64,000 bases of DNA, taken from NCBI GenBank assembly GCA_029565675.1, contig JAKQNP010000021.1, positions 1 to 64,000 on the forward strand, written 5' to 3'. This DNA is from a bacterium. GTDB taxonomy: Bacteria > Zhuqueibacterota > Zhuqueibacteria > Residuimicrobiales > Oceaniaggregativiventaceae. A model generated the notes under the pieces. That model was not told where the DNA came from and ran no database searches. It worked only from the letters and a program-made list of their open reading frames with translations. The translations under genes and the position numbers were made by a program. Below, piece by piece: positions 1 to 64,000 of the stretch (positions are counted from its first letter, which is position 1; each line of letters opens with the position of its first letter).

Positions 1-1038
1 GTTGCCTGGCAGTATGACTTTATGCACGATGGCATACGATACCGAGGTTTAGGAGGCGCTACAAAGACACAGGCATTGCGGGTTCAGGAGAAAATTCGAA
101 ATCAGGTTTTAAATGGAGAACACGATTTAATTGAACACCGCAAGAACCCTCGCATCGATGACTTCGTAGTAACGTTCCTTGACAGACGGCGTCACTTAAA
201 GAGCAAAAAGCGGGACAACCTCTCTGCAAGAACTTTGTTAAAATTCTTTTCCGGAAAGACTCTCCGGGAGATAGCACCGGGTGACATCGAAGATTACGTG
301 CTACATCGCAAGGCTCAGAATATTGCCAATGCCACGATTAACCGCGAGCTTGCATGTTTAAAACGAATGTACAATCTTGCGATGCGGTGGGGAGATGCGA
401 AAAAGAATCCGGTATCAGAAATTGATTTTCTCAAAGAACCGCCTGGCAGATCCCGTTACCTTTCCAAAGAAGAGATGGCGCGATTGCTGAATTCCTGCAA
501 TGATTATCTGAGGCCCATCGTGTTTACTGCGTTATACACAGGAATGCGACTCTCAGAACTCTTAACTCTCAAATGGGACCAGGTCTTCATCAACAATGTT
601 CTCGATCCTTACATCGAGCTTGTTCTGACAAAGAACGGCAAATCGCGATTGGTTCCCATTAGCGATGACTTGGTGGAAATACTGGAATTGATCAGAGGGA
701 ATCACACAGAGTATGTTTTCATCGGAGAGAGAGGTAACCCGCTGAAATCGGTGAAGAAGCCTTTTGAGACGGCGCTTCGAAAAGCGGGGATCAATGAGTT
801 CCGTTTTCATGATCTGCGCCATACATTTGCATCCCACTTCATCATGAACGGTGGTGATGTACTTGCACTGAAGGAAATCCTGGGGCACAGTTCAATGAAG
901 ATGGTAGAACGGTATGCTCATCTCGCTCAAGCTCATAAGAGGCGTCAAGTCAATAATCTGAAAGGTGTTTTTTCTGATTGTCACCTATTTGTCACTTTGG
1001 AACATGCATCTAAGAAGTTAGATGCTGTAAGTCTTTAA
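1..1038 (+). CDS. Tyrosine recombinase / phage-type integrase (5' end outside window)
   Basis: This is a site-specific tyrosine recombinase cut by the left edge. The frame is open from base 1, and residues before the first Met at 22 (WQYDF, then RYRG) look like the usual integrase N-terminal beta strand, so the true start lies upstream. Numbered from that Met, a SAM-like core-binding domain spans about 45-125 and the catalytic domain about 145-310. The catalytic set is complete: R176 (TGMRLSELL), K204, H263 and R266 (HDLRHTFAS), H289 (LGHSS) and nucleophile Y298 (VERYAHL). A tail of about 35 residues follows. The gene stops 11 bp before the tRNA-Arg, so it probably belongs to an integrated element, though the element itself is not visible here. 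Confidence 0.9.
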   Translation, partial: VAWQYDFMHDGIRYRGLGGATKTQALRVQEKIRNQVLNGEHDLIEHRKNPRIDDFVVTFLDRRRHLKSKKRDNLSARTLLKFFSGKTLREIAPGDIEDYVLHRKAQNIANATINRELACLKRMYNLAMRWGDAKKNPVSEIDFLKEPPGRSRYLSKEEMARLLNSCNDYLRPIVFTALYTGMRLSELLTLKWDQVFINNVLDPYIELVLTKNGKSRLVPISDDLVEILELIRGNHTEYVFIGERGNPLKSVKKPFETALRKAGINEFRFHDLRHTFASHFIMNGGDVLALKEILGHSSMKMVERYAHLAQAHKRRQVNNLKGVFSDCHLFVTLEHASKKLDAVSL

Positions 1039-1049
1039 AAAACTAAAAC

Positions 1050-1123
<74 letters not shown>

Positions 1124-1503
1124 CAACAGCAAAACATAAGATAAATGGTTGTTCGATTGACCAGGTCAAGAACAAATTAAACAGCAGGGGATGAGCGGTC
1201 GGTTCCCTGGTGAGCCGATTTTCAAACCGCTTCTGTTTTTGCGTCTCCTCGTCATGAACAGCCGTTTTGCAGCTGACTGCCTGCCGATGGGTTCTGCATT
1301 TCTACCATTTTTAACGCGCTCCCGAACAGGGCGCACACCGACGAGAGATTTCAGACTTTATCACTCATACCCATTCAAGCAGTGTCCCGTCTGACGACAG
1401 AACACTAATGATATCCTGACAAAACTCAACGACAACCTCGAATTTTTGCTCATCGGGCTTTTGTTTCTCCTTGTCCAGGTGACCAATTTCTAAAAGGTGA
1501 AAT
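1124..1503. other. Intergenic gap, no convincing gene
   Basis: The 380 bp between the tRNA and the MgtC-family gene hold only a 67-codon frame (1191-1394) without a ribosome site or family features. I see no terminator, repeat or riboswitch. An AAAGGTG ribosome site at its right end serves the next gene. Confidence 0.5.
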
Positions 1504-2139
1504 ATGTCTATTGAAATCTTGGATCTCCTCAAGCTCTTGTTCGCGTGTCTGGCAGGCGGGTTGATCGGCGTCGAACGCGAATTTCGCGACAAGTCGGCCG
1601 GATTTCGCACGTTGATCCTCATCTGCCTTGGCGCTACTCTTTTTACCATGATGTCACCGCGCTTTGCCGCCGTCGGTGACCCGGGGCGCATTGCCGCGGG
1701 CATCGTCAGCGGCATCGGTTTTCTCGGCGCCGGCGTCATCCTCCGCGACCGGGGCAGAATCATGGGCCTGACCACCGCTGCCACAATTTGGATGACTGCC
1801 GCCATCGGAATGGCGATTGGCGGCGGTCAATTCCTGCTCGCCGTCCTGGCGCTCGCGTTGGTTATGGCGGTGCTGTGGATCTTTCCATTTCTCGAACGGC
1901 GCATCGATTTGGTGCGCGAAACCCGCACTTATGAAATCCTGCTGCCGCCCAAAAAAGAAAAATTGCAGGAACTGATGATCGTGCTGCAACAATCCGGATT
2001 GCGCATAACCCATCGCAAAATCGTCAAGAGCAAGGGCCACTTGCTCGTCAATCTGGAGGCCTACGGTACACCTGCGGCTTTCGAGCAATTCTACGCTCTG
2101 CTTATCCAGGATCCGGATGTGCACGAGTTCAAATGCTGA
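1504..2139 (+). CDS. MgtC/SapB family inner-membrane protein
   Basis: This 211-residue membrane protein has the MgtC/SapB layout. Four or five hydrophobic segments fill the first 140 residues, with the family signatures GGLIGVEREFRDK near residue 18 and GIGFLGAGVILRD near 75. A soluble C-terminal domain of about 75 residues (from about 140) resembles the small ACT-like domain seen in many members. MgtC relatives are linked to low magnesium, acid and phosphate homeostasis and to inhibition of the F-type ATPase; which applies here cannot be read from sequence. A ribosome site (AAGGTGAA) precedes the ATG. The gene stands alone between the tRNA and a repeat element. Confidence 0.88.
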   Translation: MSIEILDLLKLLFACLAGGLIGVEREFRDKSAGFRTLILICLGATLFTMMSPRFAAVGDPGRIAAGIVSGIGFLGAGVILRDRGRIMGLTTAATIWMTAAIGMAIGGGQFLLAVLALALVMAVLWIFPFLERRIDLVRETRTYEILLPPKKEKLQELMIVLQQSGLRITHRKIVKSKGHLLVNLEAYGTPAAFEQFYALLIQDPDVHEFKC

Positions 2140-2142
2140 AAT

Positions 2143-2284
2143 TCCTGGATTCGGTGCGCAACACCGAATCCTACAGAAAATCAATCTGACAGCACCATAC
2201 AAAGGGTGAAAAGCGCTTTTCTCGCAACCGCATAAAGAATAAGCGATTGATTATTTTTTGATTCGGTTAACACCAAATCTGGGA
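2143..2284 (-). mobile_element. MITE-like element, copy A (142 bp)
   Basis: This is one of four related 142-bp elements in the window, here in reverse orientation. The termini are inverted (consensus ACCCRGATTCGGTG at the left end, CACCGAATCCRGGT at the right), and each end can itself fold into a hairpin. It is flanked by the 3-bp direct repeat AAT (2140-2142 and 2285-2287). It contains no coding frame and sits between the 3' ends of two convergent genes. Confidence 0.82.
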
Positions 2285-2574
2285 AATTAATTGGCTGAGG
2301 TTCGCGGTTCGTAAAATTATGCAGATGGGGTTTGCGTCAGCAGATCCCGCCATTTTACCGATCGGGCTGTTGGAATGGCCCTGGGCTAAAGCCTGGAGCC
2401 AAAGCTTGCTGATCGGCACTTTAATTCGATGAACAGTCCCTGAACGGCAATTCGGGCTGCGAAAAGCCTCCGCGGGTCGGCAGCAACCGAGGTATGCTGG
2501 ACCAGAATGGTGCGATGGTGGGGAAGGTCTTGAAGATTGTGCAAAAAGCGCAAACCTGGACCCTGCAATCGGAC

Positions 2575-3357
2575 CTAGATACTGAACATAAAGTCTTCAA
2601 CCGTATTTTTTAACTGCAAAAACTGAGCGGTCCTTCTGGTTTCGCGGTTGCGCGGAAAGGGCAGATCGACGTCATACTCTTTGACGACGCTGGCCGGTTT
2701 GCCGCCCATGATGTAGATCTTGGTCCCCAAAAATACCGCTTGCTCGATGTTGTGGGTGACCAGGATCACCGTCGACTGCAGCTGCTGCCACAGGTTGGCA
2801 ACCAGCAAATCAATTTGCAGCGCGGTATCGTTGTCCAGCCCGCGGTTCGGTTCATCCATCAGGATGATGCCGGGATTGGCGATCAGGCTGCGGGCGATCA
2901 CCACCCGCTGCAATTGCCCGCCTGAGAGTTTGCCGAATTTGGCGTATTTGTGCTCGTGGCCCTCCAGGCCAACGGCTTTGATCATGTTCATCGCCCGTTC
3001 TGCTGCTTCCCGTTCCGGCACATGGCGGTACAGCATCGGCAGCATGATATTCTTCAGCACCGTATAGTGCTCCAGGGCAGAGGGCTCCTGAAACACCATG
3101 GAGATGGGCACCGAATTCGAGCGATCCCTGCCGTGGATCAAAACTCGGCCGGAATAGGGGTTCATCAGTCCGGCGATGTATTTCAGCACAGTGGTCTTGC
3201 CGCAGCCCGATTTGCCCAGCACGACCACAAATTCGCCTTTATCCGGGATATCCTCGATCAACAGGTTCATGTTCCTGATGATGAAAGTCTTGCCTCCATC
3301 ATAGCTGGTGCAGATGTCCTGCAGTTCGATGATATCCGGCAGATTGGTATTTTGCAT
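2575..3357 (-). CDS. ABC transporter ATP-binding protein (nitrate/sulfonate/taurine type)
   Basis: A 260-residue ATPase that would energise import through the permease encoded just upstream. Walker A is GKSGCGKTT (48-56), the Q-loop FQEP (89-92), the signature LSGGQ (144-148) and Walker B IILMDEP (164-170), followed by the D-loop and the H-loop histidine (VTHN). It resembles the SsuB/TauB/NrtD group. The frame stays open far upstream of 3357, but there it runs out of phase through the permease gene and looks unlike any protein, so the ATG at 3357 (MQNTNLPDIIELQDI) is the start. It is the last gene of a five-gene operon, 23 bp after the permease. Confidence 0.92.
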   Translation of the reverse strand: MQNTNLPDIIELQDICTSYDGGKTFIIRNMNLLIEDIPDKGEFVVVLGKSGCGKTTVLKYIAGLMNPYSGRVLIHGRDRSNSVPISMVFQEPSALEHYTVLKNIMLPMLYRHVPEREAAERAMNMIKAVGLEGHEHKYAKFGKLSGGQLQRVVIARSLIANPGIILMDEPNRGLDNDTALQIDLLVANLWQQLQSTVILVTHNIEQAVFLGTKIYIMGGKPASVVKEYDVDLPFPRNRETRRTAQFLQLKNTVEDFMFSI

Positions 3358-3380
3358 CGTCTCACCCAGATGGTTGTCGG

Positions 3381-4172
3381 TCAACTGTATTTGAAGCGAA
3401 AGATCACTCGGTCGAGCAGGCGCAACAGCTGGTCGAACAAAAAGCCCACCGCAACCATAATCAGGATCAGCGCATAGAGTTTTTCGGTTTCGTTCATGCG
3501 AAAGTAAAGATTGTAGATCAATGCGCCGATGCCGCCTTCCTGTTTGTTGATCAGCTCTACATAGATGGCATAGGTCCAGCTGATGGCGACGATGTTGATA
3601 AAATCGGTCGATACCCGCGAAAGAACCTGTGGGATAAATACGGTTTTGATGATCTGCCATTTGCTGGCGCCCAGTGTTTTGGTGGCGTCGACATAGATTT
3701 GCGGTATTTCCTGAACCCGAAAGACCACCGCGGTGATCAAATAGACCAGAATCGCAAACGTCAGGAACTGTACCTTCATAAACATATAGATGCCGAACGC
3801 TGCCATGAACAGGACGATCGTCGCGGTCAGTGGAATGTAGCGGGTGGCTTGAATGTAACCGCCGAACAGAGCGCCGAACAACGGGTAGAGTCCGATCAAA
3901 AAGCCGATCGGCAGGGCGATCGCCACGCCTTCGATCCAGCTCACCATGTTCATAAAAATAGTCAGCGACAAATGGCGAAACAACTGATCGCGCTGCACCA
4001 GTTCCGGCAAAGAGCCGAGAATGGCAAAAGGTGACGGTATGATTTTGGGATTGACGATTTTCAGAGCAACCACCAGCCACCACACCAGGATGATCGCCAC
4101 CAGACCGATCAAACCGATCTTGATGCGGGTGGATTTTGGCAGGCTCCCGCGCAACTCGAATAAAGACGACAC
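3381..4172 (-). CDS. ABC transporter permease (SsuC/TauC-like)
   Basis: A 263-residue inner-membrane permease with about six hydrophobic segments. The cytoplasmic EAA-type loop (TKTLGASKWQIIKTVFIPQ) couples to the ATPase. The GTG at 4172 is preferred because an AGGAG lies 6-7 nt upstream and this choice removes an overlap with the preceding gene; an ATG-initiated reading from 4211 would run into the binding-protein gene, which ends at 4196. The neighbours (binding protein and ATPase) make a complete importer of the nitrate/sulfonate/taurine class. The substrate cannot be deduced. Confidence 0.9.
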   Translation of the reverse strand: MSSLFELRGSLPKSTRIKIGLIGLVAIILVWWLVVALKIVNPKIIPSPFAILGSLPELVQRDQLFRHLSLTIFMNMVSWIEGVAIALPIGFLIGLYPLFGALFGGYIQATRYIPLTATIVLFMAAFGIYMFMKVQFLTFAILVYLITAVVFRVQEIPQIYVDATKTLGASKWQIIKTVFIPQVLSRVSTDFINIVAISWTYAIYVELINKQEGGIGALIYNLYFRMNETEKLYALILIMVAVGFLFDQLLRLLDRVIFRFKYS

Positions 4173-4195
4173 GGTTTTCTCCTGGTCAATGATAT

Positions 4196-5695
4196 CTAGA
4201 GCAACGAGCACTCGGCCCGGCGGTTAAGCGCGCGATTCTCCTCGCTGTCGTTCGGAGCGATCGGCTCATCCGGCCCTTTGCCGTCATAGACGAATTGGTT
4301 GCGGCTCAAGCCATAGGTTTCGACGAAGAAATCGACGATGGCGCGCGCTCTTGACCGCGAAAGGCGGATGTTGTAATCGCGGTCACCGATGTTGTCGGTG
4401 TGGCCAACGATGCGAAAACGCGAATTGGCGTTCATCGCCACGATCTGGCCGTATTCATTTTTCAGTTTCAGCTTTTCTGCAGGTCTTAACTGTGCCGAAT
4501 CGAAATCATAGTTGATGTGCACGAGTTTGGTCGCCACCGCCGGTTGATTCAACATGCTGCTCGTCGGCGGGGTAAAGGTCGCCGGTGCCTGGGCCAGATG
4601 CTCCGGGCCGGTCAACGAGATCGAGTTGATCGTGGCAACGCTCGAAACCATGCGCCAGCGCGGCAGATTCGGTGAAGCAAAACCGAGCTCCTGATAGGCT
4701 TTGCACGCTTCATCATAGACCATTTCCGCGGTCACACCTTTATAATTGGGATTGAGGCCAAAAAAAGCCAGGTTGTCGCCGTGGGTGGCAAAGCGGACCT
4801 TGTCAAAGGTTTCCAGCCAATACTCCTCGGTCGTGCCGCTGTAAGCCGCGGTCATTGTTTTTGCCGCCTCGGCCTTGGCCGCGGGGCTGGCATTCAGCTC
4901 GGCCGCGCCTTTCATCCACCCTTCGAGAAAGGCCTTGAGGTCATCAGGGCGCTTGTCGATGAGATCCTGGCTGGTGAACATGATGCCGAACAGCATTTCA
5001 GATGCCTCTTGGGTGCTTTTCAGGATATAAGAGCCGGGAACGTTTTTGCGCACCGAGATGTCATCCGGTGACCAGCCAACCACGGCATCCAGTTGTCCGG
5101 TTTCAAACGCTTTGAACCCCTGCGGCACTTCCTGGAACTCGATTCCCTGGACATCGCGCATGGTCATGCCGGCAGCCTTGAGGATGTTCAACAACAACCA
5201 CTGCGAAGGCGATCCGGGCACATAGCCGATCTTTCTGCCTCTGAGGTCGCCGACCGATTTGACATCCGCCGAGGCGAGAATGACGTCTGCACCCTGGGAT
5301 TTGTCGGTCAAGTAAAAAATACGCGGATTGAAGGACAACAGCTCCTGCAGCCCGATCGGATAAGAATCGACGGTCAGGACGATAACATCCAACTTGCCGG
5401 CTTTCCAAGCTTGAATGGCGTCCGGAATGACATCCATAACCGTAAATTTGACCTTTAAATCGTAATCTTGCAGATAGCGCGACTCGGGATTGGGAGACAA
5501 TCCCTTGTTAAAGTAGGGTCCGGGGGCCATGCCGGAATAGGTCACCAGATGGACGCGCAGCTCATCGCCGACTCCGCCGACGGGAAGGTATTTCCAGCCG
5601 AAAAATCCCACCAGCGCGATGATGATGAGGCCGATCAGGATCTTTGCAAAGGGAGTCAAGCCCCCTTTTGATTTGCCTTCGTATGGATCTGCCAT
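4196..5695 (-). CDS. Membrane-anchored substrate-binding protein fused to OmpA peptidoglycan-binding domain
   Basis: This 499-residue protein fuses two domains. An uncleaved N-terminal anchor (about 17-36) is followed by a SsuA/TauA-like type II periplasmic binding domain (about 45-335, with WKAGKLDVIVLTVDSYP, DLRGRKIGYVPGSP and FETGQLDAVVGWSPDD). A linker (about 340-385) leads to a C-terminal OmpA-like domain (about 390-499) with the peptidoglycan-contacting pattern GHTDNIGDRDYN and a closing NRALNRRAE. The product should be tied to the inner membrane at one end and the cell wall at the other, presenting ligand to the adjacent permease. Normal ABC binding proteins of this class are free or lipid-anchored, so the fusion is unusual. 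It lies between the coiled-coil genes and the permease in one operon. Confidence 0.9.
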   Translation of the reverse strand: MADPYEGKSKGGLTPFAKILIGLIIIALVGFFGWKYLPVGGVGDELRVHLVTYSGMAPGPYFNKGLSPNPESRYLQDYDLKVKFTVMDVIPDAIQAWKAGKLDVIVLTVDSYPIGLQELLSFNPRIFYLTDKSQGADVILASADVKSVGDLRGRKIGYVPGSPSQWLLLNILKAAGMTMRDVQGIEFQEVPQGFKAFETGQLDAVVGWSPDDISVRKNVPGSYILKSTQEASEMLFGIMFTSQDLIDKRPDDLKAFLEGWMKGAAELNASPAAKAEAAKTMTAAYSGTTEEYWLETFDKVRFATHGDNLAFFGLNPNYKGVTAEMVYDEACKAYQELGFASPNLPRWRMVSSVATINSISLTGPEHLAQAPATFTPPTSSMLNQPAVATKLVHINYDFDSAQLRPAEKLKLKNEYGQIVAMNANSRFRIVGHTDNIGDRDYNIRLSRSRARAIVDFFVETYGLSRNQFVYDGKGPDEPIAPNDSEENRALNRRAECSLL

Positions 5696-5715
5696 TGTTC
5701 TCTCCTAGTATAAAA

Positions 5716-6828
5716 TCACCAGCCGTATTTTTTCTTTTGCTCCGCGCTGCTTCCAACCTGCACCGGCACGAGTTGCTTCTGTTCACCGCTGATTACGATG
5801 GCAACGGCTTGATTGGTATCTCCGCTCGACAAGGCCTGCCCGGCTTTGCCGATGTTTTCCGCCTGTTCCATCAACTGCTGAGTCGCCTCATCCCATTGAT
5901 CCAGCGTTTTCATCATCGCATCTTCACTGACCATGTCGTGGATCTCTGATTCAGCCATGAACTGCGGGGCGACTTCCATAAACCGATCCACCTGGCCGGT
6001 GAACAGCGCGATTTGATTCTGCACATATTTGACCGACTGTTCGTAAATATCGACACGGGCGTCGCCGCCGAGGGCGCTGGATGTGGCCTGGGTCGCCTTG
6101 GCCATGGCCTGCGCTTCGCGATAATCGGCTGACAGGGTGTCGGCGAAAAATTTGGTTTTGTCGCGATAAAACTCAAAGGCCTGCTGCATCTTTTTCATGA
6201 TGTCACAATATTTCTCGGCCCGCTCAAACCGTTTTTCGGATTTGTTCAGATTGCTCTGCAGCATGCCGGCTTCGCTGCTGATCTTTTGAAATTGAAACCG
6301 TTTGTCTTCATCTATCCATTTGTCACTCTTGTAAAACCGATCTTTCAACGCATCGGCTTGTTTGATCCGCTCCTTGATCTGGGATTGGTAGTTTTCGATA
6401 TTGTTTTTGATCTCGTTGCGAATGCCGAAAACATTGTCAGCTGCACCGCTGATCGTATTGAGTTTTTCGCTCAGATATTCGTCCACATAGGCATAGATGA
6501 TGTCGAGCGGATTCGATTTGATCATCAGCGAAGTGAACCAGCGATAGAATTTCGCCCGCAAATACCAAAGGATGGCGCGGAACTTTTTGCTCGTAAAGAC
6601 AAACCAGAGGATCGCCGCCAGGCCGACCAGAATACCCAGGACGATCATCTTGCTCGTGGCGGTGATGGCCAGGTTTAACAGGGCGATCAAATGGGGAAGC
6701 GCGAAATATGCGGCTGCCGCCAGCAATCCGAGAACGATCAACGCACCAAAATTCCCCCAGTGCTTTTGTTGCTTTGAAATAAATGTGCTCACTTTATCGG
6801 CACCTGGCAGGGTTGGCAGTTCAGTCAT
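5716..6828 (-). CDS. Membrane protein with long coiled-coil domain, function unknown
   Basis: A 370-residue protein I cannot assign to a named family. Two hydrophobic helices lie at about 27-52 and 58-78, followed by a basic, aromatic, probably amphipathic stretch (80-105). A long charged alpha-helical region (about 125-330), rich in K, E and Q with heptad-like spacing, suggests a cytoplasmic coiled coil; the tail is short and polar. The arrangement recalls membrane-stress scaffolds of the PspA type, but I see no sequence signature to claim homology. It is encoded 20 bp before the OmpA-fused binding protein and 51 bp after a second coiled-coil gene, so the two probably act with the ABC transporter. 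Confidence 0.75.
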   Translation of the reverse strand: MTELPTLPGADKVSTFISKQQKHWGNFGALIVLGLLAAAAYFALPHLIALLNLAITATSKMIVLGILVGLAAILWFVFTSKKFRAILWYLRAKFYRWFTSLMIKSNPLDIIYAYVDEYLSEKLNTISGAADNVFGIRNEIKNNIENYQSQIKERIKQADALKDRFYKSDKWIDEDKRFQFQKISSEAGMLQSNLNKSEKRFERAEKYCDIMKKMQQAFEFYRDKTKFFADTLSADYREAQAMAKATQATSSALGGDARVDIYEQSVKYVQNQIALFTGQVDRFMEVAPQFMAESEIHDMVSEDAMMKTLDQWDEATQQLMEQAENIGKAGQALSSGDTNQAVAIVISGEQKQLVPVQVGSSAEQKKKYGW

Positions 6829-6879
6829 TTTTTATCCTCCAAATAATTCGTGCTGGTGTCCGCTGACCGGGCTCCAGGG

Positions 6880-7620
6880 TTACTTGATATTTGCCAAATG
6901 TTCTGATAGTTTGGCTTTCAGCTCGACAAGCCTGCGGCGATGCGCTTCCAGAGCAGCATGGAATTGGGTTTCGCGCTCGTTTTTTTTCTGCTGCAACTGA
7001 TTGATCTCGCCCTCAGCAACCACTCTCTGCGAGATCAGCTGGGCGCGCTCGTCTTCGAGTTTTTTCTTTTCTGCACTTTTCGCCGACAGAAATGAATCGA
7101 TTTCCTTTTGCAGCGTTTGCAGGCGGGCTTCACGATCTTTGATTCCCTGGCTCATCTGCTGAACTTTTTGTTGCACCGCCGCCTGGTTTGCCTGGTAGCC
7201 ATGATCGTTTTGGGCGTTGAATTCACGTTTCTCGCTTTCCAGCGTCTTCTCGATCTCGGTAATCGATTTTACCAAGGCCGCAGGAGTCAGGCTGTGACTG
7301 CGCGCCTTGAGTGCCGTCTGGGCAGCATGAAAAGCCAACTGGAAGCGGGTCGTTTCATCCAGATTGGTGAACTTTTCATTGATCACCGACATCTGGTTGT
7401 GGAATTCGGCAAATTCCGCCGGCGTCGTCTTGGCCAACTCTTTTTCGATGGCGCGATAGAATTCCGAATCGACATCGGCTGGTGTCGGCAAGGGCGGCGT
7501 CACAGGAAAGGTCAGCGGATCGAGATCGCCGACAGATGCAGGGGCAAGATCCTCAGGCCGAGTTTCTTCATGACGCCAAAATAGGTCTTTGATCTTTTTA
7601 ATCTTTGCCATAGAGGTCAT
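6880..7620 (-). CDS. Soluble coiled-coil protein, function unknown
   Basis: A 246-residue hydrophilic protein without signal peptide or membrane segment. The first 60 residues are proline-rich (PVTPPLPTPADVD), a helical domain covers about 60-125, and an uninterrupted coiled coil (about 130-240; KEIDSFLSAKSAEKKKLEDE and similar) fills the rest. No family is recognised. It is the first gene of the ABC/OmpA operon, suggesting a cytoplasmic partner for the membrane coiled-coil protein downstream. The start could be the ATG at 7620 or the one at 7611 (MAKIKK); neither has a clear ribosome site. Confidence 0.7.
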   Translation of the reverse strand: MTSMAKIKKIKDLFWRHEETRPEDLAPASVGDLDPLTFPVTPPLPTPADVDSEFYRAIEKELAKTTPAEFAEFHNQMSVINEKFTNLDETTRFQLAFHAAQTALKARSHSLTPAALVKSITEIEKTLESEKREFNAQNDHGYQANQAAVQQKVQQMSQGIKDREARLQTLQKEIDSFLSAKSAEKKKLEDERAQLISQRVVAEGEINQLQQKKNERETQFHAALEAHRRRLVELKAKLSEHLANIK

Positions 7621-7901
7621 CCGGTTAAATTAAATATTTTTACAAAATTTATAGACAAAATACAAATCTTTTTTGTTCTGTAAACCGAAAAATTTACCAA
7701 ACCGCTAACTGCAAAGCGGCAAAAGCCTGGATCGGCTGTAAACCGCCATATTTCCCGTTCGGACAAGCTGTTGGTTATCTGCAAAACAAAAGATGTCGAA
7801 CCACAAAGAGCAGTTAATCAATCTGTTGCCTTTTGGGGATTCTGTCGACACACAAAACAGGCCAACAAGCCAGGACTGATTTAATAATTAGCCAGTTTGA
7901 T

Positions 7902-8187
7902 ACCCAGATTCAGTGTTAACCGATTCAAAAAGCATCCGGCGCGTATTCTTTATCCGGTTATGAAAAGAGCATTTCTAACACCCGGATTCTGTGTCAACAG
8001 AATCCACCAAAATCTATTATATTTTTTTTATTACATTTGCAGCAAGAACCATTTCCACTCGCTTGGTGCAAATACCTTACTGTGTTTATTGGGGATTCGG
8101 TGCTTCGCACCGAATCCAGGTAACGCTTGGTATATTGCTATCCGATTGATTTTCTGAGAGATCCGGTCCTGCGTTCCGAATCCGGGT
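7902..8187 (+). mobile_element. MITE-like element, copy B (outer, interrupted)
   Basis: An outer 142-bp-class element interrupted by a second copy. Its halves are 7902-7979 and 8125-8187, together 141 bp once the insertion and one target copy are removed. It keeps the terminal motifs ACCCAGATTC and GAATCCGGGT and is flanked by the 3-bp direct repeat GAT (7899-7901 and 8188-8190). Confidence 0.8.
7980..8121 (+). mobile_element. MITE-like element, copy B (inner, nested)
   Basis: A 142-bp element inserted into copy B. Ends are ACCCGGATTC and CACCGAATCCAGGT, and the 3-bp direct repeat AAC flanks it (7977-7979 and 8122-8124). Its middle is AT-rich and more divergent than that of the other copies, but the length and both hairpin termini are conserved. 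Confidence 0.8.
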
Positions 8188-8190
8188 GAT

Positions 8191-8560
8191 AGGGCTATTG
8201 GAATGAGAGTCTGGATATTAAACAAATTCCTTCTCGGTTATATTCATACTGCCTTGCAAGACAAGCCAATATTGCAGCGCATGCTGTGCATCAGCTCTTC
8301 TTTGTTTGCCAACCTGAGTTGCTTGTTTTCGTGGTGCCAAACAAGGAACATCATCGAAAAGATAGCGCTTCTTATAAAAACTCGCAAGACGAAACTGCCG
8401 GCAACGGGCGATGCTGAAAATCAACGCTCTGTCGAGGTTGCCGGTGGCATGGGTAGGTGTTGTTTTGCTTTGGAAGAGCCATTCTTTAAACTAACTATTC
8501 CCATTTCTAAAGGAGAATATGATCCTGTTATGGCATCGATATCTGGAATCGATTCAGGCT
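8191..8560. other. Intergenic sequence right of the nested element
   Basis: About 370 bp between the nested repeats and the 3' end of the response-regulator gene. A 132-codon plus-strand frame crosses it (8203-8601) but starts at the repeat edge, overlaps the regulator antisense and shows no protein-like features. An AAAGGAG followed by ATG at 8519 opens only an 18-codon frame. No function assigned. Confidence 0.4.
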
Positions 8561-9943
8561 CTACCTATTCGATGAAGCGATTGGATCTCTCTGGCTATTG
8601 AATTTATCCAGCTTGCTCTTCAGGGTGGTGCGCGGCAGTTTTAAGAGTCTGGCGGCGGCGCTGATGTTGTTGCCGGTTTTCGCCATAGCCCGCTGAATGA
8701 TTTCGCGCTCGTGTGCGTTCATGTACTCATCGAACGGCGGGATCGATGCGGTCATTTTGTCCGCCGATGATTCGAACGGTTTTTTTTGTGCTGCGCCGGG
8801 CTGTTCAGACGGAAATTGCAGCAAATCGACATTTTGCGGCAATGCCAGCATCCGCTGAACCGAATTCTCCAATTCACGCACATTGCCTGGCCAATGATAG
8901 CCCATCATCTTTTGCATCTGCTCACGGTTGATCTGCAAATCCTTTTCGCTGTGTTGGTATTTTTTGATGAAATGGTCGATCAGCAATGGCAGGTCTTCGA
9001 TATGCTCGCGCAACGGCGGCAGGTCGATCGTGAGGATATTCAAACGGTAATAGAGGTCTTCGCGAAACTGTCCTTGATTCACCATTTTGCCCAGGTCGAT
9101 TTTGGTCGCGCAAACCACGCGAAAATCCACCGGAATGGTCTGCTGGCCGCCGATCGGTTGAATCTCCCGTTCCTGCAAGACGCGCAGCAATTTGACCTGC
9201 AAATGGACAGGCAAATCGTCGATGTCGTCGATGAACAGCGTCCCCCCGTGCGCCCGTTCGATGTAACCTTGATGACGCCTGAAAGCGCCGGTGAAGGCGC
9301 CTTTTTCATGACCAAAGAGCTCGCTCTCGAGCAGGCTCTCCGGCAAAACCGCGCAGTTGATGGCGATGAAGGGTCCCTTGTGGCGTTCGCTGAATTGGTG
9401 CAGAAATCTCGCCACCAGCTCTTTGCCGGTTCCGCTTTCGCCCTTGATCATGACGGTGTGGTCGGTGATCGCAACTGAGCGCAGGGTTGCGACCAATTTT
9501 TGCATGACGGTTGAATTGCCGATGATTTCCCGATCTTCATAACGGGTAATGCGTTTTTTTAATTGCTTGTTTTCATGCAGGATTTCATGCAATTGCCTGA
9601 TGTTTTTCAACATGCTCAGCAGTTTATCCGGCGCAAACGGCTTGGTCAAATAGTCGTAGGCGCCGAGTTTCAGCGCTGTTACCGCTGTTTCGACTGTCCC
9701 GTAGCCGGTGATGACGATGACCGTGCTTTCTTTGTTCTTCTCCCTGGCGGTCTTGACGATTTCCAGTCCGTTTATATCGGGCAGCCGCAAATCGGTGATC
9801 ACCACTTCGAAATGATCCTCTTCGAGCCATTCGAGCCCCTCGTTGCCATTTTCGCATGCAATCGCATTGTACCCCTCTTTTTTCAGGGTGTCGCTCAAGG
9901 CAATGCGGGACATCTTGTCGTCTTCAACCAACAGTATCTTCAT
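8561..9943 (-). CDS. Sigma-54-dependent response regulator (NtrC family)
   Basis: A 460-residue enhancer-binding activator. The receiver domain (1-120) has the acidic pair E7/D8/D9, phospho-acceptor D51 (VITDLRLPD), T79 and K101. The AAA+ domain (about 138-370) has Walker A GESGTGKE (168-175), the sigma-54 contact loop GAFTGA (215-220) and Walker B LFIDDID. A Fis-type HTH (about 424-446, ISAAARLLKLPRTTLKSKL) binds DNA. The ATG overlaps the kinase stop by 4 bp, so the pair is translationally coupled. The likely target is the sigma-54-type promoter at 12470, which has palindromes upstream and lies just beyond the other end of this operon. Its input is the membrane kinase next door. Confidence 0.95.
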   Translation of the reverse strand: MKILLVEDDKMSRIALSDTLKKEGYNAIACENGNEGLEWLEEDHFEVVITDLRLPDINGLEIVKTAREKNKESTVIVITGYGTVETAVTALKLGAYDYLTKPFAPDKLLSMLKNIRQLHEILHENKQLKKRITRYEDREIIGNSTVMQKLVATLRSVAITDHTVMIKGESGTGKELVARFLHQFSERHKGPFIAINCAVLPESLLESELFGHEKGAFTGAFRRHQGYIERAHGGTLFIDDIDDLPVHLQVKLLRVLQEREIQPIGGQQTIPVDFRVVCATKIDLGKMVNQGQFREDLYYRLNILTIDLPPLREHIEDLPLLIDHFIKKYQHSEKDLQINREQMQKMMGYHWPGNVRELENSVQRMLALPQNVDLLQFPSEQPGAAQKKPFESSADKMTASIPPFDEYMNAHEREIIQRAMAKTGNNISAAARLLKLPRTTLKSKLDKFNSQRDPIASSNR

Positions 9944-11397
9944 CGGTTTTCCTCGATCGGTAGTGTGACCTGGAAGGAGGTGCCGATCCCGACGGTGCTC
10001 TGTACCTGAATCGCACCGCCATGCATCTCGACGATGCCGAGAGTGACGGATAAACCGAGACCGGTCCCACGGCCCTCCTCCTTGGTGGTAAAAAACGGGT
10101 CGAATATCTTGTCGAGATTTTTATCTGCAATTCCGCAGCCGGTATCGGCGATTGTAAAACCAATGGTATGGTCGTTTTCAGTTGCGGTGGTGATGGTGAT
10201 CTTGCCATCCGCCTCAAAACTGTCCAACGCGTTGAGAAGCAGATTCATCAGCACTTCCTGGATGAGATGCGGATCGGCTTCGATAAGGGGCAACTGGCTC
10301 TCCAGGTGCATTTCGAGCAGGATCCGGCTTTGCTCGATCCGGAATTGCAGCAGCGACAGCACCATGTTGATCTGTTCATTCAAATTGATTTTGGTGACTT
10401 GTTTGGCTTGCTGGTGGGAAAATCCCAGGAGCTTTTGCACGATGAGGGCGATGTGGTCGATCCCCTCATTGGCAAGCGCCAAGTAGCGCACCATTTGCGG
10501 CAGGTTGTGCGGTTCTTTTTCGATGGCATAGAGGCAGCTTTTCAGGCCGTGCAGCGGGTTGTTGATTTCGTGCGCAACGCCGGAAGCCAATCTGCCGATG
10601 GACGCCAATTTTTCGGCCTGGTGCATCTGTTTCTGCGCTTGCAACAGCTGTTTCCTGGATTGGCGGAGACGGTTGGTCATTTTTTCGAAATTGGTCACGA
10701 GAAAACCGATTTCGTCGTCACTGGCCGGCATCTGCATGGGGGCCATGTTGTTCAGATCAAAGTCGTTCATTTCAGCGACAAGCTGGCTCAACGATCGGGT
10801 CAAACGGTCGATGCGAAAATAGATCGCCGTCATCACAATCGCAATAAAGAGGATGGTGAATGAAAAGAGGGTAAAGAAGAGCTGGTTGAGTTTATGGCGC
10901 ATCGTATCGGCATCGAACCCCATCCTGAGCAGTCCCCACGACTTGCTGTGGATCTGCAAAGGCAGTTTGACCTCCAGGATCCAGCCGTAAATTTCAGATT
11001 GATAAATAGTCAAAGCCGATTCCGCCGGATCGACAAGAAGTTTTCCGGTCTTTTCGTTTTCCAGATCGATATTGCTGTAATCGCTGCGAACAACGGCATG
11101 ACCGTTTTGATCATAAAGCTCGATGAATTTAACCTGGTCGTTTTTTGCCATAAAATTGTGAATATGGTTTTCGATAAGACCCTCGGCTTGCAGCAGACCG
11201 CTCTCCTGGTAAATCAACGCATCGAGAATGTAGAGGGAAAAGGTTTGTGCAATCGATAGAGCGTTCCGCCGCTGGTTCTCCACAATCAATGATCGCCATT
11301 GATACAGCACGCTGATCGAAATCAATATCAGCAGGATGATGATCAACAAACCGAGAAAAATCAGGATGCGTGTCTTCAGGCTCTTCATCTGTATCAC
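9940..11397 (-). CDS. Membrane sensor histidine kinase
   Basis: A 485-residue kinase. Transmembrane helices at about 12-32 and 173-193 bracket a periplasmic sensor of about 140 residues (dCache/PAS-like size). Then come a HAMP linker (about 194-250), HisKA with H276 (GVAHEINNPLHG), and HATPase_c with N389, DTGCGI (418-423) and GRGTGLGLS (442-450). The GTG start at 11397 has GAGGAG 5 nt upstream and overlaps the stop of the PhnD-like gene. The order binding protein, kinase, regulator implies that a periplasmic ligand complex is presented to this kinase, which then phosphorylates D51 of the NtrC-type partner. The ligand is not known. Confidence 0.94.
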   Translation of the reverse strand: MIQMKSLKTRILIFLGLLIIILLILISISVLYQWRSLIVENQRRNALSIAQTFSLYILDALIYQESGLLQAEGLIENHIHNFMAKNDQVKFIELYDQNGHAVVRSDYSNIDLENEKTGKLLVDPAESALTIYQSEIYGWILEVKLPLQIHSKSWGLLRMGFDADTMRHKLNQLFFTLFSFTILFIAIVMTAIYFRIDRLTRSLSQLVAEMNDFDLNNMAPMQMPASDDEIGFLVTNFEKMTNRLRQSRKQLLQAQKQMHQAEKLASIGRLASGVAHEINNPLHGLKSCLYAIEKEPHNLPQMVRYLALANEGIDHIALIVQKLLGFSHQQAKQVTKINLNEQINMVLSLLQFRIEQSRILLEMHLESQLPLIEADPHLIQEVLMNLLLNALDSFEADGKITITTATENDHTIGFTIADTGCGIADKNLDKIFDPFFTTKEEGRGTGLGLSVTLGIVEMHGGAIQVQSTVGIGTSFQVTLPIEENR

Positions 11398-12326
11398 GGC
11401 AGCTCCTCGGAAGCAGTCAAAATGGATTCCATCTGGTCATAATCGGTGTCCTGCGCGATGGTAAATCCAAAGAAAAATTCCGGATCCCAATTTTTGACTA
11501 TTTTTTTATCCTCCGGATTGCGAATGTCGATTTTGAGCAGCGCTGTTTTCATCGCGTTGCTGATGGTGGAATCCAGATCGCTTTTGACGATTATCGGAGA
11601 ACCGGGGATTGGATCTGAGACTGCGAGAATGCGGATGCCTTTGTTGGTGAACTCCTCGGCGACCCGGTCTTTGACTGCCCCTGCATCGAAATTGCCGCGC
11701 AACACCTCATAGATGACGGTGTGGTGAAATCCAAAATAGTGCACCGAGTCCAGGTCGCTTGCCCTGAGTCCATGTTCCTGCAGAGCCACTTTCAGCACCC
11801 AATTGCCGGAAAACGAGAGCGGTGAGGGCAGCGCCAGCCGTTTGCCGGCCAGATCGGCGATCGACTGGATCGGGCTGTCGGCGCGGGTAACCAGCACCGA
11901 ATGGAAATAGGGCTGGAATTGACTGTTGAGAGGCTTGAGAAGGCATTTGATGGGATGGCTTTGGCGCGCTTGCAGGTAGAGAAAAGTCCCCAGAAATGCT
12001 GCCTGAATGTCGCCGCGATCGAGTTGCGAAATGGTTTCTTCATACGAGCTGCTCAAGCGCAAGGCAAATTGATAGGGCGTGGCGTCGCTGAGATAGTCCA
12101 TGATCGGCTGATAGCCTTCATAGATCAGGTTGGGAGAAAAACGGGAGATCACGCCGACATAGACTGTGTCTTTTACCGCTCTATCGCCGTTGCTTTCAGC
12201 CAAGGATGGTACGGCGGTGTCGACTGAACTGATGTCCATGATCGAGCGATAGATCAGCGCGCTGAGAGCGATGAAGAGCAGCGAGAGGCCTGAGATAAGA
12301 ATGGCGAAAGGAGATTTCATCTGCAT
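11394..12326 (-). CDS. PhnD-like periplasmic binding protein, probable sensor component
   Basis: A 310-residue protein of the phosphonate/phosphite-binding (PhnD) superfamily. A hydrophobic N-terminal segment (about 8-28) has no clear cleavage site and may act as an anchor. The binding fold follows, with YVGVISRFSPNLIYEGYQPIMDYL, LDRGDIQAAFLGTFLYL, DLAGKRLALPSPLSFSGNW, VLRGNFDAGAVKD and a late SDPIPGSPIIVKSDL. No permease or ATPase adjoins it in this operon; it is fused by a 4-bp overlap to the kinase gene, so a sensory rather than transport role is likely. Known PhnD-type proteins bind oxyanions such as phosphonate, phosphite or phosphate; the specificity here is inferred only from the phosphate genes across the divergent promoter. 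Confidence 0.86.
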   Translation of the reverse strand: MQMKSPFAILISGLSLLFIALSALIYRSIMDISSVDTAVPSLAESNGDRAVKDTVYVGVISRFSPNLIYEGYQPIMDYLSDATPYQFALRLSSSYEETISQLDRGDIQAAFLGTFLYLQARQSHPIKCLLKPLNSQFQPYFHSVLVTRADSPIQSIADLAGKRLALPSPLSFSGNWVLKVALQEHGLRASDLDSVHYFGFHHTVIYEVLRGNFDAGAVKDRVAEEFTNKGIRILAVSDPIPGSPIIVKSDLDSTISNAMKTALLKIDIRNPEDKKIVKNWDPEFFFGFTIAQDTDYDQMESILTASEELP

Positions 12327-12334
12327 TTTTTATT

Positions 12335-12364
12335 AATATAGCGCAGAACAAGGTGAAAAGTCAA
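12335..12364 (-). promoter_or_regulatory. Sigma-70-type promoter for the sensor operon
   Basis: On the minus strand TTGACT and TATATT are 18 bp apart, each matching five of six consensus bases. The -10 ends about 9 bp before the ATG at 12326, so the transcript would be leaderless or nearly so. That fits the absence of a ribosome site there. Confidence 0.6.
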
Positions 12365-12371
12365 GATAATT

Positions 12372-12427
12372 GTCGAAATTTCGTCGGTTCGATTGTGAAT
12401 TAACGGTTGATTTGACGAAATTTCGTC
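12372..12427. promoter_or_regulatory. Paired palindromes, candidate activator-binding sites
   Basis: GTCGAAATTTCGTC (12372-12385, near-perfect) and GACGAAATTTCGTC (12414-12427, perfect 14-bp palindrome) have centres 42 bp apart, four helical turns. They lie about 45-100 bp upstream of the sigma-54-type promoter, the normal place for enhancer sites of an NtrC-family protein such as the one encoded at 8561-9943. Confidence 0.65.
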
Positions 12428-12469
12428 GGATCAACGGCTAAAAATAAAGGAGTTAGACTGTCCCACCAG

Positions 12470-12485
12470 TGGCATGGAATTTGCG
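12470..12485 (+). promoter_or_regulatory. Sigma-54-type (-24/-12) promoter
   Basis: TGGCATGGAATTTGCG matches the TGGCAC-N5-TTGC consensus, with GG (12471-12472) and GC (12483-12484) separated by exactly 10 bp. Transcription would start near 12496, just before the AAGGAG ribosome site of the 12517 gene. Confidence 0.72.
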
Positions 12486-12516
12486 CTGGAAGCAGCAACT
12501 TAAAGAAGGAGCGTCT

Positions 12517-13143
12517 ATGGCAGAGATCAAACCTCGTTTCGAATTCCGCGCCTTTGCGCAAAATTTCGGCATCGTTGAGCAAAAGATGCGGGCACTTGGC
12601 CCGGTCGAGCAAATCCGCGAGAGCCTGGAAATCTACATCATGTCTGCCGGCAACAATGAGAACAACTGCAAAATTCGCAACAATTTGATGGACATCAAGG
12701 TGTTTGTCCAGAATCAAAAGGGGCTGGAGCAATGGAATCCGCGTATGAAGGGCGAATTCCCGATGTCGGTCGAGGTGATCCGCAAGGAGGTCTTTCCGGC
12801 CTTTGGTGTGACGATGCCGGACTTGAAACGGGATGTCTATACTCTGTCGCAATACATCGATGAGATCATCAAACCGCATCCTGATCTGGCGGCAGTCAAT
12901 GTCTTCAAGCGACGAATGGGTTTTACCATCAACGGTTGCATCGCCGAGTTGGCCGATGTCTATATCAATGGCGCCAAAATCATGACCGCCAATCTGGAGT
13001 CAGTGGATATCGACGCCATCCTCGCGGCAAAAAAAATGGTCGCTTTGAGCGATTACGAGAATGTCAATTATCTGCTCGCCATCAAGCGAGTCATCGGTAT
13101 GGAGCCATTGGCCGAATCATCGTTCTATCGGGTGAAATTGTAA
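12517..13143 (+). CDS. Unknown protein, possibly a divergent CYTH-like domain
   Basis: A 208-residue cytoplasmic protein, the first gene behind the sigma-54-type promoter. The ATG at 12517 follows GAAGGAG by 5 nt; an earlier in-frame start at 12469 would overlap the promoter. I do not recognise the family with certainty. Its N-terminal half follows the strand order of a CYTH tunnel fold: RFEFRAF (7-13), RESLEIYIM (34-42), CKIRNNLMDIK (51-61) and EVI, with charged residues pointing the same way as in the true CYTH protein encoded 22 bp downstream. The canonical ExExK is replaced by E-F-R. A diverged triphosphate- or polyphosphate-binding paralogue is a reasonable guess; structure comparison would decide. 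Confidence 0.6.
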   Translation: MAEIKPRFEFRAFAQNFGIVEQKMRALGPVEQIRESLEIYIMSAGNNENNCKIRNNLMDIKVFVQNQKGLEQWNPRMKGEFPMSVEVIRKEVFPAFGVTMPDLKRDVYTLSQYIDEIIKPHPDLAAVNVFKRRMGFTINGCIAELADVYINGAKIMTANLESVDIDAILAAKKMVALSDYENVNYLLAIKRVIGMEPLAESSFYRVKL

Positions 13144-13165
13144 ATCCAACAACGAGGCGATCTTT

Positions 13166-13633
13166 ATGGCAAAGGAAATCGAACGCAAATTTTTGGTCAA
13201 AGGGGAATTCGCTCATCAGGCCCATAAAAAGGTGCGCATCATTCAGGGTTATCTCTCTTCGGTGCCCGAACGAACAGTCCGGGTGCGGGTCAAGGGCGAT
13301 AAAGGCTATCTTACCATCAAGGGGATTGGTAATGCTTCCGGCGCCAGTCGCTTTGAATGGGAAAGAGAGATCCCGCTGCAAGAGGCAGAGGAATTGATGA
13401 AACTCTGTGAACCCGGTGTGATCGACAAAACCCGTTATCAGATCAAAGCAGGGAAATTTGTGTTCGAAGTGGATGAATTTCACGGTGAAAATCAGGGTTT
13501 GATCGTCGCCGAAATCGAATTGACCGATGAGAAAGATTCCTTTGACAAACCCTCCTGGCTGGGCAAAGAGGTCACCGGCGATGAAAAGTACTACAACGCC
13601 ATGTTGATGAAAAAGCCGTATACCCGCTGGTGA
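13166..13633 (+). CDS. CYTH domain protein, probable triphosphate tunnel phosphatase
   Basis: A 155-residue CYTH (triphosphate tunnel metalloenzyme) protein. The ExExK signature is intact at the N-terminus (E4, E6, K8 in KEIERKFLV). It is followed by R39/R41 (TVRVRVKG), K52 (TIKG), R62/E64/E66 (SRFEWERE), DKTRYQIK and EVDEF. Small bacterial members hydrolyse inorganic triphosphate (PPPi) with Mg2+ or Mn2+. This one is the usual single-domain length, about 155 residues, like the Clostridium and Nitrosomonas enzymes. It sits 22 bp after the 12517 gene and upstream of anion and phosphate transporters, which suits a role in phosphate metabolism. Confidence 0.88.
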   Translation: MAKEIERKFLVKGEFAHQAHKKVRIIQGYLSSVPERTVRVRVKGDKGYLTIKGIGNASGASRFEWEREIPLQEAEELMKLCEPGVIDKTRYQIKAGKFVFEVDEFHGENQGLIVAEIELTDEKDSFDKPSWLGKEVTGDEKYYNAMLMKKPYTRW

Positions 13634-13792
13634 GTCATAAAGCATAAGGGCAAAGGCAAATCGAGCAGCTCCTGCATCCGATCCGACGGCCTATCCGGCA
13701 GGGCGAATTTGTCGCAAAATTTTTATCCCCTCTGTTTCCATCTGGCATGATCTGAAATCAGTTCGACGGGGCCTGAAACCCAAAAGGATGCC

Positions 13793-15388
13793 ATGACACC
13801 CTACGATCCTCTGGATATGACAAATTACCGCATCGAGCGGTTGCCGAAACGGCAAAAGACCCGGTTTGAGAAATGGCTTGCCCTGTCCGGCCCATTTCTG
13901 GCTGTTGCTGCATTTATTCTCTTTGGTTTTCTGATCAAACTGGCGTTCCTGCAGGATATCGATCCGACCCAGTTGGTTTCGGAACCGGCCAAAACCGCTT
14001 ACGACAAGCTGGGGTCACTGGGATTTACCCGCAGCAACGAACTCATGCTGGGCATCTTTTTGGCCAGTCTTATTCTTTGGGTCACAGAAGCCATCCCCAA
14101 CTATTTGACCTCGCTGATTCTCATCATTTCTCTGGTACTCAGCGGTGTGTTGGGCGAAAAACAAGCTTACGCTCAATTGGGACACGAAGTGATGTGGCTC
14201 AACATCATGTCGTTCGTGCTGGCGAGCATGTTGGTGACCACGGGAGTGGCAAAGCGTTTTGCGCTCTGGTTCATCCTCAAGTTTGGCAAGAACGCGAGCT
14301 TTATTTTTCTGAGTTTTATCGTGATCAATCTGGTCCTGTCGGCTTTTATCTCAGCCACGACCGCCAAAGCGGCTATCCTGTTGCCGATTTTTATGGTGAT
14401 CGCCGCTATCTATGGCGCGCAGGGAGGGGAGGGCCGCAACAATTTCGGCCGCAGCATTGTTTTGCAGAATCTTTTCCAGATCAATATCGGTGCCGGCGGT
14501 TTCATGACCGGCTCTGGCGCCAATTTGCTGGCCGTTGCCCTGATCAGCGGTGCGATCGGCAGCAAAGTCTTTTTCTCTGACTGGATGGTGGCGATGCTGC
14601 CGATCGTCATCGGCACCATGCTGCTCGGTTATTTTCTGGCGATGAAGGTCTTTTTTCCGTTGTCGCCGGAAAAGCGGTTGCCGCAGATCGAGGGCGGCAT
14701 GCAGCGGCTGCGCGAGGAATACCAGAAACTCGGTCGGGTGGATGTTCAGGAGATCAAAGCGGTTGTCATCTTTATCGCCATCCTCACCATGTGGGCAACC
14801 GATCGCATCCACGGCATCAGCCCAACCGCTGTGGCGTTTGTCGGTGCCATCATCGCCCTGTTGCCGCGCATCGGCATCCTCAACTGGAACGAGGTAGATA
14901 TTCCATGGCATCTCATGCTCTTCTCGGCAGGCGCCTACACGCTGGGAGCAGGCCTTTCGGCAACCGATCTGCCCTCTATCAGTGTCAATGCTTTTTTTGA
15001 CCATGCCGGTATCGGCGACAACACTCCATTTTGGATTCTCTATCTGTTGTTGACCGGCGTTATGCTCTTCAGCGCGCTCGTATTCCAGTCAAAAACCATG
15101 CGCGCAATGATCTTTATCCCCATCGCCATCGGAGTTGCGACTCGTTTTGGCTACAGCGTGCTGAGTCTGGCGCTGCCGGTTGCATTTTTGATCGAGCATG
15201 TCTATGTGTTGCCTTTCAACAGCAAACCAGCAGCCCTGCTCTACGAAACTGACCGCTACAGCCTCGGAGATGCGTTTCGTTTTGGTTTTACGATGATGGT
15301 GATCGCCTGGGTGCTGATCATCATCGCCGGCGAAACCTGGTTCAGAACTCTTGGCATCACCCCGCATGGTGTGTTTGATCTATTCTGA
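13793..15388 (+). CDS. DASS/SLC13-family sodium:anion symporter
   Basis: A 531-residue integral membrane protein with about 11-12 hydrophobic segments. The two DASS-type substrate and sodium loops are recognisable: ISATTAKAAILLP with GSGANLLA in the first half, and VLPFNSKPAALLY in the second. The family carries dicarboxylates, citrate, sulfate or, in some SLC13-like branches, phosphate. The degenerate SNT motifs (SATT, FNSKP) do not allow a choice, though the neighbours suggest an inorganic or phospho-anion. The start ATG has AAGGATG upstream. A 159-bp gap from the CYTH gene leaves room for a separate promoter, but I see none that is clear. Confidence 0.88.
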   Translation: MTPYDPLDMTNYRIERLPKRQKTRFEKWLALSGPFLAVAAFILFGFLIKLAFLQDIDPTQLVSEPAKTAYDKLGSLGFTRSNELMLGIFLASLILWVTEAIPNYLTSLILIISLVLSGVLGEKQAYAQLGHEVMWLNIMSFVLASMLVTTGVAKRFALWFILKFGKNASFIFLSFIVINLVLSAFISATTAKAAILLPIFMVIAAIYGAQGGEGRNNFGRSIVLQNLFQINIGAGGFMTGSGANLLAVALISGAIGSKVFFSDWMVAMLPIVIGTMLLGYFLAMKVFFPLSPEKRLPQIEGGMQRLREEYQKLGRVDVQEIKAVVIFIAILTMWATDRIHGISPTAVAFVGAIIALLPRIGILNWNEVDIPWHLMLFSAGAYTLGAGLSATDLPSISVNAFFDHAGIGDNTPFWILYLLLTGVMLFSALVFQSKTMRAMIFIPIAIGVATRFGYSVLSLALPVAFLIEHVYVLPFNSKPAALLYETDRYSLGDAFRFGFTMMVIAWVLIIIAGETWFRTLGITPHGVFDLF

Positions 15389-15413
15389 GGATTTCATTCA
15401 GCAAAGGTTGATC

Positions 15414-16058
15414 ATGTCACTCTTTTTCATGAAACACAAGCAACTTGAAGCGCAGATCGACGAGTATTATGATGTTCTGATCCAGGGCGGGCTGTTGTTC
15501 AAACAAGGCATCAGGTTTTATCTGCAGGGAAGACTCGACGAGTTTGAAACGCGGTTGCAGGAACTCTGCGCGATGGAAGAAAAGTGCGACGACTTGCGTC
15601 GGCACATCGAAACCAGCCTCTATTCGCACACTCTCATCCCCGAGTCGCGCGGCGATGTGTTGGGCTTACTGGAAAGCTCGGACAAGGTGTTGAACCGGAT
15701 CGCTGAAACGCTGATGCAAATTTCCGTCGAAATCCCGGACATTCCCGACGATCTGGATCCGCTTTACAGCGACCTGGCGGAATATGCCATCGCGACCGTG
15801 GATGGCATGGTGAAAGCCATCCGCGCCTATTTCCGCGACCTGGCGATGGTGCGCGACAACGTCAACAAGGTTTTGTTTTACCGCAAAGAAACCAACAAGA
15901 CAGCAGAGAAATACAAACGCGCAGTATTCCGCCGTGAGCTGCGTTTGAGCCATAAAATTCACCTGCGCTATTTTGCTTATCACGTTGAGCTGATCGCTGA
16001 AGAAGCTGAGGATGTTTGTGACCGTCTGTCCATTGCAACCATCAAACGTTACGTCTAA
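15414..16058 (+). CDS. DUF47 / PhoU-like protein
   Basis: A 214-residue all-helical protein of the DUF47 (Pit-accessory, PhoU-like) family, encoded 12 bp before the Pit permease as is typical. It is hydrophilic with no signal, and shows the family's helical bundle with paired acidic patches (EEKCDDLRRHIE near 55-66 and EEAEDVCDRLS near the C-terminus) expected to bind metal ions. DUF47 proteins regulate the cognate phosphate permease. The ATG at 15414 is chosen over an upstream frame that would overlap the DASS gene. Confidence 0.9.
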   Translation: MSLFFMKHKQLEAQIDEYYDVLIQGGLLFKQGIRFYLQGRLDEFETRLQELCAMEEKCDDLRRHIETSLYSHTLIPESRGDVLGLLESSDKVLNRIAETLMQISVEIPDIPDDLDPLYSDLAEYAIATVDGMVKAIRAYFRDLAMVRDNVNKVLFYRKETNKTAEKYKRAVFRRELRLSHKIHLRYFAYHVELIAEEAEDVCDRLSIATIKRYV

Positions 16059-16070
16059 GAGCTGTTGATC

Positions 16071-17360
16071 ATGATCTGGTTTTTTTTGTTGAGCGGTCTT
16101 TTCCTGGGGTGGTCGCTGGGTGCCAACGATGCAGCGAATGTGTTCGGCACCGCGGTAGGATCGCGTATGGTCAGATTTAAAACGGCCGCTTGCATCGCCA
16201 GCCTGTTCGTGATTCTTGGAGCGGTTTTTGGCGGTCACGGCACCACCAAAACTCTGACCGCTCTGGGAGCGGTCAATGCCATGGCCGGATCCTTCACCGT
16301 TGCACTCATGGCCGGGGTTACCGTGGCATTCATGACCCGAACCAATTTGCCGGTATCGACCACCCAGGCCATCGTCGGTGCCATCGTCGGCTGGAATTTT
16401 TTTACCCACTCATCCACGGACTATAACATTTTGGGAAAAATTGTGGCCACGTGGGTCATGTCGCCTTTAATTTCGGCGCTGTTTGCCATGGCGCTCTATC
16501 TCCTTTTCAAAAAATACCTGGACAAAGCCCCGATTCACATGCTGCAACGCGATGCCTATACGAGGGCTGGACTGATTGTGGTCGGTGCCCTGGGTTCCTA
16601 TGGCCTCGGCGCCAACAACATCGCCAACGTGATGGGTGTATTCGTATCCGCTTCGCCATTCAGCAATATCGACTTGTTCGGCATCACTACTTTTCATGGC
16701 ACCCAGCAGCTGTTCCTGTTGGGCGCACTGGCGATTGCGGTCGGCATTTTTACCTATTCCTATCGCATGATGGATACATTGGGCAATGTGATCTTTAAGC
16801 TTACCCCGGTCCTGGCGCTGATCGTGGTCCTGGCCCATTCTATGGTGCTGCTCATTTTTGCGTCAAAAGGTTTAAAAGTGTTTATGCAGTCTCTTCACCT
16901 GCCCACCTTGCCATTGGTGCCGGTTTCGAGTTCACAGGCCATCATCGGCGCAATTCTGGGAGTCGGCATCATCAAGGGAGGCAGGGGAGTGAATTATAAA
17001 CTGCTGGGCAAAATTGCCCTGGGCTGGATTCTCACCCCGGTCGTGGCCGCCGCATGCACATTCGTCGCCTTGTTTTTTGTTCAGAATGTTTTTGAACAGC
17101 CCGTGATTCTGAAGACAACCGTCCCGGCTGAGCAACGACAAGAGGTAAATGCCGAGAACGGCAACAGCCCGACAGCAACTCTGCCGGCTGAAATTAACCA
17201 GGCGCTTGGGGTGAAAGAGATGTGGTCGCCGATTTTTCACCAACCCTGGGACTCGTCTGTCTATTCTCCGATCAGTCGGCCGGCTGTTTTTCCCAAAACT
17301 GAATCTATAACCGACAACCGTCAAATTCACCACCATCCATTAAAAAAACGAGAGGAGTGA
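16071..17360 (+). CDS. pit: Pit-family inorganic phosphate permease
   Basis: A 429-residue PiT/PHO4 transporter. The duplicated family signature appears as GANDAANVFGTAVGSRMV near the N-terminus and GANNIANVMGVFV near residue 180. About 10 membrane segments surround a middle cytoplasmic loop, and a polar C-terminal extension of about 75 residues (after about 355) is unusual and of unknown use. It moves phosphate with H+ or Na+. The ATG at 16071 is preferred over TTG at 16065 because the upstream AAGAG has proper spacing. The porin gene begins 2 bp after its stop, so DUF47, Pit and porin are one unit. Confidence 0.93.
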   Translation: MIWFFLLSGLFLGWSLGANDAANVFGTAVGSRMVRFKTAACIASLFVILGAVFGGHGTTKTLTALGAVNAMAGSFTVALMAGVTVAFMTRTNLPVSTTQAIVGAIVGWNFFTHSSTDYNILGKIVATWVMSPLISALFAMALYLLFKKYLDKAPIHMLQRDAYTRAGLIVVGALGSYGLGANNIANVMGVFVSASPFSNIDLFGITTFHGTQQLFLLGALAIAVGIFTYSYRMMDTLGNVIFKLTPVLALIVVLAHSMVLLIFASKGLKVFMQSLHLPTLPLVPVSSSQAIIGAILGVGIIKGGRGVNYKLLGKIALGWILTPVVAAACTFVALFFVQNVFEQPVILKTTVPAEQRQEVNAENGNSPTATLPAEINQALGVKEMWSPIFHQPWDSSVYSPISRPAVFPKTESITDNRQIHHHPLKKREE

Positions 17361-17362
17361 TC

Positions 17363-18640
17363 ATGAACAAACGCAACCATTTGTTTGAGTTTACGGTGGC
17401 CCTGTTCTTGCTGTTCGCCGCTGTGCTGACGGCACAGGACGCCAAAGTGCCAGGTGGAGACAACAAGATTCCGCTCGGTACGGAAGTCCGCAACGGCAAG
17501 CTGTTGTTCGAGAGTGAAGACAAATCGTTTCTGTATTGGTTCGACTCGCGCATCCAGTTTGACGGCGCATTTTATTTTGGCAGCAAAAACGAGATGAGCA
17601 ACGGCACCCATTTTCGCAGATTGGTCTTCGCGATGAAAACCTCTTTTTATAACGACTGGCAGGCGGAATTCGATTTCGATCTGGCTGAAGGAGAGGCGGG
17701 CGAGCGGGGAATCGAATTGCGCGATATGTGGATCAAGTATACGGTCCCCAATGCCAACATGTCTTTTCAGGTCGGCCATTTCAAAGAACCCTTTGGCCTG
17801 GAACGGTTGAACAGCTCGCGGCTGCTGCTCTTTTTGGAACGCGCAACACCCTCCAGCGCTTTTGCCATGGGCCGCAGAGTCGGTTTTTCCGGCCGTTACT
17901 GGAACAACGTTGGCCAGATCACCGGCGCGATCATGGGACACGAGCCCGGCACACGCATCGATAAGGGACAGCGCGACGAGGGTTATTCGACCAATGTGCG
18001 CCTCACGCTGGCTCCCGTGAACCATCACGGCAAAAATCTGCATATCGGTGGCGCCTGGTCCTACAAAATCCCGGATGCGGTCTCTGATTTGCCCGAAAAC
18101 ACGATCGAGATCAGTTCCAGACATGAAACTTATGTGAGCAATCCCAAATTGCTGCACACCGGCGACATCAAAGATGTCAACTATTACACGCGTTACGGTG
18201 CAGAAATGCTGGCTGTCCATGGCCCCTTGTATTTTCAAACCGAAGCGATGGGATTGACCGTCGAGAGATGGTACGATCAACCGCAGGTCAAGCTCAAAGG
18301 CGGCTATGCCATGCTCGCCTGGGTGGTAACCGGCGAGACCCGCTACTATTATATCGATGAAGGCGAAATTGGCCCGATCGAAAAACCGAAACACTCCTGG
18401 GGTGCTTTGGAATTGGCCGCCCGGTTCAGCACCCTGGATCTGAATGATCTGGACGCCGGTATTCACGGCGGCAAATCCCTGCAGTGGATGCTGGGCGTGA
18501 ACTATTATCCCAATCCCAATATCAAACTGCAGTTCAATTACTCCCAGGTCGATTTTGACCAGTATGCCACGCGCAAGGGCAATCTGATCGGCGACGATGA
18601 TCATTCGTTCATCCAGTTCAGATTCCAGGCTTCATTCTAA
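17363..18640 (+). CDS. Phosphate-selective porin (OprP/OprO-like)
   Basis: A 425-residue outer-membrane barrel. A signal peptide (about 1-24, ending LTAQ) is followed by the OprP/OprO pattern: FDSRIQFDGAFYF, then a first strand pair with FRRLVFAMKTSFYNDWQAEF, VGHFKEPFGLERL, and a terminal aromatic strand FIQFRFQASF typical of BamA-recognised porins. OprP-type trimers bring phosphate or pyrophosphate across the outer membrane. Lysine ladders cannot be checked from sequence alone. GAGGAG lies 6-7 nt before the ATG. Its fusion-like proximity to Pit supports phosphate as substrate. Confidence 0.9.
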   Translation: MNKRNHLFEFTVALFLLFAAVLTAQDAKVPGGDNKIPLGTEVRNGKLLFESEDKSFLYWFDSRIQFDGAFYFGSKNEMSNGTHFRRLVFAMKTSFYNDWQAEFDFDLAEGEAGERGIELRDMWIKYTVPNANMSFQVGHFKEPFGLERLNSSRLLLFLERATPSSAFAMGRRVGFSGRYWNNVGQITGAIMGHEPGTRIDKGQRDEGYSTNVRLTLAPVNHHGKNLHIGGAWSYKIPDAVSDLPENTIEISSRHETYVSNPKLLHTGDIKDVNYYTRYGAEMLAVHGPLYFQTEAMGLTVERWYDQPQVKLKGGYAMLAWVVTGETRYYYIDEGEIGPIEKPKHSWGALELAARFSTLDLNDLDAGIHGGKSLQWMLGVNYYPNPNIKLQFNYSQVDFDQYATRKGNLIGDDDHSFIQFRFQASF

Positions 18641-18656
18641 AAGAGGAGTCATTCTC

Positions 18657-19160
18657 ATGAAAAATCGCATTGTTTTGCTTGTTGTTGCCACTCTCGTGGC
18701 TTTGTGTCTGATGTCCTGCTCGCGCGAGGCGCCGGCGATCATGGAGCCGATCGTGTTGGGAGAAGTCATGATGAACGAAGCCTATTCCCGAGGGGTACCT
18801 GATACTCCTGATTGGGTCGAGCTCTATAATTCCTCCAGTGTCGCCGTCAGTTTGACCGGGTACAAGATCTATGATCCAGGCGGCAATGCCGGCAGCAAGC
18901 CCAAAAAAGAGTTTCCCGCAGATGCTTCGATCCCCGGCAAGGGATATTATGTGATCGTCGTTGATACACCGGATGAAAGCGGTTTTGGTCTGTCCAGCGG
19001 CGGCGACGAAATCTGGCTTGAAGACAACACCGGCACGGTCATCGACTATGTAACAATCACGGCGATGTCAGAAACCCAATCCTACTCGCGGATCCCAAAC
19101 GGCAGTGAGACCTGGCAACTCTCCAACACCATCACCCGTGGCGCTGAAAATCAACCATAA
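18657..19160 (+). CDS. Lamin-tail-domain lipoprotein
   Basis: A 167-residue lipoprotein (lipobox LMSC, Cys about 21) with one lamin-tail (LTD) domain: MMNEAYSRG, DWVELYNSSS, LTGYKIYDPGG, YYVIVVDT, FGLSSGGDEIWL, and closing ITRGAENQP. Bacterial LTDs are immunoglobulin-like surface modules often found with extracellular hydrolases. It is nearly identical in layout to each of the three repeats in the 20035 gene, so the two are paralogues. AAGAGGAG precedes the ATG, 16 bp after the porin stop. Confidence 0.85.
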   Translation: MKNRIVLLVVATLVALCLMSCSREAPAIMEPIVLGEVMMNEAYSRGVPDTPDWVELYNSSSVAVSLTGYKIYDPGGNAGSKPKKEFPADASIPGKGYYVIVVDTPDESGFGLSSGGDEIWLEDNTGTVIDYVTITAMSETQSYSRIPNGSETWQLSNTITRGAENQP

Positions 19161-19210
19161 TGAGGGGGGGGCGTCTGTGACTGGCGCAGGCGCCTCTTTA
19201 GACCACAGTT

Positions 19211-19960
19211 ATGAATAAAAGTCTGCTTTTTTTGGTCTGTATTTGTTGTTTGCGGGGATGCTCACGTCCGGAAGCAGCCCTGGAACCCGAATCGACAGAT
19301 TTGACCGTCCTGCAGCCCATTGCCGCGATCGATCTGGCACCCAATATCCCTGAACCTTCGGGATTGGCCTTCAATCGCAAAAACAATACGCTGATGGTGG
19401 TCTCTGACGCGAAATCCGATATCTTTGAAATCGATTTTTCCGGATCGATCAAAAACAAGATCGCCACAACCAGCACCGATCTGGAGGGCGTCGCCATAAC
19501 CCAGAACGGCGATACCCTCTATGTGGTTGAAGAGCGCAATCAACGGGTGGTCTCGTATGCCCAAAACGGGCAACGCCTCAATTCCATTACTGTGCGTGTA
19601 GCCACAAGCGATAACAGCGCCCTGGAAGGCATTGCCATCGACAATCGCCGTCATCTCTTTGTGCTCAACGAAAAGAGCCCGCGTTTGCTGCTCGAATTTG
19701 TCGGTTCTGCTGAGGTCAGCAGAAAAGAAATAACTGCGGTAAAGGACCTCTCAGGCATCTGCTACGATGAATCGAACGACGGTTTGTGGATCATCAGCGA
19801 TGAGTCCCAAAAGATCATCTCGATTTCCAAAACCGGTATTTTGCTGGGAGAGTGGCTGGTCCCCTTTGATAAAGGTGAAGGAATCGCTTTTGCCAACGGC
19901 AAGATGTATATTGTCAATGACGACGACGGCAAACTCTATGTATTCGATGTCCCGAGTTGA
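19211..19960 (+). CDS. SdiA-regulated/phytase-like beta-propeller lipoprotein
   Basis: A 249-residue protein with a lipobox (LRGC, C17) and a six-bladed propeller of the SdiA-regulated (YjiK) type, related to 3-phytase propellers. Blade motifs are EPSGLAFNRKNNTLMVVSD, DLEGVAITQNGDTLYVVEE, ALEGIAIDNRRHLFVLNE, DLSGICYDESNDGLWIISD and GEGIAFANGKMYIVND. The acidic loop residues (SD, EE, NE, SD, ND) could bind calcium. A phosphoesterase role would suit the phosphate locus but is inference; many members are catalytically untested. Confidence 0.8.
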   Translation: MNKSLLFLVCICCLRGCSRPEAALEPESTDLTVLQPIAAIDLAPNIPEPSGLAFNRKNNTLMVVSDAKSDIFEIDFSGSIKNKIATTSTDLEGVAITQNGDTLYVVEERNQRVVSYAQNGQRLNSITVRVATSDNSALEGIAIDNRRHLFVLNEKSPRLLLEFVGSAEVSRKEITAVKDLSGICYDESNDGLWIISDESQKIISISKTGILLGEWLVPFDKGEGIAFANGKMYIVNDDDGKLYVFDVPS

Positions 19961-20034
19961 ATGATCATTGGGGATAGCGCTTGCACGTCAGATTTAAATT
20001 CTCTAATTTACAGATTATTAACCAGGAGGAAATC

Positions 20035-21588
20035 ATGAATAGAAACTTGTTATTGGCTGCTTTTCTGTTTGCTCTGGTCTTTTTTGTCTGGACCAGCGGC
20101 TCATTTGCCGCCATCGTGCTAAACGAAGCCTATAGCCGCGGCACGGAAGAGAGTCCGGATTGGGTGGAAGTCTACAACGATACAGATGAACCGGTCGACA
20201 TCAGCGGCTATAAGATTTATGACGGCGGCGGACAATCCGGCAGCAAACCCAAAAAAGAGTTCCCCGCTGGCGCGGTGGTGCCGGCTTTTGGTGTTTATGT
20301 CATTACCGTTGACGACACCGGCGCGGACAGCGATTTTGGACTTTCCAGTGGCGGCGACGATATCTGGTTGGAAAACGCTGGCGGCACGGTTATTGACCAT
20401 GTCACCATCCCAGCTATGGCAGAAACCGAATCATATCAAAGAATTCCAGACGGGGGCGATTGGAAGCTGGTGAGCCCCATTACCCGCGGCACCTCGAATA
20501 TCCCGGTCAAGATGAACGAAGCCTACTCGCGGGGCAGCGATGAAAGTCCCGACTGGATCGAGCTTTACAACAGTGCCTCTGATACCGTCGACATCAGTGG
20601 ATATCGGATTTATGATAACGGCGGTCAACAGGGCACCAAGCCCAAAAAAGTGGTTCCCGACGGCACCACAATTTTGCCCAAGGGATTCTTTGTTATCGTG
20701 ACGGATAATACCGGCGATGATGCGGATTTTGGCCTGGGCAGCGGCGGCGACAAGGTGTGGTTGGAAGACAGCACCGGTGTTGTTGTCGATTCTGTCAGTT
20801 TCGGCGCCCTGGAACCGAACCAAAGCTACAGCCGAATCCCGGACGGAGGTACCTGGCGGACGGTCAGCAATGTGACACGCGGTACGTCAAATGCACCGGT
20901 TGTGATGAACGAAGCCTACTCCAGAGGCAGTGATGAAGATCCGGACTGGATCGAACTCTACAACCACAGCGATAACACCGTCGATATCAGCGGCTACCGG
21001 ATTTACGACAATGGCGGCCAGCAGGGCACCAAGCCCAAAAAAGTGGTTCCTGCCGGCACCACAATTCTGCCCGGTGGCTTTTTTGTTATCGTGACCGATA
21101 ATACGGGCGATGACGCGGATTTTGGCCTCAGCAGCGGCGGCGACAAGGTATGGTTGGAAGATTCTTCGGGTGTCATTGTCGACTATGTTGAATTCGGGGC
21201 ACTGGAACCGACTCAAAGCTACAGCCGCATTCCAGACGGCGGTGTCTGGCAAGTGGTGAGCAACATCACCCGCGGTGCCTCCAATGAAGGCGGAACCGCT
21301 GTCCACGGACGCGATGCGGTGATCACCGATTTCAGCCTGCAGCAGAATTATCCCAATCCCTTCAATCCGACCACCCGGATTGCCTTCAATCTGGAAAAGG
21401 CCGGGAATGTCCGCCTGGCGATCTATAACCTTTCCGGACAGTTGATCAAAGAGGTTGTTAACGCCAAACTGGCTTCCGGCAGCCATCAATTCACTTTCGA
21501 TGGCGCCGGTCTTGCCAGCGGAGTTTATCTCTATTCGCTGCAAACCTCAGAGGCCAAGGTCAGCAAACGCATGCTGTTGATGAAATAG
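20035..21588 (+). CDS. Secreted triple lamin-tail-domain protein with C-terminal sorting domain
   Basis: A 517-residue exported protein. A signal peptide (1-25, ending SFA) precedes three lamin-tail domains of about 134 residues each (about 26-160, 160-295, 295-430), with repeated NEAYSRGxxExPDW, DISGYxIYDxGGQ and ITRGxSN signatures. The C-terminus (about 440-517) is the FlgD-like Por/T9SS-type sorting domain (LQQNYPNPFNPTTRIAF, VYLYSLQ, SKRMLLMK). It should be secreted or surface-held. AGGAGG stands 6-7 nt before the ATG. Domain copies 2 and 3 are very similar in DNA, pointing to recent internal duplication. The exact role is unknown. Confidence 0.88.
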   Translation: MNRNLLLAAFLFALVFFVWTSGSFAAIVLNEAYSRGTEESPDWVEVYNDTDEPVDISGYKIYDGGGQSGSKPKKEFPAGAVVPAFGVYVITVDDTGADSDFGLSSGGDDIWLENAGGTVIDHVTIPAMAETESYQRIPDGGDWKLVSPITRGTSNIPVKMNEAYSRGSDESPDWIELYNSASDTVDISGYRIYDNGGQQGTKPKKVVPDGTTILPKGFFVIVTDNTGDDADFGLGSGGDKVWLEDSTGVVVDSVSFGALEPNQSYSRIPDGGTWRTVSNVTRGTSNAPVVMNEAYSRGSDEDPDWIELYNHSDNTVDISGYRIYDNGGQQGTKPKKVVPAGTTILPGGFFVIVTDNTGDDADFGLSSGGDKVWLEDSSGVIVDYVEFGALEPTQSYSRIPDGGVWQVVSNITRGASNEGGTAVHGRDAVITDFSLQQNYPNPFNPTTRIAFNLEKAGNVRLAIYNLSGQLIKEVVNAKLASGSHQFTFDGAGLASGVYLYSLQTSEAKVSKRMLLMK

Positions 21589-21616
21589 GCCCATTGCAGC
21601 TCGAATGCAATTCATC

Positions 21617-21650
21617 AAGCCCGCGGTTTGAATACCGCGGGCTTTTTTTT
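21617..21650 (+). terminator. Rho-independent terminator of the phosphate locus
   Basis: An AGCCCGCGGT stem pairs with ACCGCGGGCT across a short loop, followed by eight or more T residues. It lies about 30 bp after the last gene of the plus-strand run. Confidence 0.93.
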
Positions 21651-21783
21651 GTGTGCTCGACACCGATCAAATTCAAGGTGGTCAACAAGGTGGTGTATGG
21701 TCGAAAAGAATGAAAACAGAGTTGCAGCGCAGTGAATCTGCGAGGGCAATGATTTCGCTTGCAAAAGGTTTCGATCAAGTTGT

Positions 21784-21925
21784 ACCCAGATTCGGTGTTA
21801 ACCGAATCAATAATCATTCAATCACTTGTTTCTTATGCGGTTGCACAAATGGCAGTTTTCATCCCCTGTGTATTGCTATCAAATTGATATTATGTGAGAT
21901 ACGGTGCTTCGCACCGAATCCGGGT
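21784..21925 (+). mobile_element. MITE-like element, copy C (142 bp)
   Basis: Full 142-bp element with ends ACCCAGATTCGGTG and CACCGAATCCGGGT, the left end folding as GATTCGGT-GTTA-ACCGAATC. The 3-bp direct repeat TGT flanks it (21781-21783 and 21926-21928). It is clearly alignable over its length to the reverse complement of copy A. It sits between two convergent genes. Confidence 0.83.
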
Positions 21926-21992
21926 TGTAGGATTGACACGCTAGATGATGAGTGTGGATTGGCGGTTTGAGGATTGCATCAACGGATTTGCT

Positions 21993-24182
21993 TCAGGCTT
22001 GCGACGAAACATCTCCCGCATTGTAGACCAGAATCACATCGCCGGGCAGGGCGACGATTTCATTCAGCATCGGATCGAGTTCGGTTTCGATGTCGCCGTC
22101 CGGTGGTTCAAAACCGGCGAACAGCACCGCAGACGGCTGCAACTGTTCGCGCACCGCTTGCAGCGGGTCATCGGTCGGCAGAACAACGATTTCGGCTTGA
22201 ATGCGCGCCAAAGTCAGCGTTTTCTCCAGCTCTTCTCTGACGTTCTGCAAATCCGCCTTGGGGGCTACTGTGCGCAGGATGCGCAGCGGGTTGTGTCGCC
22301 ATTCGCGGTTTTGCCGCAGGAGAAAACCGACCAGCAACATCAATTCGCCGTTCCTGGCGTCGTTCCACCAAACATTGATGGCGCCGCTCGGCACTTGCCA
22401 CTCTTCCTGCGCCTGGCAGCATCCCACGACGAACATGCTTTTCTTCATTTTTTTGGCCAGACTGAGAATGAGCGCAAATACGGTGCTTTTGCTCGCTTCC
22501 TGGCTCCAGCCGATCAACAGGGTGTTGGGTTTGAGTCCGCCGAGCCCATGGCATTGCAACAGAGCTTTGAGGGCATCGGAAAAGCTTTCATCCGCCACCA
22601 CCACGGGAAAGGCGGGCAGTTCTTCTTCGCGGATGAATTTGCGCATCAGTTTCTCCGCTTCCTGCCGGCGTACGAAGCGATCTTCCAGATCCCCGCTGAT
22701 GATCTGCGCCAGGGAAACAATGCCGCGATCTGCTGACAGATGACAGGCATAGCGAACCAGGTGGAGCCGGTTGTAGGCGCCGCCGCTAAGGGCGAGAATG
22801 ACCGGCCGCCAGTTCTTCGGATGGTAGTCCTCTTTCTCCAGGCGCAAAAGCGCCTTGCGCGCCCGTTGAAATGCCAGGCCGCTGTGCAGATCACCCCACT
22901 GGACCATGATTTCCGCCCGCGTGATGAACAGAAACATTGCACCTGCAAGCAGGATCGATATCGCACTCCAGAGGGGATTGATCAGGAACATAACCACCAA
23001 TGATCCGGCTGCTCCCAGCAGGGCTGCAGACCAGTGGTGCAGATGGAAAGCCGGACGAAAGCTGGGATTGTGGGTAATCATCTCGTAAAAACAGGCCAGA
23101 TTGACCGTGCCATAGGTCAACAGAAAAAACATGGTGATCACCGGAGCGACCGTGTCGAGATCACCCGCCAAAATGCCCAACTGGGCGATGATGAAGGTCA
23201 GGATGATCGCCCGCCGCGGTTCGTTCGACGGTCCGCTGCCCCACCCCAGATGCCTCAACCCTTTGAACACATTGTCACGCGCAAAAGCCTGGATGATGCG
23301 CGGCGCACCCATCATGCTGCCCAGTGCGGATGACAGGGTGGCGCTAAACACCCCGGCGTAGATCAAGGCGCCAGACCAGGCTGTCTCTTTCATGACAAAG
23401 CGGTCGCTGACGAGAACATCCCGGCTGTTGCTCCCTGCCAGAAATATTGCGATAATTACATAGAGTACTGTGGTGAATCCAACAGCCATCAGCGTTCCCC
23501 GCGGGATGGCGCGGCTGGGTTCACGCAGATCGCCGGACATGTTGACGCCGGCCATGATTCCGGTGACCGCCGGAAAAAACAGAGCGAAAACCGTAAAAAA
23601 GGTGTGTTTTTCGGTCCAAGTGGCTGACCAATTGACTTGCAAATTCATGGCCGAAAAGTTTAGCGCTGCACCGACCATGAACGAGGAAAGCGAGAGCAGC
23701 AATATCGCCAGGATGCCGTATTGGAGGCGGATGGTCCATCCGGCACCGATAAAGACCGATACAAAAACCACCACGTTGGTCAACGTGGCCAACAGCCGGA
23801 AGGAGATCCCAAGATTCGGAAACGCGGAAAAAACAGCTTCGCTAAAGCCCACAACGTAGAGAGTCACCGCTACCGCCTGGGCGATGTAGAAAAAAACGGC
23901 GATAACGCCGCCAAATTCCACTCCCAAACTCCGACTGATCAAGTAATAGGCGCCCCCGCCCTTGACTTGCATGTTGGTGGCAATCGAAGAAAGCGACAGA
24001 CCCGTGATCAATGAAATGGAAGTGGCGGCGAGCAAAATCAACAGCGCCTGTCCAAGACCGGCATAACCGACCACCTGGGCATAGCGCAAAAAGACGATAA
24101 CGCCGAGAATGGTCAGCACGCTCGGCGTAAAAACACCGCCGAACGTGCTGAATTTTGTTGGTTGGGAATCAGAATTTTTCAA
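21993..24182 (-). CDS. APC-superfamily permease, cation-chloride-cotransporter-like
   Basis: A 729-residue protein. The first 440 residues hold about 12 hydrophobic segments with the amino acid-polyamine-cation and CCC-type pattern (FSTFGGVFTPSVLTILGVIVF, KGGGAYYLISRSLGVEFGG, FFPAVTGIMAGVNMSGDLR). The last 290 form a soluble cytoplasmic domain (PVILALSGG, LLIGWS, LFAGFEPPDGD) resembling the C-terminal domain of sodium/potassium-chloride cotransporters and their USP-like folds. The ion specificity cannot be read off. It is a single gene on the minus strand, convergent with the phosphate locus. Confidence 0.87.
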   Translation of the reverse strand: MKNSDSQPTKFSTFGGVFTPSVLTILGVIVFLRYAQVVGYAGLGQALLILLAATSISLITGLSLSSIATNMQVKGGGAYYLISRSLGVEFGGVIAVFFYIAQAVAVTLYVVGFSEAVFSAFPNLGISFRLLATLTNVVVFVSVFIGAGWTIRLQYGILAILLLSLSSFMVGAALNFSAMNLQVNWSATWTEKHTFFTVFALFFPAVTGIMAGVNMSGDLREPSRAIPRGTLMAVGFTTVLYVIIAIFLAGSNSRDVLVSDRFVMKETAWSGALIYAGVFSATLSSALGSMMGAPRIIQAFARDNVFKGLRHLGWGSGPSNEPRRAIILTFIIAQLGILAGDLDTVAPVITMFFLLTYGTVNLACFYEMITHNPSFRPAFHLHHWSAALLGAAGSLVVMFLINPLWSAISILLAGAMFLFITRAEIMVQWGDLHSGLAFQRARKALLRLEKEDYHPKNWRPVILALSGGAYNRLHLVRYACHLSADRGIVSLAQIISGDLEDRFVRRQEAEKLMRKFIREEELPAFPVVVADESFSDALKALLQCHGLGGLKPNTLLIGWSQEASKSTVFALILSLAKKMKKSMFVVGCCQAQEEWQVPSGAINVWWNDARNGELMLLVGFLLRQNREWRHNPLRILRTVAPKADLQNVREELEKTLTLARIQAEIVVLPTDDPLQAVREQLQPSAVLFAGFEPPDGDIETELDPMLNEIVALPGDVILVYNAGDVSSQA

Positions 24183-24209
24183 ATCGAAGGACCGCCGTTA
24201 TGAACTGTA

Positions 24210-24878
24210 TTATCCCTGGGAGTTTTCCTGGGCGGTTTTTTTCAATTCATCGTTGGCATAGATCGCCACTTCGACCCGGCGGTTCTGCTGACGGCCATCA
24301 ACCGTTGTGTTATCGGCAATCGGCTGAACCTCGCCATACCCTTTGATCGTCAAGCGCGCGGCTTCAACCCCAAGGCTGGTCAGGTAATCGGCAACCGCCT
24401 GGGCGCGTCTGACCGACAAATCCAAATTGTATTCGTCGGGCCCCGTTGAATCCGTATGACCTTCCAGCAAAATGTTGGTGTCACCATATTGAGACAGCGT
24501 TTCAGCAAAGTTGCTCAGCTGTTTGCGGCTTGCAAAACTCAAATCTGCTTTATCGACATCGAACAACAATCCCGAGTCGAAGGTGATTTTGATTCCCTCA
24601 GCCACCCGTTCGATCTGCGCTCCGGCCAACTCTTCCTCGAGCTCAGCCGCTTGTTTGTCCATATAGTTGCCGATGTAGATGCCGGCTGCTCCACCGATCG
24701 CTGCACCCAATATCGCTCCCAGGGCAGTGTTGCCGGTTTGGTGACCGATAACTCCACCGATGGCTGCGCCGGTGGTGGTTCCGATGGCTGCACCTTCCTG
24801 TTTTCCAGTCATGGAAGCACAGCCGAAGCTGACCATGACAATCGCTGCGGTCAACAGCAGCACAAGTGATTTTCTCAT
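24210..24878 (-). CDS. OmpA-family lipoprotein with glycine-zipper segment
   Basis: A 222-residue lipoprotein (lipobox VSFGC). After the signal comes a glycine-zipper segment (about 30-75, AAIGGVIGHQTGNTALGAILG and following) that probably inserts in a membrane. An OmpA-like peptidoglycan-binding domain (about 100-215) carries the LLEGHTDSTGPDEYN pattern and a terminal QQNRRVEVAI. It resembles the YiaD/Pal-like family. The ATG at 24878 has GGAGGGG 6-8 nt upstream. It lies 27 bp beyond the start of the permease gene and may be cotranscribed with it. Confidence 0.9.
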   Translation of the reverse strand: MRKSLVLLLTAAIVMVSFGCASMTGKQEGAAIGTTTGAAIGGVIGHQTGNTALGAILGAAIGGAAGIYIGNYMDKQAAELEEELAGAQIERVAEGIKITFDSGLLFDVDKADLSFASRKQLSNFAETLSQYGDTNILLEGHTDSTGPDEYNLDLSVRRAQAVADYLTSLGVEAARLTIKGYGEVQPIADNTTVDGRQQNRRVEVAIYANDELKKTAQENSQG

Positions 24879-25242
24879 TTTTCCCCTCCACATTGATGAA
24901 TGGTCGATTGGTTTGCGGTCGTTTGTCCGCCTTCCCGGGTAAATTCGTTAGCTAATTGGTGAATCCACCCTCTTTTGTAGAACAAATATCATCCATTGGA
25001 TATTATAGGCAAAAGAATGCAAAGAATCAATAGCAAAATCACCCGGGCTGCCGCCTGCCAGGTGGCATTTGCATAACCTGATGGATGCTCCCTTGCCTGG
25101 TTTGCGATATCTTGTCCTCTGCTGGCTGCCAGTCCGGGTAGATCTAGAGTTTCCAAACAGGGGATACCACTGCAGGCAAATAAACATTTGCTACAGTTAG
25201 ACCTTTTAGCGCCGCAAAGGTTCCTTTTATTGCCGCGATTTT
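24879..25242. other. Intergenic gap, no gene seen
   Basis: 364 bp between the OmpA lipoprotein's 5' end and the fucosidase's 3' end. Only short frames without ribosome sites are present. I found no confident promoter, terminator or repeat here. Confidence 0.4.
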
Positions 25243-26724
25243 TTATTCACCTGATTGGGAGCTTAGCGTCAACCGGATCACTTCCCGGCTCTTTCCCGGG
25301 GGAGGCTGGATGCGGTACCATGCCTCGCGACGCTCAAACGCGACCGCAGATCCGGTTCGCATGATGACAGCTTCCGAAATCGGCCTGGGCGGCCGAACCA
25401 GGATCGCCCCGGTGCGGTTCTGCTCCGGAGCAACATGCAAGTACCAGGTGTGTTCGCGACAGGTCAACGGCACATTGGCCACGCTGTCAGCCGGCGGCGG
25501 CAGGGTAGCGATGACCGATTCGCCGTGCCTGGCCATCCACTCCTGCAGTTCTGCACAGCGCTCGTAAAATCCGCGAGTCATCTCGCCGTCCGGACGGGGT
25601 CCGACATTGGGCAGGAAATTTCCTCCCCATTGTCGGCAGCGGATCAGACTGCTCAGGGTCCATTCAAGGCTTCTGATTCCTTCATTCGTATCGTATCCCC
25701 AGCCCCCGCCGGTGTCCCAGATATCGCAAGTTTCCCACCATCCCTGTGGACGCTCCTCTGCCCGCCGGCACTCGATGGTGAGAAAGTCGCCAAACTGCGA
25801 GATGTCCTGTGTATCGTCCGGATTTCTCACCTTGCCCCACCGATCGTTGATGACGATATGGGGCTGCAGAGTTCGGACCCATTGGTAAACGGCTTTGGTG
25901 TGCATGTCATCGATGCCGTGCCATCCCATGCCGTCGAACCACAATAGGTCGATGGTGCCATAGCGGGTCAAAATTTCGTGCAACTGGGCGATGGTAAAGG
26001 TGAAAAACTGTTCAAAACGCCGGCGATTGAGCTGCGGATCTACCTCCGGGTACTGTCCGGTTTTGTTGGCGTCGAAATCCACATGATTGAGCGGAAAGTT
26101 GGGATAGTGCCAGTCGCGCGGCGAAAAATAAAAACCCACCTTCAATCCGTTCCGGCGACAGCCCTCGACATAATCCGCCAGCAGGTCGCGGCCGTCCAGA
26201 ACTTGCCGGGTGCTCAGATTTCCATAGCGGCTCGGCCACAAGGCATAGCCATCGTGATGCTTGGTGGTGAGCACGGCATATTGAAAGCCCGCATCTTTGG
26301 CGGTTTTGAGCCATTTCTGCGGATGCCAGTTTTGCGGATCGAATTGCCCGGCAAGCGCATAATACTTTTCCGGCGGGTGCAGGAAAACCGGGCCTGCCCA
26401 AATATAGTCCTTGATCATCGCCCATGAAGGCTGGGCACCCACGACGCTGTGGATTCCCCAGTGCATGAACAGCCCCAGACCAGCCTCGGGAAACCACTGC
26501 GCCTGTGGATGCGGGTTGGGCATGATCAGATCATCGACCTGCTCGTCGGTTGTTTGCAGCAGTCTTTGCGCCAGCTCGATGATCCGTTTATCGCGCACGC
26601 GATAAGCCTCTTCAGCCGATTTTCCGCTGGTCACACTTTGCCAACCCCTGCGGCTGAGGATGACTGCTGTGGCCAGGCCGACGAGGACCACTCCAGCGAT
26701 GAAAAGGGTTGTCTTTTTGACCAA
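25243..26724 (-). CDS. GH29 alpha-L-fucosidase
   Basis: A 493-residue enzyme with an N-terminal hydrophobic signal or anchor (about 5-24). The GH29 (beta/alpha)8 barrel shows GLGLFMHWG (82-90), TTKHHDGYALW (153-163), GFYFSPRDWHYP (197-208) and the nucleophile D264 (LLWFDGMGW). A small beta domain with NFLPNVGPRPDGE-type sequence follows. It should release L-fucose from glycans in the periplasm or outside. The start is TTG at 26724, with AGGAG 7 nt upstream; the next Met is after residue 65 and would remove the signal. The sialidase and amino-sugar genes further right suggest a shared glycan diet. Confidence 0.91.
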   Translation of the reverse strand: MVKKTTLFIAGVVLVGLATAVILSRRGWQSVTSGKSAEEAYRVRDKRIIELAQRLLQTTDEQVDDLIMPNPHPQAQWFPEAGLGLFMHWGIHSVVGAQPSWAMIKDYIWAGPVFLHPPEKYYALAGQFDPQNWHPQKWLKTAKDAGFQYAVLTTKHHDGYALWPSRYGNLSTRQVLDGRDLLADYVEGCRRNGLKVGFYFSPRDWHYPNFPLNHVDFDANKTGQYPEVDPQLNRRRFEQFFTFTIAQLHEILTRYGTIDLLWFDGMGWHGIDDMHTKAVYQWVRTLQPHIVINDRWGKVRNPDDTQDISQFGDFLTIECRRAEERPQGWWETCDIWDTGGGWGYDTNEGIRSLEWTLSSLIRCRQWGGNFLPNVGPRPDGEMTRGFYERCAELQEWMARHGESVIATLPPPADSVANVPLTCREHTWYLHVAPEQNRTGAILVRPPRPISEAVIMRTGSAVAFERREAWYRIQPPPGKSREVIRLTLSSQSGE

Positions 26725-26783
26725 TCGTTTGCTCCTCTCTCTGAAAAGCCGTTACAGAGTTGTGATATGCTCTGTTGTCCGGC

Positions 26784-26812
26784 CCAGGCGATTGGGCCGA
26801 AAGATCGCCTGG
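26784..26812. repeat. Intergenic inverted repeat
   Basis: CCAGGCGAT and ATCGCCTGG form a perfect 9-bp stem with an 11-nt loop between the exporter's 3' end and the fucosidase start. No T-run follows on either side, so it is not a classical terminator; it might act in mRNA processing or as a protein site. Confidence 0.4.
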
Positions 26813-26855
26813 ACTGTGCCGATACGGTGATGACCGGGTACTGCCGGAACAACTC

Positions 26856-28775
26856 TTACAGCGAGGACTTGCGGAACTGGGTGTTGTAGAGATCCGCATA
26901 CAATCCGTTTTGCGCCAACAATTCTGCATGGTTGCCGCGCTCGACGATCTTGCCCCGGTCCATGACCAGAATCAAGTCTGCGGCCAGAATGGTGCTCAGT
27001 CGGTGGGCGATCACGATGCTGGTGCGTTCAGCCATCACCTTGGCGAGCGCATCTTGGATCAGCGCTTCGGATTCGCTGTCCAGACTGCTGGTCGCCTCGT
27101 CGAGCACCAGGATGCGCGGATCTTTCAGGATCACCCGTGCCAGAGCCAGGCGCTGTTTTTCCCCGCCGCTCAGCCGATAGCCGCGCTCGCCGACAATGGT
27201 GTCATAACCATCCGGCAAAGCGGCGATGAAATCGTGGATGTTGGCAATCCGACAGGCTGTTTCCACTTCCTTTTCGCTGGCGTTCAACCTGGCATAGAGC
27301 AGATTGGTGCGGATGGTGTCGTGAAAAAGATGCGTCTCCTGGGTGACCATGCCGATCTGTTCTGAAAGCGATTCCAGCGTCACATCGCGTACATCGATGC
27401 CGTCGATCTTAACCACGCCCTCAGTCGGATCATACAGCCGCGGGATGAGATAGGTGAGGGTAGTTTTGCCCGCTCCGCTGGGCCCAACAAGCGCCAACAA
27501 TTGCCCGGGTTCGGCGCAAAAACTGATGTCTTCAAGGGCCAGGTTGCGGGCCTGGCTGCGCTGATTGTCTTTGTCTTCTGTGGACCTGGCCGTTTCACCC
27601 GAAAGAACCGCTTTGACATTGTCCATGCTGCCGTAGCGCTGCACATCGCTCAACAGATTATCTTCGCTGATCTCGTAGCGGAACGAGACCTTGTCGAAGA
27701 CGATCTTGCCTTTGATGTGAGTCAACGCGACCGCATCCGGTTTTTGCACGATATCCGCCTTCAGGTCGATCACCTCAAAAACGCGTTCGAAGCTGACCAT
27801 CGAGGTGGCGAATTCCACCGGTGCATTCGATAGAGATTGCATGGCGCCATAGAGATTGTGCAAATAGGACCCGAATGCCACGATGGTGCCGACCGTAAAT
27901 GCCCCCTGGATGACCATAAAGCCACCCAGTCCATAGACCAGGGCGGTGCCGACTGCGCTGATCAACCCGATGATCGCCATAAAGGTGGAGCCGATCACCG
28001 CACGCTGTACACCCAGATTGCGCACTTGCGACGCCCGCTCCCCGAAGCGATCGACTTCCAGGTCGCGGCGGCCGAACAGCTTGACCAGCAGAGCACCGCT
28101 GATGTTGAGCGTTTCGTTCATCATGGCGTTCATCTGGGCATTGGCTTCCATCTGCTTGCGCGCCATGTCCCGCAATTTTGTCCCCAGTTTGCGCGCCGCC
28201 ACAATAAAAAGCGGAAAGATGATCACGCTGATCACCGTCAATCGCCATTCAAGTGTCAACATGACCGCCAAAACTGCAATAGCCTGGGCGATTTCAGTGA
28301 TGATGCCGACGATGGTGCTGCTGATCGCGTTTTGCGCTCCGATCACATCGTTGTTCAATCGGCTCATCAGCTCGCCGACTTTGGTATGGGTGAAGAACAA
28401 CAGCGACCTCTGCTGCAAACTGTCATAGAGCGCCAGACGCAAATCATAGATCACCCCTTCTCCGACCCGCGAATTCAGGCGTCGCTGGGTTACATTGATC
28501 GCGCCTTTTAGCGCCGGCAACAGGAGCAGCAATCCTGCCAATACCCACAACCGTTTCACATCTCCCGCAGGGATCGTTTTATCGATCAGATCCCGCATGA
28601 TCAGCGGTGTCACCAACATCAAAGCCGTGCTGGTCAGAATCAGGACCAGGATAGCCGCGATCAGCCAACGATAGGGCCTGGCATAGCTCAACACCCGTTT
28701 GAGCAAATGGCGGGTGATCTTGGGCTTCTCATCTGTCGAATTGATGATACTGCGTATTCCTCCACGGCCTTGCAT
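26856..28775 (-). CDS. ABC exporter, MsbA/half-transporter type
   Basis: A 639-residue fused TMD-NBD half transporter that should work as a homodimer at the inner membrane, exporting lipids, drugs or peptides. Six membrane helices lie in about 30-320. The NBD has Walker A GPSGAGKTT, signature LSGGEKQ and Walker B ILVLDEATSSLD with the H-loop IAHRLST. Between the A-loop strand (VSFRYEIS) and ALEDISF there is an insertion of about 45 hydrophilic residues, not usual in MsbA/LmrA-like proteins. ATG 28775 has GGGG at good spacing; a TTG lies one codon before. A palindromic operator-like site is just upstream. Confidence 0.92.
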   Translation of the reverse strand: MQGRGGIRSIINSTDEKPKITRHLLKRVLSYARPYRWLIAAILVLILTSTALMLVTPLIMRDLIDKTIPAGDVKRLWVLAGLLLLLPALKGAINVTQRRLNSRVGEGVIYDLRLALYDSLQQRSLLFFTHTKVGELMSRLNNDVIGAQNAISSTIVGIITEIAQAIAVLAVMLTLEWRLTVISVIIFPLFIVAARKLGTKLRDMARKQMEANAQMNAMMNETLNISGALLVKLFGRRDLEVDRFGERASQVRNLGVQRAVIGSTFMAIIGLISAVGTALVYGLGGFMVIQGAFTVGTIVAFGSYLHNLYGAMQSLSNAPVEFATSMVSFERVFEVIDLKADIVQKPDAVALTHIKGKIVFDKVSFRYEISEDNLLSDVQRYGSMDNVKAVLSGETARSTEDKDNQRSQARNLALEDISFCAEPGQLLALVGPSGAGKTTLTYLIPRLYDPTEGVVKIDGIDVRDVTLESLSEQIGMVTQETHLFHDTIRTNLLYARLNASEKEVETACRIANIHDFIAALPDGYDTIVGERGYRLSGGEKQRLALARVILKDPRILVLDEATSSLDSESEALIQDALAKVMAERTSIVIAHRLSTILAADLILVMDRGKIVERGNHAELLAQNGLYADLYNTQFRKSSL

Positions 28776-29295
28776 CAAGTCCCCTTTCTATTATTTGAAT
28801 ATTCAAACATTTATCCAAAGGATTCGTTCGCCGGTCCGAGGTGGCCTCCCGAACAGATCAACCGGGTATCGTCGTTTGCGAAATTGAAAGGTTAATTCCT
28901 TTGCAGAACTGACTTCTGTCTTGCTTCATTCGACAGTGGACATGACCGGGCTCCTGTGGATTTTACCTCTTTTGCAGTTCTGTGTGGTTGCAGCGATGAA
29001 ACGGATCGCATCGCTTTTGCCTGCCGGAATCTTCGCATCGCGTATGACATGCATGTCGTTGCTGACGAATCGGCAGCCCCGGAATTCTTGCCGTTCGTGT
29101 CACAGGCTGAGCCTGTACGGCGCTGTATTCCTTCTCGATTCCCGCCGTGCCTTTGATGCGGATTCTGCCCAGGGGCGGCAAGATCCCTGTTTTGGCTGTT
29201 GCTCAATCGACAGGGAGGAGTGGTTAAAAATTTCCGGAAGAATCTTGTCCCCGGGATAGAATACAGATCTCGGGACGATCTCAAACGATCGACGC
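28776..29295. other. Intergenic gap with small dyads
   Basis: About 520 bp between the exporter's 5' end and the serpin's 3' end. Overlapping frames of 70-130 codons occur on both strands but none looks like a protein. Two dyads are visible: GACATGCATGTC (29046-29057) and ACAGGCT-G-AGCCTGT near 29101-29116, the latter able to form a small hairpin. Confidence 0.4.
28794..28807. promoter_or_regulatory. Perfect palindrome upstream of ABC exporter
   Basis: TTTGAATATTCAAA is a 14-bp perfect palindrome 19 bp before the exporter start, placed like an operator for a dimeric regulator. No regulator gene adjoins it. Confidence 0.45.
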
Positions 29296-30549
29296 CTAGA
29301 TCGACGGATCAATGACTTTTCCCATGAACAACAGAGTTCCCGAACGATCATCGCGGATAAAAAAGAGAAACGGTCGGTCAAATTTTAGCGATGCGGGAGC
29401 AGACCAGGTCATGTCGACCACCGTCGCTGCTGCCGCTTCGCAACCTTGTTCATCGATTTCAATAAAAGCTTTTTGCCGTACGCTGTCGATCCATATCGGC
29501 TGCTCTGAAATGTCCAGAAAATTTGCCGATCCGGTAAAGGCATTTTCCATGCCCAATTTCTTCAGAGACTCGTTGAATGTGATATCAAAAGCAATGCGAA
29601 ACTTGGGGATTTGCAGTTTGAATTCCTTGCTGTTCTTGTCCATCGGTGAAAATTCGCTAAACCAGTTTTCGAGATCAGTCGGATCACAGCATTGTATGAA
29701 TGTTGCCAATGAGATGGCGGCATCCGGCATAAAGAGATACATGGCGATTTTATCTCTGCCAAATGGCAAACGAACCGCTTTAAAGGATTCGCCGAGAAGG
29801 AACGAATAGTTTGCACTGCCATTTGTCATAAATTCCGCGGCTGTCTGCCGGCCATCCGGCAAGAAAAAAGCAGAGGTTTCTGTTTTTTGCGGATCGAACT
29901 CGGCTGACCAGGCGCCTTTAAATACCACAGCATTGATCAAAAGCATGGCGCTGCAATCAAGAGATTCCACCAATTCCGGTATTTTGCCTCTGGTCTTCTC
30001 ATTTACCCAATCATTGATCATCTCTTTGGATTGGCTCGAAGCGAAATCGAGTTGATCGACCCTGGCGAGAAAATGTCTCTGAATGCGTTCGACATAGTCC
30101 GCCTTGACTTCTAAAGACTGGTTGATCCAGATCGAGTTGCAGAGCTCCAGTTCGATATCCTGATCGCATTTGGTCAGGCTTTTCTGCAGGGATAATGCGT
30201 TCTGGTTCACTTCATCCAGAGTGAATCCGTCGATTTGCAGCGCTCCGGCCATCTCCTCTTTTGTCTGTTCTTGAGCGCCGTTGTACGTCATCTCCAGAGC
30301 GATCGATAAACTGAGCGGCGAGATGAAGATATTGCCTGCAGAGGATTCGGACAGTTGCTTGAAGATAGCGAGGGCGAATTTGCTGTGAGCTGCGACGTAC
30401 TGTTCATCGACAGCCGCAGCAAAATGATCGCTTTGCTTCGTGCTGAAATTTTCATTGCCGGTGTAATGGCCCGACAAAGGGGAAAATTCCTTTTCGCAGG
30501 CCATGAAACCGAGCACGAGGGAAAGCAACAGCACCTTCTGCTTTTGCAT
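29296..30549 (-). CDS. Serpin-family lipoprotein (protease inhibitor)
   Basis: A 417-residue serpin with a bacterial lipobox (FMAC, Cys about 18), so it is probably anchored on the cell envelope. Family features in order: FALAIFKQLSE, NIFISPLSLSIALEMTYNGA, INAVVFKGAWSAEFD, QIPKFRIAFD, and the reactive-centre hinge IDEQGCEAAAATVVDM near the C-terminus, followed by FDRPFLFFIRD and GTLLFMGKVIDPS. The Ala-rich hinge (EAAAAT) is the kind needed for loop insertion, so it should be inhibitory. The P1 residue and target protease cannot be fixed from sequence. GAGGAGG precedes the ATG. No protease gene is nearby. Confidence 0.93.
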   Translation of the reverse strand: MQKQKVLLLSLVLGFMACEKEFSPLSGHYTGNENFSTKQSDHFAAAVDEQYVAAHSKFALAIFKQLSESSAGNIFISPLSLSIALEMTYNGAQEQTKEEMAGALQIDGFTLDEVNQNALSLQKSLTKCDQDIELELCNSIWINQSLEVKADYVERIQRHFLARVDQLDFASSQSKEMINDWVNEKTRGKIPELVESLDCSAMLLINAVVFKGAWSAEFDPQKTETSAFFLPDGRQTAAEFMTNGSANYSFLLGESFKAVRLPFGRDKIAMYLFMPDAAISLATFIQCCDPTDLENWFSEFSPMDKNSKEFKLQIPKFRIAFDITFNESLKKLGMENAFTGSANFLDISEQPIWIDSVRQKAFIEIDEQGCEAAAATVVDMTWSAPASLKFDRPFLFFIRDDRSGTLLFMGKVIDPSI

Positions 30550-30579
30550 TTCTCTTCCTCCTCAGGTTAAAGAACATTT

Positions 30580-30969
30580 CGGGTAGAGCATTTCAGGTAG
30601 AGCATTTCGAATTTCGAATTTCGGATTGCCAATTTCGAAAAAAAGAGCAATCCAGAAAGAGCATTTCGAAATTCAACATCCGCAATCCGAAATGCTCTTC
30701 GCGCAATTCGCAATCCGTAATCGCAAGCCTCTTTTTCCAATATTTCGAGTTTCGCATTTCGAAATTCGACATCCGCATTCCGAAATGCTCTTCACGCAAT
30801 TCGCAATCCGTAATCGCAAGCCTCTTTTTCCAATATTTCGAGTTTCGCATTTCGAAATTCGACATCCGCATTCCGAAATGCTCTTCGCGCAATTCGCAAT
30901 CCGTAATCGCAAGCCTTTTTTTCCAACATTTCTAATTTCGAAATTCGAATTTCGAAATCCGAAATGCTC
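30580..30969. repeat. AT-rich tandem repeat array 1 (93-bp units)
   Basis: Three near-identical units start with GAAATGCTCTT at 30689, 30782 and 30875 (93-bp period), with a partial unit at 30961. The same motif occurs inverted (AGAGCATTTCG) in the left part (30580-30670). Units are mosaics of TTCGAAATTCG-like palindromic words. The last GCTCTTA carries the stop codon of the SDR gene on the minus strand. Frames through it give repetitive, non-protein-like translations. Confidence 0.85.
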
Positions 30970-31746
30970 TTACGCATGCATTCCGCCGTCGATGAGAATA
31001 TTCTCGCCGTTGATATAAGCCGAGGCAGGGGAGGCGAGAAAGACCACCAGGCCTTTGATGTCGTCGTGTTCAGCCATGCGTCCCACCGGCACCTTGCGGC
31101 TGTAGTTGGCGACAAAGCGCTCTTCCTGGCCGGCGTACAGTCCTCCCGGACTGATGCAGTTGACCCGGATTTTCCGATCCGCCAGGACGCGTGCCAAATA
31201 GCGGGTGAGAGTGATCATGCCGCCTTTGTGAAAAAAATAGTCGGGCATCGGAATGCCGATCTTTGTGCCCTCATAATTCGACAGATCCGGACCAAACATT
31301 CCCATCATCGAGGCGATATTGATGATCGCACCTCCGCCGCCCTCCGCGATCAACTCCGCCATCTCGCGGGTGATGTCGAACAGGCCTGTGGCGTTGATGC
31401 GCATCGATTCCTCCCACTCGGAAAGCGGCGAATCGTATCCCTTCATCGGCCGGGCCACCGCATTGTTGATCAGCACGTCCAGGCGGCCGAGTCGATCGCC
31501 GATCGCCTTTTTCAACTGCACCACCGAATCATGGTCCCCCTGATCGACTCGCATCGCCTGTACGTCCAAGCCGCGTTGACAGAATTCAGCCGCCACTTTT
31601 TCGCCGGATTCCAGATTTCGCGAAGCGGTGATCACGGTGGCATCGGCTTCAGCCAGCGCCTCGACGATCGGACGACCATAGCGCCCTGCACCGCCGGTGA
31701 CCAGAACGATTTTTCCCTTTAGACTGAGCAGTTCTTTGACATGCAT
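30970..31746 (-). CDS. SDR-family oxidoreductase
   Basis: A 258-residue Rossmann-fold NAD(P)-dependent short-chain dehydrogenase. The cofactor loop is VLVTGGAGRYGRPI (near 14-27), the NNA motif LINNAVARP, and the active-site Ser lies in IINIASMMG. The catalytic YxxxK is most likely YFFHK (in DYFFHKGGMITL), preceded by an insertion of about 10 residues. RVNCISPGG and ILIDGGMHA complete the fold. The substrate is unknown. It is the last gene of the long minus-strand island, 9 bp after the ATC-hydrolase-like gene, and its stop abuts repeat array 1. Confidence 0.88.
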   Translation of the reverse strand: MHVKELLSLKGKIVLVTGGAGRYGRPIVEALAEADATVITASRNLESGEKVAAEFCQRGLDVQAMRVDQGDHDSVVQLKKAIGDRLGRLDVLINNAVARPMKGYDSPLSEWEESMRINATGLFDITREMAELIAEGGGGAIINIASMMGMFGPDLSNYEGTKIGIPMPDYFFHKGGMITLTRYLARVLADRKIRVNCISPGGLYAGQEERFVANYSRKVPVGRMAEHDDIKGLVVFLASPASAYINGENILIDGGMHA

Positions 31747-31755
31747 TTCATATCC

Positions 31756-32193
31756 TCATTTTTTCTTTTTTTTAACGGTCAACAGACAACGGGCATGGTC
31801 GCTTTGGCTGAGATCGATGTCGTATTCGAACCCGAGCGGTTCGAGCACCCGGCGGTAGAGCACATCGCAGTGCTCGCAATAACCGGGATAGGGCGTGATC
31901 GAATCGATTTCCAGCAAACGGCCTTTGCTCGGACAGCGGCGCATCTCGATGGTAAAAATGCCTTTTTCCTCATCGAGGACCATGCGAAAATCCGCTGCCT
32001 CTTCGCACAGGGTCCGACTCCAGTATTCGTAACAGCCCGCCAATCCTTTGCTCGCGGCCAGGTCGCGCAGGTTGGTGAGAAAGGCATCCGACAGGTTTTG
32101 CCAAAAACGCACCACCGCCTCTTTGCCGCCTCGCTCGTGCAGATAATTGAACAGCTCGCTGTAGGCAGGGATGAACTCAGTGCAGGAAATCAT
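31756..32193 (-). CDS. ATC-hydrolase-like protein, paralogue 2
   Basis: A 145-residue protein resembling the L-2-amino-thiazoline-4-carboxylate hydrolase-like family (small, Cys/His-containing, with a conserved CP.. and C..C..L pattern). Visible here are MRRCPSKGRLLE and YPGYCEHCDVLYRRVLEPLGFEYD. It lacks a signal. The ATG at 32193 follows AAAGGAAACAAAG and overlaps the end of the previous, related gene by 17 bp, so translation is likely coupled. The role in this glycan locus is not clear; a fold similarity to the named hydrolase does not establish that reaction. Confidence 0.65.
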   Translation of the reverse strand: MISCTEFIPAYSELFNYLHERGGKEAVVRFWQNLSDAFLTNLRDLAASKGLAGCYEYWSRTLCEEAADFRMVLDEEKGIFTIEMRRCPSKGRLLEIDSITPYPGYCEHCDVLYRRVLEPLGFEYDIDLSQSDHARCLLTVKKKKK

Positions 32194-32668
32194 CTTTGTT
32201 TCCTTTACGAAAAATCTGCACACATCTCCCTTGCCCCGGTTCATAGACGCACGAGCTGGTGTATCCGGCGCGGCGGCAGATGGTCTCGTTGATCACGACC
32301 GTGGTTTCGCAGTAGCGCTCGGTATAGAGTTGACCCGTGCGCCGCAGGTGCGCGATGGCTGGACATTCGGTCATCGTCACGGTGAGCACATCTTCACAGC
32401 GGTCAATGGTAAAACGACCGTTTTCTCTCTCCATGACCGAGCGGATATGCTCCGCCAGCGCGGAGAGGCCTTCGGTTGCCAGTCTTTCGCTCAAAGGTGC
32501 GAAATAGGTCGAACCCAGTCGCGTCAGATACTCGGTCACGGCTTGTGGACCGAAAGTGTCATCGAGGTAACGGATGGCGTTGCACAGCGCCCCGTGAAAA
32601 TCGCGGTGCAGATAGACATTGTCCGCAGCGTTGCGATCGAGGATTTTTTGTGTTCTTTTTTCTCCCAT
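32177..32668 (-). CDS. ATC-hydrolase-like protein, paralogue 1
   Basis: A 163-residue cytoplasmic protein related to the gene that follows: MTECPAIAHLRRTG, YTERYCETTVVINETICRRAGY and a terminal Cys near CVQIF match the paralogue's CP-, C- and GY-containing pattern. I place it in the L-2-amino-thiazoline-4-carboxylate hydrolase-like family with moderate confidence. The two may form a heteromer, since the reading frames overlap by 17 bp. The gene starts about 150 bp after the HpcH aldolase gene. Confidence 0.62.
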   Translation of the reverse strand: MGEKRTQKILDRNAADNVYLHRDFHGALCNAIRYLDDTFGPQAVTEYLTRLGSTYFAPLSERLATEGLSALAEHIRSVMERENGRFTIDRCEDVLTVTMTECPAIAHLRRTGQLYTERYCETTVVINETICRRAGYTSSCVYEPGQGRCVQIFRKGNKDDFLH

Positions 32669-32821
32669 TTTCAGCCTGCTTCCGATATGCTGTTGGTGGA
32701 GGTCGTCACCAGTTCCGGTCTGGATTGTTTACCTTCGCTTGGGATTTATTTTTGGCTCGCTGAATTCTGTGCAGCAGCCCGCGATTTGTTTTTAAATTAA
32801 ACTGCAATGGACTTGCCGATT

Positions 32822-33601
32822 TTACTGCTTGACGATCTTTTTCACGCCGGCGGCGATCCGGCTGAAATATTCAGTCAGACAGAGCACATCTGCGCCGATA
32901 TTGATGAAACGGTAGCCCATGTCGATCAGTGCAGCCAGGTTCTCCAGAGTGCCAACTGTGCCGGCGATCTTGCCGTGCGCCAACGCAGCGTCGGCGACAC
33001 GCTGGCGCGCCTTGCCGATCAGGGGATGGTCAGGCTGTCCGGCGGCGCCGATCGCGTGGCTGAAATCACCGGGACCGAAAAAGAGCACATCGAGTCCATC
33101 CACGGCAGCGATTTCGTCCAGCTCATCCAGAGGCTCTGGATCCTCAATTTGCACCATGACCAATTTCTGTTCATTGGATTGCTGCAAGTAACGGGCAAAG
33201 TCGATCATGCAATAGGCGCCGTCTGCGTTGCCGCCGTCCACAGGCCGCCGGCCGATGGGGTGGAAACGGGTGATGCGGGCGACCTGCCGCGCATCTGCAG
33301 CACTCATCAGATGCGGCACCATGATCGCTGAAGCGTCAGCTTCGAACGGTTTGATCAGCTCGCTGTATGAACCGCGCGTCACCCGCACCAGAGTCTCCAT
33401 GCCGTGAACCTTGGCGGCGCGAATCTGGTTCTCGATCACTTGCCAATCGTTGGGAACATGCTCCAGATCGAGCCAGATGCACTCGATACCGCACAAACCG
33501 ATCAAATCGACGACGCGCGGGTCTGCCAGATTGGTTTTCGTCGACACGACCACCTCTCCGGCGCGCAATTTCTTTGCCATTTTGTTCTCTCTGACGCGCA
33601 T
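32822..33601 (-). CDS. HpcH/HpaI-family aldolase
   Basis: A 259-residue (beta/alpha)8 class II aldolase of the HpcH/HpaI/GarL group, which cleaves 4-hydroxy-2-ketoacids with a divalent metal. Seen are ECIWLDLEHVPND, TLVRVTRGSY, IMVPHLMSAADARQV, VMVQIEDPEPLDELDEIAAVDGLDVLFFGPGDFS (metal ligands E and D in IEDP and GPGD), and INIGADV near the end. The ATG at 33601 has AAAGGAG 9 nt upstream; a second ATG at 33580 is possible. In this island it could split a ketoacid made from an amino sugar or sialic acid derivative. Confidence 0.88.
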   Translation of the reverse strand: MRVRENKMAKKLRAGEVVVSTKTNLADPRVVDLIGLCGIECIWLDLEHVPNDWQVIENQIRAAKVHGMETLVRVTRGSYSELIKPFEADASAIMVPHLMSAADARQVARITRFHPIGRRPVDGGNADGAYCMIDFARYLQQSNEQKLVMVQIEDPEPLDELDEIAAVDGLDVLFFGPGDFSHAIGAAGQPDHPLIGKARQRVADAALAHGKIAGTVGTLENLAALIDMGYRFINIGADVLCLTEYFSRIAAGVKKIVKQ

Positions 33602-33623
33602 TTTCACTTTCTCCTTTGTTGTG

Positions 33624-33839
33624 TCACAGCGCCTCATTTGCTTTCACTTTTCTTTTCAGACTTTTGTATCTTTTGCCGATAGGCGATGAAGAACTTGATA
33701 AGCCAAAAATTGTCCCACAATCGTCGCGATCATACCCGGAAATCGGGTTGCCCAATGTATCCTGAATCTCTTTCCGAATCTCGCCTGCTGTAACCACTAT
33801 TCCAAAGCCACGGTTTATAAAACCCTTTTTTTTATCCAA
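33624..33839 (-). CDS. Possible small hypothetical protein
   Basis: A 71-codon frame between the HpcH gene and repeat array 2. The translation (GFGIVVTAGEIRKEIQDTLG, then NPISGYDRDDCGT) is less repetitive than neighbouring spurious frames, but no ribosome site is clear and the stop lies close to the next gene. It could be real or the relic of a longer gene. Confidence 0.3.
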   Translation of the reverse strand: MDKKKGFINRGFGIVVTAGEIRKEIQDTLGNPISGYDRDDCGTIFGLSSSSSPIGKRYKSLKRKVKANEAL

Positions 33840-34099
33840 AGTTCGAATTCCGAACTGCGAAATGCTCTTATAAATCCGAATTTCGAATTCAGAAATGCTC
33901 TTTTAATTCCAAACTGCGAACTGCGAAATACTTTTATAAATCCGAATTGCGAAATGCGCAATGCTCTTTTAATTCCGAAATTCGAATTGCGAAATGCGAA
34001 ATGCTCTTTTAATTCCGAAATGCTCTTATAAATCCGAATTGCGAAATGCGCAATGCTCTTTAAATTCCGACATTCGAAATTCGAAATCCAAAATGCTCT
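33835..34099. repeat. AT-rich repeat array 2 (CGAAATGCTCTT family)
   Basis: About seven imperfect repeats of 25-40 bp built from CGAAATGCTCTT, TAAATCCGAATT and TTAATTCCGAA words, on the same strand as array 1. The last GCTCTTTA again supplies the stop codon of the gene to its right (sialidase, minus strand). No coding sense. Confidence 0.8.
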
Positions 34100-35287
34100 T
34101 TATTCGATTCGCCAATGCGTGCCCATCAAACAGGTCGGCTCTCCCGGCTGATCGACCTGATAATAGACGGTGTAGAGCGATCCGTCCTCAATTTGCACGG
34201 TGGCGGGATACCCCAGATCGTCGTTCGGTGCATTGGCGATCGTTATGATCGAATCGACTTCCCAGCTCTCGCCGTTGTCGCGGCTGATGCATGCGCGCTC
34301 GCTGAACGGTTCTTGGCGATGTCCATAGCTCACCAACAGCCAATCGTTCTGTAAACGGATGAGATGGGGAGGCAGACCCCAGATCGGCGTCTGATGCGCC
34401 TGACTCCAGCTCCGGCCGCCGTCTTTGCTCTCGCTTTGCCACAAGAAGAATTGTCCAGGTACGCCGTGGTGGCGCAGCAGAACCACCAGGGTGTTATCGC
34501 TGGTTTCCACGGCATGCGCTTCATGGAAGCCTTTGGCGCCGGGATCCAGATCTTCGGGAACCGGAATCGTGCCGATGATCGTCCACGTCTTGCCGTCGTC
34601 GCGCGATTCAGCGGCGGCGATGCGCGCTTCATCCGGCGGATCATACCCCTTTTCGTCGCCGACGATTTTGTTGATTCCCACGTACAAAAGCCGACCGTCG
34701 GCAAGCTGGATGGGGCCGTGCGGCGCATTGACCGGAGTCGGGATGAATCCTCCCCAGGTCAGACCGCCGTCTTCCGAGCGGGTGATCCAGTTGCCCAGCC
34801 ATTGTTCTCGTACTTCGGGTCCGAGTTTTTCGATATGGCGCGGCCAGCAACTCGTCATCTCCGCCGGCCAGCTTCCCGGATTGTTTTCATAGGCATAGAT
34901 AAAAAAGACAGAGGTAAACCAGCTGACGATCCATGTGCCCTGCGCGGTTTGCAGAATGCCGGCATCGCGATCATCCAGCGGTGTGTTGTTGATCGTGATC
35001 GGTACTGACCAGGTTTTTCCGTTGTCCTTGCTGCGAATCAGTTGGGTTTTGCCCCAGGGGCAGACATGTGCATCGCGGTCGCCGGAAAAGACCGCCACCA
35101 ATTCGTCGTCTTGCGTGCGCATCACCGTCGGCCAACCGATATAGCGGCCGGGTTGGCGACAGATGACCCCTGTGTCCAGGATCTCGGCGCTCAATTTTTG
35201 CGCCTGTGCAGCCGGCATCGCCGCCAAAAGCACAAAAAACGCCATTGTCCAGCCGTAACGAAAAACAATTTGCTGAGTTGATTTCAT
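34100..35287 (-). CDS. Secreted sialidase / BNR-repeat exo-glycosidase
   Basis: A 395-residue exported six-bladed propeller. A signal peptide (1-26, ending AQAQ) is followed by five Asp-box (BNR) motifs: SKDNGKTW, SEDGGLTW, SRDDGKTW, SKDGGRSW and SRDNGESW. An early PTVMRTQDDELVAVFSG resembles the arginine and YRIP-type region of sialidases. It probably removes terminal sialic acid or a related acidic sugar outside the cytoplasm. ATG 35287 is preceded by GAGGAG, and the frame upstream would overlap the lyase gene. It lies 43 bp after the NanA/DapA-type lyase gene, supporting sialic acid as substrate. Confidence 0.86.
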   Translation of the reverse strand: MKSTQQIVFRYGWTMAFFVLLAAMPAAQAQKLSAEILDTGVICRQPGRYIGWPTVMRTQDDELVAVFSGDRDAHVCPWGKTQLIRSKDNGKTWSVPITINNTPLDDRDAGILQTAQGTWIVSWFTSVFFIYAYENNPGSWPAEMTSCWPRHIEKLGPEVREQWLGNWITRSEDGGLTWGGFIPTPVNAPHGPIQLADGRLLYVGINKIVGDEKGYDPPDEARIAAAESRDDGKTWTIIGTIPVPEDLDPGAKGFHEAHAVETSDNTLVVLLRHHGVPGQFFLWQSESKDGGRSWSQAHQTPIWGLPPHLIRLQNDWLLVSYGHRQEPFSERACISRDNGESWEVDSIITIANAPNDDLGYPATVQIEDGSLYTVYYQVDQPGEPTCLMGTHWRIE

Positions 35288-35330
35288 TTGCAGCTCCTCG
35301 ATTTCGAATTGTTTCTTTGCAGATGGCATT

Positions 35331-36281
35331 TCAGGGTTCTGGACTGCGGCTGCCAGCGAAAAATTCCGCCAACAATTCCTGGCCGCGCTTGCGCTGGCGT
35401 TCGATCTCTGCACTCGGGATCGAGCGATACGGCCAGCGCAAGCGCGGCGTGATACGAGTCCAGCCGCCCACGCTGGCCATGAATTTGTCCACTGCCTGGT
35501 TGGAGTAATTCTGGACGGTGATATAAGGCAGGATGCATTCGCTCATAAAGCTGCAGATCCGTTTTTCGATCGCCAATGCTGCTTCCAGGTCGGTTTGCAT
35601 GAGGTCGGTCCACGCCTGCGCCGCGCCGGGATGCAGGCAGGCGACATTGGAATAAGCCCCGTGTGCCCCTTGCCGCATCCCGCTTGCCAGCAGATGGCCG
35701 GCTACGAACAAGGAAAAATTAGGCAGCAGCGCCTTCATCTGTTTATACCAATCGGCATCACCGCCGGCGGTTTTGACGCCCAGGAGGCTGGGCACGGCTT
35801 GCTGCAGGCGCAAGAGCTGATCTGGCGACAGAACCCGTTTGGCATGCGGCGGGTTGTAGAGAATCAGGCCGATTTCGCCGGCACATTCTGACATCCTGCG
35901 CAGAAAATCGATATTTTCCTCTTCCGAGGTCGGAAACCAGTCGGGCAGAATCACCTGCACCGCACCCGGCGCCAGGTGAACGCTTCTTTGCAGGCGTTCG
36001 CGGGATATCACCGGACTCGGATGGCTGACCCCGATTTGAAACGGCATCGAAGCGCTTTCGCATTTCATCGCCAGCAACTCGCTGACGCGGTCGAATTCGG
36101 CTTCCGTCAGATTGTAGAATTCGCCGGCTGTGCCGCACGAATAGATGCCGTCGACCCGGAACGCAATGAGCGCATCGAGTTCCTGCTGCAAGAGCTCCCA
36201 ATCGATGCGATCTCGTTCATCGATGGGCAACAGAAGAGTGGCCCAGTTGCCGCGAATTTGTTCCCAATGCAGGGGTTGCAT
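35331..36281 (-). CDS. DapA/NanA-family aldolase (sialate lyase-like)
   Basis: A 316-residue class I aldolase of the DHDPS/N-acetylneuraminate lyase superfamily. The oxo-acid binding loop is YSCGTAGEFYNLT (47-59), catalytic Tyr142 lies in LILYNPP and Schiff-base Lys170 in LGVKTAGG. An insertion-free barrel and a C-terminal helical part follow. Cytoplasmic, no signal. The sialidase next door and NagA/NagB elsewhere in the operon favour N-acetylneuraminate (or similar nonulosonate) cleavage to pyruvate and a hexosamine, though keto-deoxy-sugar aldolase is possible. AGAAACAAGAA precedes the ATG. Confidence 0.87.
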   Translation of the reverse strand: MQPLHWEQIRGNWATLLLPIDERDRIDWELLQQELDALIAFRVDGIYSCGTAGEFYNLTEAEFDRVSELLAMKCESASMPFQIGVSHPSPVISRERLQRSVHLAPGAVQVILPDWFPTSEEENIDFLRRMSECAGEIGLILYNPPHAKRVLSPDQLLRLQQAVPSLLGVKTAGGDADWYKQMKALLPNFSLFVAGHLLASGMRQGAHGAYSNVACLHPGAAQAWTDLMQTDLEAALAIEKRICSFMSECILPYITVQNYSNQAVDKFMASVGGWTRITPRLRWPYRSIPSAEIERQRKRGQELLAEFFAGSRSPEP

Positions 36282-36345
36282 TTCTTGTTTCTCCTGGTCC
36301 GGTTGTTTTTTACCCTTATCTATCGACTAGAGTGAAAAGTCGGGT

Positions 36346-37455
36346 TCAATATTTGCCAAATTGCTCGACCAGTTCGCCGAGCATTTCGATGCGGTGCCAT
36401 GGCGCATCGGTCGGTACCTGATCACCAGCTGCCAGCAACAGCCGCGGCGAGATCATCCGGATTTCGAGCCACCTCTTGACCGCATCGATAAATTCGCTGT
36501 CTGAGGCATTGGCGCCGAACACCGTCGCCGGAATGCCGCCGGACAGGATCATGCGGTCGCCGGCCTCGGCACGGGCTTGTGCGGGGGTGAGGGAAAACAT
36601 CGGTGCCGGTGTCGCCGCATCGATGCAGTCGACGCCGCAATCGTCCAGCCGGCCCAGCAAGCCTTTCATCTCACCATCGACATGCACGGCCAGGTATTTG
36701 CCGCGCTTGTGCAACCGCCGGGCAATCTCTTTATAGTACTCTGAAGTAAATCGGTTGAACAGCGCCGGGCTCTGCACCGAAGAATCGTGGTTATCGCCGA
36801 CGATCAACACTTCAAACGGCTGGTCGATGAGTTGGTCGAGCAGCCGCAGATTGCATTCATTGACCTGTTTGATGAATCGCTCGATTTCGAGCGGATAATC
36901 GTAGATTGCCAAAATGGTCTTTTCCACACCCATGTAACGGGATATCAGAAATCCCAGACCTGAATAGGAGAGAAAAGAATAGAGAAAGGCCAATTCGCCT
37001 GCCGCCTCGCTCCATGCCTGGTACCGTTCAAAATGCGGCTGCAAGACCCGACGGCTCAGTGCATACTCGAGCACGTGCAGATCCTCGATGTTCTGCACAA
37101 GCCATTTTTTGATATGATACGAATAGGAATCGGCGCTGAACACTCTCTCTTCGGCGATCGTGCCGAGCGGAGTCGAAATGCGTGTGTGAAAAACGCCGGC
37201 TGCGTCGGTCCAGGTTTCGCTGCGCACCGACTCGTCCTCGAAAAGGATATCGAACGGACTGCCGGTCTCGATATAAAGCACTGCTCCGCATTTTTTGTGC
37301 AGCTGCACCAGCTCCGGTTCGACCTGGGTAAAGCCGCGCAGATCAAAGAAGACATGCCGATTCTTTTTATACCAATGCGAAAGGTCGAGCAACAGCGGAA
37401 CCCGGTCCGGTTTGGTGCCGGCGTACACCGCCCGCACCCGTTCTTGCGGCGTCAT
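36346..37455 (-). CDS. Uroporphyrinogen decarboxylase-family (UroD/MtaA-like) protein
   Basis: A 369-residue URO-D superfamily barrel. Family members include heme-pathway decarboxylases and cobamide-dependent methyltransferases (MtaA/CmuA). Here the TIM-barrel cues are KPDRVPLLLDLS, YSGLGFL, LIVGDNHDSSVQSPALF and HVDGEMKGLLGRLDDCGVDCIDAATPAP, with a late LSGGIPA. The N-terminal PDRVP and the lack of UroD's usual substrate arginines make the methyltransferase-like branch more likely; such genes often sit in carbohydrate loci with no known activity. ATG 37455 has GGAG at 5 nt; a GTG at 37461 is an alternative. Confidence 0.8.
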   Translation of the reverse strand: MTPQERVRAVYAGTKPDRVPLLLDLSHWYKKNRHVFFDLRGFTQVEPELVQLHKKCGAVLYIETGSPFDILFEDESVRSETWTDAAGVFHTRISTPLGTIAEERVFSADSYSYHIKKWLVQNIEDLHVLEYALSRRVLQPHFERYQAWSEAAGELAFLYSFLSYSGLGFLISRYMGVEKTILAIYDYPLEIERFIKQVNECNLRLLDQLIDQPFEVLIVGDNHDSSVQSPALFNRFTSEYYKEIARRLHKRGKYLAVHVDGEMKGLLGRLDDCGVDCIDAATPAPMFSLTPAQARAEAGDRMILSGGIPATVFGANASDSEFIDAVKRWLEIRMISPRLLLAAGDQVPTDAPWHRIEMLGELVEQFGKY

Positions 37456-37532
37456 AAACACTCCATTTGCAGAATCTTATCCTTGTGCAAGTTGTTTTTT
37501 CTCCTCGAATTTGCTGCACGCCAAATCCGGGT

Positions 37533-39014
37533 CTATTGCTTACCGAGCGGTTCTGGAGAGTTCTGGAATTGCATTGCATAGAGATTTGCATCTTTCATGT
37601 AGAATCGCAGCCGTACCGGCCTGCCGGCGAGCGCACCGAGGTCTGCGCCTCTTTGCCACGCAACCTGTCGTTCGATCTCGTTGCCGATGACCGGCTGGCA
37701 ATTCTCCAGGCCAAAGCCGGGGATTGCGGTACCACCCACATCCTGAATCTCCACCCGAATTTCCCCGGCTGCCGAAGTGGCCATGTTCAGGATCAGTTTG
37801 TTGCCGGTAAAAATCAAAGCCTTGCTGATCATCTCCCCGCCCCCATAGGGAGCAGCCAGCGAGGAAAAACCATCCAGCCGCAGCGAATAGCGGCGCAGAT
37901 GGGCGGTCGGCTGGGCATAGTCCTGATTGACATAGATCGACATCTCGGTCGGCGTGGTTTGCACCACATTGAGCGCCGGGTAATTGGAGCGCGACACCCA
38001 GTTCTGCAGACCGATACCGGGCCTGATGAACGATTCCATGAATGTGCGGTCATAGCGGTTGCCGCCGCGGCTCGTCAACAAGACCGCATCGGAACAATCT
38101 TTGTAATAACCCGGATTGACATTGATCTGCTGTGCCTGTTCATCGCTCAGCACCTGGCGATCGGGGACAAAGCGTGCGCCGATGGCAATATAGATCTGCG
38201 GGGCGCGAAAATAGGGATGGGTTTGTTGTGTGTAGAGATGCTCCATCGGCGTCTCGCCAAAAGTCATCGGCTGCGGTTCACTCCAGTTGATAAAATCGGC
38301 GGATGTGGTGCGGCTTACGGTGCGAAAGCCATCCCAGCCGCCGCCGGACCAGACGCGAAAATAGAGCACATAGCATTTTTCGCTCTCCGACCAAAAGGCG
38401 ACATTTTGCGAATCGAACTGCCCGTTTTTGAATATCCCTTCCTCTTGAATTTTTCGCCAGTTTATTCCATCGGCTGACACAAAGCCGAAAAGTCCGTTGA
38501 GGTGGTCGCCCGCCACCGCTTTGTAGCGCTGCTCAGGCGGACAGTCGGGACGAGTATCGATAAACGGACAAAAATTGTGGCAGGTTTCCGGGTCGTTGGC
38601 GAGGACGATGTTGTTGGCGGCAGAACCGTTGACGCTGCACAATCCGAGCTCGGGTTTTCGCCAGGTGATGCCGTCAGGCGATTCGGCAATGCAGACTGTG
38701 GCCGTTCTCTCGTGTTCTTTTTGGGCAGCTGGCAACCCCCGATAATAAGCGCTAAAAAGACCATTGTCGCAGATGATGGTGCAATAAGCGGAAAAGGCGC
38801 CTTCCCAGGGTTGATCGAAATAGAATACCGGCCCCTCATCGCGGGGTTCGTGCAAGACCAGCCTGAGGTTGTCCATCCTGTCGATCAGATGGAAATCGAC
38901 GAACAATTCCCGGTTGCTGCCCAATTGCAGCGGTGCTTCTTGCGCCTGCAATGAGCTGCCAGCAAAAACCGCGAGAAACAAAAAGGCCGGCCAGTGATTG
39001 AAACGATTGCTCAT
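37533..39014 (-). CDS. Secreted glycoside-hydrolase-like five-bladed propeller protein
   Basis: A 493-residue exported protein (signal 1-24, LQAQ). It carries GH32/GH43/GH68-like propeller repeats with ESPDGITW, SADGINW and TSADFINW motifs and conserved acidic residues (LFVDFHLID at the N-terminus). A C-terminal beta sandwich (about 380-490, IRVEIQDVGG, RPVRLRFYMKDANLYAMQF) resembles the accessory domain of GH32-like enzymes. Activity is not assigned; it probably acts on host or detrital glycans. It lies between Gfo/Idh/MocA and UroD-like genes in the same orientation. Confidence 0.78.
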   Translation of the reverse strand: MSNRFNHWPAFLFLAVFAGSSLQAQEAPLQLGSNRELFVDFHLIDRMDNLRLVLHEPRDEGPVFYFDQPWEGAFSAYCTIICDNGLFSAYYRGLPAAQKEHERTATVCIAESPDGITWRKPELGLCSVNGSAANNIVLANDPETCHNFCPFIDTRPDCPPEQRYKAVAGDHLNGLFGFVSADGINWRKIQEEGIFKNGQFDSQNVAFWSESEKCYVLYFRVWSGGGWDGFRTVSRTTSADFINWSEPQPMTFGETPMEHLYTQQTHPYFRAPQIYIAIGARFVPDRQVLSDEQAQQINVNPGYYKDCSDAVLLTSRGGNRYDRTFMESFIRPGIGLQNWVSRSNYPALNVVQTTPTEMSIYVNQDYAQPTAHLRRYSLRLDGFSSLAAPYGGGEMISKALIFTGNKLILNMATSAAGEIRVEIQDVGGTAIPGFGLENCQPVIGNEIERQVAWQRGADLGALAGRPVRLRFYMKDANLYAMQFQNSPEPLGKQ

Positions 39015-39124
39015 GAAACCTCCTGCAGTTTATCGCACCCTGCTTGGGTTGACCCGGAATCAGGGTCACATCTTTTGTGGCGGTGGCAGCTCAAATTCCA
39101 ATTTGAAAAATGATGCCAATCCCT

Positions 39125-40045
39125 CTAAACCAGGGCGATTTTCTTGCCGCCGTTCTCCAGGCTTTCCTGGGCGGCGAGCAAAGTCGAGATGATGTTGACC
39201 GTTTTGCTGAATTCCAACCGCGATCGCCCTTCTTGCACCGAGCGGATGAATTCGATCAGGTTGTCGCGAAACATGGCATACCAGTTTTTGTACTCGATCA
39301 GGCGCCAGCTGTTCTGGCCGAAAAGCGAAATTTGGAAGGTCGGACAGATCTCATAAAACAGGTGCACCGTGGCCAGACATCCGTCGGCGAATTCGATGAC
39401 TGCGCAATCCTGGTGCGAGCGGCTGACATGCTGCACCGCCGTTGCCTGTGGATCGTCGAGCAGAGCGAACAAGGCCTCGAGCATGTGCACACCGTATTTG
39501 ATCCAGTCTTTTTTGCCGACTGCAGTCGCCAACTCGATTTTGCCCAGGGAAGCGAACTCTGTCTTTGCCGCCCGGCTCTCGGTTGCATAGCGCATTGAAG
39601 AACACGACATGAAAAATTTGCGCAAATCGTTTTGTTCGATAAAATAGTCGAGGCCCGCTCGGCTGCAGGCCAGCGGTTTGTCGATAAAAATCGGCGTCCC
39701 GGCGTCGAGAAACGGTTTGGCCATGGCGACATGATTTTCCGGGTCGTCGCGTGCCAACAGCACGGCATCGACGCAGCCAAGCATCTCTTCGGCATGATCG
39801 ACCACGTTGTCGATTTTTGCGGCTGCGGCGATGTGTTCCGAGATGCCGCGTTCCTGGGTCCAGACATGCGTCACCCGGGCACCGGAAATACCAAGGGTAT
39901 CGCGGTTGGCCGCCAGATAGACCGGAATGCCTGCATAGCCGCAATCGGCCATTGTCTTCTCGTCATACTCTCCGTTGACGATTGCTGACCACGAGTAGGG
40001 ATGGCCGTTGCCGGCGCTCATACCCATTACACCCAATTTGATCAT
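39125..40045 (-). CDS. Gfo/Idh/MocA-family oxidoreductase
   Basis: A 306-residue NAD(P)-dependent sugar dehydrogenase-type protein. The Rossmann segment begins IKLGVMGMSAGNGHPY, and the EKP-type motif reads FIDKPLACS with K as the nucleotide-positioning residue. A C-terminal alpha/beta domain follows. The ATG at 40045 has GGGA 6 nt upstream; a TTG-initiated reading from 40087 is less likely. The G-S-A-G start is looser than the classic GxGxxG. Likely oxidises or isomerises a sugar or polyol in the glycan pathway. Confidence 0.84.
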   Translation of the reverse strand: MIKLGVMGMSAGNGHPYSWSAIVNGEYDEKTMADCGYAGIPVYLAANRDTLGISGARVTHVWTQERGISEHIAAAAKIDNVVDHAEEMLGCVDAVLLARDDPENHVAMAKPFLDAGTPIFIDKPLACSRAGLDYFIEQNDLRKFFMSCSSMRYATESRAAKTEFASLGKIELATAVGKKDWIKYGVHMLEALFALLDDPQATAVQHVSRSHQDCAVIEFADGCLATVHLFYEICPTFQISLFGQNSWRLIEYKNWYAMFRDNLIEFIRSVQEGRSRLEFSKTVNIISTLLAAQESLENGGKKIALV

Positions 40046-40099
40046 ATCGCATCCCATTCTTTTGGTTGCTGCTTGCAAATTGTTCAATTTTTCATTTTT

Positions 40100-41056
40100 T
40101 CAGGTCAGCCAGCCCATCCGCGCCCAATGGGGCAGATCGATGAATTCAGGATTGGGAAAGGCCAGGCTTTGCGCCTTTTTCACTTTTTCATTCGCAAGCG
40201 CCGAACCCGTTGCCGCGGCCAGCGCTTGCTGCAGATAGGCAAGACGGTCGATGCCGACCAATACGGCAGCGACTTGCGGGAATGCCAGAGCAAAACGGGT
40301 GGCCAGCATCGACAGGGTCGGCGTCTTTTCGTCCAGTAATTCCAGATAGCGTTCGCGATGGATTTGGATATCCCGCAGGGACGGGTGCAGATTCTGCCCC
40401 CGGTCACTGAGCACGCCTTTCAGCAACACCGAACGGACCACAATCCCAACTCCGGCTTTTTCTGCAGTGTCCAGAAGCGCGCCGTGGCGTTGATCCATCA
40501 GGTTGAACGGCAGCTGGATCACATCCCAGCTCCCGTGCTCGATAGCCGACTGCGTCTCGGATACCTGATAAGTGGAGACGCCACAGCTGCGAATAAGCCC
40601 TCTCTCTTTACACTCCTGAAAGACGTCGGTGATCCCTGCATGCATAAATACCTTTGGATCGGCATCGTGCAACATGAACAGGTCGATGGTGTCGGTCTGC
40701 AACGCATGGAGGCTTGCTTCGAGAGAAGTCATGATCAGTTGTTTTACCTCGGCGTTGCCGGGTAAACGGCCGTTTTCGCCAGCCAGGTGCGCGCTTTTGG
40801 TGCAGAGAATCACTTTTTCGCGTTGTTGGCGGACGGCTTTGCCGATGATCTCTTCGCTGCGGCCGTACTGACGGGCAGTGTCGAAAAAATTGATGCCGTT
40901 GTCGATCGCGCACTGCACCAGTTCGATGGACTCGGCCTCGGTCGGCATGTCGGCCGCACTGGTCACCCCGATACCATAAGGGACGCCGATCTCCACACCG
41001 CCAAATGCGATTTCCGAAACCCACAGCCCGCTTCGGCCCAATTTGCGCTTGTGCAT
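40100..41056 (-). CDS. Aldo/keto reductase
   Basis: A 318-residue NADP-dependent (beta/alpha)8 reductase: LGRSGLWVSEIAFGGVEIG, NFFDTARQYGRSEEIIGKAV (catalytic Asp and Tyr), KVILCTKSA (Lys) and LFMLHDAD (His). Hence the tetrad D-Y-K-H is complete. The C-terminal ALAFPQVAAVLVGI resembles cofactor-binding residues. The substrate is probably a sugar aldehyde or ketone. ATG 41056 follows AAAGGAATTTG at good spacing; a GTG two codons upstream is possible. It is 25 bp after the SSS symporter gene's stop. Confidence 0.9.
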   Translation of the reverse strand: MHKRKLGRSGLWVSEIAFGGVEIGVPYGIGVTSAADMPTEAESIELVQCAIDNGINFFDTARQYGRSEEIIGKAVRQQREKVILCTKSAHLAGENGRLPGNAEVKQLIMTSLEASLHALQTDTIDLFMLHDADPKVFMHAGITDVFQECKERGLIRSCGVSTYQVSETQSAIEHGSWDVIQLPFNLMDQRHGALLDTAEKAGVGIVVRSVLLKGVLSDRGQNLHPSLRDIQIHRERYLELLDEKTPTLSMLATRFALAFPQVAAVLVGIDRLAYLQQALAAATGSALANEKVKKAQSLAFPNPEFIDLPHWARMGWLT

Positions 41057-41081
41057 CACCAAATTCCTTTGGTTCGGTGGT

Positions 41082-42614
41082 TCACTGCAGGGGTTCTGTC
41101 TGCCCTGTTTCTCGAGACACTTGTTCTAGTGTTCCTTTTCTGGCAAAACAGCTGCCCAACCAGCTGACTGCGATGCCGGCGATGAATGAAACTGGAATGA
41201 TCCACAAAAACGGGATATTGTGTGAAAAGAGTTCCTGGGAAAAGCTGATGCAAAACGCGATCAGGCCGCTGAACAGGGTGCCGAGAAAGACCGGGGTCGG
41301 CCGGGCGCAGCGCACGAACATGGCCATAAAAAACGGCACAAACAGCGGTGCGACCAACAAGTTGATCGTCTTGTGGGTCACCTCCAGGAGGTTGCCCTTG
41401 ACTTTGCTGATAACCAGGCTGATCACCACCACGAGAACGCCGATCGCGATGGAGATGATGCGCGCCAGTTTGACTTGCTGGATGTCTGAACCTGGTGTTT
41501 TTTGCATTGGCGCGATAAAATCGCGCACAACCACCAGACAGGAAGAGTTGATGCCGGAAGAAAGACTCGACATGGCGGCCGACAACAGCCCGGCGAGCAC
41601 CAAGCCGGAAACGCCGACCGGCAGCCCGACGACCATAAAGTGGGGAAACAAGAGGTCTGCATCCTCAAGCATCGTTTTCTCGGATGGCAACCAGGCTGGA
41701 TGCTTTTGATAAAAAGCCAAAATGGCCAATCCCAGAAGCGCCAGCAGCAGAAAGATTGCGACATTTGAAACCAGGGAGCTTAAATACATTTTTCTCGCAG
41801 CACGGATATCGCGGGTGGCCAGATAGCGCTGAATCGCCATCTGATCCGATCCGGCTGTGCAAACATGCCAACCGAAAACAGCGATCACCGCCGTCAGAAA
41901 ACTAACCCGCGCCTGGGTATCAAAAAAGACCCACCCTGCCCAGTGGGCCGGCCATTGATCGGGTATAATGGCTCTGATGCCGCCCAGCTGACCGGCAATC
42001 AAGACAACCGCCGTGATCGAGCCGCCGAACAGGATCAAGGTTTGCAGAACATCGGTGAACACCACCCCGCGCAGGCCGCCAGCCGAGGTATAGATAATGG
42101 TGATGACACCCATGACCACGCTTACATAGAGCGCGGTGCTTTCGCTCCACCCCATGAGCGGTACAATGACTTTCGATGCGCACATGTAGATGATCACCGC
42201 CATCCACACCAGTCGCATGATCAGAAAGTAGAGAGAAGCGAGAATGCGGTTTTTGCGCCCCAGGCGCAATTCCAGCAGCTCATAGGCGCTGGTGATCTTT
42301 AATTTCATGATAAAAGGAATGAAAAATCCCGCCACGATCAGATAAACGAACGGCAGAGCGACAAGCATCGACCAGTACATGGGACCGTTTTTCACCATCT
42401 CTCCCGGCATCGACAGGTAGGAGACGGCGCTGAACAGGGTGGCAAAAAGGGACAATCCGACGCCCCACGACTTCATCTGCCGACCGCCCAGCATGTAATC
42501 ATCGCTGCAGCGGGTGCGGCGGGAGTAATAAAAGCCGACCAACAGCATGCCGATGGCATAAAGGCCGACGATGATCCAATCCCAACTGCTCAATGCGGTT
42601 CTGGCCAAGGTCAT
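41082..42614 (-). CDS. SSS-family sodium:solute symporter
   Basis: A 510-residue Na+-coupled symporter with about 13 membrane helices. Recognisable are YSRRTRCSDDYMLGGRQMKSWGVGLSLFATLFSAVSYLSMPGE (the Na+/substrate site region), SAGGLRGVVFTDVLQTLILFGG and SSLSSGINSSCLVV. It is close to NanT/SglT-type carriers of sialic acid and sugars. It is encoded 3 bp after the FGGY kinase gene, so import and phosphorylation of the same sugar are likely. The transport substrate is inferred, not shown. Confidence 0.9.
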   Translation of the reverse strand: MTLARTALSSWDWIIVGLYAIGMLLVGFYYSRRTRCSDDYMLGGRQMKSWGVGLSLFATLFSAVSYLSMPGEMVKNGPMYWSMLVALPFVYLIVAGFFIPFIMKLKITSAYELLELRLGRKNRILASLYFLIMRLVWMAVIIYMCASKVIVPLMGWSESTALYVSVVMGVITIIYTSAGGLRGVVFTDVLQTLILFGGSITAVVLIAGQLGGIRAIIPDQWPAHWAGWVFFDTQARVSFLTAVIAVFGWHVCTAGSDQMAIQRYLATRDIRAARKMYLSSLVSNVAIFLLLALLGLAILAFYQKHPAWLPSEKTMLEDADLLFPHFMVVGLPVGVSGLVLAGLLSAAMSSLSSGINSSCLVVVRDFIAPMQKTPGSDIQQVKLARIISIAIGVLVVVISLVISKVKGNLLEVTHKTINLLVAPLFVPFFMAMFVRCARPTPVFLGTLFSGLIAFCISFSQELFSHNIPFLWIIPVSFIAGIAVSWLGSCFARKGTLEQVSRETGQTEPLQ

Positions 42615-42617
42615 GCG

Positions 42618-44078
42618 CTATTTCTCCATGTCTCGAGTTCTGATCCATTCCTCGTACAACCGATGCTGCGCCATATTCGGCTGATATGTTTTGCGCACGC
42701 GGATCCATTTGCTGGCCGCCGTTTGGCAGTCGGCGACCCAGCCTGCAGCGACTGCGGCGAGAATGGCAGCGCCTAGACAGGCGGGATCGATTGTCTCGGT
42801 GGTAATCCATTCAATGCCCAGCAGATCCGCCTTGATTTGCAGCCACAAATCGCTTTGTGCGCCGCCGCCGGTGGCGACGATGCGCTTGGGTCTTTGCCCG
42901 CCGCATACAGATGCCACCAGGATCGCCAGACTGGCGGCAGTCGATTCGAACAGCGCCCGGGTAAAATGGCCATGCTGATGACGCTTGTCGGTAGGCAGAA
43001 ATCCGGTCAGGTCAGGCCACCGGTGCGCGGCCGGACGGGCAAGCAAACCCTCGCTGCCGGCCGGCACTTTTGCTGCGAGTTTTTCGAGTTGTGGAATGGT
43101 CAGCTCAGTCGCATGGTTTTGCTGATACCATTCCACCCCTGCTGCGCCGTTGTCGTCAAACGCGAGCTGGTAGTGCTCGCCCGGCTCAAAGCCCGCACCG
43201 GTACAGCTGCCTGGTCGTGGAGAATAGTCGGCAACAAATCGGACGCACGCCAGTACGGTGCCGGTCGATTCGCTCAGGTCGGCGATCTGTCCTGCGCCTG
43301 CTCCCAGAGCTGCTGCCGGGTGATCGAGATTGCCTACGGCAAAAGGTACGCCGGGTTTGAGACCCAGCAGCGCTGCTCCGTTTCGGCTGAGTTTACCGGC
43401 CGGGGTTCCTGGCTGCAACGGCATGGACAAACTGAGATCGCCGAGATCGATCATTTCGCGCCGCCAGGTCAGGGTGCGCTGATCGAGCAACCCGAGCAGT
43501 GAAGCGGTGCCGGCGTCGCCGACGAGCTCTCCGGTCAGCGCCCAGGAAAGATAATCCGAGATGGTCATCAAATAGACCGCTCGTGCAAACAGCGCAGGCT
43601 GGTGCCGCTTGAGCCAATCGACTTTGGCCAGGCAGAACTGGTGCGATGGGGGAATGCCGATGCCCGTGTTTGGCAGAAAGTCACTTCTCTTGAACAGGGT
43701 GGCCAAAGAGTCAGTTTCCGCGGCCCTGTCGTCGGCCCACAAGATAAGCGGGGTCAACGGCGCCATGTCGCGGTCGAGCAGGAGAAACGAATTGGCCTGC
43801 GAAGCATACGATAACCCGCAAATCTGCTCCGGAGAAGCCGATGCCTGTCGGCATGCTTCGCTCATTCCCCGGCACAGCAACGCCCAAAAGCGGTCGACAG
43901 GCACCTCGCAGCGCGATCCATCGCCCCTATCTTTGGCGACAAAAATCCGACCCATGCCGCGCAATTCGCCTTGTCGGTCGAACAAACCCAGCTTGAAATA
44001 GCTGGTGCCGAGGTCGATGCCCAGAACCAAATCGCGTCGCCCTGCGGCGATCTGCGAATCATCAGTCGGTCTGTTCAC
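42618..44078 (-). CDS. FGGY-family carbohydrate kinase
   Basis: A 486-residue ASKHA-fold sugar kinase. The phosphate-1 loop is LVLGIDLGTSYFKLGLFD near the N-terminus, the substrate region is LSYASQANSF, a long hinge follows, and the phosphate-2 motif ATGGGAQSDLWLQI precedes the adenosine motif LGAAILAA. GTG 44078 has AGAGG 5 nt upstream; the frame upstream would overlap the ceramidase gene. The overlap of 17 bp with that gene and 3 bp gap to the symporter point to a single operon. Confidence 0.9.
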   Translation of the reverse strand: MNRPTDDSQIAAGRRDLVLGIDLGTSYFKLGLFDRQGELRGMGRIFVAKDRGDGSRCEVPVDRFWALLCRGMSEACRQASASPEQICGLSYASQANSFLLLDRDMAPLTPLILWADDRAAETDSLATLFKRSDFLPNTGIGIPPSHQFCLAKVDWLKRHQPALFARAVYLMTISDYLSWALTGELVGDAGTASLLGLLDQRTLTWRREMIDLGDLSLSMPLQPGTPAGKLSRNGAALLGLKPGVPFAVGNLDHPAAALGAGAGQIADLSESTGTVLACVRFVADYSPRPGSCTGAGFEPGEHYQLAFDDNGAAGVEWYQQNHATELTIPQLEKLAAKVPAGSEGLLARPAAHRWPDLTGFLPTDKRHQHGHFTRALFESTAASLAILVASVCGGQRPKRIVATGGGAQSDLWLQIKADLLGIEWITTETIDPACLGAAILAAVAAGWVADCQTAASKWIRVRKTYQPNMAQHRLYEEWIRTRDMEK

Positions 44079-45420
44079 GTTGACCTCTGCAGGGCGATTT
44101 GTCGCCGATTGTATTGAGCAAATGCATGGTTTCCGCGATAAAGAGTTGTCCGCTTTGCGGAGCGAATAAAGCGTTGCCGGCTTCATAGTAACCGTTTTCC
44201 ACCGCTTCCGGGGTGACGATATAGCCCTGCAATTCGCCGTTCGCCAGAGAGATGACAAAGGTGTTTTTACACTGCTTTTTCACCGCCAGGGCGTATTCGA
44301 CAAAGAATTCTCCGGGCCAGGCGATAAAATTCCATGGACCGATTTGAACCAGCTGGATTTCAGCCGGCAGACAGGATTGATAGATCGCTTCCAGCCGGTT
44401 CTCCTCTGCCGCGCGCGCCAGTGTCAGCGTTTCTTCGGCGCCAAAGATATCGCACTCAGCTGTGCGGATTTCCTGCGGCGAGGCTTTTTGTTCCTGTATA
44501 CGTTTGAATACCTGAATCGACTGCTGCAAAGCTTTGTGCGCGCTTTCGAGGGTGGGAATGGGCCGCCGCGGCAAATCGATGGCATGCGACCGGCTGGCCA
44601 GAACCGCTTGCGCAAAAAACGCCATTTGATCCAGACTGCGGGTGACCGCAGCGGCGAGGATACCGCCCAGGCGTTCGGCTTCGGCAAAAGTGGTGCCGCG
44701 GATCACATGCCTCGGGCTCTGATTTCCCGCCGGCCCGGTAAAGTGCAGGAGCGGGCAATCCGCGCCCAGCACTTGCTTCTGCAGGATTTTGCGCGTTTGA
44801 CCGGGGAAATCGGCGCTGATCAGCGTCGAATCCTCGTGCAAAACCGTCGGATGCATGGAACAGACCAGCAAACAGGCGAGGTTTTGTCCATTGCGCTTCG
44901 ATCTGAGCAGCAAAACCGGCGTCTGCGGATCAGCCGGACCGCCGGGATGATGGCGATTGGTGCCGATGCCGCTGCTGTCTGCCAACGCCAAACCGATTTG
45001 TGCAGGTTGTTCGTTTTTTACCGCGTTCAGTGCAGCCTCGACAATGCGGTCCTGCAGGAAATCGAGATAGTCGCGGTCCGCCGGCGGCACCAGCGGATCG
45101 CTTGCATTGCTGATATAATCGACGGTTACCGGCCCGGAATGGGTGTGGGTGGCGGCGATCAGGATGCTGGTTTCCGGAATGCCGGTCTTTTCTCTGATGC
45201 GGCTGCGGACGCGTTGCGCCAGCGCTTTGCTGATAAAAATCACGTCGTTGGCGATCAGCAGCACACGGTTCTGCCCATCTGATAGAAACAGAGCCGAACT
45301 CAGCAGCGGATCGTGCACACCGGTACTGATTCGCTCTACATGTGGGTAACCGTAGAGAAATTGCGGTGTCGGGGGTGTGATGTCGGTTGCCGCTGCGCCG
45401 GCGCTGATGGTTTTCTGCAT
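44062..45420 (-). CDS. Neutral/alkaline ceramidase-like (non-lysosomal) protein
   Basis: A 452-residue enzyme of the neutral/alkaline non-lysosomal ceramidase group, but without a signal peptide and shorter than secreted ceramidases (about 650-700). The zinc site pattern is present: AATHTHSGP with H-x-H, LLVCSMHPTVLHEDSTLISADFPG, and FTGPAGNQSP with the serine-like nucleophile region. It may be a cytoplasmic amidase acting on an N-acyl amino sugar rather than on ceramide. The ATG at 45420 lies at the edge of a tandem repeat. Confidence 0.82.
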   Translation of the reverse strand: MQKTISAGAAATDITPPTPQFLYGYPHVERISTGVHDPLLSSALFLSDGQNRVLLIANDVIFISKALAQRVRSRIREKTGIPETSILIAATHTHSGPVTVDYISNASDPLVPPADRDYLDFLQDRIVEAALNAVKNEQPAQIGLALADSSGIGTNRHHPGGPADPQTPVLLLRSKRNGQNLACLLVCSMHPTVLHEDSTLISADFPGQTRKILQKQVLGADCPLLHFTGPAGNQSPRHVIRGTTFAEAERLGGILAAAVTRSLDQMAFFAQAVLASRSHAIDLPRRPIPTLESAHKALQQSIQVFKRIQEQKASPQEIRTAECDIFGAEETLTLARAAEENRLEAIYQSCLPAEIQLVQIGPWNFIAWPGEFFVEYALAVKKQCKNTFVISLANGELQGYIVTPEAVENGYYEAGNALFAPQSGQLFIAETMHLLNTIGDKSPCRGQREQTD

Positions 45421-45801
45421 CTCAATATCCTTTATCCCAATTCACCTCAATGTGCATCGCGCTGGTCTCGCTGACGATGCAGTCCGTTTCCAGCGGCTGA
45501 GATGCTTTTTTGCATCTCAATAACCCTTATCCCAATTCACCTCAATATCCTGCGCGATGGTCTCGCTGACGATGCAGTCCGTTTCCAGCGGCTGAGATGC
45601 TTTTTTGCATCTCAATAACCCTTATCCCAATTCGCCTCAATATTCTGCGCGATGGTCTCGCTGACGATGCAATCCGTTTCCAGCGGCCGAGATGCTTTTT
45701 TGCATCTCAATAACCCTTATCCCAATTCACCTCAATGTGCATCGCGCTGGTCTCGGTGACGATGCAGTCCGTTTCCAGCGGCTGAGATGCTTTTTTGCAT
45801 C
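45417..45801. repeat. Four tandem 95-bp duplications of a gene junction
   Basis: Four units (45417-45512, 45513-45606, 45607-45701, 45702-45796; 94-96 bp) sit between the stop of the nagB-like gene and the start of the ceramidase-like gene. On the minus strand each unit repeats the last 24 codons of the nagB-like gene (LETDCIVSETIAQDIEVNWD), its TGA, and a start like that of the ceramidase gene (ATGCAAAAAAGCATCTCAGC). Units 1 and 4 share a variant (CAATGTGCATCGCGCTGG), as do units 2 and 3. The 95-bp period is not a multiple of 3. Confidence 0.93.
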
Positions 45802-46737
45802 TCAATAACCCTTATCCCAATTCACCTCGATATCCTGCGCGATGGTTTCGGTGACGATGCATTCTGTTTCCAGAAGCTGATGAATCGAGGACGGAATGCG
45901 CGGTGTGACCGGACCGTGCAGGACCAGGCGGGAAATCATCCGCTGCCAGGCGGTGGCGGTGTTGTGCACCGACAGCGTGTGCATTTCCAATCGCGCTTTT
46001 GATGCAACCACTTCGGCTGGCCCAATGGTGGCAGCTTTGGGCGGCACCAGAGCGATGTCGCCGCTCATGCCGAAACTGCCATGCAGCGAGTTTTGCGCCA
46101 GGGTAAAAGGGCTCAGGGTAACGATGCGCGGGCCCATCTTCATCCATTGCTCGAGGGGTGCGTCGAATTCCGGCGCATCCGGTTCGATAAAGGCGAGGTG
46201 ACCTGTCCACCCCGGCCCGCTGTAACAAATGTCGGCGTTACCGGCATCGGCGATCATGCGGCCGTAATCGTTGATGTTCCGGTTGTTTGGCGAATAAAAG
46301 TGACCCCGCGGCGGCCGCAATTTTTTATCGATCTGGTAATAGAAATTGTTGAGCATGGCATAGGCGAATCCTTGCGGCCAACTCTCCGGCGCGATTCGCC
46401 CTTCTTCATCGGCGTATTCGTCCATGGCAAAAGCGATCAAATTCCTGCAGTCGATCTGGAACTTGTTGATCAGATAGGCCACCTTGCGGTAGGTCGGGAC
46501 GGGGTTGGGAAGAATCATGACGATCTTTTCGCCTGCATCGCTCGCTCGTTTGATACGGTAAAACATGTCGGTGGCAAAGATGAAATCGGCTTCATCGTCC
46601 TTGACGATGCGGATACGGAATTTGGCATTGGCATGCCGGGTCAATTCCGTTTTTTTGATTTTGCGCACCCGTTCCAGTTCTTTTTGATCGCGAAACGGAA
46701 CCCATACTGACGGTTTGTAGGCAAAAGTTGTTTTCAT
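45802..46737 (-). CDS. Glucosamine-6-phosphate deaminase-like (NagB-like)
   Basis: A 311-residue protein of the NagB/6-phosphogluconolactonase superfamily, somewhat longer than typical NagB (about 266). Motifs: IVMILPNPVPTYRKV (phosphate-binding), AFAMDEYADEEG (general base region), and SGPGWTGHLAFIEP (NagB has GHIAFNEP). A later MSGDIALVPPKAATIGPAEV follows. It should convert glucosamine-6-phosphate or a derivative to fructose-6-phosphate and ammonia. ATG 46737 overlaps the NagA stop by 4 bp. Its own 3' end has been tandemly duplicated downstream. Confidence 0.85.
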   Translation of the reverse strand: MKTTFAYKPSVWVPFRDQKELERVRKIKKTELTRHANAKFRIRIVKDDEADFIFATDMFYRIKRASDAGEKIVMILPNPVPTYRKVAYLINKFQIDCRNLIAFAMDEYADEEGRIAPESWPQGFAYAMLNNFYYQIDKKLRPPRGHFYSPNNRNINDYGRMIADAGNADICYSGPGWTGHLAFIEPDAPEFDAPLEQWMKMGPRIVTLSPFTLAQNSLHGSFGMSGDIALVPPKAATIGPAEVVASKARLEMHTLSVHNTATAWQRMISRLVLHGPVTPRIPSSIHQLLETECIVTETIAQDIEVNWDKGY

Positions 46738-47918
46738 AGAGTTTTTTCCTCGGTCTGGCACCGATAGACCCATGCTCCATCGATGCAGGTGGCAAGACAC
46801 TGACCGGTATCGTCGATGACCGCGATATCGGCGCATTTATCGGTTTCAAGGGTGCCGGTTTGCTTTTCCCGGCCGAGCACCTTTGCGGCGTTGCTGGCCG
46901 TATATTTTGCCGCCCAAACCGGATCGATTCGGCATCCATGGATGAGATTGACAAAGGCTTTGTTCATGGTCAAGACACTTCCGGCAAGACAGCCGGCGAA
47001 TGGACCGCCCTGGAGCCTGGCGGCGCCGCCGCTGATTTGGTACTGCCCGCCGTTGGGAAAGGCATAAACCCCGTCCGGCTGTCCGGCTCCAGGCAGACTG
47101 TCGGTGATGGCGATCAGTCGATCAGGGCCGAGCACGCGCGCCGCCAGTTGCACGATCTCGGGAGCCACATGCTGCAGATCGCAAATCACCTCACAGGTCA
47201 GCGCGTCGTTGAGCAAAATGTGTTCGAGCAATCCTGCTCGCAAGACGCCCGGCTCTTTGAGCCCGGAGGGCTGGAAAGCGTTGAAAAGGTGCACGACATG
47301 CTGCAATCCCGCTTCCACATAGGAAGCGAGCGACTCGCCTGCTGCGATGGAGTGGCCGAGCGACGCGACCACCCCGTTTTGCCGCAACAAGCGGATCAGT
47401 TCGATGCCGCCCGGCAGTTCGGGTGAAAACGTCATGATCTTGAGCAAGTCGCCGATTGCATCGATGTATAACCTGGCCTCATCGAGATCGATCGGACGGC
47501 GTGTCGAACCATCCATGGCCCCTGAACTTTGCGGATTGATGAATGGACCTTCGAGGTGCACGCCGGCGATTTTTGCGATGCCGGCGCACTCTTTTTGTGC
47601 CTGGCGGGCGTGTTTGCCCAAATCTATAATCTGCGCGACAGACATCGCCGCTCCGGTCGGCAGAAAGGCAACCGTGCCAAACCGCGGTTGCATGCCCGCC
47701 ATACCGACCAAACCGGCAACATCGAGCGGCTCATACGGGCCCAGGCCGTGCATGTGCAGGTCGATAAATCCGGGCAATACCCATGCCTGACCGAAATCTT
47801 GCTGCGGATTGTCGCGGAACCGCCCCTCGCACACCTCTGCAATGCGGCCGCTCTCGACGCGAAGATGGCCGTCCATCACCTTGGTTGGAGTGACGATTCG
47901 CTCGGATCGGATGATCAT
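46734..47918 (-). CDS. nagA: N-acetylglucosamine-6-phosphate deacetylase
   Basis: A 394-residue amidohydrolase-superfamily enzyme. The metal-site elements are FIDLHMHG, HLEGPFINPQ (E ligand), SLGHSIA, VVHLFNA and ITDSLPGAGQ (catalytic D), all in the order expected for NagA. It deacetylates GlcNAc-6-P to glucosamine-6-P. ATG 47918 follows GGAGCGAAAACC. It overlaps the NagB-like gene by 4 bp, so consecutive steps are coupled. NagA here fits a route from N-acetylneuraminate or chitin-type substrates. Confidence 0.93.
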   Translation of the reverse strand: MIIRSERIVTPTKVMDGHLRVESGRIAEVCEGRFRDNPQQDFGQAWVLPGFIDLHMHGLGPYEPLDVAGLVGMAGMQPRFGTVAFLPTGAAMSVAQIIDLGKHARQAQKECAGIAKIAGVHLEGPFINPQSSGAMDGSTRRPIDLDEARLYIDAIGDLLKIMTFSPELPGGIELIRLLRQNGVVASLGHSIAAGESLASYVEAGLQHVVHLFNAFQPSGLKEPGVLRAGLLEHILLNDALTCEVICDLQHVAPEIVQLAARVLGPDRLIAITDSLPGAGQPDGVYAFPNGGQYQISGGAARLQGGPFAGCLAGSVLTMNKAFVNLIHGCRIDPVWAAKYTASNAAKVLGREKQTGTLETDKCADIAVIDDTGQCLATCIDGAWVYRCQTEEKTL

Positions 47919-47960
47919 GGTTTTCGCTCCATGTGCAAATCCCGTCGGCAAAGGCTCAGG

Positions 47961-49115
47961 TCAATCGAGTCTGATCGTTTGTTGTTCTTGCTGTGAACGC
48001 AAAGCTGCAGTGAAAAGCGCATGGCTCATCGCCGTCTCTTGTGGGGTCACGCACCTGGCAAAGGGCTTGAGTGGTTTTGTGCCGCTGAGTTCGGCCATGA
48101 AAGCAGCCCACATCTGCAGGATCGAATCGGAAAAACCGAATTCAAAAATCGCGCCGGTGTGGGTCGGATAAGCGGTCTCATTCCCCATATCGATCGATTG
48201 CCAGGCTTGCTCGGCGCCGTTATAGTCCAGTGTTTTCAGCAGCTTGGGATTTTTGGTGCTGAATCGGACCGCCCCGCGTGTACCGCTGATTTCCAGATAC
48301 CACGTGTTCTTCTCACCCGGGGCGATGCGCTGCATTTTCAGAGTCAGCGGAAAGGTGTCGGCTGCGGCTGTGTTTTCTCTGGCTTCGCAAAGCAGGGTGG
48401 CGTTATCCCAGGTTTCGCAGGGCACCCGGTTGCCGTTCTTATCCGGCCTTTCTCTGACAATATTGGAAAGCACAGCGCGCACATTGGTGATCTGCCAACC
48501 AGCGCGAAACGGTACATGACAGACATGCATGCCGAGATCGCCCATACAGCCGTATTCGCCGTTCGTCTCGATGCGACGCTTCCAATTGATCGGTTTGTTC
48601 GGATCGAGATCGCTCGAGTGCAGGAATCCCGCGTTTGCCTCAATGATGCGGCCGAATTGGCCGGCTTGCAGGCGATCGCAGATGCGCTGCACCGCGGGAA
48701 TAAATGGGAACTCTGAGGTGCAGCGCACAAAACAGTCAGGATTTTCCTGAACAGCCTGCAAGATACGGGCATTTGCCTGTCGATCGATGCCAAACGGCTT
48801 TTCGCCCATCAGATGTTTACCTGCCTGTAAAATTGCACAATAGATTTCTTCGTGCAGATGATGCGGCACCGCACAGAATACCGCCTCCACATGCGGATTG
48901 CCCAAAAGCTGGCGGTAATCTGTGGTCTGCTGCGCAATCGATGCAAGGCTGTCGGCATACCAGGAAAAAAGCGCGGGATTGGTGTCGCAGATTGCGACGA
49001 TTTCGGGTTGCAGCGGTTGATCGATCAAATGGTTCCAGCGTGCGGCATTGCTGGCGAATTCGCGGCCCATCAAGCCCAGACCGATAATGCCAAATCTGAC
49101 AGTTTTTTTGCTCAT
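47961..49115 (-). CDS. Gfo/Idh/MocA-family oxidoreductase
   Basis: A 384-residue Rossmann-fold dehydrogenase with FGIIGLGLMGREF (GxGxxG) at the N-terminus and the EKP motif GEKPFGIDRQ, followed by NWKRRIETNGEYGCMGDLGMHVCHVP (catalytic His region). The later beta-sheet domain ends AMSHALFTAALRSQ. It is a sugar (amino-sugar) dehydrogenase of unknown specificity. ATG 49115 starts one base after the aminotransferase stop; the longer frame upstream reads back into that gene. Confidence 0.87.
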   Translation of the reverse strand: MSKKTVRFGIIGLGLMGREFASNAARWNHLIDQPLQPEIVAICDTNPALFSWYADSLASIAQQTTDYRQLLGNPHVEAVFCAVPHHLHEEIYCAILQAGKHLMGEKPFGIDRQANARILQAVQENPDCFVRCTSEFPFIPAVQRICDRLQAGQFGRIIEANAGFLHSSDLDPNKPINWKRRIETNGEYGCMGDLGMHVCHVPFRAGWQITNVRAVLSNIVRERPDKNGNRVPCETWDNATLLCEARENTAAADTFPLTLKMQRIAPGEKNTWYLEISGTRGAVRFSTKNPKLLKTLDYNGAEQAWQSIDMGNETAYPTHTGAIFEFGFSDSILQMWAAFMAELSGTKPLKPFARCVTPQETAMSHALFTAALRSQQEQQTIRLD

Positions 49116-49116
49116 T

Positions 49117-50484
49117 TCAATATCCGAATTCTTTTTCAGTTTCAGCAATCGCTTCTTCGATGATGTCAAGGCCGAGTCCGGCATGGTGCTGGTCGATGAT
49201 CAGCGGCGGCGACATGCGGAGGATGTGGCCGGCCGGAATCCAGGCCAGGCCTTTGGCAAACGCTTTTTGATAGACCAGCTCGCCCGCCTTGTTAAAAGGT
49301 TCTTTGCTTTGCTTGTCTTTGACCAATTCGATGCCCAACAGCAAACCTTTGCCCTTGACATGACCGACAATCGGGTGATCCTGCTGCATTTTTTCCATCC
49401 GCCGCATCAGATAGTCGCCCACGACACGGCTGTTTTGCAGGAGATCTTCTTCTTCGATCACTTCCAGAGAGGCCAGGGCCGCTGCGCAGGCCATGGGATT
49501 GCCGCCGTAGCTCGACGAGGCGGAAATCTGTTCCAGCGCTTCAGAGTACTCTTCCTTGACGATCATCGCGGTCACCGGAAAACCGTTGCCGAACGATTTG
49601 CCGAACGTGACAATGTCCGGCAAGGTGTCCCAGTGCTGCAGACAGAGCCACTCACCGGTACGGCCCATACCTGCCAGAATTTCATCGTCTAAAAGCAGGA
49701 TTTTTTCTTTGTCACACAGTTTTTTCAGTTTCGGAAAGAAATCGTCGGGCGGAAAGATCGATCCGGCCCAACCTTGCGCCGGTTCCAGGACAAAAGCAGC
49801 CACATTGCCGGCAGTGCCTTCGAAAATGAATTCGCGGTAGAAATCGATATAGGCGTCGGTGTCGATCGAACCGTCCGGCCGGGTGAAAAGCGGACGATAG
49901 GGATCGGGGCGGGGCACCATATAGAATCCGGCGGTGCGGGTGGGGGAGTAGGAGAGCACGTTGCCGCGCGCCATCCGCGCACAGCTGACCGCCCCCAGGG
50001 TCTTGCCATGAAAGTCCCGAAAGCCGGAGATAAATTCATGTTTGCCGGTGATCACCCGGGCGGCGCGCAACCCCGCTTCCACTGCTGTTGCGCCGTCGCT
50101 GTAGAGTTGGATGCCGTTGAGCTTGCCGGGCAAGAGGTTTGCCACTTTTTCCACCAGCTTTTCCTTGACCGGTGTGGCAAAGTCGTGGCAGTTCATCAAC
50201 TTGTTCGCCCAGTAAGCCACTGCTTCCGAGACTTTGGGGTGACAGTGCCCCAGAGAAGTGACATAGATTCCGGACGAAAAATCGAGATAGCGATTGCCGT
50301 CTACGTCTGTCAGAGTGATGCCATGCCCTTCGGCAAAACAGACCGGAAAGAGCTTGACCTGCGAGCTCAGACCTTTGAAATAGCGCGATGTTTTCCTGGA
50401 CATTTCGGCTGATTGCGGACCGGGCAGGGGAGTGACCAAATGGGGGATCCCCTGTGCACTCGATTTCCACCAATCTTTATTCAT
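49117..50484 (-). CDS. Class III PLP-dependent aminotransferase
   Basis: A 455-residue pyridoxal-phosphate enzyme of the ornithine/4-aminobutyrate type. Seen are YLDFSSGIYVTSLGH, LYSDGATAVEAGLRAAR, EPAQGWAGSIFPPDDF, the Asp of LLLDDEILAGMGRTGEW and the PLP lysine in VTFGKSFGNGFP, ending RMSPPLIID. The amino-group donor and acceptor are not known; an amino-sugar or beta-alanine-type substrate would suit the locus. CAGGAGACCAGA precedes the ATG. It is the second gene of the island, about 100 bp after the repressor gene. Confidence 0.9.
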   Translation of the reverse strand: MNKDWWKSSAQGIPHLVTPLPGPQSAEMSRKTSRYFKGLSSQVKLFPVCFAEGHGITLTDVDGNRYLDFSSGIYVTSLGHCHPKVSEAVAYWANKLMNCHDFATPVKEKLVEKVANLLPGKLNGIQLYSDGATAVEAGLRAARVITGKHEFISGFRDFHGKTLGAVSCARMARGNVLSYSPTRTAGFYMVPRPDPYRPLFTRPDGSIDTDAYIDFYREFIFEGTAGNVAAFVLEPAQGWAGSIFPPDDFFPKLKKLCDKEKILLLDDEILAGMGRTGEWLCLQHWDTLPDIVTFGKSFGNGFPVTAMIVKEEYSEALEQISASSSYGGNPMACAAALASLEVIEEEDLLQNSRVVGDYLMRRMEKMQQDHPIVGHVKGKGLLLGIELVKDKQSKEPFNKAGELVYQKAFAKGLAWIPAGHILRMSPPLIIDQHHAGLGLDIIEEAIAETEKEFGY

Positions 50485-50583
50485 TCTGGTCTCCTGTTGA
50501 GCGATGTGCCCCGTTCTATGGGGTGAGGACGGGGTAGTGCATTCTGTTTCGCCCGTCTGCGGTGCTGCAAAGCAGCATGCAGG

Positions 50584-51345
50584 TCAGGCGATTAATAGGT
50601 TGATCTGGTTTTGTTTGTAAAGCCGAATGACATCCGCTTCGAGCTCTGCATCGGTGACAATCGCATCCGGCAGTGTAATGGGTGCAAATCTAAAAAGGGA
50701 GTTTTTTTCGATTTTGGCAGAATCGCAGAGCAGATAGACCGCTTCAGCTGCCTGGGCCATGGCAAGAACGATCTGCGCTTCGTTTTCATCATACGAAGTC
50801 AGACCGCTGGCCAGCGACAAACCATTGGTGCCGATAAACGCCTTGTCCGCATGGTAGGTCTGAATTTGCGCCAGAGCAGTCGGGCCATAGGTTGCCCGTC
50901 TTTCCGGCAAGATTTCGCCGCCGATGAGGATGACTTTGATCTGACCGTATCTGGCCATCTCGGCGGCGACCGACAACGAGTTGCTGATCACGGTGAGATT
51001 CTTTTTTTTGGCAAGAAAAGGGCAGAGATAGAAAACAGTGGTTCCGCAATCGAGCAACAGGGTTTCGTTGTCATCCACAAGGCCGGCGGCAAAACGGCTG
51101 ATGGCGGTTTTTTGCTCCCGCTTATGGTCAATGCGGCGGCCAAAGCTGAACAATTGATGGACCGAATCGTCGCGCATGGCACCACCGTGAGTGCGGATCA
51201 GCAATCCTTGCCTTGCCAGCTCTTCGAGGTCGCGGCGCGCCGTAATTGCCGATATGCTGCACTTGCCGACGATCTCGTCGATCTCGATCTCGCCGTTTTT
51301 TTCCAGCACCTGCAAGATATATCGACTGCGCGCTGTTTTGTTCAT
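50584..51345 (-). CDS. DeoR-family transcriptional regulator
   Basis: A 253-residue repressor. The N-terminal winged HTH (about 5-60, SRYILQVLEKNGEIEIDEIV, then SAITARRDLEELARQGL and RTHGGAMRD) is followed by the DeoR sugar-phosphate sensor domain (about 75-230) with DNETLLLDCGTT, LTVISNSLSVAAEM and FIGTNGLSLASGLTS. It heads the amino-sugar island and probably senses a phosphorylated sugar made by the kinase or NagA/NagB steps. Its promoter carries overlapping CGATCA-type sites, so autoregulation is likely. AAGGAGAGCG precedes the ATG. Confidence 0.93.
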   Translation of the reverse strand: MNKTARSRYILQVLEKNGEIEIDEIVGKCSISAITARRDLEELARQGLLIRTHGGAMRDDSVHQLFSFGRRIDHKREQKTAISRFAAGLVDDNETLLLDCGTTVFYLCPFLAKKKNLTVISNSLSVAAEMARYGQIKVILIGGEILPERRATYGPTALAQIQTYHADKAFIGTNGLSLASGLTSYDENEAQIVLAMAQAAEAVYLLCDSAKIEKNSLFRFAPITLPDAIVTDAELEADVIRLYKQNQINLLIA

Positions 51346-51366
51346 CGCTCTCCTTCAGCTGCAAAA

Positions 51367-51483
51367 CGATCAAATTCGATCATTAATTCAAGGAATGTAC
51401 AGAGAAATGATCGCAATGTCAACGCAATTTAACTGCATAAAAATGCATAACTGCGCGGATAAAATTTGATCAATAACGATCAT
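51367..51483. promoter_or_regulatory. CGATCA operator cluster
   Basis: Five copies of CGATCA or its complement lie between the DeoR gene and the divergent SDR gene: CGATCA at 51367 and 51377, TGATCG at 51408, TGATCA at 51467 and CGATCA at 51478. Spacing of 10-11 bp within pairs matches one helical turn. They are candidate DeoR binding sites controlling both directions. Confidence 0.6.
51394..51422 (-). promoter_or_regulatory. Sigma-70 promoter of the DeoR-headed operon
   Basis: On the minus strand TTGACA (perfect) and TACATT (4 of 6) are 17 bp apart. A TGATCG operator half falls inside the spacer, so repressor binding would block RNA polymerase. The -10 is about 48 bp before the DeoR ATG. 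Confidence 0.7.
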
Positions 51484-51645
51484 TCTTTTTGATGCGAAAC
51501 TCTCTGTTTAATGGGCACTTGTTGGGCAATAGGCGGGTATGAGATTTTGCTTGTAATTGTGCATAAAAGTGTTATTTCAATACAAAAGCAATCGATTATG
51601 TGCCGCAGTGCAATCGGTGTGCGGAACTATTGGCAAGGAGCCTGG

Positions 51646-52416
51646 ATGGAGGTGGAACTCTTTAATTTGCACGGGAAAAAAGCTCTCGTCACGGGGGGCA
51701 ACACCGGCATTGGCCTGGGAATGGCTCTTGGGTTGGCGCAGGCCGGCGCGGTGGTGGCCATCACTGGTCGCGATCAGGAAAAGAACAGCGCTGCTTGCGC
51801 CCGGCTATGTGCTGTGCAGCCTGGGTGTCTGCAAGCGGTTTTTGATCTGGAGGAACTTGCCGGGATAGAACCATTCTATCGCTCTGTCTCGCAAGAGCTG
51901 GGCGGGGTTGATATCCTGCTCAACAATGCAGGGATGCAATGCCGTGGTCGCGCCGAGGAGATCGATGTTCGCGACCTCAACCGCATCATTGCCGTCAATC
52001 TGACTGCGCCCTATGTGCTGTCGCAGTGTTTCGCCCGCGAGCACATTGCAAACGGCACACCGGGAGTGATTGTGTTCACCGCATCGCTGATGAGCGAAGC
52101 GGCGCGCAAAGGCACCTCTGCCTACACCCTGACCAAAGGCGGAATTCGCCAGTTGGTGCGCGCTTTGGCGGTGGATTGGGCCGAGTTTGGCATCCGCGTC
52201 AATGGTATCGGGCCGGGCTATATTCAGACCGAAATGACGCGGCCGCTGGTTCAGGATAGCGAATTCGATGCCTGGGTGAAAAAACGCACACCTCTCGGTC
52301 GCTGGGGCAAACCGGACGATTTTGCCGGTGCAGCTGTCTTTCTCGCCTCCGACGCCGCTCGGTTCATCACTGGTCAGATCCTCTATGTCGATGGCGGCTG
52401 GCTGGCGACCTTTTAA
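51646..52416 (+). CDS. SDR-family oxidoreductase (gluconate 5-dehydrogenase-like)
   Basis: A 256-residue classical SDR: ALVTGGNTGIGLGMALGLAQ (NAD(P) loop), LLNNAGMQ (NNAG), VFTASLMSE (Ser), SAYTLTKGGIRQLV (YxxxK), RVNGIGPGYIQTEM and QILYVDGGW. The arrangement resembles 2-deoxy-D-gluconate 3-dehydrogenase or gluconate 5-dehydrogenase. It is transcribed away from DeoR across the operator cluster, so likely part of the same regulon. ATG 51646 follows AAGGAGCCTGG; a 301-codon reading frame from 51511 begins inside the operator-promoter region and is not used. Confidence 0.9.
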   Translation: MEVELFNLHGKKALVTGGNTGIGLGMALGLAQAGAVVAITGRDQEKNSAACARLCAVQPGCLQAVFDLEELAGIEPFYRSVSQELGGVDILLNNAGMQCRGRAEEIDVRDLNRIIAVNLTAPYVLSQCFAREHIANGTPGVIVFTASLMSEAARKGTSAYTLTKGGIRQLVRALAVDWAEFGIRVNGIGPGYIQTEMTRPLVQDSEFDAWVKKRTPLGRWGKPDDFAGAAVFLASDAARFITGQILYVDGGWLATF

Positions 52417-52478
52417 TCGCGTTGATTTGTCCGGCATTTTTTCTGTTGTGTTGCGGCAGAGTGCCGGTCACACCCTCT

Positions 52479-53696
52479 TTATGAATGCAAAAACTTGTCG
52501 GTCAATTTGCGGTGCCACTCAACATCCCGCCAGTTGGCGAAATGCGGTTGCGCATAGTTGTGCGGCGTCCAGCCCCACATGCGGTGCCGTATCGCGCCAT
52601 CAACACTCATGGCTGCCCATTCCAGCAACCATTGCCAATCCAGATCCGGATGGTCCAGATAAAACCAGCTTGCCCACGACTCGCTCGTCGTCAATGGCGT
52701 GCCAAAGCGATCCGCCCACGCTGAAAACGCAGCGAGTCTTTGCTGTTGCCGCTGGAAAAGCATCGGCATGACCGCACGATGCGCTTTGTTGCAGCGATCG
52801 CTGAACTCTTTGAACCAATCGTCCCGGCGATAGATGCCCTGGCTTATAAATTCATTGAATCTGCTGCGGCTGGTCCAGCGTGAATCGGCATCCAGATAGA
52901 AATGGACATCCAGACAGTCGAAATTCAGCGGTACGCTCAGCCATCTCTCGTCGCCGTGAATCGAGGCGGTGAAGCGCAGCTCGGGAAATTCCCTTTGCGC
53001 CATCTTCAGGGCGCTGTTTAGGTCGTCGGACAAAAAATCGCTCTGTTCAGCGGTAAAGGGCAATCCCTGATCCCAATCCAGATTCAATTTTTCTTTTAAC
53101 ATCTGTTTATAGCCGTTCATAAAAAACGGCACCTCGTTGTGCAGATCGACATAGAGGAGATTGGCAAAGCCGAACTCTTTTTTCCAGCGATGCAGAAAGG
53201 GGATCCAGATCTCGGCTGCCTCCCGGTGGTTGCGCGGTATGCGGTCGACTTTTGGCGACACGCCACCCAGGCCACACCAGTTGGTCTCGTCGAACCACCA
53301 GGTGCTGAGAGTATAAAAGAGATTTTTCTGCAATACTTTTTGCATAAAGTCAATCAACCACAAACCTGCCGGACCGCTGCATTCCTTGGTGTTGGCCCAG
53401 GGCATGAAGGGCCGCTGCGGATCGGCCCACGCAAATATGGTTTCTGGGTGGTCGAGATGGATCAGATTGGGCAGTGGATCGATGCGCACTGTGTTGTAGC
53501 CCCGTTCAATGGTTTCATCCAGCACCTGATTGTAATCGGCAAACGATTCGCCGGGCAGGTGGCGTACCAGATATCCCTGATCCCACATGATGACGGTTAC
53601 TCGGCGGGGATGCAGATAATCGCGGCAGTCGAACTTGGGATCAGCCGGCCAGCTCTGCGTCGGCAAGGTGCGGGAAATCTGTGAAGGGTAATCCAT
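52479..53696 (-). CDS. Cellulase-like TIM-barrel glycoside hydrolase family protein
   Basis: A 405-residue protein without signal peptide. It resembles the cellulase-like (GH5-superfamily-like) TIM-barrel proteins with an acid pair: YVDLHNEVPFF (putative acid/base E in NEV) and TTSESWASW (putative nucleophile E). Other motifs are VIMWDQGYLVRHLPGESF and TVRIDPLPNLIHLD. Substrate unknown. ATG 53696 has GGAAGAG 4-8 nt upstream. It lies 54 bp after the beta-helix lipoprotein gene, convergent with the SDR. Confidence 0.8.
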   Translation of the reverse strand: MDYPSQISRTLPTQSWPADPKFDCRDYLHPRRVTVIMWDQGYLVRHLPGESFADYNQVLDETIERGYNTVRIDPLPNLIHLDHPETIFAWADPQRPFMPWANTKECSGPAGLWLIDFMQKVLQKNLFYTLSTWWFDETNWCGLGGVSPKVDRIPRNHREAAEIWIPFLHRWKKEFGFANLLYVDLHNEVPFFMNGYKQMLKEKLNLDWDQGLPFTAEQSDFLSDDLNSALKMAQREFPELRFTASIHGDERWLSVPLNFDCLDVHFYLDADSRWTSRSRFNEFISQGIYRRDDWFKEFSDRCNKAHRAVMPMLFQRQQQRLAAFSAWADRFGTPLTTSESWASWFYLDHPDLDWQWLLEWAAMSVDGAIRHRMWGWTPHNYAQPHFANWRDVEWHRKLTDKFLHS

Positions 53697-53750
53697 GCTC
53701 TTCCTTTCGGTTATCGGCACTTGAAAATTGAGTGCTGTTTTCGACAGGCA

Positions 53751-55775
53751 TCATTTGGCGATTGAGGCGATTTCTGCAGGCAGCTCGCCGTTCCAGCCGC
53801 CTTCCTCCAAACCGGTTTGCACGATCTCCTCGAGAAGTTCATCGAATCCGGGAGGTTTCTCGGGAAAGCTGTGCTCATTATCGGACCACAGGTTCAGACC
53901 TTTGTTGTAAAAGATGTTGCCCTGCTCGTTCTGGCTCCAGACGCGGTTCTGCGACCAGACGCGCCAACCCGGCGAAGAGTCGGCGGTGACGACCGGCCCC
54001 CAGACGATATTGTCGCTCACAACCGCTCCGTCTACATTGTCGTCCATATAAATGGCGAACATCCATTTTTGTTTTTCGCCGGCGATCGACCGCCGTTTCA
54101 GCAGGTTTTTGTGATAGAGATTGCCCATTCCGGTCGACCAGGCATACAGCGGCGCACCGTCGCTCATCTTTTCCAGGTATTCGAAGACGGTATTCAGGCA
54201 AATCTTGTTGTTGCTGCTGTGCAGATATCTCTTGAAATTTCCGCGGCTGAAAACCGATTGCCTGCCGTCGGGAAAGTCCTGCCATCGGGTGGCATATTGC
54301 GCGTTTGCCCGGCCATAGGTGTCGACTCCGCCCGGATCCTGCGAATCCACTGCCGCGGCAAAGGCATCCGGGCTGAATGCATCCCAGTTTGCCCCGCAAA
54401 TCTGAATGCCGACATACGGGATGTGGTGAATGATGTTGTGATAGATCTCGTTTCCGCCGCTCTGATAAAGAGTGATCGCTGCTGAATGCAGATATCCCCC
54501 TTTGCCGGTATGGCTGATCGTGTTGCGCGACAAGATGTTGTTCTTGTTCACATCTTTCAGCCCCGGACCATAGCCTTGCAAAAGAATGCCGCCGCACCCC
54601 ATATAGACCATCTCGTTGCCGATGATCCGGACCCTCTGGGCATATTTTTCCAGATCAATGCCGTAGCTGCCGCTGTGCACAAATTTGCAGCCTTGCACGA
54701 GCAGATCCTCGACATCTTGACAATAGAGCATGGCATCCGGTAATTCGGCCTGGCGTTTGATCCATTCTTCCGGCCAACTGTCTTCCGGCATACGATCGGT
54801 GCAGCGAAACTCGATGCCTTGAAAATGGATGTGTTTGACCAGTTTTTGCCGGCTCTCGTCCCCCTCGATGTGCACAAGCCGATAGAGCATTGGCGCGAAA
54901 ATCTCATCTTCGTCTGTCAAAAAGCCAGTTAAAGGCCACAGATAGACTTTGCCGTTGCGGCTGTCGATCGCCCATTCGCCCGGCTCATCGATGAAGGACA
55001 GGGCGTTGAGCAAATTGTAATTGCCTTCCTGGAAGGAATCGCGCCAAAAGGTTGTCGGATTTTTGCTGTGCCGGTAGGCGGTCGAACTCTTTGCATCGAT
55101 GTTTTTGAGGACCGAAATCGTATTCCAATAGTTCACCGGCAGCAGATTGATCTCGATTTCGCCGTCCAGGCCTTCCAGATCTCGCAATTCGTGTTCTTTA
55201 AACTGCAGCATCTGCCCGCCGCTCCCAACAGGGCCCACTCGCAGCGGTTTGGACCATTGATGCCAGTCGTCTGTATTGGTCAACCTGGCGAGAGTCTGCG
55301 GTTCACCGTTGACGTAGAGAAAATGGAACTTCCATCCCTTTTCCAGGTCGGCGACATAAATTTTCCCTATCTGTTCAGGACGCAAATCCTTGTCCTCTTC
55401 CGTCAACAACCGCCAGCCGTCGATCTTTTTGCCGCCGCTCAATACCGGCTTTTCATCGGCATAAGCCATATAGCGGACCGGTGCATGTTCTTCGCCTGAA
55501 TCTTCCGGCAGGAGTTGAAAGACCTTGTCGCGGTAATAGGTGCCGCCGCGCAAAAACACGGTGAATCCTGAATCCGGCATCGGCGACTTGCCCTTGATCG
55601 CATGGATGGTGTCGCGAGCTTTTTCCAGGGTTGCAAATGGTCTGGCCAAAGTGCCTGGCTGGCTGTCGTCGCCTGACGGAGCCACATAAAAGGTGTTTCT
55701 TTGTGGTTGGTCCACCGCACAGCCGCAATACAAGGCCAGACAGAGCAACCAATGAGAAAGCTTTTTCACTGCCAT
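53751..55775 (-). CDS. Right-handed beta-helix lipoprotein (polysaccharide lyase/hydrolase-like)
   Basis: A 674-residue lipoprotein. The lipobox LALYCGC is followed by DUF1565-like start FYVAPSGDDSQPGTLARPFATLEKARD and GGTYYRDKVFQL. From about 330 to 560 come parallel beta-helix rungs rich in I/V/N/G repeats (LLVQGCKFVHSGSYGIDLEK, VRIIGNEMVYMGCGGILLQG). It may bind or cleave an acidic polysaccharide at the surface. ATG 55775 has CAGGAG at 5-6 nt. The GPH transporter gene lies 88 bp upstream on the same strand, so the two may be cotranscribed. Confidence 0.82.
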   Translation of the reverse strand: MAVKKLSHWLLCLALYCGCAVDQPQRNTFYVAPSGDDSQPGTLARPFATLEKARDTIHAIKGKSPMPDSGFTVFLRGGTYYRDKVFQLLPEDSGEEHAPVRYMAYADEKPVLSGGKKIDGWRLLTEEDKDLRPEQIGKIYVADLEKGWKFHFLYVNGEPQTLARLTNTDDWHQWSKPLRVGPVGSGGQMLQFKEHELRDLEGLDGEIEINLLPVNYWNTISVLKNIDAKSSTAYRHSKNPTTFWRDSFQEGNYNLLNALSFIDEPGEWAIDSRNGKVYLWPLTGFLTDEDEIFAPMLYRLVHIEGDESRQKLVKHIHFQGIEFRCTDRMPEDSWPEEWIKRQAELPDAMLYCQDVEDLLVQGCKFVHSGSYGIDLEKYAQRVRIIGNEMVYMGCGGILLQGYGPGLKDVNKNNILSRNTISHTGKGGYLHSAAITLYQSGGNEIYHNIIHHIPYVGIQICGANWDAFSPDAFAAAVDSQDPGGVDTYGRANAQYATRWQDFPDGRQSVFSRGNFKRYLHSSNNKICLNTVFEYLEKMSDGAPLYAWSTGMGNLYHKNLLKRRSIAGEKQKWMFAIYMDDNVDGAVVSDNIVWGPVVTADSSPGWRVWSQNRVWSQNEQGNIFYNKGLNLWSDNEHSFPEKPPGFDELLEEIVQTGLEEGGWNGELPAEIASIAK

Positions 55776-55863
55776 TTTATCTCCTGTTTGCTTTCGTATA
55801 AGCGATAGGCGCATGGATAAGGCATCTTGTTTGACGGCCATGTACCTCGCCCTTCCTTGCGCT

Positions 55864-57465
55864 CTAGCGACCGGCGCGGTCGATATCCAGTCTGGTGCGG
55901 ATGTTGTGCATTCGGTCTCGGTTGAGAGGATAAAAAAAGAGCAGAAAAATCCCGAACATGAAGCCGATCGGTTGGGTCAACACCAAAGCCAAAAACCAAT
56001 AGCGAATGGTTTCGGGGGACTGCACAGCCAGGGAGGCGTTGAACCCCGATGCGGCCAAAAGAACACCCTGAAAAACCAGCGAGGCGGAAGTTGCCAATTT
56101 GTCGAGACTGGTGTAAACCGCACCAAAAAATCCCTCGCGCCGTTCGCCGTTCTCCAACTCGTCATAGTCACAGATGTCGGCGATCATGGAATTGGCGATC
56201 ATCGGTATGGTGTTGGTGAAGACACCGATCAACGCCGCTGTCAATAGACTGGGCCATTGCATCGTCAACGTCCATGATAAATTGCCGATTGAAAATGTGT
56301 GGCTGATGAAAACGCTGTCGTGGTTGGAAAAGGTAAACCATAGCGATATATAAGCGACTGCACTCATTGCCATCATCAGTTGCAGCGTCGGCTTTTTGCC
56401 GAGACGATTGGACAAAGCGGCGATGGGGGACATGGCAAGGAAATTGGTGATGTTGATGGCGTTGAAAAAAACCGCCAACAGCGCCACGCCTTTGAGCTGC
56501 TCACCCTTGCCGATATGGTAGACAAACACATAGAAGAAAAAGATGCCCGTGATGGCCATGCCGAAGCGGGCAAAAAAGTTGCCTGCCACCAACAGCCAAA
56601 ACGGCCGATTGTGCAAGGTGGCTCTGATTGCCTGGCGGAGCGGCATTTGACTCTGCCGTTCCACCGCAACCGGCCGTTCTCGGCAAAAGAGAGAGGGAAG
56701 GCCGGTAAGAACAATGACCATGCCAAAAAGAATGCTGACCGGGATTACCCCTTGTGATCCTTTGAGAATATCGGCCTGATCGCCCTCGAACCACATGCAG
56801 AGTGGCATCAACCAGGGTGTCATAAATCCCCCTGCAGCGAACGCCACATAGCGCCATTTGAACAGATGGGTCCTTTCATCATAATCGGTGGTCATCTCAT
56901 AGCCCATGGCGATATGCGGGATGTTGAACAAGGTATAGCCTACCGCATAGAGCAGGGTCGTCATGACCAATAAAAAGATAAAAGTTCTCCATTCCGTTTT
57001 CATGGCTTTGCCGGCGGTATGCCACCATGTTTCTTTGCCTGTGGCGGTGGGGGAGTCGACCGGCGTTTCGCCCTGCTGCGGCGCAACCTCGCTGACCTGG
57101 CTTTGCGCGACGGCTGGATCGGAGTCGATGTTCGGCAAGGGTGGGAACCACAACAGCATGCTCAACAGGGCGGATAACAGCAAACCAGCGAGCAGATAGG
57201 GGCGGCGTCTGCCCCAGCGGGAACGGGTGCGATCGGAAAGATGGCCGACCAGTGGATCGCTCAGACAATCGAGGAATCGCGGCACAGCGCATGCCAGACT
57301 GACCAGAACCGCGTTGATTCCCAGCGCATTGATATAGATGACATTGACCAGGCCATTCATGCCGTAAATGATCGCGTGGTCGGTGAATCCGCCTAGCCCC
57401 CAAAACAGGCGATTGCGACGCGGAACTTGCTGATTGATCTCCTGCTTGTCTGCATTTTTGTCCAT
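55864..57465 (-). CDS. GPH-family (glycoside-pentoside-hexuronide) cation symporter
   Basis: A 533-residue MFS-type permease of the GPH/melibiose group with about 12 membrane segments. The family signature is DCLSDPLVGHLSDRTRSRWGRRRPYLL near residue 75. A central cytoplasmic loop of about 60 residues (PQQGETPVDSPTATGKETWW) splits the halves. It imports oligosaccharides, glycosides or uronates with Na+ or H+. With the beta-helix lipoprotein and cellulase-like gene it forms a small glycan-use cluster next to the amino-sugar island. Confidence 0.88.
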   Translation of the reverse strand: MDKNADKQEINQQVPRRNRLFWGLGGFTDHAIIYGMNGLVNVIYINALGINAVLVSLACAVPRFLDCLSDPLVGHLSDRTRSRWGRRRPYLLAGLLLSALLSMLLWFPPLPNIDSDPAVAQSQVSEVAPQQGETPVDSPTATGKETWWHTAGKAMKTEWRTFIFLLVMTTLLYAVGYTLFNIPHIAMGYEMTTDYDERTHLFKWRYVAFAAGGFMTPWLMPLCMWFEGDQADILKGSQGVIPVSILFGMVIVLTGLPSLFCRERPVAVERQSQMPLRQAIRATLHNRPFWLLVAGNFFARFGMAITGIFFFYVFVYHIGKGEQLKGVALLAVFFNAINITNFLAMSPIAALSNRLGKKPTLQLMMAMSAVAYISLWFTFSNHDSVFISHTFSIGNLSWTLTMQWPSLLTAALIGVFTNTIPMIANSMIADICDYDELENGERREGFFGAVYTSLDKLATSASLVFQGVLLAASGFNASLAVQSPETIRYWFLALVLTQPIGFMFGIFLLFFYPLNRDRMHNIRTRLDIDRAGR

Positions 57466-57636
57466 CGATCTGCTCTTCAGGTTTTTGGTCTCCGGCGGAT
57501 TTTATCGATAGAGCATAGCAATTCCAAAGCAGAAAATCAAGAACAAGATCATCCTTAGCGACCAGATAGGATTTCTGAGCGGCTGATGGCTGAATAGATG
57601 GGGAAAACCAAAAGGCAACGACACCAGAGCGGTCTG

Positions 57637-60495
57637 TTAAAAAAGCCGCAGGTCAGCGATAAATGAAGCGAGGAAATAGCGACCCAATGCCTCTGTTGAT
57701 GTGTCTTGGATAGTCGAGTCGGTTATCGATCTTCTGACCTCTGTGTTCTGATTCAAGAGGTCGTGAGCGGTGATTCTCAATTCGCCCCTTTCGTTTTTTC
57801 CGACTTTTTTCCCGATAGCGGCTGTACAGATGATGGAATGGGGATCTTCATGTTGGTCGAGGTTGCCGTCGTAGCGGTATTCGCCGACAATACGAATGAT
57901 CAAGCCTTTCAAGGTTTGCCAATTCAAATTCGCTCGGTTCCGACTGCTGAAATAGTCAGCTGTGCTGCTTCCGGAACGGCTGGCAATAGTGTATTGGGAG
58001 CGGTGGAAGTTGCCCTGTGTGCTGATGGCAAAGTCGAGCTTTTCACTGATGTTGCTGCTTAAAACGACGCCAAGGCCGGCCGAGTGGTTAGTGTTCCGGT
58101 TCGGCCGATTGTTGATCCGGGAAGGGGTCTGGGTTGTGTTCAGATTGACATTGAAGCTCAGAGTTGAGCGCAGACTTTTTAGCGGAAAGCCGTAGGTCAG
58201 CAGCGATCTGAGAGAGCGGTAACCGTCCATGTTTTCCGGAAACCGCAGCTGGCTGCCTGGATTGATGAGGATGCTGTTATAAACTGTTGCGTCTTCGCCT
58301 GTATCAATTGTTTGCCAACCGATGTAGTTGTGCGTGATTGTAGCACCAAGCATGAGAAAGAAAAAATTATCCCTGCTTGGATTCATGCGGTTAAAGCGCA
58401 GCGACAGCGAATGGCTGTAATCCGGATTCAGATCGGGGTTGCCGGTGGTGAGCTGCAATGGATCGCTGTTGTCGACAACATCCTGCAAGTGCCTGATGTC
58501 CGGGTCTTTGGTGCGGGTGCGATAATCGACCATCAAATTCTGTTGATCGGCCAGGCTGTATCGCAGCCGCAATCCCGGCAACAAAGAGGAAAAAGCGCGG
58601 TCGGTTGTCGTTGCGTGCGGAAGAATCGCATCGTTGTTCAAGCGCGCGGTTTCGTATGCGATCGTGGCTGTGAGATTGAGTTGATCGCGACGATAGCTAT
58701 AGCCTGTCCCGACATTAACAGTGCGATACACTTTATTGAACCTGCTGCTTAGGGTCGAGTCAAAAATTGCTGTTGTTTGATTGGCAGCAGACCACGTCGC
58801 CAGATCGCTCTCATCCCGGGCATACGAGTGGGATGCATGGATTTCCAGTTGGCTCTTTGTTCCGAGGGGCTCGGTAAACACGATTCGCGAGTTTATCCCA
58901 TAACCGTGGCGGTCCAAATCGGCGAATTGATCCAGGGTATCTGCTTGTACCGTCGGTTCGAGATACAAGCCGACTGCATCGAGTTGGTTGTCTCCTTTTT
59001 GCGCAGAATAGGTCAAGTCGCTGTTCAGGGACAGGGTCCTCCCTGCCTGTGCAAATCGGTGGCGCAGGAGCAGGCGCGCGGAGGCGTCGATGGCGGATAA
59101 ATCGGATGCAAACCTGTTGCGGACGGTGTTCAAATTCGTTCCCCCGACGTCTGTACGGCCAAAACTTTCGCTGCAGCCGTCATTGAGTTGCACCGTCAGG
59201 CGGGGGGCGAACAGCAGGGAGTTGTTTTCATCGAACCGAGGTTCCACGCGGGAATTAAATCGGTGGTTGGTGTTGCGCGAAGTTGAAAGGTTGTTTTCTT
59301 TGTAGATCTGTTCACCGGACTGGGAAAAGAGAAAGGTGCGTTCCAAAGAATTGGACGACTGGTTTTCCGCCGAGTTGAAGAAATAGCTGCCGGTAAAATC
59401 TATTTGTTTGTTCCACTGATCCTGGAAATTCACTCCAGCGGCGACGGTTTCGTTCATGCCACCGCGGGCATTGACCAGAAAATCGGCTGCCTGTCCGCCC
59501 CGGTCGCTGCCGCCGATCGGGCTGCCGCCAGGAGGTGGGCCGGCGATCCGGCTGCTGCCTGCCCCGCCGCCAGGGCGGGTCATTGCGCGACGCCCGCTGC
59601 TTTGCGCCGTGATGCCCAGCAGGTCGGCGCTGCTGAAATTTTGTTCATTGATGTTGTTGATATGACCGAGCAGGGTCAGCCTTTGCTCCTGATCAAACCG
59701 GTTGATGTTGCCGCCTGCGACATAGCGATCCTCGCTGCCATAACCGGTGTTGACTTTACCGAACTTGCCCTGTCGAAACGCAACGCGGGTGATGAGATTG
59801 ATCGTTTTGACCGAATTGCCGTCGTCAAAACCGGTAAATTGTGCCTGTTCGCTCTGTTGATCAAAAATCTGGATTTTTTCGATGATTTCAGCAGGGATGT
59901 TGCGCAGGGTGGCGTTGGGATCATCGCCAAAAAACGGTCGCCCATCGAGCAAAACTTTTTTGACTTCTTCGCCCTGCGCTTGCACTTTGCCGTCCTCGAC
60001 CTGGACTGCCGGCAATTTGTCGATCAGGTCCTGGGCCATGGCATCGCGCGTCACCTTATAGGCGTCGGCGCGATATTCGGTGGTATCCTCTTTGATGATC
60101 ACCGCCGGTGCCGGCGCGGTCACCAAAATCTCTTTGCCCGGCAAAGCGATCGGCTGCAGCAAAATATTCTGCAGATCGATCGAGCTGCGCAATTCGATCT
60201 TCTGTTCATGGGATCGGTAGCCTAGATAGCGAATGGTCAGCAAATATTTGCCGGTTTGGAGACCTGAAAAATGAAAAAAACCATCCTGATTGGATGCAGC
60301 ACCATAGCGAGTCGAGTCAGCCAGATCAACCAGCACGATGTTGGCCGATGGCAGAGCTTCCTTGTTCTCGGCCTCAGCGATCGAGCCGCGAATCGAATAG
60401 GTTTGGGCGCCGAGCACACCAACCAGCAAAGTATTGAGAATAATAATTTTTTGTAGAATCGAAATTTTGTGGTTGCGACTGGTTTGACTTTTCAT
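57637..60495 (-). CDS. TonB-dependent-receptor-like outer-membrane barrel with carboxypeptidase-regulatory domain
   Basis: A 952-residue outer-membrane protein. A signal (1-30) precedes a carboxypeptidase-regulatory-like domain (about 35-115, ADSTRYGAASNQDGFFHFSG), a plug-like segment (about 130-235, DLIDKLPAVQVEDGKVQAQG, then LLDGRPFFGDDPNATL) and a 22-strand-type barrel (OMP_b-brl_3 family) to the end (LASFIADLRLF). A Gly/Pro-rich insert lies near 305-335. It is alone, with no SusD partner, so is not a classical starch-utilisation pair. The ligand is unknown. Confidence 0.88.
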   Translation of the reverse strand: MKSQTSRNHKISILQKIIILNTLLVGVLGAQTYSIRGSIAEAENKEALPSANIVLVDLADSTRYGAASNQDGFFHFSGLQTGKYLLTIRYLGYRSHEQKIELRSSIDLQNILLQPIALPGKEILVTAPAPAVIIKEDTTEYRADAYKVTRDAMAQDLIDKLPAVQVEDGKVQAQGEEVKKVLLDGRPFFGDDPNATLRNIPAEIIEKIQIFDQQSEQAQFTGFDDGNSVKTINLITRVAFRQGKFGKVNTGYGSEDRYVAGGNINRFDQEQRLTLLGHINNINEQNFSSADLLGITAQSSGRRAMTRPGGGAGSSRIAGPPPGGSPIGGSDRGGQAADFLVNARGGMNETVAAGVNFQDQWNKQIDFTGSYFFNSAENQSSNSLERTFLFSQSGEQIYKENNLSTSRNTNHRFNSRVEPRFDENNSLLFAPRLTVQLNDGCSESFGRTDVGGTNLNTVRNRFASDLSAIDASARLLLRHRFAQAGRTLSLNSDLTYSAQKGDNQLDAVGLYLEPTVQADTLDQFADLDRHGYGINSRIVFTEPLGTKSQLEIHASHSYARDESDLATWSAANQTTAIFDSTLSSRFNKVYRTVNVGTGYSYRRDQLNLTATIAYETARLNNDAILPHATTTDRAFSSLLPGLRLRYSLADQQNLMVDYRTRTKDPDIRHLQDVVDNSDPLQLTTGNPDLNPDYSHSLSLRFNRMNPSRDNFFFLMLGATITHNYIGWQTIDTGEDATVYNSILINPGSQLRFPENMDGYRSLRSLLTYGFPLKSLRSTLSFNVNLNTTQTPSRINNRPNRNTNHSAGLGVVLSSNISEKLDFAISTQGNFHRSQYTIASRSGSSTADYFSSRNRANLNWQTLKGLIIRIVGEYRYDGNLDQHEDPHSIICTAAIGKKVGKNERGELRITAHDLLNQNTEVRRSITDSTIQDTSTEALGRYFLASFIADLRLF

Positions 60496-60636
60496 GGTCT
60501 TCTTTCACTGTCGTCAAAAGCTGTGGATTGGCTTGCCTTGATGCGGTTTGTTTTGTCTATTTGGACAAAGCTGCAGTGAGAATCATTCCCGGATGATGCA
60601 GATTGGTCGTTGTGATCAATTTATCGGATGGCAGTG

Positions 60637-60864
60637 CTATCGTTGTTTGAGTATCCCCAGACACTCTTTGGCGTGTGGACACCACTTGGCGCATCCCAGA
60701 TCGATTTTCGGGTTGCGTACAATCTGTCCGCACCGGTCGCAGGTGCGGGTGGGGTCGTCTTTCCAGAATTCGATTTCGTTGCCGCAGGATGGACAGGCCA
60801 CCTCATAAATGTCTTCCGGTTTCCAGAAGCGCTGGTCTTGTCCCGGGCAATGCAATTTGCTCAT
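60637..60864 (-). CDS. Small Cys-rich zinc-ribbon-like protein
   Basis: A 75-residue cytoplasmic protein with eight cysteines: C6, C24 and C27 (ACPSCG), C42 and C45 (TCDRCG), C58, C62 and C68. The two CxxC pairs resemble a zinc ribbon; the C-terminal C-x3-C-x5-C could hold another metal or cluster. The ATG overlaps the DUF3786 gene by 4 bp, and both follow the corrinoid activator gene, so it may assist CFeSP or CODH/ACS assembly. No named function. Confidence 0.72.
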   Translation of the reverse strand: MSKLHCPGQDQRFWKPEDIYEVACPSCGNEIEFWKDDPTRTCDRCGQIVRNPKIDLGCAKWCPHAKECLGILKQR

Positions 60865-61496
60865 AAAGTTTCCTTTGCCCTGGTTTTGCCCAGTTCATGG
60901 CAAATGCGGCCGGCCAGCACAGTTACATCTTCCGTCGGCAGGGCATGGCGAATGGCCGCCGGCAAGAGAAGATCGGCTGTGGGAGAAAATTCATTATCTC
61001 CCGTACGATAAACCAACCCGATCTGCAGCAACCCGACCACCTGGATACGCGCTCCCAGATCACCGATTGCGAGCGGTTGCCAGTCAAAGCAATCAAGTCG
61101 ATCCCGCAACCGCTGCAAGTCATTGCCAATAGCGCTTACCAGCGGCAGGAGGGAGCGATTGCGAAATGGCTGCCAGTAGAAAAGTCCGCCTGGCAGATCG
61201 CGAAAGGAAATCCAGTCATCGTTTTGGCGCCAGTTCACCTCGCTGAGCAAGAGGTGGAGCAACAACAAACGGTCGACCGGCCTGGCAGGCTGCTCCAGAG
61301 ACAGGTCCAGCAGCTCCAGCTCCGGCAGAGTCAAAAGCAGATTTTTGCCGAGAAAGCGAACGCTGCTGCGTTCGTTCTGTGGGGCAGGCAAACCCAATCG
61401 CCGACATGCGGCATCCAAATCGCGGCTGCGCAGCCGTTCGATGGCGAGCTGAAGGGCTTTTGCTTGTCCGTTTTGTTGATTCAGATGGTGTTCCAA
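60861..61496 (-). CDS. DUF3786 family protein
   Basis: A 211-residue soluble protein. The mid part (SEVNWRQNDDWISFRDLPGG) and the overall size match DUF3786 proteins, which occur near acetyl-CoA synthase/CODH genes in anaerobes and whose function is unknown. The apparent start is a TTG at 61496, 2 bp after the activator gene's stop; no ATG lies within the frame. Overlap with the Cys-rich gene suggests a coupled product. Confidence 0.72.
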   Translation of the reverse strand: MEHHLNQQNGQAKALQLAIERLRSRDLDAACRRLGLPAPQNERSSVRFLGKNLLLTLPELELLDLSLEQPARPVDRLLLLHLLLSEVNWRQNDDWISFRDLPGGLFYWQPFRNRSLLPLVSAIGNDLQRLRDRLDCFDWQPLAIGDLGARIQVVGLLQIGLVYRTGDNEFSPTADLLLPAAIRHALPTEDVTVLAGRICHELGKTRAKETL

Positions 61497-61498
61497 TT

Positions 61499-63421
61499 CT
61501 ATGCTTTGTTGCTTGTTGATGCAAGAAAGGCATGTACTGTCGGAAAAGCGCTGCGTTCGGTATGGGGCAAAAAGAGCGCTCCCGTATAGTGATTCATGTA
61601 ATTGGCTTCAGTGCTCAATTCGATATAGGTCATTCGTCTGGCCAGATTGAGTTGGTGTTGGCGGAATTCCTGGGATACCAACACCATATACGCGCCCATG
61701 AGCGATGAATTGCCGATATAGCGATATTTTTCCCGCGGCAGATCGGGCACCAGACCGATGATCATGGCTTTTTCGATATCGAGAAAGCGGCCGAATCCGC
61801 CGGCGATATAGATGCTCTGCAGGTCGCTGAATTGCAGCCCGACTTTTTCCAGCAGCAAGGCACAGGCGGAATAGATCGCGGCTTTGGCGCGGATGATGTT
61901 GTCGATGTCGATCTCGCTGAGAGTAATCGCTTTGCCGTTGGCGCTCTGTTCCGGGGGGACGATGATGTAGCGGGCAATCCGCTCGCTGGTGTCTATGGCC
62001 ATTGACGGTCGGGAACGGTCGAGTTTGCCCGCCGCGTCGATCCAACCGTTGACAAAGAGATTGGCGAGCAACGAAATCATGCCGGAGCCGCAAATCCCTC
62101 GCGGCCGCACGTTGCCGATCACCTGGCAAACCGCTTGCCCGGTCACTGCGTCGATTTCCACCCGCTCGATCGCACCGACTGCGGCGCGCATACCGTGGTC
62201 GATGCCGCCGCCCTCAAAAGCCGGACCGGCGGAACAGGCGCAAGTCAGGAGAAAATCCTGGTTGCCGATAACCAGTTCGCCATTGGTACCCACATCGATG
62301 AAAAGATTGACCTGGTCGGTCGGGGTTGCCAAATCGGTGCACAAAAGCCCGGAGGTGATGTCGCCGCCCACATAGCTTCCCACACACGGCGCGATATAGA
62401 TCCAGGATTGCGGATTGATCTCGATGCCGACCTCCTCGGCGCTCAAATAGGGCGCTTCGAGCAAGGTCGGTGTGTAGGGCTCCAAACGGATATATTCGGG
62501 GTTCAAACCCAACAGCAGATGGACCATGGTTGTATTGCCGGCAATCACGCCGTTGCAGATTTCGCTCGGCAGCACCCCATGGCCGCTGCATACCTGCTTG
62601 ATCAGCCGATTGATGGTGCGCAAGACCCGCACGCGCAATTCCTGCAGATGCCCCGGTTTTTGCGCATAATTGATGCGGCTGATCACGTCCAGGCCGCATT
62701 CGATCTGATCGTTGTAAGCGGTGCGGGTGGCGATAATTTTGGCCAGGGGCAGGAAAACCAGTTGCACAGCGATCGTCGTGGTGCCGACATCGACAGAGAT
62801 GCCATAATGCCGGGTGGTGCGATCACCTGGCTCGATGTCGATAATATGGTTTCGCTGCGGGGTGCGGATCAGAGTGATGGTGACCTGGCCATTTTCCTGG
62901 CGCAACAGATCTGCCGTCGAGCGCAAAACGGACAGCGAATAGACCACCTCGGTCTTGCCCCATTCCTTTTGAATGGTACGGGTCAGGCGATCGATATCGG
63001 AAAGCCCATGGTCCGCTTGCGGCGGGGGAACCTGCACAACCCACTTGAGCGCCAACGGATCATACTGATAGTCTTCCGGCAACAACTCATGGCGGATCAG
63101 CTGAATGTCGTCGAGTTCGTCGCTGAATTTGCCGCCTTCGCGACCGATCGGCTCTTGCACTTCAACCCTCACCGGCGTGTCGAGGATTTTGGTGCGACAC
63201 GCGAGCACGTAACCTTCGGAGACAGTTGCAGCCGACAGAACTCCCAGACTGTTTGAATCGACATCGCCGCTCACAATGCGGACGATGCATTTTCCGCAGG
63301 TCCCCTTGCCGCCGCACGGGAAATCGATTTCCACGCCCGCCTGTCGGGCCGCTTCGAGAAGATCGCTGCCCCGCGGCAAATCGATGGTTTGTCCACCGGG
63401 TTGAAAAGTGATCAGAGGCAT
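61499..63421 (-). CDS. acsV: Corrinoid protein reductive activator (RACo / AcsV-like)
   Basis: A 640-residue protein with an N-terminal [2Fe-2S] ferredoxin domain (C36, C42, C45 in PCGGKGTCGKC, and C75) followed by a linker and the ASKHA-fold DUF4445 ATPase (about 205-620; GISVDVGTTTIAVQLV, VIAGNTTMVHLLLG, FIDVGTNGELVIG, GPAFEGGGI and ICGSGMISL). RACo enzymes use ATP to reduce Co(II) of a corrinoid protein back to Co(I). It lies 28 bp after the CFeSP gene, the natural partner. ATG 63421 is the only reasonable start. Confidence 0.93.
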   Translation of the reverse strand: MPLITFQPGGQTIDLPRGSDLLEAARQAGVEIDFPCGGKGTCGKCIVRIVSGDVDSNSLGVLSAATVSEGYVLACRTKILDTPVRVEVQEPIGREGGKFSDELDDIQLIRHELLPEDYQYDPLALKWVVQVPPPQADHGLSDIDRLTRTIQKEWGKTEVVYSLSVLRSTADLLRQENGQVTITLIRTPQRNHIIDIEPGDRTTRHYGISVDVGTTTIAVQLVFLPLAKIIATRTAYNDQIECGLDVISRINYAQKPGHLQELRVRVLRTINRLIKQVCSGHGVLPSEICNGVIAGNTTMVHLLLGLNPEYIRLEPYTPTLLEAPYLSAEEVGIEINPQSWIYIAPCVGSYVGGDITSGLLCTDLATPTDQVNLFIDVGTNGELVIGNQDFLLTCACSAGPAFEGGGIDHGMRAAVGAIERVEIDAVTGQAVCQVIGNVRPRGICGSGMISLLANLFVNGWIDAAGKLDRSRPSMAIDTSERIARYIIVPPEQSANGKAITLSEIDIDNIIRAKAAIYSACALLLEKVGLQFSDLQSIYIAGGFGRFLDIEKAMIIGLVPDLPREKYRYIGNSSLMGAYMVLVSQEFRQHQLNLARRMTYIELSTEANYMNHYTGALFLPHTERSAFPTVHAFLASTSNKA

Positions 63422-63449
63422 AGGGTTATCGTACCCTGTTTTGGCTCGG

Positions 63450-64000
63450 TCAATTCAATTTTGCTTTGATAAAACTCTCCAGGTCAGCCGCTTCCTGAGG
63501 GCCGACGAGCGCTTGCCAGCCGGGCATGCTCTCTTCCAGCTCACCGCTGATCTGTGCCACATAACCGGGAATAATGATCTTGCGGCTGCTTACCTGGGAT
63601 TCGAGATCGATTTCCTTGGCGAATTTGGCAATTTGCGCGCCGGAAAACTTGCCCGCGGCCCAGGCCGTGAGCACGCTCATGCCTTCGCATTCAGGGACCA
63701 ACAACCATGCGCTGATCCCAGAATTCTCGATTTCGCCCGAGACAATGAAATAGGTCAGAGAAAAATTGGTGGTCACAAAGACCGGAGAATCGGCTTTCGG
63801 CTCACCGATCGGATAGAGCTTTGGTTCCACCTGGATTGGCTTCTGCGGATCGGTAAAGATGTTCATGCGCAGAGTCATCAACGGCGCCAGCAATGCAGTG
63901 TCAAAGGTCGGCAGAACACAGATTCCGCCGTATTTGCAGATTTCGCCGATCGCTTCGACGGCCGCCGCAAAAAGATCGCCCTTGTCGATAAAATGGATGC
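63450..64000 (-). CDS. acsC: Corrinoid iron-sulfur protein large (gamma) subunit, C-terminal part
   Basis: The last 183 codons of a gene running off the right edge. Reading from the edge, ICKYGGICVLPTFDTALLAP, PVFVTTNFSLTYFIVSGEIE, SAWLLVPECEGMSVLTAWAA, IPGYVAQISGELEESMPGW and LVGPQEAADLESFIKAKL match the C-terminal domain of the acetyl-CoA decarbonylase/synthase gamma subunit (AcsC/CdhE), which binds cobalamin and carries the methyl group. A TTG at 63893 is internal; the true start is outside. The activator gene follows 28 bp later. Confidence 0.88.
   Translation of the reverse strand, partial: IHFIDKGDLFAAAVEAIGEICKYGGICVLPTFDTALLAPLMTLRMNIFTDPQKPIQVEPKLYPIGEPKADSPVFVTTNFSLTYFIVSGEIENSGISAWLLVPECEGMSVLTAWAAGKFSGAQIAKFAKEIDLESQVSSRKIIIPGYVAQISGELEESMPGWQALVGPQEAADLESFIKAKLN

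Follow-up and report, generated by a model that had tools for sequence, protein, structure and literature searches.

A conserved five-gene cassette of the KSB1 group encodes a predicted peptidoglycan-binding ABC module together with a probable PspA-like membrane protein

What an ABC transporter, a binding protein with a peptidoglycan-binding domain and two coiled-coil proteins may do together is the question raised by a locus in the window, i.e., the whole stretch of 64,000 nucleotides that was analysed. Five collinear minus-strand open reading frames extend from 7620 to 2575 and encode successively a peripheral coiled-coil protein (CC), a coiled-coil protein with a transmembrane (TM) hairpin (CCTM), a fusion of a binding protein with an OmpA domain (SBP-OmpA), a permease, and an ATPase (Table 1). 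The first-pass annotation had described them as a unit in this order with gaps of 20–51 bp; all five frames were confirmed, the spacings were measured as 51, 20, 23, and 23 nt, and the set was found again in other genomes. Above cut-off, Pfam assigns NMT1 and OmpA to the single SBP-OmpA frame, BPD_transp_1 to the permease, and ABC_tran to the ATPase. Because pN/pS is about 0.11–0.13 for four of the genes and about 0.3 for CC, the cassette genes can be considered to be under selection. For the permease, a GTG codon preceded by a good ribosome site was taken as the start (the mechanical frame start is 4211), and the true start of CC is probably its second Met (7611), since the homologs begin there.

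Table 1. Positions of the cassette genes and of their domains in the window.
Feature	Position	Strand	Basis
CC, peripheral coiled coil, 246 aa	6880..7620	-	ORF
CCTM, 370 aa, N-terminal TM hairpin, then probably cytoplasmic helical region	5716..6828	-	ORF
CCTM TM hairpin, residues 30-79	6592..6741	-	hydropathy
CCTM probable PspA/ESCRT-III-like region, residues 83-280	5989..6582	-	hhalign
SBP-OmpA, 499 aa	4196..5695	-	Pfam NMT1 3.7e-14, OmpA 2.8e-15
SBP-OmpA N-terminal TM anchor, residues 13-31	5603..5659	-	hydropathy; model helix 15-36
SsuA/NMT1-type periplasmic binding domain, residues ~45-350	4646..5563	-	Pfam, NCBIfam
OmpA C-terminal peptidoglycan-binding domain, residues ~394-499	4199..4516	-	
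NitT/TauT-type permease, 263 aa, ATPase-coupling motif DATKTLGAS	3381..4172	-	Pfam BPD_transp_1
ABC ATPase, 260 aa	2575..3357	-	Pfam; Walker A, LSGG, Walker B intact

Confinement of the set to one genome had been named as the outcome that would speak against a real system, and instead the cassette recurs. Among 99 genomes, 11 carry CCTM, namely the window genome and ten others of the phylum (which makes up 82 of the available genomes); a profile search of 388 genomes, about 300 of them from other phyla, found no further carrier. Six of the ten show the arrangement CC, CCTM, SBP-OmpA, permease, ATPase in full or as far as the contig end, and in the remaining four, which are interrupted by contig ends, nothing contradicts it. 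The genes flanking the cassette vary between the carrier genomes, and the recurrence of the five genes as a unit is far above chance. The chance adjoining of five unrelated genes was ruled out by the same order in every readable carrier. The host is a member of the KSB1/Calditrichota group, the closest named records being candidate division KSB1 and Calditrichaeota metagenome-assembled genomes.

In comparison with two genomes that represent other families of the class, four of the window proteins show 82–86% identity and CC shows 62–64%, against about 72% for RpoB. CCTM is missing from the genome of the same genus and from both genomes of the same family, and the window SBP-OmpA branches in its tree with those other families (97/93), apart from its own order. 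These comparisons suggest an old horizontal exchange combined with strong constraint; since a pS of about 0.8 means saturation at synonymous positions, the exchange would not be recent.

The SBP-OmpA fusion itself occurs in many phyla and also on Vibrio plasmids. A divergent full-length fusion from one same-order genome entered the alignment used to find fusions in other phyla, and in one sample 54 of 326 genomes gave a match with an E value no higher than 1e-45, almost always of full length. Gene orders were read by local HMMs at 45 loci, the window group included; these orders and not the HMM scores count as evidence, because some of the HMMs were trained on some of the loci. The fullest order (loci L150, L151, L162, L163, and L165) consists of genes for a CC-like protein, PspA, SBP-OmpA, permease, ATPase, a TM coiled coil, and an AAA+ protein, while L101, L102, L146, and L148 have CC-like, SBP-OmpA, permease, ATPase, and TM coiled coil, and the five genes of L100 are CC-like, PspA, SBP-OmpA, permease, and ATPase. 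PspA was recognized by Pfam PF04012 in L100 (E 3e-17), L103 (1e-11), and L163 (3e-19), and AAA+ by PF00004 in L103 and L163. Thus read, SBP-OmpA, permease, and ATPase recur across phyla with PspA, TM coiled coil, and AAA+. The window cassette matches L100 slot for slot, as well as the front part of L163/L165, with CCTM occupying the PspA slot; an AAA+ gene is absent beside all the KSB1-group cassettes and also from L100–L102. What the sequence itself shows is the set of genes, their domains and topology signals, the conservation of their order, and the match of the slots.

The initial statement that no named system with such a set was known is not supported, since the wider association had already been noted, in one sentence on PspA / TM-Snf7 / AAA+ operons that also encode an ABC ATPase, a permease, and a PBPB-OmpA protein (example OGG56892.1), by Ravi et al. 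2024 (PMC11237479). These authors interpret such operons as linking the remodelling of membranes with the transport of solutes, reported the AAA+ ATPase in some but not all of them, and described the regulation of PspA without the AAA ATPase as unknown. In the literature searched, which covered only a minority of subscription papers, no functional or experimental study of SBP-OmpA operons was found. Both the operons of Ravi et al. and the window cassette combine SBP-OmpA, a NitT-type permease, an ATPase, and helical membrane-associated proteins; however, the latter is without a recognisable PF04012 PspA, a separate TM coiled-coil gene, and AAA+, and among the genomes searched it occurs only in the phylum of the KSB1 group. 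By its sequence CCTM seems to merge the TM hairpin with a PspA-like region. It is highly probable that the five genes are a variant of this PspA/TM-coiled-coil – PBPB-OmpA – ABC kind of operon, and, the wider SBP-OmpA/PspA association being already published, the CCTM-bearing form is a new and strongly conserved variant of it.

Placement of the two coiled-coil proteins on the cytoplasmic side, as originally proposed, is consistent with their predicted topology. By hydropathy the CCTM TM segments are at residues 30–48 and 61–79, and the helical part is probably cytoplasmic because five basic residues come after the hairpin; CC is without a TM segment and has a short, basic, amphipathic N-terminus (hydrophobic moment about 1.05). 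The identity among relatives is 72–85% for CCTM and 47–69% across 10 aligned sequences for CC. Pfam, NCBIfam, and PDB sequence searches yielded no significant family for either protein (DUF5063 was below cut-off for CCTM), PF04012 at its Pfam gathering score matched neither any CCTM nor anything in the window genome, and hhalign gave no stable alignment of CC or CCTM with the TM coiled-coil proteins. Comparison of CC with the CC-like proteins of the wider operons (hhalign, P 0.001–0.01) is only suggestive of relationship.

For CCTM the profile comparison was more informative. With a PspA profile made of cassette and canonical PspA sequences, hhalign aligned CCTM 83–280 to nearly the entire PspA domain over 182 columns (P 6.3e-4, probability 28%), and six random draws from the PspA sequences left the register unchanged (P 4e-4 to 0.03). 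As controls, PspA profiles in reverse gave 16–36 columns (P 0.02–0.11), and other coiled-coil families, forward or reversed, gave 13–69 columns. Circularly permuted PspA profiles still gave piecewise matches (P 7e-4 to 0.01), which is expected because the pieces retain their order, and canonical PspA by itself gave P 0.07; the sensitivity is limited by the low depth of the CCTM profile (Neff 1.4). The AlphaFold model of CCTM contains helices 107–165 and 174–246, with pLDDT above 90 at about 140–190 and a mean of 65; a Foldseek search with it returned generic long-helix matches at E of at least 0.019, the best of which was not PspA-like. According to the profile data region 83–280 is probably related to PspA/ESCRT-III, with a similarity below family thresholds.

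Like PspA/IM30/Vipp1 (PF04012, ESCRT-III superfamily), CCTM has a long helical hairpin aligning in register, but in CCTM two TM segments precede it and the similarity stays below the family cut-offs. The hairpin of helices 1–3 of IM30 suffices for membrane binding (PMC12636044), and CCTM appears to keep the equivalent part. Within the phylum the carriers of CCTM and the carriers of PspA do not overlap at all, which by a hand estimate would happen by chance about 1 time in 7 and is therefore not counted as evidence. For the membrane coiled coil, a PspA/ESCRT-III-like coat protein is a better reading than a relay of wall distance, one of the roles that the first-pass annotation had suggested for the coiled coils.

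The proposal of a binding protein reaching from the inner membrane to peptidoglycan agrees with the predicted TM anchor and OmpA domain of SBP-OmpA. Absence of OmpA from close relatives, regarded at the outset as an argument against the system, was not observed: the NMT1 and OmpA combination is invariant in relatives (identity 71–83%), as are D434 and R449, candidate peptidoglycan-binding residues of the OmpA domain. The AlphaFold model of the fusion was left out of the fold search because its mean pLDDT is 59; its linker near residues 364–397 is of low confidence and probably flexible. Anchor and OmpA domain on one polypeptide, with such a linker between, would agree with a mechanosensor in which SBP-OmpA senses membrane-wall distance or tension and relays it via the transporter to the coiled coils. 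This is quite improbable, since a flexible linker would transmit tension poorly, the conserved SBP pocket and ABC motifs would be needless for a pure distance sensor, and nothing found favours distance or tension sensing specifically.

MotB/Pal/ZorB-type proteins similarly join a TM or lipid anchor to a peptidoglycan-binding OmpA domain, while in SBP-OmpA the binding protein lies between the two and there is no partner of MotA/TolQ/ZorA type. Zorya-like anti-phage defence, in which ZorB likewise has an OmpA domain, is a highly improbable function: the PADLOC ZorB models do match (2e-7), the AAA+ of the fuller versions weakly matches IetA, and the distribution is patchy with copies on Vibrio plasmids, but the ZorB match is restricted to the OmpA domain, neither a ZorA-like protein nor a nuclease/helicase is present, and CC, CCTM, and the permease match no PADLOC defence model. 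On the plasmids pSEA2 and pIFO15640 the TelA-containing cluster shares SBP-OmpA, ATPase, permease, and TM coiled coil with the cassette and differs in having two SBP-OmpA fusions, a free SBP, a vWA protein, TelA, and another order.

The permease, ATPase, and SBP fall into the same fold families as their counterparts in SsuABC/TauABC/NrtABC; however, the SBP carries a TM anchor and a fused OmpA domain, two coiled-coil genes are added, metabolic genes are missing, and all three proteins are below the NCBIfam equivalog cut-offs of the named importers. The main rival explanation is an ordinary NitT/TauT-type nutrient importer (for sulfonate, taurine, urea, or similar) with the SBP tethered nearby and the coiled coils as mere scaffold, to which the intact permease and ATPase motifs would correspond, as would the top-scoring NCBIfam models for the binding protein (SsuA-family and putative urea SBP, both below cut-offs). 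It is considered unlikely, because no enzyme or catabolic gene travels with the cassette in the carriers' neighbourhoods, the homologous operons carry PspA, AAA+, vWA, or TelA instead, and a conservation at least equal to that of RpoB is unusual in an accessory importer.

For the preferred reading, a wall-tethered ABC module controlling a PspA-like coat, we infer a physical complex, a PspA-like activity of CCTM, a direction of signalling, and a ligand. SBP-OmpA, anchored in the inner membrane, would grip peptidoglycan via its OmpA domain and thereby pin permease and ATPase under a patch of wall, where CCTM and CC would build a coat, or bring one in, on the cytoplasmic side of the membrane. Ligand binding at the SBP, or its loss, would be read through the ATPase cycle, which would control assembly of the CCTM/CC coat, and the coat would stabilise or remodel the inner membrane at stressed sites. 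This mechanism as stated is possible and decidedly tentative; the statement of a KSB1-group operon variant together with a ligand-gated coat mechanism, taken as a whole, falls a little short of an even chance. A more specific version, with CCTM as an ESCRT-III-like protein permanently anchored by its TM hairpin and the ABC ATPase powering or switching the coat in place of AAA+ in answer to a periplasmic ligand, is rather unlikely. A compact cassette of five genes in which an ABC module, bound to the wall and to a ligand, is coupled with a probable PspA-like protein would make the control of PspA/ESCRT-III assembly (where, when, and without AAA+) directly testable.

The surroundings of the cassette add several minor observations. 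No conserved promoter was detected 5' of CC, where the upstream regions fail to align, and the promoter and terminator scans gave results at chance level. The sensor operon with a PhnD gene, said at first to follow the cassette directly, is in fact upstream of it in the direction of transcription by 940 nt (kinase, regulator, and PhnD genes, 8561–12326) and is not a conserved neighbour, these genes not being beside the cassette in other carriers. Transposon ends specific to the cassette were ruled out, as the flanking inverted repeats contain a genus-wide repeat with 25 copies.

The palindrome that brackets the five-gene cassette is a dispersed, genus-specific repeat: when eight genomes were compared, 25 copies were counted in the window genome and 37 in a genome of the same genus, while none was found in the six others. 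The copies flanking the cassette sit within longer repeats, which are inverted relative to each other, and the presence of two copies at such a short distance from the cassette may mark its insertion. The neighbourhood of tRNA genes is the usual site of integrative elements; at the window start a tRNA-Arg(tct) gene directly adjoins a tyrosine-recombinase-like gene, and the first 16 kb yielded no report of a repeated tRNA end.

Coordinates of the cassette-flanking features and of the related loci
Feature	Location	Remark
Palindrome GGATTCGGTG-N5-CACCGAATCC	window 2147-2171 and 8093-8117	both sides of cassette
Imperfect copy of the palindrome	window 21897-21921	
Long imperfect inverted arms	window 2144-2207 / 8123-8186 and 2255-2296 / 7890-7931	around cassette
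Tyrosine-recombinase-like gene	window 22-1038	
tRNA-Arg(tct) gene	window 1050-1124	
PhnD-like binding protein, sensor kinase, sigma-54 response regulator	window 8561-12326	one operon, overlapping genes
Divergent SBP-OmpA, permease, ATPase	L077 9390-18000	genome G007, same taxonomic order as the window genome
SBP-OmpA/TelA cluster	L098 13372-24257; L099 13374-24936	Vibrio plasmids

For the PhnD-like sensor operon, which the note had suggested possibly serves the same ligand, conservation beside the cassette was not seen in other carriers.

No PspA (PF04012) was found in the window genome, and within its phylum the overlap between carriers of PspA and carriers of CCTM (the membrane coiled-coil protein) was zero, a value that chance could produce. 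The divergent set of the same-order genome is without PspA. Around it lie Ser/Thr-kinase-like genes and a kinase that carries a formylglycine-type domain and has a DnaK-like C-terminus, as judged by eye.

The Vibrio plasmid clusters contain two SBP-OmpA fusions, a free SBP, vWA, a transmembrane coiled coil, TelA, permease, and ATPase, and the RefSeq names of their SBPs describe binding proteins for nitrate, phosphate, and urea.

Follow-up and report, generated by a model that had tools for sequence, protein, structure and literature searches.

What substrate is served by a row of transporter, porin and surface-protein genes lying in the 64,000-nucleotide stretch of DNA analysed here (hereafter the window), and how far does the corresponding locus extend? 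The earlier note had described seven genes in a row, and their order, gaps and terminator were borne out by the open reading frame coordinates and the terminator scan. On the forward strand, the row comprises a DASS/SLC13-type anion transporter (13793-15388; PF00939, 178.2 bits for a cut-off of 27), a DUF47 (PhoU-like) protein (15414-16058; PF01865, 60.3 bits), a PiT-family transporter (16071-17360; PF01384, 191.3 bits, cut-off 33.7), an OprP/OprO-type porin (17363-18640; PF07396, 210.9 bits, cut-off 20.9), a lipoprotein with a single lamin-tail domain (LTD) and a lipobox visible in its sequence (18657-19160; PF00932, 53.7 bits), a beta-propeller lipoprotein of the YjiK/SdiA-regulated type (19211-19960; PF06977, cut-off 21) and a triple-LTD protein with a type IX sorting tail (20035-21588; PF00932 on three stretches; PF18962, 41.3 bits). 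The main Pfam assignments lie above their cut-offs. The intergenic gaps calculated from the gene coordinates are 25, 12, 2, 16, 50 and 74 bases, and the terminator-like hairpin on the forward strand at 21617-21644 (11 pairs followed by a T run) has the most pairs of any site in the terminator scan.

The genes of the span 13793-21588 are real but the span proved too narrow, missing two head genes (12517-13143 and 13166-13633) that complete a nine-gene unit at 12517-21588 on the forward strand, and a divergent operon of three regulatory genes at 8561-12326 on the reverse strand, with promoter elements in between. The first head gene encodes a new-family protein with a predicted triphosphate-tunnel (TTM) fold and the second a CYTH protein of the inorganic-triphosphatase type, both on the forward strand. 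The gap between the CYTH and DASS genes is 159 bases in the window, and the terminator scan placed a weak terminator-like site inside it (13696-13714).

Sixty related loci were collected and 8 duplicates removed, resulting in 52 unique loci: 20 came to light with PiT as query, 7 with the porin and 24 with the new protein, the remaining one being the window itself. Because 27 of the 52 loci were recruited by PiT or porin, the frequencies of these two components are biased upward; the CYTH/Ppx neighbour was never used as a search term. Several of the 52 loci are closely related and hence not independent. The comparison with related genomes proposed in the earlier note shows the window's gene order recurring in many other loci, more than expected by chance. 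Searches of the open-access literature found no description of such a locus.

The 12517 protein matches no Pfam or NCBIfam family, and no CYTH Pfam match was obtained at E <= 10. Its structure was predicted with a pLDDT of 93.0, the best Foldseek and VIA-align matches of the model being TTM enzymes (1yem with Z 12.6, rmsd 3.7 and 149 aligned; 5a64 with a Foldseek E of 9.9e-7), which points to a predicted eight-stranded TTM fold. R7-E9-R11 is conserved at 97% or more in 51 sequences. Besides the proteins examined, the family has two weak matches (G229 and G244) and a fragment (G575). Kinship with CYTH at the sequence level was considered and rejected, none being detected by profile and hhalign comparisons (hhalign probability 0.25%). 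The 13166 protein has 3typ and 2fbl/NE1496 as solved relatives, and its residues E4, E6, K8, R39, R41, K52, E116 and E118 are invariant over 16 rows. With its PF01928 match (62.5 bits, cut-off 23.2), ExExK (E4/E6/K8) and ExE (E116/E118), the motifs being those defined in excerpts of PMC8233210, it belongs with the CYTH inorganic triphosphatases; the Nitrosomonas enzyme is a specific inorganic triphosphatase according to an excerpt of PMC3440374. The next annotated gene after the new tunnel protein encodes CYTH in 49 of the 52 unique loci and an exopolyphosphatase-like protein (Ppx) in 3, confirmed by Pfam. The median gap between the tunnel protein and CYTH genes is 18 bases.

Among the inner-membrane transporters, the DASS protein scores slightly below the cut-off of TIGR00785 (192.3 bits for 198.6). 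Na+-coupled DASS proteins carry two SNT motifs; that of the window exhibits SAT and SKT at the expected positions, and the SKTMR replacing the second SNT is kept in 24/24 aligned DASS and 42/43 hits. Its solved relatives are SLC13 and plastid dicarboxylate carriers, and in 5 of 45 loci its place is taken by TctABC. The nearest solved chain to PiT is 6l85; the best NCBIfam match of PiT is the CysP-type sulfate permease NF053884, at 81.1 bits and thus far under the cut-off of 400. In the 40 loci whose downstream DNA extends for 7 kb or more, PiT is present in 36 and a Na/Pi cotransporter in 2, in the place of PiT in L080 (a replacement true of the locus only, the genome having another PiT elsewhere) and beside PiT in L130; 3 of the 40 have neither. 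Two loci, L107 and L108, encode DASS without PiT, and PiT was not found in their genomes either.

A porin of the OprP/OprO type occurs in 38 of 40 loci, OprP and OprO being the only solved relatives found. OprP proper, which is selective for orthophosphate, has Tyr at positions 62 and 114, and OprO too differs from OprP there. Neither position holds Tyr in any of the 24 aligned rows, and the second is an invariant Lys. The positions aligned with OprP R34, R60, D94, S124, S125 and R133 are invariant over the same 24 rows and that of K121 is mostly Arg (the OprP numbering comes from a manual count along the alignment); R34, R60, S124, S125 and K121 have roles in OprP. D94 and R133, whose roles in OprP are described in excerpts of PMC12653301, correspond to D121 and R160 of the window's porin. 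The porin also matches ExtI of selenite/tellurite operons weakly (26.8 bits for a cut-off of 150).

The divergent operon encodes, on the reverse strand, a PhnD-like oxyanion-binding protein and putative sensor (11394-12326; PF12974, 194.5 bits), a membrane histidine kinase (9940-11397; weak sCache and HAMP, HisKA and HATPase in Pfam) and an NtrC/AtoC-type sigma-54 response regulator (8561-9943; AtoC and NtrC are the best NCBIfam matches, all below their cut-offs). PtxB and ArrX are the solved chains nearest to the PhnD-like protein, in which Y95, G113, S173 and H201 are invariant over 20 aligned rows. The kinase and response regulator are syntenic in related loci, and regulators are present in 33 of the 37 loci having sufficient upstream DNA. 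Two palindromes, at 12372-12385 and 12414-12427 (13/14 and 14/14 matches to GACGAAATTTCGTC), precede a sigma-54 (-24/-12) site TGGCAT-N5-TTGC at 12470-12484 on the forward strand, detected by motif scan and conserved in related loci. In the first 20 loci, from which the palindrome consensus was derived, the sigma-54 site was found in 15 and the palindromes in 20; the held-out test, made on the 22 later loci with regulators only, recovered them in 14 and 20 loci respectively, the resampled means being 0.06 and 4.4. Among 7 loci without visible regulators, the site was found in 1 (L007, whose contig begins 264 bases upstream) and a palindrome at 10/14 or better in 3; L006, L008 and L022 were omitted from the promoter test, their upstream DNA being too short. 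RpoN was found in 47 of the 49 genomes in which the new tunnel protein is encoded, including the window's own, the two in which it was not found being G085 (the genome of L034) and the 56%-complete G067. A wider regulon in the window's genome was considered and rejected: no sites beyond the pair at this locus match the pattern exactly, and nine others were found with one mismatch versus five for the reversed control pattern. The locus combines the elements of an XSR oxyanion-sensing module, i.e. binding protein, kinase, AtoC/NtrC regulator and RpoN promoter.

Our reading is that this is probably a dedicated, self-regulated phosphorus-acquisition locus, through which phosphate would be taken up and condensed phosphate processed within the cytosol. 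It builds on gene content, conservation, slot swaps, promoter motifs and predicted folds, and we infer from them the ligand, the substrate, the direction, the hydrolysis and the surface role of the products as follows. In the periplasm, the PhnD-like protein would capture a phosphate-like oxyanion, and its signal would pass via the kinase to the NtrC-type regulator. Judging from anatomy and conservation, this regulator would bind the twin palindromes and fire the sigma-54 promoter at 12470. Phosphate would cross the outer membrane through the OprP-type channel, and orthophosphate the inner membrane through PiT with DUF47, DASS (TctABC elsewhere) serving as a second polyanion transporter. Of two cytosolic triphosphate-tunnel proteins, CYTH would hydrolyse tripolyphosphate, an exopolyphosphatase taking its place in some loci, and the LTD and propeller proteins would sit on the outer surface, one of them via its type IX tail.

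The tunnel protein and CYTH/Ppx heading every locus (52/52) argue for this reading, and the Na/Pi swaps, the porin and PiT frequencies, the promoter conservation, the frequency of the regulators, the RpoN co-occurrence, the predicted tunnel fold and the CYTH relatives support it too. The phosphate chain from outer to inner membrane previously proposed stands insofar as an uptake unit is concerned, PiT, DUF47 and the OprP-type porin recurring together and Na/Pi being swapped in. Against the reading stand TctABC in the DASS place, equally compatible with carboxylates, the sulfate-permease match of PiT, the 3/40 loci devoid of both PiT and Na/Pi, the RpoN gaps, the weak terminator-like site before DASS and the lack of a sequence relation between the 12517 protein and CYTH.

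We also envisage, as a tentative and somewhat doubtful extension, that the porin, DASS/TctABC, tunnel protein, CYTH/Ppx, PiT-DUF47, sensor and surface proteins form a single chain importing intact inorganic condensed phosphate. Pyrophosphate or short polyphosphate would enter by an OprP-type channel that is widened and more basic, and DASS, whose former SNT positions hold Lys/Arg, or TctABC would be the inner-membrane carrier. The tunnel protein would bind the cargo and CYTH or exopolyphosphatase cut it to phosphate, orthophosphate then being balanced by PiT with DUF47. The PhnD-like sensor would read external condensed phosphate, and at the surface the LTD and propeller proteins would capture mineral or polyphosphate.

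That orthophosphate alone is carried seems unlikely to us. DASS would then be a second phosphate transporter, as are the yeast DASS proteins Pho87, Pho90 and Pho91 according to an excerpt of PMC7381174, and CYTH/Ppx and the tunnel proteins would be housekeeping or regulatory, reading for instance internal tripolyphosphate. The possession of DASS by L107 and L108, with no PiT found in their genomes, speaks for such a role, but TctABC in the place of DASS (5/45 loci) and the invariable tunnel protein and CYTH/Ppx pair at the head of the loci are left unexplained. Carboxylates are the cargo of most DASS and Tct systems characterised, which together with the solved relatives of the window's DASS and the TctABC swaps would fit a locus in which DASS/TctABC carries a di- or tricarboxylate, e.g. 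citrate, perhaps exchanged or as a metal chelate freeing mineral phosphate, and PiT or Na/Pi carries phosphate. We consider this improbable: enzymes of citrate or carboxylate metabolism do not recur in the locus, CYTH/Ppx is left without explanation, and L107 and L108 would be deprived of a phosphate importer.

The lamin-tail and propeller proteins accompany the unit in 28 of the 34 loci whose downstream DNA extends for 9.5 kb or more, any scavenging or anchoring role being putative, and the triple-LTD protein exceeds the cut-off of the type IX sorting family TIGR04183 (43.8 bits for 23). The basic G-x-KPK motif occurs in 84 of 110 distinct LTD segments from 33 loci, and four other LTDs of the window's genome were compared for it. 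It was dropped as a general mark of phosphate binding, a second LTD type devoid of the motif occupying the same place in L017, L019, L080, L107 and L129. That a surface phytase-like enzyme supplies the uptake system, as the earlier note had proposed for the 19211 protein, is very improbable. Its PF13449 (Phytase-like) match, at 59.2 bits, and its central invariant acidic residues, potentially metal-binding (C17 and a set of Asp/Glu are invariant over 20 rows), would suit such a role, but this match is secondary to SdiA-regulated PF06977 (87.6 bits) and beta-propeller phytase PF02333 gives no match at E <= 0.1. Moreover, E. coli YjiK is the nearest solved relative by sequence (full-length matches) and, for the model (pLDDT 90.8), the best fold match (3qqz) among the 50 top-ranking of the 1784 rows at E <= 0.001, so that the phytase identity was rejected. 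Another oxyanion (arsenate, sulfate or selenite) as the real cargo, suggested by SBP-kinase-NtrC sets with PhnD-like sensors known for arsenic, by ArrX and AioX being two of the solved structures closest to the binding protein and by the weak ExtI and sulfate-permease matches, is scarcely credible, since the ArrX Cys position is Gly in the window's protein and in 20/20 rows (the alignments compared did not include AioX, which binds arsenite through Cys106 according to an excerpt of PMC5908839), the permease match is below cut-off, redox or resistance genes do not recur in the examined loci and the Na/Pi and Ppx swaps indicate phosphorus.

If our preferred reading of a phosphorus-acquisition locus holds, bacteria with the locus may use condensed as well as simple phosphate, and the new tunnel family would be constantly accompanied by a polyphosphate-cutting enzyme. 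The best-known phosphate uptake route is PhoBR-Pst, to which the locus would be a sigma-54-driven alternative, patchy across several phyla. Should the cargo be condensed phosphate, the way in which bacteria draw pyro- or polyphosphate out of water and sediment would become testable, as would the role of bacterial lamin-tail proteins.

Compared with known systems, DUF47 and PiT are adjacent as in the DUF47-PiT phosphate transport pairs, the differences being a GANN second PiT signature here and a first signature variable in relatives. The porin shares PF07396 and the central charged residues with OprP and OprO, the Pseudomonas phosphate and diphosphate porins, but lacks both tyrosines of OprP. 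The 13166 protein carries the ExExK, RxR, K52 and ExE of the CYTH/TTM enzymes (NeuTTM, ThTPase, YgiF, SaTTM); the 12517 protein resembles them in predicted fold and conserved basic residues, yet RxExR replaces ExExK and a single Glu (E161) is found near the last long strand. Yeast VTC is a polyphosphate polymerase with accessory tunnel subunits. Two different tunnel proteins stand side by side there as here, and Vtc2 and Vtc4-type tunnel domains match the 12517 fold (3g3o, Z 8.6; 3g3r, Z 7.8), with Z about the level of common arrangements and with no SPX or membrane part in our locus. Finally, a PhnD-like binding protein, a kinase, an AtoC-family regulator and an RpoN promoter are shared with AioXSR, ArrXSR and ArxXSR as outlined in an excerpt of PMC5908839; these systems control a molybdoenzyme, whereas in our locus the arsenic cysteine is absent and transporters and tunnel proteins would be under control instead.

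The row of seven plus-strand genes at 13793-21588, with its gaps and terminator, was found as placed in the earlier note. The Pfam assignments, all above cut-off, were in order Na_sulph_symp (DASS), DUF47, PHO4 (PiT), Porin_O_P (OprP-like porin), LTD (a lipoprotein with a lamin-tail domain), SdiA-regulated (propeller lipoprotein) and, in the last protein, three LTDs plus a type IX sorting tail. The unit extends further than proposed. When ten window proteins were compared by tblastn with 73 fetched loci, the gene order common to many of them also included the upstream genes 12517 (a new-family protein with a predicted triphosphate-tunnel fold) and 13166 (CYTH), and a divergent gene encoding a PhnD-like binding protein. 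Two neighbours were also recorded in the window: a fusion of an NMT1-type binding protein with an OmpA domain (4196-5695), adjoining two coiled-coil-like proteins, and an amino-acid-permease/SLC12-type transporter (21993-24182), convergent with the locus.

Sixty loci were annotated, leaving 52 once duplicates were removed; the added loci were partly found with the 12517 family as query. The gene annotated next after 12517 was a CYTH in 49 of the 52 and a Pfam-confirmed Ppx in the other 3 (L034, L124, L129), giving 52/52 in total. The L034 Ppx scored 227 bits against the NCBIfam exopolyphosphatase model, under its cut-off of 307. Locus L113 (genome G420) holds a second tunnel-CYTH pair, adjoining regulator genes. 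Of 82 genomes of the phylum, 12 (the window's own among them) had the tunnel family, as did 27 of 391 in the class of the L033 genome (two weak) and 11 of 244 in that of L009; it was not found in the genus's one other genome or in two of the family. Loss or transfer would fit this patchy distribution.

The downstream slots were compared according to the sequence available. With at least 3.5 kb downstream (45 loci), the DASS slot held DASS in 39, TctABC in 5 (parts Pfam-confirmed in L019, L022, L080 and L129, by tblastn in L130) and an opposite-strand DASS in L010. With at least 7 kb (40 loci), the porin was present in 38, and the PiT slot held PiT in 35, PiT plus a Na/Pi cotransporter in L130, Na/Pi alone in L080 and neither in L107, L108 and L119. 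PiT was not found genome-wide for L107 and L108; one lies elsewhere in the genome for each of L119 and L080. With at least 9.5 kb, LTD and propeller proteins occurred in 28 of 34 loci. Gene content and these exchanges make phosphorus acquisition a well-supported predicted role of the locus.

Several side features were noted. A protein of ~480 residues without Pfam or NCBIfam family lies among CYTH, DASS and Tct genes (L022:2844-4289; also L017, L041, L107, L108). Another of ~230 residues, also without family, has a signal and is hydrophobic over a C-terminal stretch; it lies between DASS and DUF47 or porin (L029:8647-9324; also L032, L034, L038, L119, L131). In two Balneolales, the DNA downstream of the locus encodes an InlB-repeat protein followed by a second, weak Porin_O_P protein (L009:13179-14225, L013:12621-13748). 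A second PiT-like stretch lies inside a 753-residue frame (G000:C6:9045-10448).

At the SNT places DASS carries SAT and SKTMR, the latter in 24/24 aligned sequences and 42/43 hits. The second PiT signature is GANN in the window, and the first is variable among relatives. The propeller model reached pLDDT 90.8, with YjiK the best fold match among the best 50 of 1784 rows. Since Cys17 and acidic residues are invariant in 20 aligned rows (E48, D66, D90, E92, E108, E139, E154, D179, D197, E223, D237), the sequences suggest a lipoprotein with a metal-binding centre. The LTD domains are of two types.

No match to the 12517 protein was obtained in Pfam at E <= 10 beyond one chance-level row, nor in NCBIfam at E <= 0.1, and a profile search of solved chains gave nothing of note. 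Its AlphaFold2 model, built from 26 sequences, had a mean pLDDT of 93.0. Foldseek ranked thiamine triphosphatase, YgiF and other CYTH enzymes on top (E from 9.9e-7, TM ~0.5), and VIA-align returned 1yem (Z 12.6, 149 aligned, rmsd 3.7), 5a64 (11.7) and SaTTM (11.6), with same-fold Mediator subunits at Z ~9. Residues conserved in at least 97% of 51 family sequences include R7, E9, R11, R34, E38, K52, R54, D59, K61, K131, R133, E144 and E161. PMC8233210 gives the CYTH motifs ExExK and ExE as ligands of two metals. In a comparison that follows the order of the strands rather than a superposition of residues, the 12517 protein has the basic phosphate-gripping set but apparently lacks one acidic residue per pair; on these grounds binding is the better guess than hydrolysis. 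The 13166 protein has matches at E ~1e-17 to 3typ and 2fbl (NE1496, which we take to be NeuTTM). Its nearly invariant Y29 and invariant K52 fall at about the positions of the NeuTTM dyad, proposed as Tyr-28/Lys-52 in PMC3440374, which describes NeuTTM as a specific inorganic triphosphatase.

Import of intact short polyphosphate is retained as a bolder, less probable reading. Phosphate uptake plus processing of condensed phosphate in the cytosol is the reading we moderately favour, the cargo being putative.

Upstream of 12517 lie TGGCATGGAATTTGC, at 12470, and the palindromes GTCGAAATTTCGTC and GACGAAATTTCGTC, 42 bases apart, which are the only exact palindrome matches in the genome. Among the first 20 loci, TGGCAY-N5-TTG was found in 15 and the palindrome (at least 10/14) in 20, against means of 0.08 and 3.5 over 300 resamplings. 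Of the 22 regulator-bearing loci added later, 14 have the sigma-54 site and 20 the palindrome, whereas 500 resamplings averaged 0.06 and 4.4 and reached at most 1 and 11. Among the 37 loci with 4.5 kb or more of upstream sequence, 33 have the regulators (binding protein, histidine kinase and NtrC/AtoC-type regulator, minus strand, 8561-12326 in the window), and RpoN was found in 47 of 49 genomes carrying the tunnel protein. The motifs make a regulatory circuit a well-supported prediction.

Only OprP and OprO were found as solved relatives of the porin; the residues swapped in their double exchange are presumably 62 and 114. Compared with OprP, the locus porin retains the central charged residues but lacks the two tyrosines. 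As stated in PMC12653301, the OprP/OprO double exchange inverts the phosphate/diphosphate preference. A regulatory module of the same kind as that of the locus, with RpoN promoters, is described for arsenic in PMC5908839. In the window's binding protein the pocket residues Y95, S173 and H201 are retained, and the ArrX Cys position is occupied by Gly.
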